Source of the DNA: a virus
DNA: 33,059 nucleotides
Reading direction: 5' to 3' (one strand)
Virus record (IMG/VR): IMGVR_UViG_3300037339_000488
Location: 1-33,059 of that record
The notes beneath the pieces were generated by a model. It was not told the origin of the DNA. It saw only the letters and a program-made list of their open reading frames with translations, and searched no databases. Both the position numbers and the translations under genes were made by a program. How positions within the stretch are numbered: position 1 is the stretch's first letter; every line of letters starts with the position of its first letter. Of the stretch, positions 1 to 33,059 are shown piece after piece.

Positions 1-10
1 AGGTGTTGAC

Positions 11-1138
11 ATGGCAGCAGGCACGGTAACGGCGACTGAGGAACGGCTGGCGAACGTCCACAAGATCACGTTTGCATGGACGGCAGGGACGGGCGCCGAT
101 GAAGGCACGGCGTCAGGGGTGACGACCTATCCCTACAACGGCGTCCTGTTGCGCGCCGTTACTGTGCCCGGTGGCGCGCCGAACGCGCCCACCGATGATT
201 ATGACATCACGATCACGGACGCGGATGGCATAGACATCGCCAATGGGCAACTGCTGAACCGGGACGAAGCCAATACGGAGTGGCGCACCGCCAGTATGGG
301 GTCGGTAGTTGGGGATGTGCTGACATGCAATGTAACCGCAGCCGGCGCGGCCAAAACGGGGACCTGCATCATCTACATCGGGCTGATGCCGGAGATGGCC
401 GATCCCGTAACAGCTATCGCAGATGCCTTGTACGGAACGACTGGCATCGCGACCTTCCCGGCGGCGGCGGCGGCGGCCAACAATGTGAGCCTGGCGGAGG
501 TGATCCGCTACATCCAGGCCAGCCAGATCGGAACGCTGGCGAATACGGGCGGCACGGCGACGCTGGCGGGCATCCTGGGCGATCCGGCCAATGTTTCGCT
601 GGCGACCACAATCGGCAAGATCACCGGCGCGGCGACTGGGGGGTTGGCGGTGGACGCCAACAACAGTCTGGCCTATCGCGTCGCTGAGATTGAGCGCCAC
701 CTCCACAGTTACGAGAAATGGTTTGGGGTCGCGGGCACGCCGTCGGCGACGCACAAAGCGGATCGCGTCGGGCAGGCCATCGTCGCGTTTCAGGTCGATG
801 GCGGCAACCTGGTTTTCGGGTCGTGGGTGCAAATCCTGGGGACCGATGACACGACCGAGAAATACGACCTGCACAAAATGTTCGTCACCGACGTGCAGGA
901 GACTGCACCCTACTTCATTCAATTGGCCTTCGGTCCGGTGGCGAATGACGCGGTGACGGCTGGTGCGTACACCGAGCTGGTTCTGCGGGTCAACGCGATC
1001 AACTCAGATCGCGTCGAAATTCCGTTGAACACGCGGCGGCAGGCTGCTGGGACGTTGGCCTGGGCGCGCTGTCTGGCGCTCGGCACGAACACCGGCACGC
1101 TGGATTTCTATTTCGGCCTGCATACCTACGAGGGGTAG
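11..1138 (+). CDS. Phage virion structural protein, function unknown
   Basis: This 375-residue protein starts at an ATG preceded by AGGTG. It is rich in Ala, Gly and Thr with many short beta-type stretches, and has no signal peptide or clear membrane segment. The first 125 residues look like a beta-sandwich (pattern ITFAWTAGTG, then DDYDITITDADG). The middle (about 140-225) is Ala/Gly-rich, and the C-terminal third is again beta-rich. It is the first gene of a plus-strand run of virion genes ahead of the connector genes, where decoration, head-fibre or minor structural proteins are often found. I recognise no family. The structural role is inferred from context and composition. Long reading frames on the other strand here are GC-bias shadows. 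Confidence 0.7.
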   Translation: MAAGTVTATEERLANVHKITFAWTAGTGADEGTASGVTTYPYNGVLLRAVTVPGGAPNAPTDDYDITITDADGIDIANGQLLNRDEANTEWRTASMGSVVGDVLTCNVTAAGAAKTGTCIIYIGLMPEMADPVTAIADALYGTTGIATFPAAAAAANNVSLAEVIRYIQASQIGTLANTGGTATLAGILGDPANVSLATTIGKITGAATGGLAVDANNSLAYRVAEIERHLHSYEKWFGVAGTPSATHKADRVGQAIVAFQVDGGNLVFGSWVQILGTDDTTEKYDLHKMFVTDVQETAPYFIQLAFGPVANDAVTAGAYTELVLRVNAINSDRVEIPLNTRRQAAGTLAWARCLALGTNTGTLDFYFGLHTYEG

Positions 1139-1237
1139 ATGCTCATTATCACTGGCGTCGTTGGACTGTTGCTGTTTTGCTGGCTGCTGCTGCTCTTGGC
1201 GGCTGGCAGCCGGGACGATGACGCTGGGCGCGGGTAA
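1139..1237 (+). CDS. Tiny single-pass membrane peptide
   Basis: This 32-residue frame begins directly after the TAG of the upstream gene (TAGATG). Residues 2-22 form one very hydrophobic segment rich in Leu, Ile and Val. A short polar tail with three consecutive aspartates (RDDDAGRG) follows. There is no obvious separate ribosome binding site, so translation would depend on coupling to the upstream gene. Small one-helix proteins are common in phage operons, but nothing here shows the role. It could be chance coding. Confidence 0.4.
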   Translation: MLIITGVVGLLLFCWLLLLLAAGSRDDDAGRG

Positions 1238-1296
1238 CGTGCCACGTACTGAATAGCCGGTCGGGGACGGACGCCCACCGGGTCCCTCCTTTTCAT

Positions 1297-1329
1297 GCCG
1301 GGGGTGGGTGTGGGCCGCCAGCCCCCGGC
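1297..1329 (+). promoter_or_regulatory. Strong hairpin just before a ribosome binding site
   Basis: GCCGGGGG (1297-1304) can pair perfectly with CCCCCGGC (1322-1329) around a 17-base loop. The stem ends one base before AGGGAG (1331-1336), the likely ribosome binding site of the next gene. No T-run follows, so it is not a classic terminator. It could hold the ribosome site open or block it. A weaker GGGAC/GTCCC stem followed by TCCTTTTC lies just upstream at about 1264-1294. Confidence 0.5.
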
Positions 1330-2921
1330 TAGGGAGTTGTCTTATCGCTACTATCGTCGCTGACTCGTCGGGGAATTTCTCCGCAACCGGCACCTGGACG
1401 GGCGACGTTGTGCCCGGCCCGGACGACGTCGCGCAGACCGGCGCGTACACTGTTACGATTGACGGCAACATCACCTGCACGCGCCTCGAAGCTACCTCAA
1501 GCGGCCATTTTGAAGTCACCAGCGGCGGCATCACGGTCAACGCCGACTTTACGATGGCGAGCAGCTATACCACTAACGGCGGTTTTCGTTGTACCCATAC
1601 CACTGGCACCGTGACGCTGAACGGCGCGATTGTGCCGTCAGCGACTACTAACGTGCACGCCGTAGTTAACGCCGCGGCTGGCACGTTGACGCTTACGGGC
1701 TTGGGTGCGCAAGTTGGCGCGAACGCGCTGGTAGTTCGCAATGTTTCTACCGGCACGCTCAACATTACGGCGACCAGCATCACCGGAGGCGCTGGCTCCA
1801 GCGATTATGTTGTCAACAATATTTCGACTGGCGCGCTCAATATAACTGCTGATGTAATCGGCGGTGCGGGAACAGCCGCCAATGCAATCTACAATACTGC
1901 TGGTGGTACAGTTACGTTGACGGGCAACGCGACGGGCGGCGCGGGCAGCACGTCCTGCGGCATTTACAATGCCAGTACTGGCACTATCAATATTTCAGGG
2001 ACGGCCACGGGCGGTAGTGACGCGGGTGCGTATGGCATTATGAATTATTCCACGGGCACGGCGACGTGTGACATGGCGGTTGCCGGTAGCGTCTTGGATT
2101 CTTTTGGCATTTATGGCAGGTTGACCGGAGGCACGACCACCTATAAGCGCATCGGCTCGCAGGCCGACGGCAATAGCGCCATCGGCGGCTTTTGCAAGAT
2201 GGCGTTGGACGCCGATTACAACGTGATCGTCGTCAAGGACGCGGACGGCAACGACGTGAGCATGAGCAACGACTATCCGGCCGTGACTGCCGTCATCAAT
2301 TCCGTGACCTACAATCGCACGACCCTGGTCGGCACATTCGCGATTCCGGCTGAGGCGGATGTCAAGGACGGCGTGCTCTACGGCGCGGCGGGCACGGAGT
2401 TCGAAGGTGAATGGGTGAGCGGTATGACTAATACCCGGTTGATCTTGACGCCGCAGGCGGCTGAATTCCCATCGACCAACTTCCCGCAACTGCTGACGAT
2501 ACACAGCACTGAGCGGCGATTCGTCCTCGCCTACGACGGGGCGACGGCGGAAACCGCCATGTGGACGGCCGTTGTGCCGCAGGGGTGGACGGGCACGGTC
2601 AACGCCGTGATCTCCTACTGCATGTCCTCGGCGACTTCGGGCGGGGTGGCGTTCTCGGTGACCCTGGAGGCGGTTACATCGGCGGATGCGCTGGACCTGG
2701 ACACGGCGACTGGCTACGACACGACCAACACCGGCACGGATGCTGCCGTGCCTGGGACAGCGGGCTACATGGATCAAATCACCATCGCGCTGAGCAATCT
2801 GGACAGCGCGGCGGCCGGGGACCTGCTGCGCATCAGCGTGACGCGGGCGGTGGATAACGCGGCCGACACAGCGACGGGGGACTGCTACGTGCTGGCGGTC
2901 GAAATCAAGGATGCTGTCTGA
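1308..2921 (+). CDS. Beta-rich virion protein, probable fibre or decoration protein
   Basis: The frame from GTG 1308 gives 537 residues. A better ribosome-site position (AGGGAG, seven bases away) points to an ATC codon at 1344, where the protein would begin IATIVADSSGNFSATGTW. The N-terminal half is a run of short repeats of the type STGTLNITATSITGGAGS and TGGAGTAANAIYNTAGG, which suggest a parallel beta-helix or stacked-strand stalk. The C-terminal half (about 290-537) looks like one or two globular beta domains. It contains DADYNVIVVKDADGNDV and ends in a beta sandwich. The stop overlaps the next start (TGATG). Such proteins in a tail operon are usually fibres or surface decorations, but I recognise no specific family. 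Confidence 0.75.
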   Translation: MWAASPRLGSCLIATIVADSSGNFSATGTWTGDVVPGPDDVAQTGAYTVTIDGNITCTRLEATSSGHFEVTSGGITVNADFTMASSYTTNGGFRCTHTTGTVTLNGAIVPSATTNVHAVVNAAAGTLTLTGLGAQVGANALVVRNVSTGTLNITATSITGGAGSSDYVVNNISTGALNITADVIGGAGTAANAIYNTAGGTVTLTGNATGGAGSTSCGIYNASTGTINISGTATGGSDAGAYGIMNYSTGTATCDMAVAGSVLDSFGIYGRLTGGTTTYKRIGSQADGNSAIGGFCKMALDADYNVIVVKDADGNDVSMSNDYPAVTAVINSVTYNRTTLVGTFAIPAEADVKDGVLYGAAGTEFEGEWVSGMTNTRLILTPQAAEFPSTNFPQLLTIHSTERRFVLAYDGATAETAMWTAVVPQGWTGTVNAVISYCMSSATSGGVAFSVTLEAVTSADALDLDTATGYDTTNTGTDAAVPGTAGYMDQITIALSNLDSAAAGDLLRISVTRAVDNAADTATGDCYVLAVEIKDAV

Positions 2922-4774
2922 TGGCTGTTCGGTTTGACGCCACGGGGGACGGACTCTCGCGTACCGCGAGCCTGCCGTCGCGTACGGCGTTCACGGCGAT
3001 GGGCTGGTTCAAGATCACGACTGATCGCAATGACTACTCGGCATTTATTGGCTTAGATGCAGGGGATGCGTCAGGCGCCATCTATCAAACCAAGTCGGAT
3101 GGCACAACCACCAAAATCTACACAAACGGCAATAACGATGGGGCGGTCTTGGTTGTTGGGACCTGGTATCATCTGGCTCTGGTTGGCGACGCGACGAATT
3201 TTCTAGGCTATCTAAACGGTGCACTTGATATAACGGCGGCACAGTGGACGTTTACACCCACGGGACTCTATATTGGCAATGACGCTGGCGACGAGTGGCT
3301 GAACGGCTGCGCGGCCTACGTCAAAATCTGGTCGGCGGCGCTGACGGCGGCAGAAATCCAACAGGAGATGTATGTCATCAGCCCGCGGCGGCTGTTGAAT
3401 CTCTACAGTTGGACGCCGCTGCTGCCGGGGGCGGCGGAGCGGCTGCGGGACTATGGCGGTCTCGGCTACGATTGGACGGCGGGCGGAACGCTGGCTGATG
3501 AGGATGGCCCTCCGGTAAGTTGGGGGGCTCCGGTACGCGTTACGCAATACGTCGTGGCCGGTACGGAGTACAGTTTCTCCGCCACGTTGACGGCGGCGAG
3601 CAGCACGGCGGCAGCGGATGTGTTGATCGCCCGCAGTCTGGCTGCCACGCTGACCGGCGCGAGCAGCACGACAGCGGCGGATGTGTTGATCGCCCGCAGC
3701 CTGGTCGCCACGCTGACCGGCGCGAGCAGCACGGCGGCGGCTGACCTGGCTATCGCCCGCAGCCTGGCGGCGGTGTTGACCGGCGCGAGCAGCACGGCGG
3801 CGGCGGATGTGTTGATCGCCCGCAGCCTGGCTGCCACGCTGACCGGCGCGAGCAGCACGGCGGCGGCGGATGTGTTGATCGCCCGCAGCCTGGTCGCCAC
3901 GCTGACCGGCGCGAGCAGCACGGCGGCGGCGAATGTGTTGATCGCCCGCAGCCTGGCGGCGGTGTTGACCGGGGCTTCAGACACCGCAGCGGCTGACCTG
4001 GCTATCGCCCGCAGCCTGGTGGCGGTGCTGACCGGGGCTTCTGACACCGCAGCAGTGGACCTGGCGGTCGCCCGCAGCCTGGTGGCGGTGCTGACCGGGG
4101 CTTCTGACACCGCAGCAGTGGACCTGGCGGTCGCCCGCAGTCTGATCGCCACGCTGACCGGCGCGAGCACAACCAGCCTGCCGACGCTGAGCATCGCGAC
4201 CCTGGTGCAACTCGTGGCAGTCCTGACGGCGGTCTCCGACACGGCGGCGGTGGATATCGCGGTGGCTCGGAGTTTGGTCGCGACGCTGACGGCGGCCAGC
4301 GGTACGGATCCCGTCGATCTGGCCGTGCTGCGCGAGCTGATCGCCACGCTGACCAGCACAAGCTCGACCAGCCTGCCGGCGCTGGACGTGATGAATCTGA
4401 TCGCGCTGGCGGCGGCGCTGACGGCGGTCTCCGACACGGCCGTGGCTGATCTGGCGGTGGCTCGGAGTTTGGTCGCCACGTTGACGGCGGCCAGCGGTAC
4501 GGACCCCGCCGCCCTGGCGGTGCTGCGTGAGCTGGTGGCGGCACTGAGCAGCGCGAGCGCAACCGATCCCGCCGATCTGGTGGTGCTGCGCGCGCTGGCG
4601 GCCGTGCTGAGCAGCGCGAGCGCCACGTCAACGGCGCTGCTGCCGGTAGATCGCAGTTTGAGCGCCACGTTGACGGCGGTCTCGGCGACGACAAACGCGA
4701 CACTGCTGACAGGCGTGTTGCTTGCGGTACTGTTCCGCGGCATGTTCCGCGGCATGTTCAAAGCGATGAGGTGA
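2921..4774 (+). CDS. LamG-like domain protein with long 21-residue tandem repeat stalk
   Basis: This 617-residue protein starts at an ATG overlapping the previous stop (TGATG). Residues 1-150 match the pattern of a concanavalin/LamG fold (AMGWFKITTD; GTWYHLALVGD; GYLNGALD; IGNDAGDEWLNG; YVKIWSAALTAAEI), a fold used for sugar or surface binding. A linker follows to about residue 218. Then come 18 tandem repeats of mainly 21 residues with consensus LxATLTGASSTAAADVLIARS. The C-terminus is FRGMFRGMFKAMR. The arrangement suggests a binding head on a repetitive stalk, such as a fibre or surface-attached adhesin. The minus strand of the repeat is open for more than 400 codons because of repeat composition; that frame is not a gene. 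Confidence 0.85.
   Translation: MAVRFDATGDGLSRTASLPSRTAFTAMGWFKITTDRNDYSAFIGLDAGDASGAIYQTKSDGTTTKIYTNGNNDGAVLVVGTWYHLALVGDATNFLGYLNGALDITAAQWTFTPTGLYIGNDAGDEWLNGCAAYVKIWSAALTAAEIQQEMYVISPRRLLNLYSWTPLLPGAAERLRDYGGLGYDWTAGGTLADEDGPPVSWGAPVRVTQYVVAGTEYSFSATLTAASSTAAADVLIARSLAATLTGASSTTAADVLIARSLVATLTGASSTAAADLAIARSLAAVLTGASSTAAADVLIARSLAATLTGASSTAAADVLIARSLVATLTGASSTAAANVLIARSLAAVLTGASDTAAADLAIARSLVAVLTGASDTAAVDLAVARSLVAVLTGASDTAAVDLAVARSLIATLTGASTTSLPTLSIATLVQLVAVLTAVSDTAAVDIAVARSLVATLTAASGTDPVDLAVLRELIATLTSTSSTSLPALDVMNLIALAAALTAVSDTAVADLAVARSLVATLTAASGTDPAALAVLRELVAALSSASATDPADLVVLRALAAVLSSASATSTALLPVDRSLSATLTAVSATTNATLLTGVLLAVLFRGMFRGMFKAMR
3575..4720 (+). repeat. 18-copy 63-bp tandem repeat within the fibre gene
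   Basis: Repeats start at 3575, 3638, 3701 and so on every 63 bp. Copies 1-9 (3575-4141) are close to identical at DNA level. Copies 10 (4142) and 13 (4337) are 69 bp. Copies 10-12 and 13-15 form a diverged higher-order triplet. Later copies to about 4720 are degenerate. Near-identical copies mean recent expansion or ongoing homogenisation, and copy number may vary between relatives. The repeat period is a whole number of codons, so length changes stay in frame. Confidence 0.9.
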
Positions 4775-4777
4775 GAC

Positions 4778-5608
4778 ATGGGTAGTTTATCAGATTTCAG
4801 TGAGCTCGAGCTGTTGGATCACGTCTTCAACGCGGCTTACTCGCCCGTGGCGACGGTCTATCTGGCCCTGGCTACTGCCGATCCCACGGATGCGGGCACG
4901 GGGGCCAGCATGAGCGAATGTGCCTCGGCCAACGGCTACACCCGCAAAGCGATCGCTTTTGCGGCGGCGGCGGATCGGGCAATCGCTCAGGACGGCGCGG
5001 TGACTTTTGATGTAGCCTCCGGTTCCTGGGGCGCGCAGGTGTCGCACTGGGCCATCGTGGACAGCGGCACGCATGGCGCAGGAAACATGCTGGCCCATGG
5101 CGTGTTTGTCGAGCAGAAGGTCATCGCCAACGGTAACACGCCATCCGTAGCCAGCGGCGAAGTCGTGATTTCGTTCAGCGCAGGCGAGCTCAGCACCTAT
5201 CTGGCGCACAAGTTGCTGGAATTGATGTTCAAAAACACCGCCTACGCTAAACCCGCCACCTGGGTGGCGTTCGCCACGTCGGCTATCGAGGATACCGATG
5301 ATGGCTCGGCAATGGATGAGGTCTCCACTTCGGGCACGGCATACGCGCGGGTGCAGGTGAATATCAATGGCGGCTCGTCGCCCACCTGGGACCTGGCGGC
5401 CTCCGGCGTCGTGGATAACACGCACGCGGTCACCTTCCCAACGGCAACGGCTTCCTGGGGTACGATCACCTCCGTAGCGATTATGGATTCGACAACCGAG
5501 GACGCGGGCAACGTGCTATTTTACGACAACGCCATTGCTGATCAGGCGGTTGGCACGGGTGATACCTGTTCGTTCGCCATCGGTGCGCTCGACATCGAGA
5601 TGAGCTAA
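4778..5608 (+). CDS. Phage structural protein with tandemly duplicated domain
   Basis: This 276-residue protein starts four bases after the previous stop. It consists of two homologous halves. The first runs SELELLDHVFN, YLALATADPTDAG, MSECASANGYTRKAI, SGSWGAQVSHWAIVDS, GNMLAHG. The second runs HKLLELMFKNTAY, WVAFATSAIEDTDDG, MDEVSTSGTAYARVQV, TASWGTITSVAIMDS, GNVLFYD. The shared pattern (short helix, beta strands, GSWG-x-V-x-x-(W/A)AI-(V/M)-DS) is seen in small phage virion proteins of unknown function near capsid or fibre genes. No catalytic motif is visible. A decoration or head-fibre role is inferred. The stop overlaps the next start (TAATG). Confidence 0.8.
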   Translation: MGSLSDFSELELLDHVFNAAYSPVATVYLALATADPTDAGTGASMSECASANGYTRKAIAFAAAADRAIAQDGAVTFDVASGSWGAQVSHWAIVDSGTHGAGNMLAHGVFVEQKVIANGNTPSVASGEVVISFSAGELSTYLAHKLLELMFKNTAYAKPATWVAFATSAIEDTDDGSAMDEVSTSGTAYARVQVNINGGSSPTWDLAASGVVDNTHAVTFPTATASWGTITSVAIMDSTTEDAGNVLFYDNAIADQAVGTGDTCSFAIGALDIEMS

Positions 5609-6138
5609 TGTACGACCTCACGCAAAACGTCGCCAATGCAATTCCGTTCGTGCTGATCGATACCAGCGGGGTTGAGGTGCCTGGTCTCGGCAACGCGTTC
5701 ACGGTCACGCTCTCGGCGAACGGTGGGGCGTTCGGCGCGAGCGCGGGCACGAAGGCCGAACTGGGCAACGGCTGGTATCGCTACACGGCGACGGCCGGCG
5801 AATGCGCGACAGCAGGGCCGCTGGCGCTGCGGATCACGGCCGCCGGCTGCGCCCAGCAGAACCTGGTCGCTCATGTCGGCGGGGCGGTGGGAGGCAGCAG
5901 CAAGACCTACACTGTGACGGTCGACGGTCTGCCGGCGGCGGGGGTGTATTGCCGGCTCTGCACCGACACGGCGGGCCTGGTCAACGTGGCGGCCGGCACA
6001 TCCAACAGCCTCGGGGTGGTGACGTTTGCGCATGATCTGCCGAGCGGGACGGCGGTCTACATCTTCCCGTCGAAGGCCGGCGTGACCTTCGACTTCGACG
6101 GGGCCGGGCGGATCTATGACAGCGAGGTGATTCCATGA
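5608..6138 (+). CDS. Small beta-sandwich virion protein
   Basis: This 176-residue protein starts at the ATG in the TAATG overlap. It is beta-rich and has two likely domains. Residues 1-90 contain NGWYRYTATAGE, typical of an immunoglobulin-like or carboxypeptidase-regulatory-like fold. Residues 95-176 (KTYTVTVDGLPAAGVYCRLCTD onward) look like a second beta-sandwich. The gene is coupled by ATGA overlap to the head-tail connector gene. It probably decorates the virion or joins fibres to it. I do not recognise a named family. Confidence 0.7.
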   Translation: MYDLTQNVANAIPFVLIDTSGVEVPGLGNAFTVTLSANGGAFGASAGTKAELGNGWYRYTATAGECATAGPLALRITAAGCAQQNLVAHVGGAVGGSSKTYTVTVDGLPAAGVYCRLCTDTAGLVNVAAGTSNSLGVVTFAHDLPSGTAVYIFPSKAGVTFDFDGAGRIYDSEVIP

Positions 6139-6764
6139 GCGACTGGACCGGGGCCGGCACAACGATCACCAGCCCCAGCTCAACTTACGCGACGGTCGCG
6201 GAGTTGAAAACCTGGATCGGAATCAGCGATACGGTCGATGACACACTGCTGGCGACCGTGCTGGCTGAGGCTAGTTTGGAGATTGACAACCATGTCGGCC
6301 GACATTTTTATCAGTCGGCGGCGGGGACCGTCCGTTATTACAAGGCTCGGCGAACCCGCGAGCTGTGGATTGATGACTGCGTGACGCTGACCGCGGTAGC
6401 GACCGACAATGATGGCGATCGCATCTATGAAACGGCCTGGGCTGCGACGGATTACGATTTGTGGCCAGCCAACGCGTCCGCAGACCTGAAGCCGTATATG
6501 AAAGTGCAGGTGGCGCCGAACGGACGTTATAGGTTCCCGGTCGAGTACTTAAACGGTGTGAAACTCACGGGCACCTGGGGGTGGCCCAGCGTACCGGAGC
6601 CGATTAAGCGGGCCTGCATCCTGCGTGCAGCCTGGCTATTCAAGCGCAAGGACTCTCCGCTCGGCATGTCGGGCAACGCTGATTTAGGCTTTATGCGCGT
6701 CGGGCGTTGGGACAGCGATTTTGAAAAACTGCTGGAAATCTATCGACAATTGCTGGTGGGCTGA
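6135..6764 (+). CDS. Head-tail connector (gp6-like adaptor)
   Basis: This 209-residue protein starts in an ATGA overlap. The N-terminal part (about 20-60: YATVAELKTWIGISDTVDD, then a helix LLATVLAEASLEIDNHVGRHF) matches the pattern of gp6/gp15-type adaptors that form a ring below the portal. A beta region (WIDDCVTLTAVATDNDG) and a C-terminal helix (EPIKRACILRAAWLFKRKD) follow. Order and spacing (connector, gp10-like, tail terminator, tail tube) follow the HK97-like siphovirus plan, which supports the call. Confidence 0.85.
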   Translation: MSDWTGAGTTITSPSSTYATVAELKTWIGISDTVDDTLLATVLAEASLEIDNHVGRHFYQSAAGTVRYYKARRTRELWIDDCVTLTAVATDNDGDRIYETAWAATDYDLWPANASADLKPYMKVQVAPNGRYRFPVEYLNGVKLTGTWGWPSVPEPIKRACILRAAWLFKRKDSPLGMSGNADLGFMRVGRWDSDFEKLLEIYRQLLVG

Positions 6765-7255
6765 TGGAGATCATCATTGACGCCGATGGGCTGGATGACG
6801 TGGCAAAGGTGCTCGACCCCAAAGTGGTTGAGGTCGCGCTGATCCTATGGTACGCGCGCGCGACAGAGCATGTCAAGGACACGCTAAAATCGAATGCGCC
6901 GTCCCGCCTGAAGAGTAAAGTGCGCATAATGACAGATGGCTACAAGCCGCCGCACTGGGTGCGCATCTACGTCAAATCGGGGTTGGCACATTTGCTCGAG
7001 GGCGGCACAGGCAGCCAGGGCCGCGGCGGCGGCTTCCAACACAAAGTGCCCTTGCCGTTTCCATCCGTGACGGGCATCATGCGCCAAACGGGGCTGGCGA
7101 AACCGCAAGCATTTCTGGTGGCGCGGGCGATCTTCGAGCAGGGGGGTATCTCGCCGCGGCCGTTCATCCGGCCGACGTATGAGGCGGTGCAGGATCGCAT
7201 CACCCAGATGGCGGATGAGGCAGTCGAGGATGCCTGGAAGGGGGTGACACCGTGA
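6764..7255 (+). CDS. HK97 gp10-like head-tail joining / tail completion protein
   Basis: This 163-residue protein begins at the base overlapping the previous stop. It shows the family pattern: an N-terminal helix, a central LAHLLEGGTG turn, and PRPFIRPTYEAVQDRI in the C-terminal helix. This protein acts at the neck where the head meets the tail. The gene ends in a GTGA overlap with the next gene, so translation is coupled. Confidence 0.85.
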   Translation: MEIIIDADGLDDVAKVLDPKVVEVALILWYARATEHVKDTLKSNAPSRLKSKVRIMTDGYKPPHWVRIYVKSGLAHLLEGGTGSQGRGGGFQHKVPLPFPSVTGIMRQTGLAKPQAFLVARAIFEQGGISPRPFIRPTYEAVQDRITQMADEAVEDAWKGVTP

Positions 7256-7674
7256 CAATACCCACTCTGGACGCGATCTGTCAAGCGGTGCAAGATGTGG
7301 TTGGGGCAGTCACCGGCATTCGCATGGCCCCGGATGTGCCAGCCGAGCAGACGGCGACGGCGGATGTGATGGGCTTTTGCTACCCAGGTTCGGGGCGCTT
7401 CGTGCTGGCGGATGCTGGCGGGCGGGGCTTGGCCGAGCACACGCTGCATCTGATCATTCTGACGCCGCGCCGGCATCTGCGCACGGACTACGCGCGGGTC
7501 ATCGGCCTGGGCGACGCGGTGGCTAAGGCGCTGCTCACCGCCCCCACGCTGGCCGGCACGGTGCTCAACATCGACCGTATCGGCTACACCTTCGGCGGGC
7601 TGGAATGGGGCGGCCAGCAAGAGTTCGGCTGGATGTTCGCGCTTGACGTGACGACAGCAGGCAGCATTACATAA
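7252..7674 (+). CDS. Probable tail terminator protein
   Basis: This 140-residue protein starts at GTG in a GTGA overlap. It is a small alpha/beta protein with DAICQAVQDVVGAVTGIRMAPDV at the N-terminus, a strand HTLHLIILTPRR and a helix VIGLGDAVAKALL. It ends in FGWMFALDVTTAG. This layout and its place between the gp10-like gene and the tail-tube gene fit the lambda gpU/HK97 gp11-type tail terminator that caps the tail tube. Sequence similarity in this family is weak, so position carries much of the weight. Confidence 0.65.
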   Translation: MTIPTLDAICQAVQDVVGAVTGIRMAPDVPAEQTATADVMGFCYPGSGRFVLADAGGRGLAEHTLHLIILTPRRHLRTDYARVIGLGDAVAKALLTAPTLAGTVLNIDRIGYTFGGLEWGGQQEFGWMFALDVTTAGSIT

Positions 7675-7686
7675 CACGGAGGACGT

Positions 7687-8124
7687 ATGGCATACACAGA
7701 ATACACCGGCAAGAGCGGGGCGACGACGATCACCTATGGCGGGGCCTCGGTCCCGACCGGCTGGCGTAAGATCGTCATCACCGAAAAGGGCAGGCCGCTG
7801 ACGGGCCAACTCGACAAGACGAAGGCGGGCGATGCCGCCTATGCGTTCATGGACGATCCGCTCGGCGGCAAGGGATCGCCCTCGGCGTCGGTCAAGGTTG
7901 ACGGCTTCCTGTCAGTGACCGATCATCAGGACACCGGCCTGTTGGCGAGCGCCATAAACGGCACGGGAACCGTCATCGTTCAGAAGGCAACCGGCAAGGA
8001 CAAGTTTACCCTGACGGCGGCGTATTACAATGGCATGGATGTCGGCGCGGCGTTTGCGGACGTGCAACCGTTCAGCGCCACCTTTGTCTTGGCGGCTTCC
8101 ACCGGCGTCTGGTCGGCAAGCTGA
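7687..8124 (+). CDS. Major tail (tube) protein, copy 1
   Basis: This 145-residue beta-rich protein has a GGAGG ribosome site five bases before its ATG. It has the expected position (after the terminator, before the chaperones) and size for a tail-tube subunit. It contains ITEKGRPLTGQLDKTKAGD and DPLGGKGSPSASVKVDGF, matched by ITDVKLTQKGGPEPEGK and DPLGVKGAGTVSLTV in the next gene, so the two are paralogues. One may form the tube shaft and the other a minority ring, or they may alternate. The sequence alone does not decide. Confidence 0.7.
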   Translation: MAYTEYTGKSGATTITYGGASVPTGWRKIVITEKGRPLTGQLDKTKAGDAAYAFMDDPLGGKGSPSASVKVDGFLSVTDHQDTGLLASAINGTGTVIVQKATGKDKFTLTAAYYNGMDVGAAFADVQPFSATFVLAASTGVWSAS

Positions 8125-8136
8125 GGAGCGTAACAC

Positions 8137-8574
8137 ATGGCACAGACAGCATTCGTCGGCACGACCTACACCGTTGTGCATAGCACCTATACCCTGGAAG
8201 GCATCACGGATGTCAAACTCACCCAGAAAGGTGGGCCGGAGCCGGAAGGCAAAGAGACCACCGCTGCCGGCCTGTCCGTCTACACCTACATTCCCGATCC
8301 GCTCGGCGTCAAGGGTGCGGGCACGGTGAGCCTGACCGTGACCTGTTGGGATTCCAGCGCCAGCTACGGCGATAACAAATGCAGCAAGATTCCGTTCAAC
8401 ACGGCGGCGGTCACGACGTTTGCCATGCAGCCGGCGACGACGAACGCGAACGAGTGGGCGCACGCCACACTGGAGTTGACGCAGCGCGTGACGACGATCC
8501 CGTATGATGGCCTGGCGTCTGTGGTTTTGACCTTCGAGGGCAACGGGGTTGGCACTTGGGATTCGCCGGCATAA
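8137..8574 (+). CDS. Major tail (tube) protein paralogue, copy 2
   Basis: This protein has the same length (145 residues) as its neighbour and starts 12 bases after it with a GAGGAG ribosome site. The shared core TxKG(R/G)P, then DPLGxKG, then alternating strands supports a tandem gene duplication of a tube protein. The C-terminus (VLTFEGNGVGTWDSPA) has no membrane or enzymatic motif. A lambda gpV-like role in the tail tube is inferred from position. Together with copy 1 the tube may be made of two chain types. Confidence 0.7.
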   Translation: MAQTAFVGTTYTVVHSTYTLEGITDVKLTQKGGPEPEGKETTAAGLSVYTYIPDPLGVKGAGTVSLTVTCWDSSASYGDNKCSKIPFNTAAVTTFAMQPATTNANEWAHATLELTQRVTTIPYDGLASVVLTFEGNGVGTWDSPA

Positions 8575-8583
8575 GGGGGAGCG

Positions 8584-8850
8584 ATGCGCTATGACAACGG
8601 TAAGGATTGGGTAGAGATCACCGGGGTGGCGACGCGGCCGATGCGCGAGCTGCTGATCCTGGATAGCGGACTGTCTGAAGCTCACAAATTCATGCTGCTG
8701 TATACCACCGATGCCCACTTCACGACGGCGGAAGGCGAGGTTGTGGACTGGCGCGTTGACGTGCTGGGCCTGACCGTGCAGCAGTGGGACTGGTGGAAGA
8801 CGCGCATGTGGGCAGCGGCACGCGACGAGAAAATCGGCCCGGAAGCCTAA
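8584..8850 (+). CDS. Tail assembly chaperone, short (G-like) form
   Basis: This 88-residue protein has a GGGGGAG ribosome site. It contains WVEITGVATRPMRELLILDSGL and LGLTVQQWDWWKTRMWAAARDEK. It lies between tail tube and tape measure, where almost all long-tailed phages encode a chaperone that coats the tape measure during assembly. It ends at TAA (8848-8850) while an overlapping frame, shifted by -1, continues to 9041. That is the lambda G/GT arrangement. Confidence 0.75.
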   Translation: MRYDNGKDWVEITGVATRPMRELLILDSGLSEAHKFMLLYTTDAHFTTAEGEVVDWRVDVLGLTVQQWDWWKTRMWAAARDEKIGPEA

Positions 8851-9041
8851 AGGCGCTGTACGCTGCGATGCAAGGCTGGCAAACTACAGCGCCTTCCGAT
8901 GCCGTGAAGGCTTTTGAGCGGTACAAGTTCGTCAACGGTCACGCTGGCTGGACGTACCGCGATTATGACGAGGCCGCGGCCAGTGACATTCTACTCGACA
9001 AAGATTTTACCGCCATGCTCCAGCCGGTAGGCAAGGGCTAA
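8841..9041 (+). CDS. Tail assembly chaperone extension (T part), reached by -1 frameshift
   Basis: This frame is -1 relative to the upstream chaperone. It has no good start with a ribosome site near the overlap (GTG 8784 and ATG 8868 are poorly placed). The best slip site is the proline codon CCG at 8839-8841, which can re-pair on CCC (8838-8840) within CGGCCCG. A second, weaker candidate is around GAGAAAA (8827-8833). A slip at CCG would give a fusion of about 152 residues, continuing GSLKALYAAMQGWQTT. The extension ends one base before the tape-measure start. Known function: the long form bridges chaperone coat and tube subunits. Confidence 0.65.
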   Translation, partial: GSLKALYAAMQGWQTTAPSDAVKAFERYKFVNGHAGWTYRDYDEAAASDILLDKDFTAMLQPVGKG

Positions 9042-9042
9042 G

Positions 9043-10746
9043 ATGCCAGATACCAACATCAACCTGAAAGCCAAAGATGACGCGTCGGCGGCCTTGCAGA
9101 GCGCGACTGAGCATCTCAAGGAGTTGCGCGTCAAGATCGACGACTTGCGCGGCAAGGGTGATCTTAGCGTCCTGGACACGAAGAACATCAACGCCATGAC
9201 GCGCGAGGCCGGTGCTTTGGAGCGCGGCCTGGGCAATGTTTCGACGCAAGCGCGCGGGGCGGCTTCGGCGTTAGGCGGCATTGTGCCGGTCATCGATGTC
9301 ATGGACATTGCTGGTTTTGCAATGGATGTCGGCAAGGCGTTTGTCACCCTAGGGCAGATGGGTGAGGAAAGCGCCCAGCTCGATCAGAAATTCCAGGCGG
9401 TTTCAGGCAGTGCGGGCGCGGCGCGCAATAATTTTCAGGCGATGGATGAGGCAGTAGGCGGCTGGCTGACGCGCGACGCCAAGATGGAAACGAGCATCCG
9501 CATCATGTCGCTGGGCCTGGCCGACTCCGCGAAAGAAGCGGGCGAGTTGGCGCGTCAAGCGATCCTGCTAGGCGACTCGACGCAAACGTCGGAACAGCGT
9601 ATCGAGTCATTTACAAAAATGCTGGCGACGGGGCAGACACGCGGCTTAGCTTCGTTCGGCATCAGCATCATTGATGTCAAGGATCGCGTCGCTGAACTCA
9701 CCGCGGCAGATGAGACGCTATCTACGACGCTGGCGACGCAGCAAGCCATCATGGAAGCGGCGGCGAATCGGGCGCAGGTATTGGGCGATTACATGCCGGT
9801 TACGGCGACGCAGGAAATGGCGAATGCGACCGCTGATTTGAAAGACTCATTGGGTGATATTGCCGCAGAACCGTATATCGTATCGGTCAAGTTCCTGACG
9901 GAAGGTCTGGAGAATCTGCAAAGCCTGTTGAATCGCACGAGCAACGACCCGGCCCAACAGCTACAGGGCATTGACAAGCAAATCGAGAATGCCAAAAAGG
10001 AACTTGAGGGGCGCAAAGCAGCCACCGGGATGGGTATTTTGGGCGGCCTTTTCAACCAAAAAGCATCCGATGAGGAACTGGCAAAGTATCAAGAAATCAT
10101 CGACGGCCTGGTTGCCAAACAGCAATACCTGAAGGGCGTTACGTCAGAATCCGGCGACGCTGGGGTCGCGGGGTTGGATCGGCAATCAGCGTCCGCGGTG
10201 TTGCTGAAAGACAACCTGCAAGCCGTCGAGGATCAATACTTAGCCCTCGAAGAAGCGACTAAAGGCGAGCCTGTGGCTGAGAAACCAGAAGACGCCAAGA
10301 CCACCAAAGTTGACGCGGCGGGACTGGTGAAAAATCTGCAAAAGGGTTTGTTCGCGCCGGAGGTCATCGGTGCGATCGATGTCGACAAGTTGGCCTCTGA
10401 GCCTGGCATGGCGGGACTAGCGCGCAAATCATTTGAGGCTTTTAGCATTGCGCTCCAGGCGAATAAGGGCAAAACCAACGTGGCCGATATGCTACTGGGC
10501 ATGGAAGCCAATGAGAAAGGTGTAACGCCGGCAGACACGGCAGCCGCGAAGGCCGTTAATACGCTGGCCGCGGCCATTGAAGCGCAGGTGGTGGGTAAGG
10601 ACTTTGTGGGCAAGATGATCGGCTACGGTGAGACAGTATGGGGCTACGCTGAACAGGGCATGATCAACAAGGCCAAAGGCTCAACGGCTTTCCAGGCCGC
10701 GATTGATGCGATGGTGGCGGCCTCGATTGCCGGCGCGCTGCAATAG
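9043..10746 (+). CDS. Tail tape measure protein
   Basis: This 567-residue, mainly helical protein starts right after the chaperone. The N-terminus (INLKAKDDASAALQSATEHLKEL) is the usual tape-measure opening with coiled coil. A hydrophobic glycine-rich stretch occurs around 85-125 (ALGGIVPVIDVMDIAGFAMDVGKAF). A long helical region follows, then a C-terminal part with Ala-rich helices. Its length is short for the family. With the known relation of about 1.5 angstrom per residue, the tail would be near 85 nm. It sets tail length and is delivered with the DNA on infection. Confidence 0.85.
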   Translation: MPDTNINLKAKDDASAALQSATEHLKELRVKIDDLRGKGDLSVLDTKNINAMTREAGALERGLGNVSTQARGAASALGGIVPVIDVMDIAGFAMDVGKAFVTLGQMGEESAQLDQKFQAVSGSAGAARNNFQAMDEAVGGWLTRDAKMETSIRIMSLGLADSAKEAGELARQAILLGDSTQTSEQRIESFTKMLATGQTRGLASFGISIIDVKDRVAELTAADETLSTTLATQQAIMEAAANRAQVLGDYMPVTATQEMANATADLKDSLGDIAAEPYIVSVKFLTEGLENLQSLLNRTSNDPAQQLQGIDKQIENAKKELEGRKAATGMGILGGLFNQKASDEELAKYQEIIDGLVAKQQYLKGVTSESGDAGVAGLDRQSASAVLLKDNLQAVEDQYLALEEATKGEPVAEKPEDAKTTKVDAAGLVKNLQKGLFAPEVIGAIDVDKLASEPGMAGLARKSFEAFSIALQANKGKTNVADMLLGMEANEKGVTPADTAAAKAVNTLAAAIEAQVVGKDFVGKMIGYGETVWGYAEQGMINKAKGSTAFQAAIDAMVAASIAGALQ

Positions 10747-10757
10747 GTGGGGATGAC

Positions 10758-11159
10758 ATGGCGTTGAATTGGAAGAATGGCGGTTCCTGGGAAGCCATTA
10801 CGGACACGGCAATCTGCGCGACCTATGGCGGCACCTATCACCTGGAGTATCCGCCGGCGCAGGAAGTCGCGATTGACGGCACGCAAGCCGCAGCGACGGG
10901 CAAGCCGCGCATCATCATCATTGCGCCCTGGATGACGGACACCGGCATGGGCTTTTGGCGCGATCGCCTGGGCAGCGCGACCGCACGCACCGCCGCGATC
11001 AGTATCGAGGCTTGGGACCCCCAGACTGGCACCGCGACCAAATGGGCCGGCACCTTGCAGCGCCCTAAGTTTGAGGGCGTCAGTGTCGGCTCGTCAGCCG
11101 AGCGGACGATCTACCGCAATGTACGCATCGAGATTTGGGAATGTAGCGCGACCTCATAG
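10758..11159 (+). CDS. Small tail protein after the tape measure
   Basis: This 133-residue beta-rich protein has a GGTGGGG ribosome site. It contains IIIIAPWMTDTGMGFWRDRLG and ends in an antiparallel pair (TIYRNVRIEIWECSA). Its position between tape measure and hub suggests a distal tail or adaptor protein. No named family is recognised. The final strands resemble closing strands of tail adaptor domains, but this is only an inference. Confidence 0.6.
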   Translation: MALNWKNGGSWEAITDTAICATYGGTYHLEYPPAQEVAIDGTQAAATGKPRIIIIAPWMTDTGMGFWRDRLGSATARTAAISIEAWDPQTGTATKWAGTLQRPKFEGVSVGSSAERTIYRNVRIEIWECSATS

Positions 11160-11167
11160 GGGGCGGC

Positions 11168-11446
11168 ATGGAATCGATCAAAACGGGAGATGTGATTAAG
11201 ATAACGTTGGCAACGACAGGCCAAAAATGCCAGGTTTGCGTGGGCGCAGAAACGTTCCCAGGCATCACTGGCATAACCATCACGGCGAAGGTTGGAGAGA
11301 TTACGCGCCTGAGTCTGGACGCGTTTTACCCATTTCCGCCCGTTATCAGACCAGATGGCGAAATAGCCCGTGAGACATTCGAGGGCTATTTTGTCAGCCG
11401 TGAAGATTGGGAATTGTTTGACGCGTGGCGCAAGCGAGACGAGTAG
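11168..11446 (+). CDS. Small unknown protein in tail operon
   Basis: This 92-residue protein starts at an ATG preceded by GGGGGCGGC. It begins with a beta barrel-like stretch (GDVIKITLATTGQKCQVCVGAETFPGI) and ends with an acidic/aromatic helix (SREDWELFDAWRKRDE). Two cysteines (CQVC) could bind a metal, but no second pair is present. It ends one base before the next gene's start, so it is in the tail operon. Function is not recognisable. Confidence 0.55.
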   Translation: MESIKTGDVIKITLATTGQKCQVCVGAETFPGITGITITAKVGEITRLSLDAFYPFPPVIRPDGEIARETFEGYFVSREDWELFDAWRKRDE

Positions 11447-11447
11447 C

Positions 11448-14057
11448 ATGGGCCTGTCAGCGACCGAAATCGCGAATAGCACCGCCGGCCAGTATGATGT
11501 TGAGCTGCGCTTTTACGGCGGGCTGACCTACTCCGCGCTGACCCTCGCCACGTATGTCGCCGGCGCGATTGACCCATCCACCGCCGCGTGGACAAACATC
11601 ACCGCGCGCGTCAACGACGCCGGCAGCATGACGTATGAGCGCGCCGGCAACTCGTTACGCTTCAGCGCCAATCTGGCCGGCACACAGTACGCGTCTACCT
11701 ATTTCGGCCCCGGGCAAGCGATCCTCTGTCTACGGCGCATCCTGGTCGCGGGCGTGCAAACCGTGCCGGCTTCGGGCACCTGGGAGTTGTGGTGGCTGGG
11801 CCAGGTGACGAGCGGCGGCATGAATGATGACTACAAGCACGGCGGCGCCTGGACACGCACCATCGGTGGGCTGGATTCCATGCTGCAAGCATCCACCGCG
11901 CCGCGCCTGACGGCGGGCCGCATCAACCTGATGGCCGACGCCAGCGTCACAGCTTCGTCAACGCTGATCAATGCCGCACTGGAGGCGGGCAGCGGTGAGT
12001 TCGTCGGCACGCTGGTGACGGTGCCAGCCAGCAACACCATCGACGGCAACCTCAATACATTGTGGATTAGCAATGATGTGCCATCGGTAACGCCAATTGC
12101 TGGCGGTACCGCGATGATTCAAAAGGTGTTCTGCAAGCCGTTGACGGGCTACGATCAGGCTAAGCTATGGTGGATCGAGTTGCAGGGCGATTTTGCCGCT
12201 GGTGATTGGTATCTGCAATCTTCAGCCGGCTTGTATTTATACTTCAGCGCGGGCGAACAGGGCGAGCAGGTGCGCGCCGCGCACGCGGGCGGTAAGAATG
12301 TCATCATCGCTGCCTCGGCCAGCGACTTCCAGGCTTACACGGGCGGGGCACAGCAGGGCGCGGTCGTCTTCGATGCGAAAATCTGCGCGGCGCAAGGCAC
12401 TACCTTTGACTGTCTTTACAGCGGGCGTAATGGCACTTTTACGCTCAACCCTACAGCCGATTGGGTTTTGATCTTCCAGCGGGCGGGCGTCACGCCACCC
12501 ACGACCGTCAAGGCGACCATCGTCTGGAATCAGGACGGGGCGGCGGTGAGCATCCCGTACACCGAAATCTGGACGGGCGGCGCGATTGACGTGTCGGACG
12601 ACCTCTGTCCGCCCGGCTCCGGCATTCGCATCCGCACAGCGCAGGATGGCGGCGCGGCGGCCGACTATGAGATCACGGACTTGATGTTTCCCGGTGTTGA
12701 TCATACGGGCGTTTCGGAAGAATGGCTGCTCTACACGCTCGGCGCGCAGACGGCGGCGTTGGACGGGGCAGTGAGCGCTGGCGCAACGACAGTCACGCTG
12801 TCCAGCACCCTGGGCTTGCTTGATAGCGGAACGGCGATCTGCGCGGCGGACACGTTCACCTATACCGGCCGCACACCGACTACGCTAACCGGCGTTAGCG
12901 GCATTAGCAATCATGCCAACGGCACGGCGGTGCATCAGGTGATTGGCGGCGTCACTCAGTTAGGCTGGCCGTGCAATAAGCTGGAATTGCTGCGACCTGC
13001 CAACGCGGCGCTACCGGGCATCACGGCCGGGCGCGTTTACCTGCTGACTTCCAACGCCACGCCGCCGAAGACGCCAGCCGAAGCAGACTGGGAGTTGGAT
13101 TATGATGGCAGTGTGATCACACTCTATGCGCCGAACACGCTAGATGAAGTCTACGATTACGGCCGCGCCTTGACTGGCCCGGATGGCGGCCCGCGCTGGA
13201 CACAATATGTGCTGGTCGTATTCGATGCCATGACAAGCGGCGCGCGCGCGCGCATGAATGAGGTACGTCTCTACCTGGCGCAGACGCAGATCAACGGCTC
13301 GGCTGAGGGGGACATCGGCAGCACGACCGCCTGTGGTCTGGCGCAATACATCGTCAATCTGGCTGGCGTCACGACCGCGCTGTCGCGCGGCACTTCGTTA
13401 GACTTCGGCCCGTTCATCGGTGAGCACGCAACGGCGGTGGCGCCCTACCCACAGGTGCTCGACGACTTGGGACGTATCACCGGCTGCGTCATGGATTGGG
13501 GGCTGGCTGGCGTGCCGACCTGGTGGGCGGATATGTGGTGGCCGATAACGATGGGCGACACGCAATACGAAGCGCGTGCCCTGCTCGATGCGATCTATTT
13601 GCGCGGGCAGGCGCAATACAGCGGCCGCAAACCGAATGAGGTAGGCGTCAAGGTTCACGCGCGCACGCCGGACGGCTTGCACGAATACACGGCACAATTC
13701 CCACCGACCATGACCGCCGCGATGCAACGGATCGAGCTTGATGATCTGGTCGCGACCGGCCCTGATACAGTCACCGCCCTGGCGCAGACGATGTATTACA
13801 AGTCCGGTCTCCACTACACCGTCGGCCCCCAGGAGTTGACCTTCACGTTGAAGGGACCGGGCGAATGGTTGCGCCCTGAGCAATGGCTGAAACTTGCCAG
13901 CCTGAACAGCACCGGCGCAACGATCACTAACACGGAACTGGCTTCGCATTTCGACAATGTGAGCTGGCTGACGGAGAGCGTCACCTGGGAGTGGGGCCGC
14001 GCAGACGCTTTCCGCACCTGGAAGGCGACAGTCAAATGTAGGCGGTATTGGCGATGA
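11448..14057 (+). CDS. Tail hub / tip protein with discoidin-like insert
   Basis: An earlier in-frame start at 11370 would overlap the previous gene. The ATG at 11448 directly after its stop is preferred and gives 869 residues. Residues 1-150 (VELRFYGGLTYSAL, ITARVNDAGSMTYERAG, WELWWLGQVTSGG) look like a hub/baseplate N-terminal domain. Around 165-230 the pattern ASVTASSTLI, then NTIDGNLNTLWISND, fits a discoidin (F5/8 type C)-like carbohydrate-binding fold. The C-terminal 150 residues (RKPNEVGVKVHARTPDGLHEY, LTFTLKGPGEWLRPEQWLKL, RTWKATVKCRRYWR) resemble hub domains of siphovirus tail tips. It ends in an ATGA overlap with the fibre gene. Confidence 0.7.
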   Translation: MGLSATEIANSTAGQYDVELRFYGGLTYSALTLATYVAGAIDPSTAAWTNITARVNDAGSMTYERAGNSLRFSANLAGTQYASTYFGPGQAILCLRRILVAGVQTVPASGTWELWWLGQVTSGGMNDDYKHGGAWTRTIGGLDSMLQASTAPRLTAGRINLMADASVTASSTLINAALEAGSGEFVGTLVTVPASNTIDGNLNTLWISNDVPSVTPIAGGTAMIQKVFCKPLTGYDQAKLWWIELQGDFAAGDWYLQSSAGLYLYFSAGEQGEQVRAAHAGGKNVIIAASASDFQAYTGGAQQGAVVFDAKICAAQGTTFDCLYSGRNGTFTLNPTADWVLIFQRAGVTPPTTVKATIVWNQDGAAVSIPYTEIWTGGAIDVSDDLCPPGSGIRIRTAQDGGAAADYEITDLMFPGVDHTGVSEEWLLYTLGAQTAALDGAVSAGATTVTLSSTLGLLDSGTAICAADTFTYTGRTPTTLTGVSGISNHANGTAVHQVIGGVTQLGWPCNKLELLRPANAALPGITAGRVYLLTSNATPPKTPAEADWELDYDGSVITLYAPNTLDEVYDYGRALTGPDGGPRWTQYVLVVFDAMTSGARARMNEVRLYLAQTQINGSAEGDIGSTTACGLAQYIVNLAGVTTALSRGTSLDFGPFIGEHATAVAPYPQVLDDLGRITGCVMDWGLAGVPTWWADMWWPITMGDTQYEARALLDAIYLRGQAQYSGRKPNEVGVKVHARTPDGLHEYTAQFPPTMTAAMQRIELDDLVATGPDTVTALAQTMYYKSGLHYTVGPQELTFTLKGPGEWLRPEQWLKLASLNSTGATITNTELASHFDNVSWLTESVTWEWGRADAFRTWKATVKCRRYWR

Positions 14058-17000
14058 CGAACAAGATAAAGGGTCTACTCGATGCGCGTTACGGCTTGCG
14101 GCCGCAGCGCCTGCACGCCACGGTGACAGCCGCGCCACTGGTGGCGGGCCGCTCGGCGGGCTACGTCACGGCGACAGTGGGCGGCGTCGGCGGCGTGCGC
14201 GTCAACGTTGACCCGGATCTCCGGACACCGTTGACGGTGGGTGATACCCTGGTGGTGCAGGGCACGGGCACGGCGGCGGCGATGGAGTACTGGGCGGACG
14301 GCCGCATCGCGGGCGCGCGCGCGGATAGCGATGTTTACCAGTTTCCCACCGGCGGCACGGCGGGCGGTACGACCATGGGCGCGGGCGACATCCTGCTGGG
14401 CAGCACGCTGGCCGACTGGTCAAACTGGTGGTATCAGTTTGAGTTGGGGCGCTGGCAGATCCGCAAGGGCACGCTGATGCACGGGGCGATTGGCGACCTG
14501 AACGGCCTCTACGGCTATGCCACGTCAACCTATGGCAGCGCGTTCGGCCAATACAGCGCCGGGCAAGTCAACATCACGACCGATCCGACGAACGGCTTCC
14601 GCATCCGCAATTACACCACGCCGGTCTTCCAGGCTGATACAAGCGGCGTCGTCTGGGCGCTGAGCACCTTCCGCGCCGGCACGGGCGACGACATGGTGGG
14701 TATGTCTGCCACCGATGGCACCTGGCGCTTGTACGCCGGCAGCGCGACGCCGGCCCTCGCGCCGTTTCGCGTGGACAAAGACGGCAATGTCGTAGCGACG
14801 GCAGCGACGCTCGGCAAGTGGACGATAGACGCCACTTCAATTTTTACCGGGACGGAAGATCACAGCGGCTACACCGCTAACGCCGGGGACATCACGCTCT
14901 ACTCCGATGGCACGGACGCCAGCATTCACGCCAAGAATTTCTACATCGATGCCAGCGGCAATTTGACTGCGACCTCAGCGACGATCACGGGCACGATCAA
15001 CGCCACGGCGGGCTACTTTGGCGACGGCGCAACGCGCGTCACCATCGAGGCGGCGGGCATCAACGTAGGCAACACCGGCAGCATCCGGGGCGGACGCACG
15101 GCCTGGGATACCGGCACTGGCTTCTGGCTTGGCTACTACAGCAGCTGTTATCGGTTCGCGATTGGCGTGCCAAGCGGGCGGGAGATGGTTTTCGATGGCG
15201 TCAACCTGACGCTCAACGGTGCGCTCGTGACGCAGCTTTACCAGGGCAGCGAGCCGTCGATCTTCGGCTGGCAATGCACCTGCGTTTTCTCGGCTACGGA
15301 CCTCGACACCGTAGCCTGGACTTCCGGCACGTTTACGCTTTCCGATGGCACGGCCTACAGCATCGACGCCGGCAATACCGGCAACATGGCCGCGCGCAAT
15401 TACATCTACCTGGATAAAGCCGTCTCGACTACGGTGCTCCAGAAGACCACCACAGCCAGCACGGCGGTCGGCTCGGGCAAGGTGCTGATCGCCACGGCTA
15501 TCAACTCCACGACCGAGGCGCTGTGGCAGGTTTTCAGCGGGACGGGGGGCGTCCAGATCGGCGGCGGGAGCATCGAGCAGCGCAGCATCACGGCCTCGGA
15601 GATTGCAACCGGCACGCTCACGGCGAACGAGATCGCGGCGAATACGATCACGGCGGGGCAGATCGCGGCGGGCACGATCACGACCACGCAGATTGCTGCG
15701 AATACCATCGTCGCCGGTAACATCGCAGGTAGCACAATCACTGGTGCCAAGATCGCGGCGGGCACGCTGACGGCGGGCCTGCTGTCTGTAACGGCGGGCG
15801 GCGCTAACCTGCTGTTGAATAGCACGTTTCAAATGGACACGAACGCGGATGGTGTCGCAGACAATTGGGGTTTATACAACGGCTCGCCAGCGTTAGAACC
15901 TATGACATATTACATTCCCGCTACGGGCGGTGTTGACAATCGCGCCTTTCAGCGTGTCGCCTGGCTCGTGCTCAACACGACGACGAAGGGCATTTATACA
16001 AACAGTGACTTTGCCCCCGGCGGCGTGCATGGCAGTTGGTTGCCATATACAGCCTACATCGTTTCCTTCTATGCTCAGATGCCCTCGATGACTGGCGCGG
16101 GCTTCCCGACGATGGCGCTGGCCTGGAACACCGCGCCGGCAACGACAGACACGATTGCTAATCCGACGTTGACAACGACCTGGCAGCGTTATGTCTTCCG
16201 CATTACTTGGGGCGCGAGTGTTGAAACCAAGGGCGGCCTAAACATTTCGATTGCGGGCGCTTGGTCGGTGCATGGCGTGCTCGACATCGATCATGTGCAA
16301 GTCGAGAAGGCCGACACACCCTCGGCCTGGAAGCCGTTCGCCTCGGAGTTGGAGCCGGGCAGCGTGACGGCAGACAAGATCTACGTTACATCCCTGAGCG
16401 CGATCAAGGCCGATCTGGGCAGCATCACAGCGGGAACGATCACAGGCGGCACGATTCGCACCGCTGCCAGCGGCGCGCGGATTGAACTGAGCACAACCAA
16501 ACTGTTCGGCACAAATGGCACGACGGAACAATTTTACGCCACGGCTACAGACGGCAAGCTGTATGCGGGTGGGGGGAACGTCGTCATTGACGCCAACTAT
16601 ATCACTGTCACTGGTGGCACATCCGAAAGCGCCACGACTGGCTACGCTCTTTCAGATGGCACAGACAAATACGGATTGATTATCGGCTGGCAAGGCACAA
16701 CCACGCGTTATGTGGATATGCGAGCGTATTCTGATGCTTACACCCCATCACTGCGTTTGTTGGCATCGACGGCAAGTAGCAGCGGTAAAACAGCACAGGT
16801 TAGGCTTTCAGCTTACACGACAGGGACGTCGATGGGGCCATCTGAAATCATACTATCGGCCAGTGGCGAATCGACCACTAGCATAGCTCTAACCGGCGAC
16901 ACTGGTATCACTGGTATTGTCAATACGACTGAAGTCTACAAGGTTGACGGTACGCAAGTCGTCTCAAATCGCGTGGTTGACGCTCGAGCTGATGACACAG

Positions 17001-17092
17001 TGAATACCTCAACCTGGGATTCCACCACGGCGGGCGTGCTGGATGCGCTGCGCGACGCCATGATTACGCACGGCCTGATCGCCGCAGCCTAA
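14054..17092 (+). CDS. Tail fibre / receptor-binding protein with TxxxIAxGTI repeats
   Basis: An ATG at 14054 in an ATGA overlap is chosen over the upstream TTG, giving 1,012 residues. The N-terminus (LHATVTAAPLVAGRSAGYVTATVGG, TVGDTLVVQGTG) resembles an OB-like attachment domain. Residues about 510-580 hold short repeats of the form TAxEIAxGTITAxQIAANTI, typical of the gpJ/fibre C-terminal stalk. Residues about 585-770 look like a carbohydrate-binding module (NLLLNSTFQMDTNADGVADNW, LDIDHVQVEKADTPSAWKPF). A second short repeat block (GSITAGTITGGTIRTA) and a beta-rich tip follow. It is probably the main host-recognition protein. Confidence 0.75.
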   Translation: MTNKIKGLLDARYGLRPQRLHATVTAAPLVAGRSAGYVTATVGGVGGVRVNVDPDLRTPLTVGDTLVVQGTGTAAAMEYWADGRIAGARADSDVYQFPTGGTAGGTTMGAGDILLGSTLADWSNWWYQFELGRWQIRKGTLMHGAIGDLNGLYGYATSTYGSAFGQYSAGQVNITTDPTNGFRIRNYTTPVFQADTSGVVWALSTFRAGTGDDMVGMSATDGTWRLYAGSATPALAPFRVDKDGNVVATAATLGKWTIDATSIFTGTEDHSGYTANAGDITLYSDGTDASIHAKNFYIDASGNLTATSATITGTINATAGYFGDGATRVTIEAAGINVGNTGSIRGGRTAWDTGTGFWLGYYSSCYRFAIGVPSGREMVFDGVNLTLNGALVTQLYQGSEPSIFGWQCTCVFSATDLDTVAWTSGTFTLSDGTAYSIDAGNTGNMAARNYIYLDKAVSTTVLQKTTTASTAVGSGKVLIATAINSTTEALWQVFSGTGGVQIGGGSIEQRSITASEIATGTLTANEIAANTITAGQIAAGTITTTQIAANTIVAGNIAGSTITGAKIAAGTLTAGLLSVTAGGANLLLNSTFQMDTNADGVADNWGLYNGSPALEPMTYYIPATGGVDNRAFQRVAWLVLNTTTKGIYTNSDFAPGGVHGSWLPYTAYIVSFYAQMPSMTGAGFPTMALAWNTAPATTDTIANPTLTTTWQRYVFRITWGASVETKGGLNISIAGAWSVHGVLDIDHVQVEKADTPSAWKPFASELEPGSVTADKIYVTSLSAIKADLGSITAGTITGGTIRTAASGARIELSTTKLFGTNGTTEQFYATATDGKLYAGGGNVVIDANYITVTGGTSESATTGYALSDGTDKYGLIIGWQGTTTRYVDMRAYSDAYTPSLRLLASTASSSGKTAQVRLSAYTTGTSMGPSEIILSASGESTTSIALTGDTGITGIVNTTEVYKVDGTQVVSNRVVDARADDTVNTSTWDSTTAGVLDALRDAMITHGLIAAA

Positions 17093-17107
17093 TGAGGAAG
17101 GGGTAAC

Positions 17108-17269
17108 ATGGAAACTGAACCTATCGTCAGCATCAAACCGAACGGGGAAGTCGTGATCGGGCCGGGCTACAACATCGGCCAAATCCTCGAAGCCATCGAG
17201 GTGGCACGGCGCGCCGTGCTGGGCGTTGTGCTGCGACCAGCGGAACCACAAACGCCAGAGCCAGAATGA
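17108..17269 (+). CDS. Small protein after tail fibre
   Basis: This 53-residue protein starts at an ATG preceded by GAGGAAGGGG. The sequence begins METEPIVSIKPNGEVVIGPG, continues into a helix NIGQILEAIEVARRAVLG, and ends Pro/Glu-rich (PQTPEPE). It resembles short proteins coded just after fibre genes, but no function is known to me. It overlaps the following tiny frame by ATGA. Confidence 0.6.
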   Translation: METEPIVSIKPNGEVVIGPGYNIGQILEAIEVARRAVLGVVLRPAEPQTPEPE

Positions 17270-17352
17270 TGCCCGATCCCGAACGAACCTATCTGCTGCT
17301 GGTGCTGCGGAGCGCAAGTTGTTTGTGCGCACTGCATCTGTCAAACAAGTAG
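17266..17352 (+). CDS. Possible 28-residue peptide
   Basis: The ATGATG start overlaps the previous stop. The product begins MMPDPERTYLLLVLRSASC and has one short hydrophobic stretch and three cysteines. It would be the last plus-strand gene before the convergent region. Its size and lack of similarity make this a weak call. Confidence 0.3.
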   Translation: MMPDPERTYLLLVLRSASCLCALHLSNK

Positions 17353-17389
17353 CTGGAGCGCCGGGGAGCTTTACGCCGCTGGAGGGTTG

Positions 17390-17405
17390 GGAGCGCCGGC
17401 GCTCC
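17390..17405. repeat. 16-bp perfect palindrome
   Basis: GGAGCGCCGGCGCTCC is a perfect palindrome at the 3' end of the structural operon. A partial copy (GGAGCGCCGG) lies upstream at 17355-17364. It may be part of a terminator, or an intergenic repeat element of the host genome. Confidence 0.5.
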
Positions 17406-17446
17406 GCTCTGAACGTTCAACATAATTATACTACTTATTGTCAAGC

Positions 17447-17485
17447 ACGCAAGCGCCCCAGTCATATCGACTGGGGCGCTTGCGT
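17447..17485. terminator. 17-bp perfect hairpin between convergent operons
   Basis: The left arm 17447-17463 pairs perfectly with the right arm 17469-17485 around a 5-base loop. The arms include AAGCGCCCCAGTC and GACTGGGGCGCTT. It lies between the last plus-strand tail gene and the stop of the minus-strand gene ending at 17511. No clear T-run follows on either side, so its termination strength is uncertain. Its position suits a bidirectional terminator or RNA 3'-end protector. No gene is seen in 17353-17510. Confidence 0.6.
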
Positions 17486-17510
17486 TGCCACTCTTCAGGC
17501 ACGCGGTGCG

Positions 17511-18131
17511 TCATGTGTACTCTCTGAGTAGGAATTCTTCCCAGGTGAGTGCGGCGCGCTGGCGGGCTGAATTGAGGCGATTCCAGGCCATAGGGGAAAG
17601 ATGTACGCTCTTGCGCGGTGCGCGCCACCTAGGCCCTGTTACGCCCGTTACATGAGGGGTGTAGGGCAGGGCGGCAAGGGGCTGCTGATCAATGACGGTG
17701 CAGTTGCCGTTGATGCGGAGGTTGACGGCGGGCACGTCGGCGCCGATGAGGACGACCCGGCTGGCGATGTCCGAGCCGACCTGGTAGACGGCAGCGTCGG
17801 GATGGGCGGCGGCCGCCACGGTTTCGGCAGGCGTGGGCGGGAGAAGCGGGAGGCCGTCCCACACTCGCAGCTCGTTTTTGCGGTCCCGGTTGAGGGTCTT
17901 GGCGCCGCTGGCGTATTGGCCCCACCAGGCGTGGCAGACCTTCGAGTGTAGCGCCAGCTCGATGTTGCGGAGGGAACGGCCGGTCGCTACGCGTTCGTAG
18001 ATCTGGCGGTATTCGGCGTCGGAGAGGTCGGCCGCCTGGGCGAGGGCTGTAACAAGCGTTATAGCGGGTTGGGTCGGATCGTGCGATGGGATGATGGCGG
18101 TGGTGGTGGTCATGGTCTCACTCTTATTCAT
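17511..18131 (-). CDS. Unknown phage protein with helix-turn-helix-like N-terminal half
   Basis: An earlier in-frame start would overlap two genes. The ATG at 18131 has GGAGAA seven bases upstream and overlaps the previous stop (ATGA). It gives 206 residues. The N-terminal half is helical (DLSDAEYRQIYERVATGRSLRNIELALHS) and then has WWGQYASGAKTLNRDRKNELR, resembling a DNA-binding helix-turn-helix. The C-terminus (HLSPMAWNRLNSARQRAALTWEEFLL) is another helix. It is the last gene of the minus-strand replication operon, so a role in DNA metabolism or regulation is likely but unproven. Confidence 0.65.
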   Translation of the reverse strand: MNKSETMTTTTAIIPSHDPTQPAITLVTALAQAADLSDAEYRQIYERVATGRSLRNIELALHSKVCHAWWGQYASGAKTLNRDRKNELRVWDGLPLLPPTPAETVAAAAHPDAAVYQVGSDIASRVVLIGADVPAVNLRINGNCTVIDQQPLAALPYTPHVTGVTGPRWRAPRKSVHLSPMAWNRLNSARQRAALTWEEFLLREYT

Positions 18132-18325
18132 GGTTGTTCTCCATTGCGAACAGACACCGGAACCCACACGACATCCGCATCCGCCTCGGCGATGCTCAGG
18201 CGGGGCAACGTCTCCAGGCCGCATTCGCAGCACACAAAATAGCAGCCCCGGGGATCTACCCGCATTGCCATCAGGCCGGAGCAGGCGCCGCAATGCGCTC
18301 GATGCGTCTGGAGCGGCGCCATCAT
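18128..18325 (-). CDS. Small zinc-ribbon protein
   Basis: This 65-residue protein starts at ATGATG overlapping the previous stop and ends in an ATGA overlap with the next gene. The cysteine pattern is HCGAC, then CYFVCCECG: two Cys pairs about 17 residues apart, as in zinc ribbons. The acidic C-terminal half has no known motif. It probably binds zinc and perhaps DNA or another replication protein. Confidence 0.65.
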   Translation of the reverse strand: MMAPLQTHRAHCGACSGLMAMRVDPRGCYFVCCECGLETLPRLSIAEADADVVWVPVSVRNGEQP

Positions 18326-18483
18326 TCCACATCCTGGGTATACTCGACCATGATTGCTTCGCTCATCAGATATTCCAACTGTTCAACCCGGGCCAGGAGT
18401 TCGACCACCAGGTCCACCAGTTCGCAGTGATCGGCTAGTAGAGCCTTGTACCCATTGAGTTTGATTTGTGCCGCTGTCAGCAT
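18322..18483 (-). CDS. Small helical protein overlapping the initiator gene end
   Basis: The ATG at 18483 has AGGA close upstream and gives 53 residues. The protein is one long helix, with LVDLVVELLARVEQLEYLMSEAIM showing a leucine heptad. It overlaps the last 101 bases of the initiator gene in another frame and ends in an ATGA overlap. It may be a small coiled-coil partner. No family is recognised. Confidence 0.55.
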   Translation of the reverse strand: MLTAAQIKLNGYKALLADHCELVDLVVELLARVEQLEYLMSEAIMVEYTQDVE

Positions 18484-19252
18484 AGGATTCCTCCGGTGAT
18501 GATCCCCAGGCCGGGATAATCTCCAAGGCCACGCGTCGCCCCAGATATTTCTTGGCGGTTTGGCCAAGGGCCGAAACTTTCAACTGGTCGCGTTGGGCGG
18601 CCTGGTAGATTTCAGGCTCCCAAATTCCACACTTCAGCAACCCGCCGCTGAGTTGCCAGTGGGGTGGTCTCATGTTCGGACGGTTCATAATCCGGGCTAG
18701 TGCGTGATGACCCTCCTGGCAAAAAATCGACCATTTTTCCGGATCGCACGCGCGCGCGGTTCCTGACGGTTCTAGTGACGGTTCTATGACGGTTAATGAC
18801 GGTTGGGGTGCCATAGCTGTGTCACCCTTTTCCGTCCCAGATGTCACCCTTTCCGTCGCAGATGTCACCCTTTCTGTCGCCGATGTCACCCTTTCCGGTT
18901 CTTCGGTCTCAGTTTTAGAATAGGGTGCCAAAATGTCACCCTTTCCGATTTCGGCATCTGGAATAGCCACTGCTGGCGTTTTCAGGGGAGCGCAGGCAAG
19001 GTGGATCCGGTAGACCGTCGTGTGGCCACGTCCGCCGGCGCGTTCAACTGTCAGGATGCCGCGCAGCACGAGCGCGGCCGTACAGCGCTGGACCGTGCGC
19101 TCGGAGTAGCCGGTTTTGTAGGCGATCAATTTGTTGCCCGGGTAACAGTTGCGACCGTCGTGGTCGGCATGGTCGGCATAGGCCATCAGAGTCCAGGCCA
19201 GTTCGTGCGGGAGATCCAGATCCCAGATGGCGCCCATGATTTTGACTGACAT
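18383..19252 (-). CDS. Replication initiator, helix-turn-helix (lambda O-like organisation)
   Basis: The ATG at 19252 with AAGGTG upstream is chosen over starts further out. It gives 289 residues. Residues 1-100 (IWDLDLPHELAWTLMAYADHAD, CYPGNKLIAYKTGYSERTVQRC, RGILTVERAGGRGHTTVYRI) are a winged helix-turn-helix of the kind at the N-terminus of phage replication initiators. Residues about 130-180 are a low-complexity linker (ERVTSAT repeats, PSLTVIEPSLEPSG) encoded by direct DNA repeats. The C-terminal domain (EKWSIFCQEGHHALARIMNRP onward) ends in a Gly/Pro-rich tail. As with lambda O, the repeats inside the gene may be the origin to which this protein binds. Confidence 0.75.
   Translation of the reverse strand: MSVKIMGAIWDLDLPHELAWTLMAYADHADHDGRNCYPGNKLIAYKTGYSERTVQRCTAALVLRGILTVERAGGRGHTTVYRIHLACAPLKTPAVAIPDAEIGKGDILAPYSKTETEEPERVTSATERVTSATERVTSGTEKGDTAMAPQPSLTVIEPSLEPSGTARACDPEKWSIFCQEGHHALARIMNRPNMRPPHWQLSGGLLKCGIWEPEIYQAAQRDQLKVSALGQTAKKYLGRRVALEIIPAWGSSPEESYADSGTNQTQWVQGSTSRSLRTGGPGGRTPGPG
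18764..18804. repeat. Four TGACGGTT direct repeats, helically phased
   Basis: TGACGGTT occurs at 18764, 18776, 18787 and 18797, spaced 12, 11 and 10 bases, about one helical turn. On the coding strand these are AACCGTCA. Three copies are read as Pro-Ser and one in another frame as Thr-Val, so the DNA rather than the protein appears to be kept. This is probably part of a replication origin. A T/A-rich stretch at 18719-18740 lies next to it. Confidence 0.65.
18820..18946. repeat. Five iteron-like repeats in the initiator gene (candidate origin)
   Basis: TGTCACCC followed by a CTTTCCG-like end occurs at 18820, 18842, 18863, 18884 and 18934. The first four are spaced 22, 21 and 21 bases. On the coding strand the core is GGAAAGGGTGACA. 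The three middle copies are read as ERVTS. The first (with one extra A) and the fifth are read in a different frame as (E/G)KGD. Conservation across frames argues for selection on the DNA. Lambda O carries iterons in the same place, between the DNA-binding and partner-binding domains. Confidence 0.7.
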
Positions 19253-19296
19253 AGTTGCACCTTGTTCATCGTTCGCGTGATGTTGAGCGCACCCTG

Positions 19297-19331
19297 CATA
19301 GTTATGTCGAAAACATAACGACATAACTATG
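19297..19331. promoter_or_regulatory. 13-bp inverted repeat before the initiator gene
   Basis: CATAGTTATGTCG (19297-19309) and CGACATAACTATG (19319-19331) are perfect inverted copies around nine bases. An inner half site ACATAAC (19312-19318) repeats the motif, giving three half sites. The element is A/T-rich against a GC-rich background and lies 45-79 bases upstream of the initiator start on the minus strand. It is probably an operator for initiator expression, or an additional origin element. Confidence 0.6.
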
Positions 19332-19347
19332 GGATACGGGATCGGGA

Positions 19348-19683
19348 TCATCCCAGAACGGCAAAACGACCCCCTTCCCGCAGCAGCGGGGGAGGGGAGT
19401 GAGATAAGCTGCCCGTGTCAGCCCCATTTGTGATGACACGTTCGTTGGATAGCAAACCCTGCAAACGCTCGACCTCCGTCAGCAGGCCGGCATCCGGGGA
19501 GTCATCCTCAAAACGGAATGCCTCCGTTTTAGTCAGCTTGATCGATTTGTTATCCGGCACAACAGACCATGCGCCTTGACAACTTTTGCCATGCCCGTTG
19601 CGATGATGGCGAAATCGCGTTTCGTTCGTCGCTGTCACCACTGTTGGTGCAAGCCTGTTGCATACCTGGCATCTGTGCTTCAT
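19348..19683 (-). CDS. Cassette gene: small zinc-binding protein
   Basis: The frame opens at 19689, but GGAGG sits correctly only for the ATG at 19683, giving 111 residues. The N-terminus CQVCNRL, then RHHRNGHGKSCQG, has Cys/His spacing of a treble-clef or zinc ribbon. The C-terminal 60 residues are low complexity and run over sequence resembling an attC arm (GATAAGCTGCCCGTG at 19402-19416). The start lies 13 bases after a GTTAGAC core site read on the minus strand, the usual layout of an integron cassette gene. Confidence 0.6.
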   Translation of the reverse strand: MKHRCQVCNRLAPTVVTATNETRFRHHRNGHGKSCQGAWSVVPDNKSIKLTKTEAFRFEDDSPDAGLLTEVERLQGLLSNERVITNGADTGSLSHSPPPLLREGGRFAVLG

Positions 19684-19695
19684 GGTCATCCTCCC

Positions 19696-19750
19696 GTCTA
19701 ACGGATTGCTTCACCTGCGGCCCTCGCAACTCCCGTTGCGATGTTGCGAG
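19696..19750 (-). other. Truncated integron attC site (site A)
   Basis: GTCTAAC (19696-19702; GTTAGAC on the gene strand) is followed by TTCACCTGCGGCCC, the same inner arm as in the full attC at 24052-24145. Similarity stops after the central hairpin (CGCAAC tccc GTTGCG), and the second core site is missing. It marks the edge of the first cassette run. Confidence 0.6.
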
Positions 19751-19799
19751 ATTCCTGCATTCTCGCAAAAACAAAACACAACCAGTTTTCGGAAACCTA

Positions 19800-19828
19800 T
19801 TGACATCTGTATAGTAATCTGCTATACT
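19800..19828 (+). promoter_or_regulatory. Sigma70-like promoter with overlapping operator
   Basis: TTGACA (19800-19805), a 17-base spacer and TATACT (19823-19828) form a near-consensus promoter. GTATAG (19809-19814) and CTATAC (19822-19827) are inverted repeats inside it, likely an operator that overlaps the -10. It drives the two plus-strand genes that follow, which sit backwards in the minus-strand cassette run. The rest of 19703-19878 shows no gene. Confidence 0.8.
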
Positions 19829-19878
19829 TTTGTCAGGATCAGGAAAACAAAACGGCCACCCAACAAGGAGATAAAACC

Positions 19879-20100
19879 ATGAAAGCCACCATCAACGGAA
19901 CGCAGATCAAGGGGTTTTTCGGGCAGCATCTGGACAACGGCAGCAAATGGTTGTTTGTGAATGGCACGAGCAGCAAAACCATCCGCAACAGCTATGCCAT
20001 TGCCAAAGTCCTCGACAACGGCGATGTGATTGTCGAACCCCGGCAGCAGTTGAGCGATTTCACGAACGAGCAGATTGTCGCCGCCCTGCTGAACGCATAA
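19879..20100 (+). CDS. Small unknown protein, first gene of self-promoted insert
   Basis: This 73-residue protein has AAGGAG seven bases before ATG. It opens with beta strands (MKATINGTQIKGFFGQHLDNG) and ends with a helix (LSDFTNEQIVAALLNA). No catalytic motif is visible. It lies immediately downstream of the promoter at 19800 and 35 bases before a ribbon-helix-helix-type gene with which it shares promoter and terminator. A toxin-antitoxin-like or regulator pair is one possibility, but the sequence alone does not show it. Confidence 0.65.
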   Translation: MKATINGTQIKGFFGQHLDNGSKWLFVNGTSSKTIRNSYAIAKVLDNGDVIVEPRQQLSDFTNEQIVAALLNA

Positions 20101-20135
20101 TGATGGTCTGGCCATAGGCCAGCACCGAGGGTATC

Positions 20136-20516
20136 ATGGCCCAGTTCAACATCCGAGACCTGCCCGATGGCACAGCATGGCAAATTGATCAACTCACTGC
20201 TCGGCTCGGCTACACCAAAACGCAACTGGTCATCATCGCCATTGATCGCATGTTCCAACAGGAGGCTCCCATGTCTGAAGAATTTCTCAGCGTCGTTGAG
20301 TCGTTCAACAACAACCCATCCGGCACGGTTGACACCCGGCTGGCGCATATCGGAAACGACTGGTTCGTCTACACGTTCAACCTGAACACCGCACAGGTCC
20401 GCAACGACAACGAGTTCGCCAAACACAACGCGGCGGGCATCCGTTACCTGTTCGCCCCCATGACAGAGGACGAGGCCCGGCAGGAGTTCGCTCGCCGGAA
20501 AAACGCTACTCAGTAG
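20136..20516 (+). CDS. Ribbon-helix-helix-type regulator with extra C-terminal domain and internal start
   Basis: This 126-residue protein has GAGG upstream. Residues 1-43 (QFNIRDLPDGTAWQIDQLTARLGYTKTQLVIIAIDRMFQQ) follow the pattern of an Arc/CopG-type DNA-binding domain: a strand and two helices. An in-frame ATG at 20271 is preceded by AGGAGG with ideal spacing and would produce the C-terminal 81 residues alone (MSEEFLSVVESFNNNPSG onward). The upstream operator in the promoter at 19800 suggests self-regulation. What the C-terminal domain does is unknown. Confidence 0.65.
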   Translation: MAQFNIRDLPDGTAWQIDQLTARLGYTKTQLVIIAIDRMFQQEAPMSEEFLSVVESFNNNPSGTVDTRLAHIGNDWFVYTFNLNTAQVRNDNEFAKHNAAGIRYLFAPMTEDEARQEFARRKNATQ

Positions 20517-20539
20517 CACGATCAGCTCTCCCATCTCAA

Positions 20540-20566
20540 CCCCTCCCCACGGAGGGGCTTTGTTTT
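20540..20566 (+). terminator. Rho-independent terminator
   Basis: CCCCTCC (20540-20546) pairs with GGAGGGG (20551-20557) around a four-base loop and is followed by CTTTGTTTT. It closes the two-gene plus-strand unit at 19879-20516. Confidence 0.75.
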
Positions 20567-20571
20567 GGCCC

Positions 20572-20673
20572 GTCTAACGGTTGGGATAAGCTGCCCGTGA
20601 GTCATCCTCCGGTGCAGCTCGCCCCCTGGTCAATCCCGTGACGTTCCACGGGCAGCTTATCCCATTGTTAGAC
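20572..20673 (-). other. Integron-type attC site (site B), full, 102 bp
   Basis: Core sites GTCTAAC (20572-20578) and GTTAGAC (20667-20673) bound two long complementary arms (GGGATAAGCTGCCCGTG and its complement). The loop contains GAACGTCACGGGAT on the minus strand, also present in the attC at 24394-24496. Unlike its relatives, the inner arms pair without extrahelical bases. The minus-strand gene at 20680-20889 ends seven bases from its core site, as cassette genes do. Confidence 0.8.
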
Positions 20674-20679
20674 GGGGGC

Positions 20680-20889
20680 TTACGGAACTTTCGCGTTCTG
20701 AATCCCCGTCATTATGCCCGGAACAAAGATGATTGACAGTAGCGCTGCAACAAACAAGACGAAAAGCGCCCGCGCCCATTCCGGCGCCGGCGGCTTCGTG
20801 TGCGTTCGGCGCTTCCACTGACGATCTCCCCTAAGGGTGCAAATCCAAACAAACAGTACCAACACCCCCACGATTATGATGATTTCCAT
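20680..20889 (-). CDS. Cassette gene: small two-helix membrane protein
   Basis: This 69-residue protein has GGAGGGAGGG upstream. Hydrophobic segments lie at residues 2-17 (EIIIIVGVLVLFVWIC) and 41-60 (ALFVLFVAALLSIIFVPGIM), separated by a basic loop (RGDRQWKRRTHTKPP). It lies between two GTTAGAC-type core sites on the minus strand: one 14 bases before its start, the other just after its stop. It has no promoter of its own, as expected of a gene cassette. No family is recognised. Confidence 0.7.
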   Translation of the reverse strand: MEIIIIVGVLVLFVWICTLRGDRQWKRRTHTKPPAPEWARALFVLFVAALLSIIFVPGIMTGIQNAKVP

Positions 20890-20903
20890 GTATCCCTCCC
20901 TCC

Positions 20904-20964
20904 GTCTAACAACATATATGCGGAAACTTTCCGCTTATCTGCGCATCAGGGCGCTAATTGACGA
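20904..20964 (-). other. attI-like or truncated attC element (site D)
   Basis: A single core site (GTCTAAC at 20904-20910) is followed by a hairpin (GCGGAAA c TTTCCGC) and TATCTGCGCATCAGGGCG, and then the stop (TTA) of a phage gene. The same element occurs at 24712-24765 after another phage gene. No inverted second core site is seen. Both copies stand at the start of a cassette run, which is where attI would be. Confidence 0.5.
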
Positions 20965-21663
20965 TTACAAACTTGCCATGTCGCCATTGGCGGCTCGGAT
21001 GCGCACACGAGAGACCGCCGCGTGGCGGGCCAGGGCCGCCAGGGCCGCCTCCTCGCTACCGGAGGTCCAGATCCCGCCCCTTGCGCCGCGCTCCAGGATG
21101 CCGGCGTTTTGGAGCGTCTTGACGCCGGCCTCCCATTCGGCCCGCGTCATACCCCGCTCCATCGCAGACGCCCGGGCCAGTACATTCTCCATGTCGCGCA
21201 CGTTGGCGGCGACGGCGACGTAATAGTCGCGTACCATGCGCTCCGCCGCCTCGCGTGCGCCCCAACTGTGCGCGACCATGCCCTCGGATTTCAGGCGGTC
21301 TACCTCAGCCAGTAGGCGCACGTTCTCGGCGCGCAGGGCCTCGGTGGTGGCGTCCAGGCTGCCGGCCGCGTAGGCGGAGACGAGGATCGAGATTTCGTCC
21401 CGAAACGCCCTGATCATGCAAGACAAGCCGAACACCGTGGCGCCGGCAATGACAGAAACCTTGAAGATCATCTCGGCCTCGCCCGGCCACAGCGCCTGGC
21501 CGATCAGGGCCCCGAGCACCGCCGTGCCGATGCCGCCAATCGCGTTTTGGGCCAGCGGCGCGATGACACCCGCCATCCAGATCGAGGCGGCCTCGCGCGG
21601 CTGATTCTCGGTGGGCGACGGTGCTGGCGGTGCGGCCGGCTGGAGTGTCGGGGCGAATTTCAC
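20965..21663 (-). CDS. Membrane protein with coiled coil, unknown role
   Basis: Longer in-frame starts exist (to 21723). A GTG at 21663 overlaps the upstream stop (GTGA) and has GGAG six bases before it, giving 232 residues. Residues about 30-60 and 68-88 are hydrophobic (APLAQNAIGGIGTAVLGALIG; IFKVSVIAGATVFGLSCMI). A helix/coiled coil follows (DATTEALRAENVRLLAEVDRLKSEG). The C-terminal 90 residues (MTRAEWEAGVKTLQNAGILERG) resemble a winged helix. It may link the membrane to DNA or to a partner protein. It is the last of four coupled membrane-related genes. Confidence 0.65.
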   Translation of the reverse strand: MKFAPTLQPAAPPAPSPTENQPREAASIWMAGVIAPLAQNAIGGIGTAVLGALIGQALWPGEAEMIFKVSVIAGATVFGLSCMIRAFRDEISILVSAYAAGSLDATTEALRAENVRLLAEVDRLKSEGMVAHSWGAREAAERMVRDYYVAVAANVRDMENVLARASAMERGMTRAEWEAGVKTLQNAGILERGARGGIWTSGSEEAALAALARHAAVSRVRIRAANGDMASL

Positions 21664-21887
21664 GACGGACTCCACGTGCGCCAGGCCCATTGTCCGGACC
21701 GAATCAGAAACGCCAATCCCCACAGCGGCCAGGCGATGCGTTTCAGCAGAATTTCAGCCGTGGCCGCATCAGGCGCCAGGAACTTGATGATCAGCGAGCC
21801 GGCGGCCACGACGAGGATGCACAGCAGGGCGATACTCGTCGTGTTTGTCAGCGTGTAGATGTAATGGGCGTAACGATGGGTTGTCAT
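21660..21887 (-). CDS. Small two-helix membrane protein
   Basis: This 75-residue protein starts at an ATG preceded by AGGTGATGAG. Two hydrophobic stretches occur: TSIALLCILVVAAGSLIIKFL (about 17-37) and LLKRIAWPLWGLAFLI (about 47-62). It is followed by a GTGA-coupled gene. It belongs to the phage membrane-protein cluster 20965-22477. No function is recognised. Confidence 0.6.
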   Translation of the reverse strand: MTTHRYAHYIYTLTNTTSIALLCILVVAAGSLIIKFLAPDAATAEILLKRIAWPLWGLAFLIRSGQWAWRTWSPS

Positions 21888-21944
21888 CTCATCACCTGCG
21901 ATTCCCGATTGCGAATCCGATCACGATCACGACCACACAGATAA

Positions 21945-22301
21945 TCAGCGCGGGCGTGTCAGCGCCTGCACGAGTTGCAGGATGCCCAGGAGCAACACGC
22001 CGACTGACAGCAGAGTGATCGTCCCCTGATTCTCCGCCGTCAGCGATTTGAGGGTCAGGGCGAATACCTGCATCCTCTCGGTGCTGCCGGACTCGTGGGC
22101 GCGGGCCAGCTCGACCTGCGCATAGGCCCGCGCCGATTCGACCTGCGCCCTGGCGTTCCACTGTTCGGCCACGGCCCGCTCGCGCTGGACGCTGAGGTCG
22201 CTGATTAGATAGATCGAGCCGCCGATCAGGGCGATGATCAGCACGATGCCAGCCAGGATGCCGAAGACGGGATTGGGGCCGCTGGTGGGTAGATCGTTCA
22301 T
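21945..22301 (-). CDS. Membrane protein with periplasmic/cytoplasmic helical domain
   Basis: This 118-residue protein starts in an ATGA overlap. A helix at 10-34 (VFGILAGIVLIIALIGGSIYLI) and another at 95-113 (TLLSVGVLLLGILQLVQAL) flank a helical, Ala/Glu/Arg-rich segment (RERAVAEQWNARAQVESARAYAQVELARAHE). The two-transmembrane topology with a coiled middle recalls holin or superinfection-exclusion proteins, but no signature proves this. It is coupled to the gene upstream. Confidence 0.65.
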   Translation of the reverse strand: MNDLPTSGPNPVFGILAGIVLIIALIGGSIYLISDLSVQRERAVAEQWNARAQVESARAYAQVELARAHESGSTERMQVFALTLKSLTAENQGTITLLSVGVLLLGILQLVQALTRPR

Positions 22302-22477
22302 CGCTCGACCCCCGCCGGCACGGGGCCGGCCAGCACGTTGCCGAGCGAGCGGCCGACGATAGACGGCTCGTGTCCGTAGCGTGCCAGGAAGGCCGCCCGG
22401 GCTTCGGCCTCGGTGGTGGTCTTGGTGAAGGCCAGCCAGTAGTCCCGGCTGGTTTGTTGGGGGGATAGTTCGGCCAT
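22298..22477 (-). CDS. Small soluble protein, unknown
   Basis: The ATG at 22477 has AGGAG upstream. The 59-residue product begins MAELSPQQTSRDYWLAF and continues with a helix TTEAEARAAFLARYGHEPSIV. It has the look of a small helical adaptor. It is the first gene of the four-gene coupled unit ending at 20965. No obvious promoter is seen, so it is probably read from further upstream. Confidence 0.6.
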   Translation of the reverse strand: MAELSPQQTSRDYWLAFTKTTTEAEARAAFLARYGHEPSIVGRSLGNVLAGPVPAGVER

Positions 22478-22528
22478 GTGTCTCTCCTGTGGTATCATGG
22501 ATTCACCCGGTCGGTCTCTCCGCCGGGG

Positions 22529-22552
22529 GCCGGGGCTGACACCCCGGCTTTT
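22529..22552 (+). terminator. Plus-strand terminator-like hairpin with no matching gene
   Basis: GCCGGGG (22529-22535) pairs with CCCCGGC (22542-22548), followed by TTTT. No convincing plus-strand gene lies upstream. It may stop antisense transcription, or its minus-strand form may shape the leader of the gene starting at 22477. Confidence 0.5.
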
Positions 22553-22795
22553 CTATTCCAGAGACGGATCGGGGAGAGGAAGGCGAGCAGACTCATAACG
22601 CCTATCTCCCCTGGGCTTTCGACTATCGGCCACAGCCAGAATTCGCCAGACCAATCGCCGGGAGTGATCGTGACCGACCTTCAACGGTTCTGCTGCCGCT
22701 CCCATGCTGGACTGCCAGACACGGGCACGCCTAGGGCGTTTTCTAGCCTGTCGCTCACGTTTCCCGGGATTGTTTGCTCGTCGCATCGCGCTCAT
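22553..22795 (-). CDS. Doubtful small basic protein
   Basis: This 80-residue frame starts at an ATG nine bases after GAGGT, which overlaps the methyltransferase stop. The N-terminal third is very basic (RERQARKRPRRARVW). The rest has no recognisable motif. Coding is uncertain. If it is not real, 22478-22802 holds only the terminator-like hairpin. Confidence 0.3.
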   Translation of the reverse strand: MSAMRRANNPGKRERQARKRPRRARVWQSSMGAAAEPLKVGHDHSRRLVWRILAVADSRKPRGDRRYESARLPLPDPSLE

Positions 22796-22802
22796 TGGGC
22801 TG

Positions 22803-23423
22803 TTACCTCACGTGCCTACTCACCCATTGTCCGATATACTTCGTGTATGCCGGCGGAATTGCTTGCCGCAATTCTCGGCCAGTCATCCAATCAATGCCCA
22901 TCGCCTCGGCGGGGTTCTGGCCAGCAGCCAGGCCGGTGACACCGGCGCCCTGGCCGTATTTCGCCATGTTTGCGCGACCGTGAAACAACACGGGATGACC
23001 TGGACACGGCGGGAAAAGCAGCATCATATTACTCTCGAACCGCCTATGGCGAACGATAGACAGACCAAGCGCAGCTCCGCACAACTCGGCACCGTTCAAC
23101 GGTGCATCGCTGACGTTTTCGATAACGTAAACTTTGCCGGTCGCCTGCAAGGCAAAACGAGTAACCGGGATCAGCAGGGGATACTCTCGACCTGCCAACC
23201 ACGGCAAATGGCGTAGCCGGCTGTATCCCTGGCACGGCGGAGACGCGTGAATCACATCGAACTCCGCCCCATGTGCAGCACAGTATTCGAGCGCATCGGC
23301 CTGATGAAACTCAAACGGGTAGTGGGGCTGCGGCTTGATGTCCACGCCTACGACCTCGAAGCCTGCCCGATGGTAGCCCATCGCTGCCCCACCAGCCCCA
23401 CAAAACAAGTCAAGTAACTTCAT
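22803..23423 (-). CDS. DNA (cytosine-5) methyltransferase, compact
   Basis: The ATG at 23423 begins MKLLDLFCGAGG, the standard motif I, so the longer frame is rejected. The protein has 206 residues. Motif I (SAM binding) is at 4-11, motif IV SPPCQGYS at 61-68 with catalytic Cys64, motif VI ENV at 102-104, motif VIII-like RHRRFE at 125-130, and motif IX/X-like ELRQAIPPAYT at 184-194. The long target-recognition region found in larger enzymes is absent or very short. Such compact enzymes occur in phages and protect DNA against host nucleases. It starts 11 bases after an attC core site, like a cassette gene, but no attC is seen downstream. Confidence 0.85.
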   Translation of the reverse strand: MKLLDLFCGAGGAAMGYHRAGFEVVGVDIKPQPHYPFEFHQADALEYCAAHGAEFDVIHASPPCQGYSRLRHLPWLAGREYPLLIPVTRFALQATGKVYVIENVSDAPLNGAELCGAALGLSIVRHRRFESNMMLLFPPCPGHPVLFHGRANMAKYGQGAGVTGLAAGQNPAEAMGIDWMTGRELRQAIPPAYTKYIGQWVSRHVR

Positions 23424-23434
23424 TGCACACGTCC

Positions 23435-23554
23435 ATCTAACGGTTGGGATAAGCTGCCCGTCAACCCTCTGACGGTACAGCGCCCGGTGCATCCGGGGAA
23501 TCAACTTCGCTACCATCCAACCAGCTTCGGGTCAGCTTCATTTCGTTGTTAGAC
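23435..23554 (-). other. Integron-type attC site (site C), 120 bp
   Basis: Core sites ATCTAAC (23435-23441) and GTTAGAC (23548-23554). The arms carry GGGATAAGCTGCCCG and, on the other side, AATGAAGCTGACCCG, so the second arm has extra unpaired bases. Such extrahelical bases are a defining feature of attC folding. The coding strand around the core reads NNEMKLTRSW, a typical read-through tail. Confidence 0.8.
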
Positions 23555-23739
23555 GGCTCGTAGTAGTGGTCAAATCCCTCGATCCAAATGTGAGGTGCCC
23601 ACAGCACCGCGAAAACAGGCGTCTTGCCACATTCGCATTCGGCTTCTGTCTCTCTCGGAATGCCGTCCGCAGTTTCGACACAGAGTTCAATTTTTCTGCC
23701 GCAGTTGGGGCAAGTCTGGTTGAATTTATAGAGCGACAT
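23461..23739 (-). CDS. Cassette gene: zinc-ribbon protein with attC read-through tail
   Basis: The ATG has GGAGG four bases upstream. Residues 1-65 are the real domain: FNQTCPNCGRKIELCV, then ECECGKTPVFAVLW, two Cys pairs of a zinc ribbon. From about residue 63 (SNNEMKLTRSWLDG) translation runs into the attC site, a common artefact or natural tail of cassette genes. The start lies 17 bases after the previous core site GTTAGAC. No enzymatic motif is visible. Confidence 0.65.
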   Translation of the reverse strand: MSLYKFNQTCPNCGRKIELCVETADGIPRETEAECECGKTPVFAVLWAPHIWIEGFDHYYEPSNNEMKLTRSWLDGSEVDSPDAPGAVPSEG

Positions 23740-23755
23740 ACATCCTCCAAGAGCC

Positions 23756-23864
23756 GTCTAACGGTCAGGCGTCAGCCGCAGCGGGTTGACGCACGTCCTC
23801 AGATTCAGCGGCGATACTCTCACGACCGGCCAGCTCCGCTGTCGGCTGGACGCCGTGGTTAGGA
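23756..23864 (-). other. Integron-type attC site (site H), 109 bp
   Basis: Core sites GTCTAAC (23756-23762) and GTTAGGA (23858-23864). One arm reads GGCGTCAGCCGCAGCGG, the other GGCGTCCAGCCGACAGCGG. They pair except for two extra bases (C and A) on one arm, as expected for attC. It separates the genes at 23461-23739 and 23765-24043. Confidence 0.8.
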
Positions 23865-24043
23865 CGTAGCGCAAATGGCTCGATGCTGCTAGCGTCAAAC
23901 TCAACATCTGGTTCAGCATCCCACTCCGCCAGCATTCGCAGCAGCTTCTTGTTGCGCCAGCGGTTCGTAATGGCAATCCATAGCCACCACACAAGGAATC
24001 CTGGCCGTCTCATCTGCTGCTTGCGCCAATCACGATACATCAT
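23765..24043 (-). CDS. Cassette gene: small basic/hydrophobic protein with attC read-through tail
   Basis: Start ATGATG at 24043 with AGGA upstream, 9 bases after the core site. The 92-residue product begins MMYRDWRKQQMRRPGFLVWW, with a hydrophobic segment (PGFLVWWLWIAI) flanked by basic residues, suggesting membrane contact. The part after about residue 60 (RPNHGVQPTAELAG) is attC read-through, a wording often seen in hypothetical cassette proteins. No known family. Confidence 0.55.
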   Translation of the reverse strand: MMYRDWRKQQMRRPGFLVWWLWIAITNRWRNKKLLRMLAEWDAEPDVEFDASSIEPFALRPNHGVQPTAELAGRESIAAESEDVRQPAAADA

Positions 24044-24051
24044 AGCGTCCG

Positions 24052-24145
24052 TCCTAACGGTTGGGTTCACCTGCGGCCCCGCCCGCGTGACTCTCGTTGT
24101 CCACAATCCCACCGGCGGGGCCGTCAGGTAGACGCAGTGTTAGAC
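24052..24145 (-). other. Integron-type attC site (site G), 94 bp
   Basis: Core sites TCCTAAC (24052-24058) and GTTAGAC (24139-24145). One arm is TTCACCTGCGGCCCCGCC, the other TCTACCTGACGGCCCCGCC. They pair with one extra A. Same family as the truncated site at 19696. Confidence 0.8.
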
Positions 24146-24386
24146 GGCCAAACGGCGCACCACCGGATTTTGCCAGCGCGATAGCCCACGCTTGCGCCAT
24201 TGTTGGCCGAAACGATTTCGAGAAATGCGCCCAGCCGCGCTCTACGTGGTAAAGCACATAGCAGCCAGCGCACCACTTGAATGGATTGCCGGTCGCCACA
24301 GCAAAACCGCACCACGGACATGAGATGATTTCCAGCAGGTGTCCGGTTGCTCTGACGGTCTCGCACTCAGCATGTCGTTTGCACAT
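24054..24386 (-). CDS. Cassette gene: zinc-ribbon protein with attC read-through tail
   Basis: The ATG at 24386 has AGGA seven bases upstream, inside the previous core site. The 110-residue frame holds ISCPWCGFAVATG, then WCAGCYVLYHVERGW: two CxxC pairs of a zinc ribbon. From about residue 80 (FGRLTLRLPDGPAGG) it reads through the whole attC site and stops in its last core site (CGT TAG). The functional part is probably the first 80 residues. It is in the same orientation as its neighbours and promoterless. Confidence 0.65.
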   Translation of the reverse strand: MCKRHAECETVRATGHLLEIISCPWCGFAVATGNPFKWCAGCYVLYHVERGWAHFSKSFRPTMAQAWAIALAKSGGAPFGRLTLRLPDGPAGGIVDNESHAGGAAGEPNR

Positions 24387-24393
24387 CTCGATA

Positions 24394-24496
24394 TCCTAAC
24401 GGTTGGGATAAGCTGCCCGACCACTGCGGTTCGGTGCGGCTTACCCCTATGTCATCCCGTGACGTTCCACGGGTCAGCTTCATCCCGTTGTTAGGA
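24394..24496 (-). other. Integron-type attC site (site F), 103 bp
   Basis: Core sites TCCTAAC (24394-24400) and GTTAGGA (24490-24496). One arm is GGGATAAGCTGCCCG, the other GGGATGAAGCTGACCCG. The extra G and A are extrahelical. The loop holds GAACGTCACGGGATGAC, almost identical to the loop of the site at 20572. The best-formed attC in the window. Confidence 0.85.
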
Positions 24497-24694
24497 CGCC
24501 CTCGGATCGGAACGCCCTTCAGAGTATGTTCCGCCCTTGACAACGGCATAGCCTCCGTCCACAGCTACCCGTTCCTGACATCGCGGGCAGACTGCTGACT
24601 GCCAAACCAAGTCCCATTTGGGCGGTAATTGGTTCCGGTTACTCTGCCGAAAACAGAACTCGCATACCCATTTCCACCACCGGCGCTTTACCAT
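24491..24694 (-). CDS. Cassette gene: small zinc-ribbon protein
   Basis: The ATG at 24694, nine bases after AGGAG, is preferred over the one at 24703, which is too close. The 67-residue product is KRRWWKWVCEFCFRQSN, then VCPRCQERVAV: two CxxC pairs about 27 residues apart, a zinc ribbon with an aromatic/basic N-terminus. The stop TAA lies in the attC core site. It is the first cassette after the attI-like element at 24712. Confidence 0.65.
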   Translation of the reverse strand: MVKRRWWKWVCEFCFRQSNRNQLPPKWDLVWQSAVCPRCQERVAVDGGYAVVKGGTYSEGRSDPRAS

Positions 24695-24711
24695 GTGTAT
24701 CATCTCCTGGC

Positions 24712-24765
24712 GTCCTAACGGTATGTAGGCGGAGAGTTTCCGCCTATCTCGTCGCACGAGGGCGA
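24712..24765 (-). other. attI-like or truncated attC element (site E)
   Basis: A single core site (GTCCTAAC at 24712-24719) is followed by TAGGCGGA/TCCGCCTA (a perfect 8-bp stem) and TATCTCGTCGCACGAGGGCG, ending at the stop of the phage gene at 24766. It matches site D at 20904 (hairpin, TATCT, AGGGCG, then gene stop TTA). No partner core site is seen. Confidence 0.5.
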
Positions 24766-24990
24766 TTACGGATTCTCCGTGTATCGTCCCGCCCGGGCCT
24801 CTCTGGCTGTTGTTTCGATTTTCGCCAGCTCGTCGCTGACGGTTGCCAGTTTCGCCAGCAAAAGCGGGTCCTGCGTCCGCTGCGCCCGATCCAGGACGAT
24901 GCGCCAGGCGCTGCGGGCGTTGATGCAGCCGGCGATGATGTCCTCCAGCGCCCAGCCGGTTTTATTAGCGAGCCGGGTCGGTGTGGCCAC
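24766..24990 (-). CDS. Small helical protein, unknown
   Basis: The GTG at 24990 has GGAGG six bases upstream, within the end of the previous gene. The 74-residue product begins MATPTRLANKTGWALEDIIAG and continues as charged helices (LLAKLATVSDELAKIETTAREAR). It overlaps the membrane protein gene upstream by 26 bases, so the two are translationally coupled. It is the last phage gene before a cassette run. No family is recognised. Confidence 0.65.
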   Translation of the reverse strand: MATPTRLANKTGWALEDIIAGCINARSAWRIVLDRAQRTQDPLLLAKLATVSDELAKIETTAREARAGRYTENP

Positions 24991-25264
24991 GGGCGGCCTC
25001 CAGTTGCTCCCGGTGGTCGCGCCATTCGTTGGCCAGCGAGCGGCCGATGATGCCGATGGCGGAAGCGCTGATGACGACGCTGATCTGGAGCCAGACGGTG
25101 ATAGGCAGGATGGCCAACAGGATCAGCAGGTCGATGCCGACGCCGATGACAACGGTCAGCCAGGTGCGGCGGGCGGCCAGGAATTGGCCCCAGGCGGTGT
25201 GCTGTAGGACGACCGCCCAAACTATTCCCCAGACTGCTGCCAGAATGACCGCCATGATCAGCAT
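24965..25264 (-). CDS. Small membrane protein (2-3 helices), holin-like topology
   Basis: This 99-residue protein has AGGAG upstream of ATG. Hydrophobic segments are about residues 1-21, 36-55 (TWLTVVIGVGIDLLILLAIL) and 56-73 (ITVWLQISVVISASAIGI). The C-terminus is charged (EWRDHREQLEAARGHTD). The layout could fit a holin, but it sits in the early, not the lysis, region, so superinfection exclusion or another membrane role is as likely. It is followed by a coupled small gene. Confidence 0.6.
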   Translation of the reverse strand: MLIMAVILAAVWGIVWAVVLQHTAWGQFLAARRTWLTVVIGVGIDLLILLAILPITVWLQISVVISASAIGIIGRSLANEWRDHREQLEAARGHTDPAR

Positions 25265-25337
25265 CGGTGTATGCTCCTCGTGTGGTGAGAAGGGAACTTA
25301 TCTGTGTGCGTCGGTTGGGTCGTAGGCGCAATGGATA

Positions 25338-25361
25338 GCGCGATAACTGTTGTTATCGCGC
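25338..25361. repeat. 10-bp perfect hairpin at the end of the recombinase gene
   Basis: GCGCGATAAC (25338-25347) and GTTATCGCGC (25352-25361) pair around TGTT. The hairpin overlaps the recombinase stop. No T-run follows on the minus strand, so it may be a weak terminator or a recombinase-binding site. The intergenic stretch 25265-25352 has no gene. Confidence 0.5.
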
Positions 25362-26354
25362 CTCCCCCCTTACCAGGTCGAATTTCAGGCCCCGTGGGAG
25401 CAAAGCGCCAATCGTGTCCGCCTGCGGATCCACCGGCCGATCCAGCGTCCGCAGGTAGCGGATGGTGGTGTTCGGCGAGTCATGGGCCAGCACGTCCTGC
25501 AGCTCGATGATGTCGGCGCCGTTCTCGCGGCGGAACTGCGCGCCGGCGTGACGCAGGCCATGCGGATAGAGACAGCGGTCGGGGATGCCGACCTCCTGCC
25601 CGTAACGTTTGATCAGCCGGGTCACGTAGCCCGCATTGAGCGGCCCGCCCTGGCTGGGATTGAGCCGCTCGCCGGCATCCGAGAGGGCGACGAACAAATA
25701 GGCGTCCGGCGCCAGGGGCAGCCGACCGGCCCGGCTGAGATAGGCGTCGATGATGCGCCAAATGTCATGGCTGAGCTGTTGCCGCTTGGGCGCGCCGCCT
25801 TTGCAGCGGTAGGTGAAGGCGTGATACGTGCCGGCATGTTCGATGTCGCCGGCGCACAGGTTGAGCCATTCGGACACGCGCCGGGTGGTGGCCACCAGGC
25901 CAGCGATGAGGGCCAGGTTGCGCAGCCCGGTGGCCGTGTCGGTCGGGATCACCGCCAGCAGGGCCGTGATCTGCACAGTGGTCGGGAAATCCACCAGGGC
26001 CTGCGTGCGCGTGTTGCGTAGCGAGCGGTCCGTAAATGGGTTCGGGTACGGCCACAGTTTGGTGCGGCCGCCTGCGGGGGCATACTCGGCTGCGTAGCGA
26101 TACAGGCTCGCCAGCGCCGAGAGTTTGCGGTTGATGGTGGCCGGCGCCAGGGCGCGGGCGGTCTTTTCCTGCACCCAGGTTTCGACCCGGGTTGCGGTGA
26201 TCTCCCACGGTGCGGCCGGTTGGCTGTTGAAGAAATCCATCACATCACTCGCATAGGCGCGTCGGGTGTTGTTGCGCCCGGATTTGCGCTCGATCTGGCA
26301 GAGCCAGGCTTCCTGGCAGCGTTGCCATTGTTCTTGCAGGTTCTCGTCTGCCAT
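25353..26354 (-). CDS. Tyrosine recombinase (second, early-operon)
   Basis: This 333-residue protein has an N-terminal SAM-like core-binding domain (about 8-95: WQRCQEAWLCQIERK, RRAYASDVMDFF, NRKLSALASLYRYAA) and a C-terminal catalytic domain. Catalytic residues visible are Arg158/159 (TTRRVSEW), Lys185 (RCKGGAP), His265-x-x-Arg268 (HGLRH), His291 and Tyr300. It lacks the extra helix region that marks integron integrases. It lies just upstream of the second cassette run, in the same direction. It may be an inversion, resolution or accessory recombinase, or a second integrase. Confidence 0.85.
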   Translation of the reverse strand: MADENLQEQWQRCQEAWLCQIERKSGRNNTRRAYASDVMDFFNSQPAAPWEITATRVETWVQEKTARALAPATINRKLSALASLYRYAAEYAPAGGRTKLWPYPNPFTDRSLRNTRTQALVDFPTTVQITALLAVIPTDTATGLRNLALIAGLVATTRRVSEWLNLCAGDIEHAGTYHAFTYRCKGGAPKRQQLSHDIWRIIDAYLSRAGRLPLAPDAYLFVALSDAGERLNPSQGGPLNAGYVTRLIKRYGQEVGIPDRCLYPHGLRHAGAQFRRENGADIIELQDVLAHDSPNTTIRYLRTLDRPVDPQADTIGALLPRGLKFDLVRGEAR

Positions 26355-26360
26355 CTGTCA

Positions 26361-26516
26361 TCATCTCTGGTCCCCGCCGACGGGGTGCTGCACGGCTGTC
26401 CAGGCCGGAGCACTCCCGCCGGCATCCAAAAGGAGAAGAACCACAGACCGGTGATCACCAATCCCCCGGTCCGAGCCCGGGCTGATTACCTGCGTGAGCA
26501 TTTCGCCCCGTTCCAT
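26361..26516 (-). CDS. Possible 51-residue peptide before the recombinase
   Basis: The ATG at 26516 has only GGA upstream. The sequence begins MERGEMLTQVISPGSDRGIG and includes VVLLLLDAGGSAPAW. It fills the 209-base gap between two minus-strand genes of the same operon and its TGA lies seven bases before the recombinase start. No motif is recognised, so the call is weak. Confidence 0.35.
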   Translation of the reverse strand: MERGEMLTQVISPGSDRGIGDHRSVVLLLLDAGGSAPAWTAVQHPVGGDQR

Positions 26517-26563
26517 TGTCCACACATCTCAATCAGGAATCAGTCCGGCCTCGCGCCGATCGA

Positions 26564-26899
26564 TCAGATCTCCATAGGTTCGGCGATCTCTCGCCAGGTG
26601 AACGTGACGGCGCACCAGCGGAGCGGGCGCTGTGTTTTGGGATGGGTGGAAGCCCACGAGCGTAGCCGCATGTTGTCGGTGCCATCCGGCACGCCGAACG
26701 CTTCCACCCAGGTCGCGATCTCAACTTCAGTTGGATAGACCGCTTCACGCCGCAGAGTCAACAACAATTCGTCGTCGTCCGTGCCTCTTGTGAGCTGTAG
26801 GTAGAGCCCCCGTTCGGGTTCTGCCGATACAAACTCGTCCCTTGCCTGTGCCAAGGCACGGCGCATGACTGCGGCGGCAGCCGCGGCGGGCGTGGTCAT
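26564..26899 (-). CDS. Unknown early protein
   Basis: The ATG at 26899 overlaps the stop of a small membrane gene (ATGA), giving 111 residues; the longer frame upstream is a shadow of that gene. It begins with an Ala-rich helix (MTTPAAAAAAVMRRALAQARDE). A beta-rich middle follows (GLYLQLTRGTDDDELLLTLRR, VYPTEVEIATWVEAFGVPDG), then RPLRWCAVTFTWREI. No family is recognised. The tight coupling places it in the early operon. Confidence 0.6.
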   Translation of the reverse strand: MTTPAAAAAAVMRRALAQARDEFVSAEPERGLYLQLTRGTDDDELLLTLRREAVYPTEVEIATWVEAFGVPDGTDNMRLRSWASTHPKTQRPLRWCAVTFTWREIAEPMEI

Positions 26900-27054
26900 C
26901 GTTGCTGCCACAGATACAAAGCGCCACCAAAAAACAGCAGCGACACACCAAAGGCCGATACCAGGAACTCGTTTGATGATCCCGCGATCAGCACGCCGAG
27001 GAGGATGAGGCCAAGGACAATGCCTATTTCGAGTTTTGATCTGGATGCTTGCAT
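26896..27054 (-). CDS. Small two-helix membrane protein
   Basis: This 52-residue frame (start ATG 27054) has two hydrophobic stretches: EIGIVLGLILLGVLIAG and FLVSAFGVSLLFFGGALYLW. It ends WQQR. The stop overlaps the next start (ATGA). The ribosome site is weak (GTGAGAA). The hydrophobic pattern and coupled position support coding. Confidence 0.6.
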   Translation of the reverse strand: MQASRSKLEIGIVLGLILLGVLIAGSSNEFLVSAFGVSLLFFGGALYLWQQR

Positions 27055-27061
27055 TTCTCAC

Positions 27062-27178
27062 TTATCCGGCATGGAGCACAAAAGGAGACAGAATCGTCAA
27101 TACCGCTGCGACGATGATCAGAAGTATTCCCGTATCACAGCCATCAACTTCACCTTTTTGGGGACTCATAGAATCCAT
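27062..27178 (-). CDS. Small single-helix membrane peptide
   Basis: This 38-residue frame starts directly after the TAG of the previous gene (TAGATG) and ends eight bases before the next start. A polar N-terminus (MDSMSPQKGEVDGCD) is followed by the helix TGILLIIVAAVLTILSPFVL. It fits the run of coupled tiny membrane genes in this operon. Confidence 0.55.
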   Translation of the reverse strand: MDSMSPQKGEVDGCDTGILLIIVAAVLTILSPFVLHAG

Positions 27179-27589
27179 CTACTCTGATTTGATAGCCCGC
27201 ATGGGAATGCGGCCGCTGAGTCCCGGCTCGGCGGCCAGAAGCCGGGCATAGCGGGACGTGTAGATGTTGTTGAGCTGGTAGGGATCGTCGCCGGTGGCGG
27301 TGGCCACCCCGCCGGCCCGCAGCTCCTCGAACAGCAACTTGGGCGAGATGCGCCGGGCGCCCTGCTCGGCTTTCGCCAGGGCCAGGTCACGCAGGCTGCG
27401 ATAGACGTGCGGATTGGTCCGATGAAACTCCACAAACCGGGCTTCGATGGTCAACTCGCCGACGGCCGGCTGCGGCGGATCGAAGTCCAGAGCGGGCTGC
27501 TCGGCTAGTACAGGCACGTGTAGGCTGTACTCGACGATCATGCGCCGCTTGCGGCGGGTGCGGGTGGTGGGTTCGTCGTAAGGGTTCAC
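27179..27589 (-). CDS. Conserved-looking early phage protein, function unknown
   Basis: This 136-residue protein starts in an ATGA overlap. The N-terminus is basic (RTRRKRRMIVEYSLHV). The core FVEFHRTNPHVYRSLRDLALAKAEQG, then ISPKLLFEELR and NNIYTSRYARLLAAEP, looks like a helical DNA-associated domain seen in many phage early regions. I know no function for it. Its tight coupling to two DNA-binding-like proteins suggests a role in DNA handling. Confidence 0.65.
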   Translation of the reverse strand: MNPYDEPTTRTRRKRRMIVEYSLHVPVLAEQPALDFDPPQPAVGELTIEARFVEFHRTNPHVYRSLRDLALAKAEQGARRISPKLLFEELRAGGVATATGDDPYQLNNIYTSRYARLLAAEPGLSGRIPMRAIKSE

Positions 27590-27813
27590 GCCGTTTGCTC
27601 CTTTAGCGATTGGGCGGCGAGATCTGCGAGAGCCATCCAGTTGACCTTTGGTTGCGAGACAAGATTTTTGAGCGTGACGCCTTGGCGGCGATAGTAGTTT
27701 GCTCGCGTGTGGCAGTTCGCTCCGGGCATCCCCGTTTTCGCTTTGACTTCTTCTAGCGTCTCGCTGGTCTGCCAGGCGAGAATGAACTCCTCGGGCGTGA
27801 CACTATTTTTCAT
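27586..27813 (-). CDS. Small helix-turn-helix protein
   Basis: This 75-residue protein starts in an ATGA overlap. SVTPEEFILAWQTSETLEEV, then KTGMPGANCHTRANYYRRQG, follows a helix-turn-helix pattern (helix, short turn, recognition helix with conserved GVTLKNL after it). It is likely a DNA-binding regulator of the early operon or a sigma-like adaptor. No named family is recognised. Confidence 0.65.
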   Translation of the reverse strand: MKNSVTPEEFILAWQTSETLEEVKAKTGMPGANCHTRANYYRRQGVTLKNLVSQPKVNWMALADLAAQSLKEQTA

Positions 27814-28010
27814 GCGGGCACCGCCTCGGCATCGACCGGCGTGGCTGCCTGGATGGCCGTCTGCTTGATCACGACCCAGTCGTTGACGATGTAGTCGATG
27901 GTCACGCCGTAGTTCGGCATGGCAATGTCTTTGGCAACCTGAGTCAGGATGGCCAAAGTCTGCTCCCCGATGGTCGTGTGCAGAACGGGCCGCTTGCGGT
28001 TCGGCTTCAT
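27810..28010 (-). CDS. Small ribbon-helix-helix-like protein
   Basis: This 66-residue protein starts in an ATGA overlap with the gene before. RPVLHTTIGEQTLAILTQVAKD, then NYGVTIDYIVNDWVVIK, has a strand followed by two helices, like Arc/CopG-type regulators. It is the second gene of the early operon. Homology to the preceding protein is not obvious. Confidence 0.6.
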   Translation of the reverse strand: MKPNRKRPVLHTTIGEQTLAILTQVAKDIAMPNYGVTIDYIVNDWVVIKQTAIQAATPVDAEAVPA

Positions 28011-28189
28011 TTTCCCTCCTCGGCCTCGGCCGGCGTGGCGGCGGGGCGGGGGAGTGCCTCGCTGAGCACGTTCCGCAATGCCTCGCTGAGCGAGAACACG
28101 CCCAGCATCTCCTGCCGTTTGCGCAGTTCCTCTTTCTGCCAGTTGTAGATGGTGGCGTTGATCACCACGACCGCTTGTTCTTCGCTCAT
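28007..28189 (-). CDS. First early gene: small ribbon-helix-helix-like regulator
   Basis: The ATG at 28189 has AGGAGGAAGG upstream and is chosen over an earlier start at 28243, which would lie inside the promoter. The 60-residue product reads VVVINATIYNWQKEELRKR, then FSLSEALRNVLSEAL, a strand-helix-helix layout typical of small operator-binding proteins. As the first gene downstream of the early promoter it may act like Cro or another immediate-early regulator. Confidence 0.65.
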   Translation of the reverse strand: MSEEQAVVVINATIYNWQKEELRKRQEMLGVFSLSEALRNVLSEALPRPAATPAEAEEGK

Positions 28190-28233
28190 GTCCTTCCTCC
28201 TATTGTGATAGCCGTTTCTCCTAACTAATTGGG

Positions 28234-28263
28234 AGTATAACACGTCATGTTATGGTTTGTCAA
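28234..28263 (-). promoter_or_regulatory. Early promoter, minus strand, with overlapping inverted repeat
   Basis: On the minus strand TTGACA (28258-28263) and TATACT (28234-28239) are 18 bases apart. An inverted repeat ATAACA-tgacg-TGTTAT lies between them and over the -10. This is the likely start of the early operon, and the repeat the likely repressor operator. Confidence 0.75.
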
Positions 28264-28304
28264 TAGGTTGGGAATTATTCCTATGATATTCGTAGGAATT
28301 CCGA
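28257..28304 (+). promoter_or_regulatory. Divergent repressor promoter with palindromic operators
   Basis: On the plus strand TTGTCA (28257-28262) and TATGAT (28282-28287) are 19 bases apart. The palindromes GGAATTATTCC (28271-28281) and GGAATTCC (28295-28302), and the wider ATTCCTA/TAGGAAT inverted pair (28277-28299), overlap it. Together with the minus-strand promoter this forms a lysis-lysogeny switch like the lambda right operator region. Confidence 0.6.
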
Positions 28305-28318
28305 TTAGAGTGGGAACT

Positions 28319-28723
28319 ATGAATGTGGCCTTTGGGACATGGCTCGATCGTGAGCTGCAGCAAAAAGGATGGTCTCAGAGTGAGGCGGCGCGGCGGGGTG
28401 AGATGTCTTCGCAGATGATCAACGCGATCATCAACGGTCAGGCCAATCCCGGCCTCGAATCCTGCCAAGGGATCGCGCGCGCTTTCAAACTCCCCCTGGA
28501 GGACGTGTTCCGCCTGGCTGGCATCCTGCCGGTGAAACTGGTCCCGCCTGAGCTGCGGGTCAACCAACGGGGCGTGATCTACAACATCGACACGGAGGAG
28601 CGCGGCCGGCGGATCATGGCCGCCTTCAACGCGCTGAGCGTCGACGACCAGGTGCTGATCATGGTGATGATTGAGCGGCTGGCAGGGGTGGAGCCGAGGA
28701 TCATCGGAGATCCGGAATCATAG
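28319..28723 (+). CDS. XRE-family repressor (CI-like)
   Basis: The ATG at 28319 is preferred over an upstream one inside the promoter; the ribosome site is weak (GTGGGA). The 134-residue product has an N-terminal helix-turn-helix (WLDRELQQKGWSQSEAARRGEMSSQMINAIINGQ, then SCQGIARAFKLPLEDVFRLAG). The C-terminal part (RRIMAAFNALSVDDQVLIMVMIERL) is probably for dimerisation. No self-cleavage (LexA/CI protease) domain is seen, so induction must work by another route. It is divergent from the early operon and controls it. Confidence 0.8.
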   Translation: MNVAFGTWLDRELQQKGWSQSEAARRGEMSSQMINAIINGQANPGLESCQGIARAFKLPLEDVFRLAGILPVKLVPPELRVNQRGVIYNIDTEERGRRIMAAFNALSVDDQVLIMVMIERLAGVEPRIIGDPES

Positions 28724-28801
28724 GAGCATAGGGACCGCAGCGCGCACGGTGCGCACGAACGGGGCATGACACGGATCGTCTGAGTGGGTGTCCGTGTCAT
28801 G

Positions 28802-28871
<70 letters not shown>

Positions 28872-28896
28872 TTAGGCCCACCTCAGATGACACGGA

Positions 28897-28942
28897 TTCC
28901 CAAAATGGGAAGCCGTGCCGGGTCAGGTTCCCAAAATGGGAA
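28897..28942. repeat. Two identical palindromes TTCCCAAAATGGGAA
   Basis: Copies at 28897-28911 and 28928-28942, 31 bases apart (about three helical turns). Each has inverted arms TTCCCA/TGGGAA. They lie between the attP core and the integrase gene, beside arm-type repeats. They could be operators of the integrase gene or sites for an excisionase-like protein. Confidence 0.65.
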
Positions 28943-29066
28943 GTCTCCATTTTACCTCGGATGACACGGTTGCTCGGGTTTCCGGTTCAAAAAAACGTTC
29001 CGCTCGATTATCAGTACAGGCGTGCTGATTATCACCACAGGACGGTACGAACCGGAGGCGACACGG

Positions 29067-30041
29067 ATGAAATCTCTCACTCTCTCTCAGGCTATCCAGG
29101 GGTTTGCGCTGGCGTGCTCGGCGCGCCAGTTGTCGGTGCATACGCTGCGCGATTATGCGACGACGCTGCGCCGGTTTCAGGAATTCGTCGATGGTGATCC
29201 GTTGCTGTCCGACATCGGACCGGATACGGTGCGGCGGTTCATGGCGTTCCTGGCGACGCCCCAGCCAGGTGGCGGGGCGGTGGCCAGGGCGCCCCGGCCG
29301 CTGAGCAAAAAGACGAGCCTGAACTATCACACGGGGTTGAGCGCACTGTGGACGTGGGCGGTAGGCGAGCGGGTTGTGGAGCGCAATGTGGTGCGCGAGG
29401 TGGAGCCGCCCCGGGCGGAGAAGCCGGCGATCGTGCCGTTGAGCCAGGCGGATGTGCAGGCGCTGGTGGCGGCCTGCGAGCGGTCGCGGGCGTATGGCCG
29501 GCCGGGCAAGCGGGTTTGCGACAACGCCAGGCCGACGGGGCTGCGGGATAAGACGCTGCTCTTCATCCTCCTGGATACGGGGATGCGGGCGAGCGAGGTG
29601 TGCGGGATCACGGCCCGAGACGTTGATCTGAAAAATCGGCGGGTATGCGTGCTGGGGAAGGGCGACAAAGAGCGGTCGCTGCCGATCTCGCCGGAGACGG
29701 CCCGGGTGCTGTGGCGGTATATGTCAGAGCGGGCGGAGGCGAAGGCGAGTGAGCCGCTGTTCGTGACGATCACCGGCCGGCCGCTGGACCGGGTGGTGTT
29801 GCTGGAGATGTTGAAGGACCTGGGGGCAAAGGTGGGGGTGGCGGACTGTCATCCGCACCGCTTCCGACATACGTTCGCGATCAACTTCCTGCGCAATGGC
29901 GGGAACGTGTACGAGCTCCAGATGGCGCTGGGTCACACGTCGCTGGAGATGGTGCGGGTGTACCTGGCGCTGGCGGAGACGGATCTCCAACGGGCGCATG
30001 AGGAGGCCAGCCCGGTAACAAAATGGCGGCTGAAGAGTTGA
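29067..30041 (+). CDS. int: Phage integrase, tyrosine recombinase (XerC/D-like)
   Basis: The ATG at 29067 has GGAGG eight bases upstream and is chosen over one at 29022. The 324-residue product has an N-terminal core-binding domain (about 5-110: FALACSARQLSVHTLRDYATTL, SLNYHTGLSALWTWAV) and a catalytic domain. Catalytic residues visible are Arg174 (TGMRASEV), Lys198 (LGKGDKER), His264-x-x-Arg267 (HRFRH), His290 (LGHTSLEM) and Tyr299 (VYL). The adjacent attP confirms the role. It integrates and excises the phage at tRNA-Pro. Confidence 0.9.
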   Translation: MKSLTLSQAIQGFALACSARQLSVHTLRDYATTLRRFQEFVDGDPLLSDIGPDTVRRFMAFLATPQPGGGAVARAPRPLSKKTSLNYHTGLSALWTWAVGERVVERNVVREVEPPRAEKPAIVPLSQADVQALVAACERSRAYGRPGKRVCDNARPTGLRDKTLLFILLDTGMRASEVCGITARDVDLKNRRVCVLGKGDKERSLPISPETARVLWRYMSERAEAKASEPLFVTITGRPLDRVVLLEMLKDLGAKVGVADCHPHRFRHTFAINFLRNGGNVYELQMALGHTSLEMVRVYLALAETDLQRAHEEASPVTKWRLKS

Positions 30042-30045
30042 CGCT

Positions 30046-30075
30046 AATTTTTCATATTGAATTCATAGAAAAATT
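30046..30075. promoter_or_regulatory. A/T-rich inverted repeat upstream of cargo promoter
   Basis: AATTTTTC (30046-30053) and GAAAAATT (30068-30075) are inverted copies directly before the -35 of the promoter at 30079. It may be an operator, an UP element, or a terminator for the integrase gene. Confidence 0.5.
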
Positions 30076-30078
30076 GTA

Positions 30079-30107
30079 TTGACAGCCCGTGCGCGGCGGG
30101 GTAGAAT
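30079..30107 (+). promoter_or_regulatory. Strong sigma70-like promoter of the CHAT module
   Basis: TTGACA (30079-30084), 17-base spacer, TAGAAT (30102-30107). Transcription would start near 30114. Its near-consensus form suggests constitutive expression, for example in a lysogen. Confidence 0.8.
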
Positions 30108-30113
30108 TCTGCC

Positions 30114-30198
30114 ATGCAGAAAGACGCTGTTGCGGGGATTTTGCCATTTGGTGTGGCCCGGAAGGGGCGCCCGTATTTGCGGACGCCCCTTCGCTTTT
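30114..30198 (+). ncRNA. Leader RNA ending in an intrinsic terminator (attenuator-like)
   Basis: From the predicted start at about 30114 to a hairpin GAAGGGGCG/CGCCCCTTC (30161-30169, 30184-30192) followed by GCTTTT. The RNA would be about 85 bases. It also holds a 28-codon frame (30114-30200, from ATG at the predicted start, MQKDAVAGILPFGVARKG) whose stop follows the terminator. It may be a small RNA or a regulated leader for the genes that follow. Confidence 0.6.
30161..30198 (+). terminator. Intrinsic terminator in the leader
   Basis: 9-bp GC-rich stem (30161-30169 with 30184-30192), inner CCG/CGG pairing, then GCTTTT. It stands between the promoter at 30079 and the first gene at 30214, so read-through must occur for the module to be expressed. 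Confidence 0.7.
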
Positions 30199-30213
30199 AA
30201 TTCGGAGGATGAT

Positions 30214-30450
30214 ATGCGTAATTTCGTCAGTATGGCGCCGGGGGCCATGTGGGCGGCGATCATCCTGGGCCTGAGCCTGGGTGCGATCTGGCTGAACGAC
30301 TATCTGGGTTCGGTGGTGCCGAACTGGTTGCCGCCATTGATTCTGACTGTTATCGTGCCGGTCCTCAAGGTGTTGGCACAGGGTGAGACGCCGGCCAGTC
30401 GCGGCGAGAGGACAGCCAATAAATCGCTCTTCAGCCGTTGGCTTTTCTGA
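30214..30450 (+). CDS. Small membrane protein, first gene of CHAT module
   Basis: The ATG has GGAGG five bases upstream; the longer frame starts inside the promoter. The 78-residue product has hydrophobic segments at about 10-28 (GAMWAAIILGLSLGAIWL) and 38-54 (WLPPLILTVIVPVLKVL) and a polar C-terminus (GETPASRGERTANKS). The shape recalls holins or pore-forming partners. It ends 16 bases before the CHAT protease start, so the two are probably co-expressed. Confidence 0.65.
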   Translation: MRNFVSMAPGAMWAAIILGLSLGAIWLNDYLGSVVPNWLPPLILTVIVPVLKVLAQGETPASRGERTANKSLFSRWLF

Positions 30451-30466
30451 GCGGAGAACTGCGTGC

Positions 30467-31243
30467 GTGTCTGTACTGATGGTTGCTCCTACCAGAGCGG
30501 ACCTGCCGAACGTCGCTATCGAGGCGGCGGCGGTGGTCAACGCGCTCGGTGGGAAGTTGGTGCAGGGGCCGGTGACAGAGCGGGATGTGCGCGATGCAGC
30601 CAGCGCTGGCGTATACGATGGCATCTGGTTTGCGACGCACGCCGATGGCAATCATGTGCTACTGAGCGAGGGATCGTTGAGCGAGGCGGCGCTGGTGGCG
30701 TATGTGGCGGCCAGCGGGGCCACATGGTGTTTTCTCAACACGTGTCAGAGCATTGCCCTCGGGAAACGTCTCATCGACCAAACACAGGCCGATGTGATCT
30801 GCACCATTACGGATACCCCGGATGGCGAGGCGATGCGCACAGGGGTGCTATTCGCCCGGCAGTTGAGCCTGCTCGGAGACACCCGGGATGCTTATGAGCG
30901 CAGCAAGCCGGGTGATGATCGCAATTATCTCTATCTCGACAACTACAGGCAGCGTCAAATGGCAGCAGTGGGACAGCCCGGATCCTATCCGGCGCAGGAT
31001 CGATTACAGACGACGATGGATGATATGCGCCGGGAGATGAGCAAGGTGGCATCTGATGTGGAGGTCCTCAAATCCCAGACTACTGTTATGGGCGCCCGTC
31101 AGCAGCGCATGGAGGATCGTTTGGATGCTATCGAGCGTGAACTGCGGCCCGTGCCGAGCTGGCAGACATGGGCAATATTGTTTTTGGGGTTCGTCGCCTG
31201 TGCGCTGATCACGTTGTTGCTGCTCCGTTCGCGGATAATGTGA
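30467..31243 (+). CDS. CHAT (caspase-like) protease with coiled coil and C-terminal membrane anchor
   Basis: A GTG at 30467 with GGAG ten bases upstream is chosen (ATG 30479 has no ribosome site). The product has 258 residues. Residues 50-61 (YDGIWFATHADG) and 87-96 (WCFLNTCQSI) are the His and Cys blocks of clan CD peptidases, with His58 and Cys93 as the dyad. The run to about 145 (ICTITDTPDGEAMRTGVLFARQL) follows the CHAT pattern. A coiled coil lies at about 180-228 and one membrane helix at 235-254 (WAILFLGFVACALITLLLL). CHAT proteases cut other proteins and serve in bacterial defence and cell-death systems. The fold call rests on motif reading. Confidence 0.7.
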   Translation: MSVLMVAPTRADLPNVAIEAAAVVNALGGKLVQGPVTERDVRDAASAGVYDGIWFATHADGNHVLLSEGSLSEAALVAYVAASGATWCFLNTCQSIALGKRLIDQTQADVICTITDTPDGEAMRTGVLFARQLSLLGDTRDAYERSKPGDDRNYLYLDNYRQRQMAAVGQPGSYPAQDRLQTTMDDMRREMSKVASDVEVLKSQTTVMGARQQRMEDRLDAIERELRPVPSWQTWAILFLGFVACALITLLLLRSRIM

Positions 31244-31518
31244 TGCAGACGCTGTACGCGCTGCTTTGCGGCATGTTGGTCTATGTGGCGCTTCTGGCCG
31301 CATTCGGGCGTCGGATGCCGCCGACTCGCTGGATTTTGGTATTGGGCAGTCTGGCACTGGCACTGGCGTTTGCGATTTTCGCGTTGGATGTGGCAGGATT
31401 AGTGAAACATAGGCAGCTCATCGTTTTGGCCCGGGCGGGATTTGCGGGCTTTGGGCTGAGTCTGGCCTTCGTCATTGGCCAGTACTGGCTAGATTCCTGG
31501 CGGAATAGGGTGCGTTGA
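31243..31518 (+). CDS. Small three-helix membrane protein
   Basis: The ATG overlaps the CHAT stop (TGATG), so translation is coupled. The 91-residue product has three hydrophobic segments: 3-21 (TLYALLCGMLVYVALLAAF), 30-49 (WILVLGSLALALAFAIFAL) and 64-81 (ARAGFAGFGLSLAFVIGQ). It could be a pore, a substrate of the protease or a scaffold. Its size and topology would also fit a class I holin. Confidence 0.65.
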   Translation: MQTLYALLCGMLVYVALLAAFGRRMPPTRWILVLGSLALALAFAIFALDVAGLVKHRQLIVLARAGFAGFGLSLAFVIGQYWLDSWRNRVR

Positions 31519-31519
31519 A

Positions 31520-31702
31520 ATGGAGCGCATCTGCCGGAATTGCGGCCGGGTGTATCGAGGGCTGGTGTGTCACGCGTGTCACCCACGGAGGGCCAAGGTC
31601 GAGGCTAAGGATGAGAGGAGTGAAGATGGACACGACGGCAAGGCAAATCCAGAACCAGTATGCTCGCAATGCCAATGTGGCGCTGGCGGCCGCCTGGAAT
31701 GA
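31520..31702 (+). CDS. Small zinc-ribbon protein
   Basis: This 60-residue frame starts just after the previous stop with AGGG upstream. CRNCGRVYRGLVCHACHPRR holds two CxxC pairs ten residues apart. The last 25 codons overlap the next gene in another frame. The Cys pattern supports coding, but the overlap of 77 bases makes the C-terminus uncertain. Confidence 0.5.
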   Translation: MERICRNCGRVYRGLVCHACHPRRAKVEAKDERSEDGHDGKANPEPVCSQCQCGAGGRLE

Positions 31703-32258
31703 TCCACGAGCGGCAAACTGCCGCGCTTTTCAAGTCGATTACCGCAATGAGATTGTCGGCATCGAGCTGGTGGTGGTGCGAATCCCGTCGGCGCCGTTTG
31801 AGGTTTATCGCGCTGAGATGTTTGATCCCTACGCGTCAGGCGGCAACGCGGTGGTCAAGTGCATAGCTGTGGACGCCAACAATATCGAGGTCGGGGAGAA
31901 GATCGTCAAGGCATGGCCGTTCCCCGGCTTTGGCGGCGAGGACTCGCCCGCTCTGGCAGGTAATCCCAACAACGAGTTTGAGATCAGCAGCAAATTCGAC
32001 GCCGCACACGGGGTGATCGGGCCGCTGGCGTTTCATCTGATCGACGCCAAAGGCAACATCATCAGCGATGTGGTGGGCGGCTATGGCCAGGCGGCCGGCT
32101 ATGGCCACATCGGCGGCCGGGTGACATTCAAGCAGCGCGTAGCGGTCGTTGTGCCGCCTCCCGATCCCGAGCCTGAGCCAGACCCGGAGCCGGACGGCAA
32201 CGCCATGACTCGGATCGCTGTGGCCCTCGAGCGCCTGGCAGATCATCTGGGAGCCTGA
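31626..32258 (+). CDS. Unknown beta-rich protein with Pro/Glu/Asp linker
   Basis: The ATG has GGAG five bases upstream; the longer frame is the shadow of two upstream genes. The 210-residue product has a short helix (TTARQIQNQYARNANVALAAAW), a beta-rich domain (about 35-180: IVGIELVVVRIPSAPFEVYRA, AVVKCIAVDANNIEVGEKIV, PLAFHLIDAKGNIISDVVGG), a linker DPEPEPDPEPDGN, and a C-terminal helix (RIAVALERLADHLG). No enzyme signature is visible. It could bind a ligand or surface. It sits between membrane genes and an SH3-like protein. Confidence 0.65.
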   Translation: MDTTARQIQNQYARNANVALAAAWNDPRAANCRAFQVDYRNEIVGIELVVVRIPSAPFEVYRAEMFDPYASGGNAVVKCIAVDANNIEVGEKIVKAWPFPGFGGEDSPALAGNPNNEFEISSKFDAAHGVIGPLAFHLIDAKGNIISDVVGGYGQAAGYGHIGGRVTFKQRVAVVVPPPDPEPEPDPEPDGNAMTRIAVALERLADHLGA

Positions 32259-32259
32259 G

Positions 32260-32499
32260 TTGGTAGATGCGTTGACGCTGCCGCATTGCGCACATGGGAC
32301 GGCGATCGCCACGGCAGAACGTCAGAACGTGCGGGAGCAACCGCACACATCAGCAGAGATTCTGGGGCAGTTACTCAAAGGGCAGACGGTAACGGTCTGG
32401 GCGTTAGATCAGGGCTGGATGATCGTGCAGATTGACGATGGATTGACGGGGTGGGCAGCGGCAGAATATCTCAGAGTGGTGGGAACGTTGGCTCCCTGA
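32260..32499 (+). CDS. Bacterial SH3-domain protein
   Basis: A TTG start with GGAG seven bases before gives 79 residues. Residues 24-72 (NVREQPHTSAEILGQLLKG, then QTVTVWALDQGWMIVQIDDG, then LTGWAAAEYL) match an SH3b domain, a module often bound to cell wall or used for protein contacts. It has no catalytic domain. In a phage it could be a split-off wall-binding part of an endolysin or an adaptor for the CHAT module. Confidence 0.65.
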   Translation: MVDALTLPHCAHGTAIATAERQNVREQPHTSAEILGQLLKGQTVTVWALDQGWMIVQIDDGLTGWAAAEYLRVVGTLAP

Positions 32500-32561
32500 T
32501 TCGCATAACCAGTGCACTGACGTGATGCACGCCCGGCCCGGAGGTTGAGGAGTTCACAGCG

Positions 32562-32933
32562 ATGCCCACGATGATCAAGCGTCCATGCACACAGCCAGGG
32601 TGTCCGGGTAGCGCAGTGCAGGGTGGACGTTGCGTTCTGCATCGGCGAGTAGCAGCGCGGCAGTACGATGCGCAGCGTGGGACACCCAGTGAGCGTGGGT
32701 ATGATGCACACTGGCGCAAGGTGCGCAGTCAGGTATTGGCAGGTCAACCATGTTGCGTCGATCCGTTCGGTGTGCATCGCGTGCCAGTGCTGGCGACGGA
32801 CGTAGATCACATCATATCGTTGCGACGTGGCGGTGACAACGAGATCGATAACCTCCAACCACTTTGCCACGCGTGTCATTCAAGGAAAACAGTGGTATGT
32901 GATAGTGGGTGGGTAGGGTCAGGGGGTAGGTGA
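32562..32933 (+). CDS. HNH endonuclease
   Basis: The ATG has AGGAG nine bases upstream. The 123-residue product has an N-terminal zinc-binding part (CTQPGCPGSAVQGGRCVLH), then WRKVRSQVLAGQPCCVD, and the HNH motif DVDHIISLRRGGDNEIDNLQP followed by LCHACHSRKT. Asp82-His83, the Asn residues, and the Cys/His cluster are in place. In many siphoviruses such a gene lies directly before the terminase small subunit and helps DNA packaging. That supports a packaging region just beyond the window. Confidence 0.85.
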   Translation: MPTMIKRPCTQPGCPGSAVQGGRCVLHRRVAARQYDAQRGTPSERGYDAHWRKVRSQVLAGQPCCVDPFGVHRVPVLATDVDHIISLRRGGDNEIDNLQPLCHACHSRKTVVCDSGWVGSGGR

Positions 32934-33059
32934 CTGCGATAAGGCCCATTCCAACAGCCATTTGATCGCAGCGGCGCGCGACGCAAAGCGATGGGCAAAA
33001 GGAAATCGAGTGATGATAAGTATGGGCGGGGTAAAAGTCTACAGTTCTGACTTAGATAC
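32934..33059. other. Right edge, no supported gene
   Basis: No frame with a ribosome site is seen. A 19-codon frame at 32991-33050 is too short to support. A terminase small subunit gene is expected just after the window. Confidence 0.5.

Follow-up and report, generated by a model that had tools for sequence, protein, structure and literature searches.

Putative attI docking sites and integron attC arrays in a phage genome fragment without an integron integrase

The stretch of DNA analyzed here, referred to as the window, is the entire IMG/VR record IMGVR_UViG_3300037339_000488 (33,059 bases). Its genes for a tail-completion protein and a replication initiator, together with those for an HNH endonuclease and two tyrosine recombinases, mark it as phage DNA, and the record is a 33-kb phage fragment (classed as linear in IMG/VR). 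Its features of interest are given below; bit scores and E values of attC sites refer to the covariance model R1 described thereafter.

19348 to 19689, minus strand: last cassette-like gene (ORF list, repeat)
19400 to 19417: remnant of an attC arm, within the last cassette-like gene (repeat)
19696 to 19760, minus strand: truncated attC reduced to a single core site and arm (sequence and repeat; no R1 match)
19697 to 20571, plus strand: segment bounded by core sites, carrying two plus-strand genes (19879 to 20100, 20136 to 20516)
20572 to 20673, minus strand: attC A (38.6 bits, E 3e-8), a perfect palindrome without an extra arm base
20680 to 20889, minus strand: cassette gene at attI2, small membrane protein
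20904 to 20960, minus strand: putative attI2, core GTTAGAC, palindrome GCGGAAAGTTTCCGC, second hairpin
20965 to 22498, minus strand: four phage backbone genes (22298 to 22498, 21945 to 22301, 21660 to 21887, 20965 to 21723)
22803 to 23432, minus strand: C5-cytosine DNA methyltransferase gene (PF00145, E 5e-10)
23435 to 23554, minus strand: attC B (39.3 bits, E 2e-8)
23560 to 23739, minus strand: cassette 4 gene, Cys-rich, tail ...SNNEMKLTRSW through the attC (ORF list; no Pfam family above cut-off)
23756 to 23864, minus strand: attC C (41.5 bits, E 6e-9)
23765 to 24043, minus strand: cassette 3 gene, tail ...PNHGVQPTAE through the attC (ORF list; no Pfam match)
24052 to 24145, minus strand: attC D (22.5 bits, E 5e-4)
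24150 to 24386, minus strand: cassette 2 gene, frame extending into attC D (ORF list; no Pfam family above cut-off)
24394 to 24496, minus strand: attC E (51.3 bits, E 1.7e-11)
24500 to 24694, minus strand: cassette 1 gene, small Cys-rich protein (ORF list; no Pfam family above cut-off)
24712 to 24765, minus strand: putative attI1, core GTTAGGAC, palindrome TAGGCGGAAACTCTCCGCCTA (24726 to 24746), second short hairpin
25353 to 26354, minus strand: tyrosine recombinase near attI1, not an integron integrase (PF00589; 25 bits on the IntI profile)
28802 to 28871, plus strand: tRNA-Pro sequence in which 48 bases match a Chloroflexota tRNA-Pro gene exactly
29022 to 30041, plus strand: phage integrase beside tRNA-Pro, not an integron integrase (phrog_1, E 3e-50; 28 bits on the IntI profile)

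An earlier note on this DNA had proposed five full attC sites where sites A to E are listed, and exactly these are returned by both of our searches. A mechanical detector, which requires paired core sites and complementary arms, finds the five full sites and no others in the window, compared with 0.03 per window in order-1 Markov shuffles. The covariance-model check suggested in the note was run with model R1, trained on ten bacterial attC sites only and on no phage sites as a safeguard against circularity; 10 of its 18 base pairs show changes on both sides. R1 recovers the same five sites, all on the minus (gene) strand with E values from 1.7e-11 to 5e-4, and gives no further match in the window up to E = 1. 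It also detects arrays in phages L004, L006, L015, L031, L059, and L202. The core sites take the form RYYYAAC and GTTRRRY, with imperfect inverted arms, and the variant TCCTAAC, one base off the consensus, is indeed seen in two sites. Extrahelical (unpaired) bases on one arm had also been described correctly for four of the five sites, site A being the exception. On this sequence evidence the five are genuine attC sites, and their recombination by an integron integrase is inferred, without an assay. Having at least two attC sites and no integron integrase, the window (a 33-kb fragment) fits the criterion for a CALIN, a cluster of attC sites lacking an integrase.

Three arrays, those of the window, L004, and L059, include C5 methyltransferase genes; in L006, the cassette closest to attI (4707-5375) codes for an RNA ligase (PF09414). 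The remaining cassette genes are small and uncharacterized. The methyltransferase cassettes, together with the RNA ligase of a relative, suggest counter-defense, with any benefit to the phage being an inference. As a cargo, the RNA ligase is unusual and could repair host-cleaved tRNA. The methyltransferase gene of the window has a core site on its upstream side only, with no attC after the gene. The genes at 20965-22498 are rejected as cassettes, as homologous blocks in L202 and L206 identify them as phage backbone. The minus-strand genes of the array do appear promoterless, as had been claimed: a scan of the array found no minus-strand promoter above 9/12 consensus matches. With regard to the Pc criterion, the array is thus without a consensus promoter, and the attI elements are placed after operon genes. 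The plus-strand segment at 19697-20571 has a promoter (19800-19828) and a terminator (20540-20557) of its own, and its right end is common to L015 as far as the core site.

Three partial attC sites had been reported in addition. The one at 19696 is a truncated attC, but those at 20904 and 24712 are of a different kind and resemble attI docking sites, which the first reading had missed. This changes the picture, turning scattered attC sites into two docking platforms. Both elements have the same architecture: next to a core site comes a palindrome (TAGGCGGA...TCCGCCTA), then another short hairpin. The two are homologous. attI1 lies directly after the stop codon of gene 24990-24766, and attI2 directly after that of gene 21723-20965. 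Cassette arrays also begin with this element in phage records L004, L006, L015, L031, L059, and L060, the last of which has only an attC remnant beside it.

A search of bacterial genomes with the attI pattern recovered 87 stretches, mostly from Cyanobacteria and Chloroflexota. Since the phage copies had supplied this pattern, likeness in sequence is circular here, and the independent evidence is the neighborhood, namely intI and the side and strand of attC. The search around the bacterial copies covered comparable lengths of the two flanks (297 and 327 kb) and gave 49 attC matches outside the training set; 44 of them fall on the array side, and every one has the strand of the array. About 12 of the 87 copies have an IntI or IntI fragment within 600 bases beyond attI on the nonarray side, nearly always divergent, as in classical integrons. 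At four loci, in Microcystis aeruginosa, M. wesenbergii, Chamaesiphon, and an acidobacterium, the IntI scores above the curated cut-off and lies 134 to 340 bases from attI. Because in bacteria the element adjoins IntI and heads attC arrays on the right side and strand, the elements at 24712 and 20904 are most likely attI sites. The complete-integron criterion of an attI adjoining the first cassette is thus satisfied by homology to bacterial elements, with activity inferred.

Further observations concern the bacterial copies themselves. Across L061 to L147, attI is frequent in Cyanobacteria and usually heads attC arrays with no adjacent intI. A far flank of at least 1.5 kb is available for 70 of 89 copies, most of these 70 showing no IntI. 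In two cyanobacterial loci (L151 and L154), a tandem run of many diverged attI-like units, each with the palindrome and a CCC...GGG hairpin, lies between intI and the array.

The phage record contains no integron integrase, in agreement with the earlier note; the best TIGR02249 score is 23 bits against a cut-off of 265, and an IntI profile search concurs. On that profile, the two phage tyrosine recombinases reach 25 to 28 bits (true IntI, 390 to 636) and match in the general catalytic parts only. Eight further viral records likewise yielded no IntI above the cut-off. The claim that integron-type attC sites and cassettes reside in a phage genome is therefore upheld by the independent covariance model and the profile search. 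Separately, one viral record (L012; record G430, 770-1081) combines at least three attC sites with an IntI-like fragment of 129 bits that spans the IntI-specific region.

Related phages show that the cargo of these platforms differs. L015 carries a homologue of gene 24990-24766 (protein 92% identical) and an attI in the same place as attI1. Window positions 20508-20578 align with L015 1971-2041 at 86%, and window positions 24721-25292 with L015 2044-2623 at 82%; the intervening 4.1-kb block (window 20578-24713) is missing from L015, with both junctions exactly at the CTAAC core. We considered L015 as an empty site and rejected this, as only the 4.1-kb block is missing and beyond its attI there are five attC sites of its own, with different cassettes. 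At the second platform, L202 encodes a homologue of the 20965-21723 protein (52% identical) and has an attI in the same place as attI2, followed by a different cassette with its own attC. The position of attI2 is kept between the window and L202 across 66% nucleotide divergence. The window has both platforms, one conserved in L015 and the other in L202. Near-identical attC sites are also found on different genes in different phages. The earlier note had held that relatives with a fixed gene order and no cassette turnover would refute it; this is not what we see, as different cassettes sit at the same attI. The same phage backbone without cassettes, which it had also called for, is found in L206, where the attI2-side backbone gene runs directly into backbone sequence with neither attI nor attC.

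Evidence for the host of this phage points toward Chloroflexota, which is likely but not proven. The Chloroflexota MAG LacPavin_0920_WC70_MAG_64_18 has a tRNA-Pro gene sharing 48 identical bases with the phage tRNA-Pro sequence, which is a probable attP core, and a related integrase adjoins this gene. The same MAG holds an attI of the phage type together with attC sites. A search of 301 Chloroflexota genomes with the tail protein gave no match. The annotated phage collection contains no near-identical phage record, the methyltransferase (approximately 75%) being the sole match, and no match to attI1 or attC E. No relative was found among the viral contigs searched with the recombinase near attI1, and Rfam at gathering thresholds gave no match in the window.

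We consider it probable that the window represents a temperate phage bearing integron platforms without an integrase, whose cassettes are rearranged in trans by a host IntI. Each platform would begin with an attI immediately behind an operon gene's stop codon; its cassettes, which have attC sites but no promoters, may be transcribed from the phage operon. A host IntI, supplied during lysogeny or infection, would recognize the attI of the phage DNA, along with its attC sites in folded form, and insert or excise cassettes in trans, so that gain, loss, and swapping would proceed by site-specific recombination at the core sites (G/TTRRRY). What rests on direct evidence is the attC sites and their order, the attI element with its bacterial link to IntI and attC arrays, the absence of IntI from the phage record, the breakpoints from core to core, and the differing cassettes of relatives; the host IntI as the acting enzyme and the present-day activity of the platforms are inferred. 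Several findings weigh against this explanation. No host cell is known with both the phage and IntI, and LacPavin_0920_WC70_MAG_64_18 lacks an IntI above the cut-off, although this MAG may be incomplete. In addition, the sole Chloroflexota genome with a full IntI has no such form of attI upstream of it, and phage-type attC sites are rare across 400 Chloroflexota genomes.

Homologous recombination between the repeated sites could be an alternative route of shuffling. In its strongest form, this would make the arrays fossils that came from host integrons and now change only through homologous recombination and drift, with no integrase acting on the phage copies. The truncated attC at 19696, the arm remnant at 19400-19417, the absence of extra arm bases in attC A, and the lack of an integrase in the record all fit such decay. 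It is nevertheless unlikely, though it deserves to be kept in mind, given that the L015 junctions fall exactly at core sites, that attI2 has stayed in place through the divergence from L202 while the cassette differs, and that near-identical attC sites accompany different genes in different phages.

The phage recombinase at 25353-26354 might itself recombine attI and attC as a nonstandard integron integrase. Along the reading direction of the array, its gene is 0.6 kb away from attI1; L015 has a divergent tyrosine recombinase in the corresponding position, and L202 has a homologue. The protein itself lacks the IntI-specific region. It is very unlikely to be the enzyme, because five phages with the same attI (L004, L006, L031, L059, and L060) have no tyrosine recombinase detectable by the IntI profile in the whole record. 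Beyond attI1, the tyrosine recombinases of the window (25353-26354) and of L015 (2.7-4.0 kb) are 25% identical between well-conserved flanks. That the head element is merely a transcription terminator, operator, or mobile-element end abutting the cassettes is scarcely credible. It does form a strong hairpin, and attI2 is listed as terminator-like in the promoter and terminator scan. However, the element has no T tract and attaches exactly to the GTTAGRC core, and in bacteria it adjoins intI and stands at the start of attC arrays, with side and strand as expected of an attI.

The explanation by phage platforms and a host IntI can be set beside known systems. Capture of cassettes by phages, suggested in the earlier note, is only partly new: attC clusters without integrase have been published in phages (Qi et al., 2023; PMC9892861), where IntI1 was able to recombine five of the six phage attC sites assayed and methyltransferase cassettes were already noted (PMC9892861). 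The window shares with these phage CALINs (PMC9892861) attC sites and promoterless cassettes, including methyltransferases, in a phage without intI. It differs in that each array starts at an attI, with two attI sites per genome at conserved positions, in that relatives carry other cassettes or none, and in phage group and attI type. Also published is one prophage with an attI and attC cluster, Shewanella prophage M16-3 (PMC9892861), which like the window has a CALIN with its own attI inside the prophage. Unlike the window, M16-3 is cryptic and also contains a complete integron with intI, whereas our record has no IntI and an attI type found in Cyanobacteria and Chloroflexota. Chromosomal integrons of Cyanobacteria, Chloroflexota, and others (e.g., Microcystis aeruginosa NIES-4325, L093) have the same attI palindrome and core, with attC arrays on the same side and strand of attI; however, in these intI adjoins attI or the location is bacterial, while the window's platforms stand in a phage operon without intI.

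Within the open-access literature searched, which leaves most subscription papers uncovered, we found no report of the window's attI type nor of paired, positionally conserved phage attI sites. Two positionally conserved attI sites per phage, together with visible cassette turnover, appear new. We further propose, as an idea that could equally turn out right or wrong, that this phage lineage maintains attI as an evolved trait, that host IntI in trans swaps in counter-defense cassettes (DNA methyltransferases, RNA ligase), and that a single cassette pool serves phages and host integrons alike. Our findings suggest that phages can carry a docking site for mobile cassettes, the cargo of which a host enzyme changes, and suggest a concrete route for integron cassettes between bacteria via such sites. 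Whether one integrase serves many distant attI sites becomes a testable question, because the same attI is found without adjacent intI in many Cyanobacteria.

Some other parts of the window also show particular structure. After the last cassette, a GC-rich palindromic leader (GGGATCATCCC...CCCCCTTCCCGC) occupies 19331-19402. L206 has it too, directly after the backbone gene and inverted with respect to its orientation in the window; a related leader follows attC in L202. In the tail gene region, 2921-4774 encodes a protein with about a dozen near-identical repeats (SLVATLTGASSTAAADVLIAR). Elsewhere, the product of 30383-31243 is weakly CHAT-like (caspase-type) and ends in a C-terminal membrane segment; this protein is conserved in L202.
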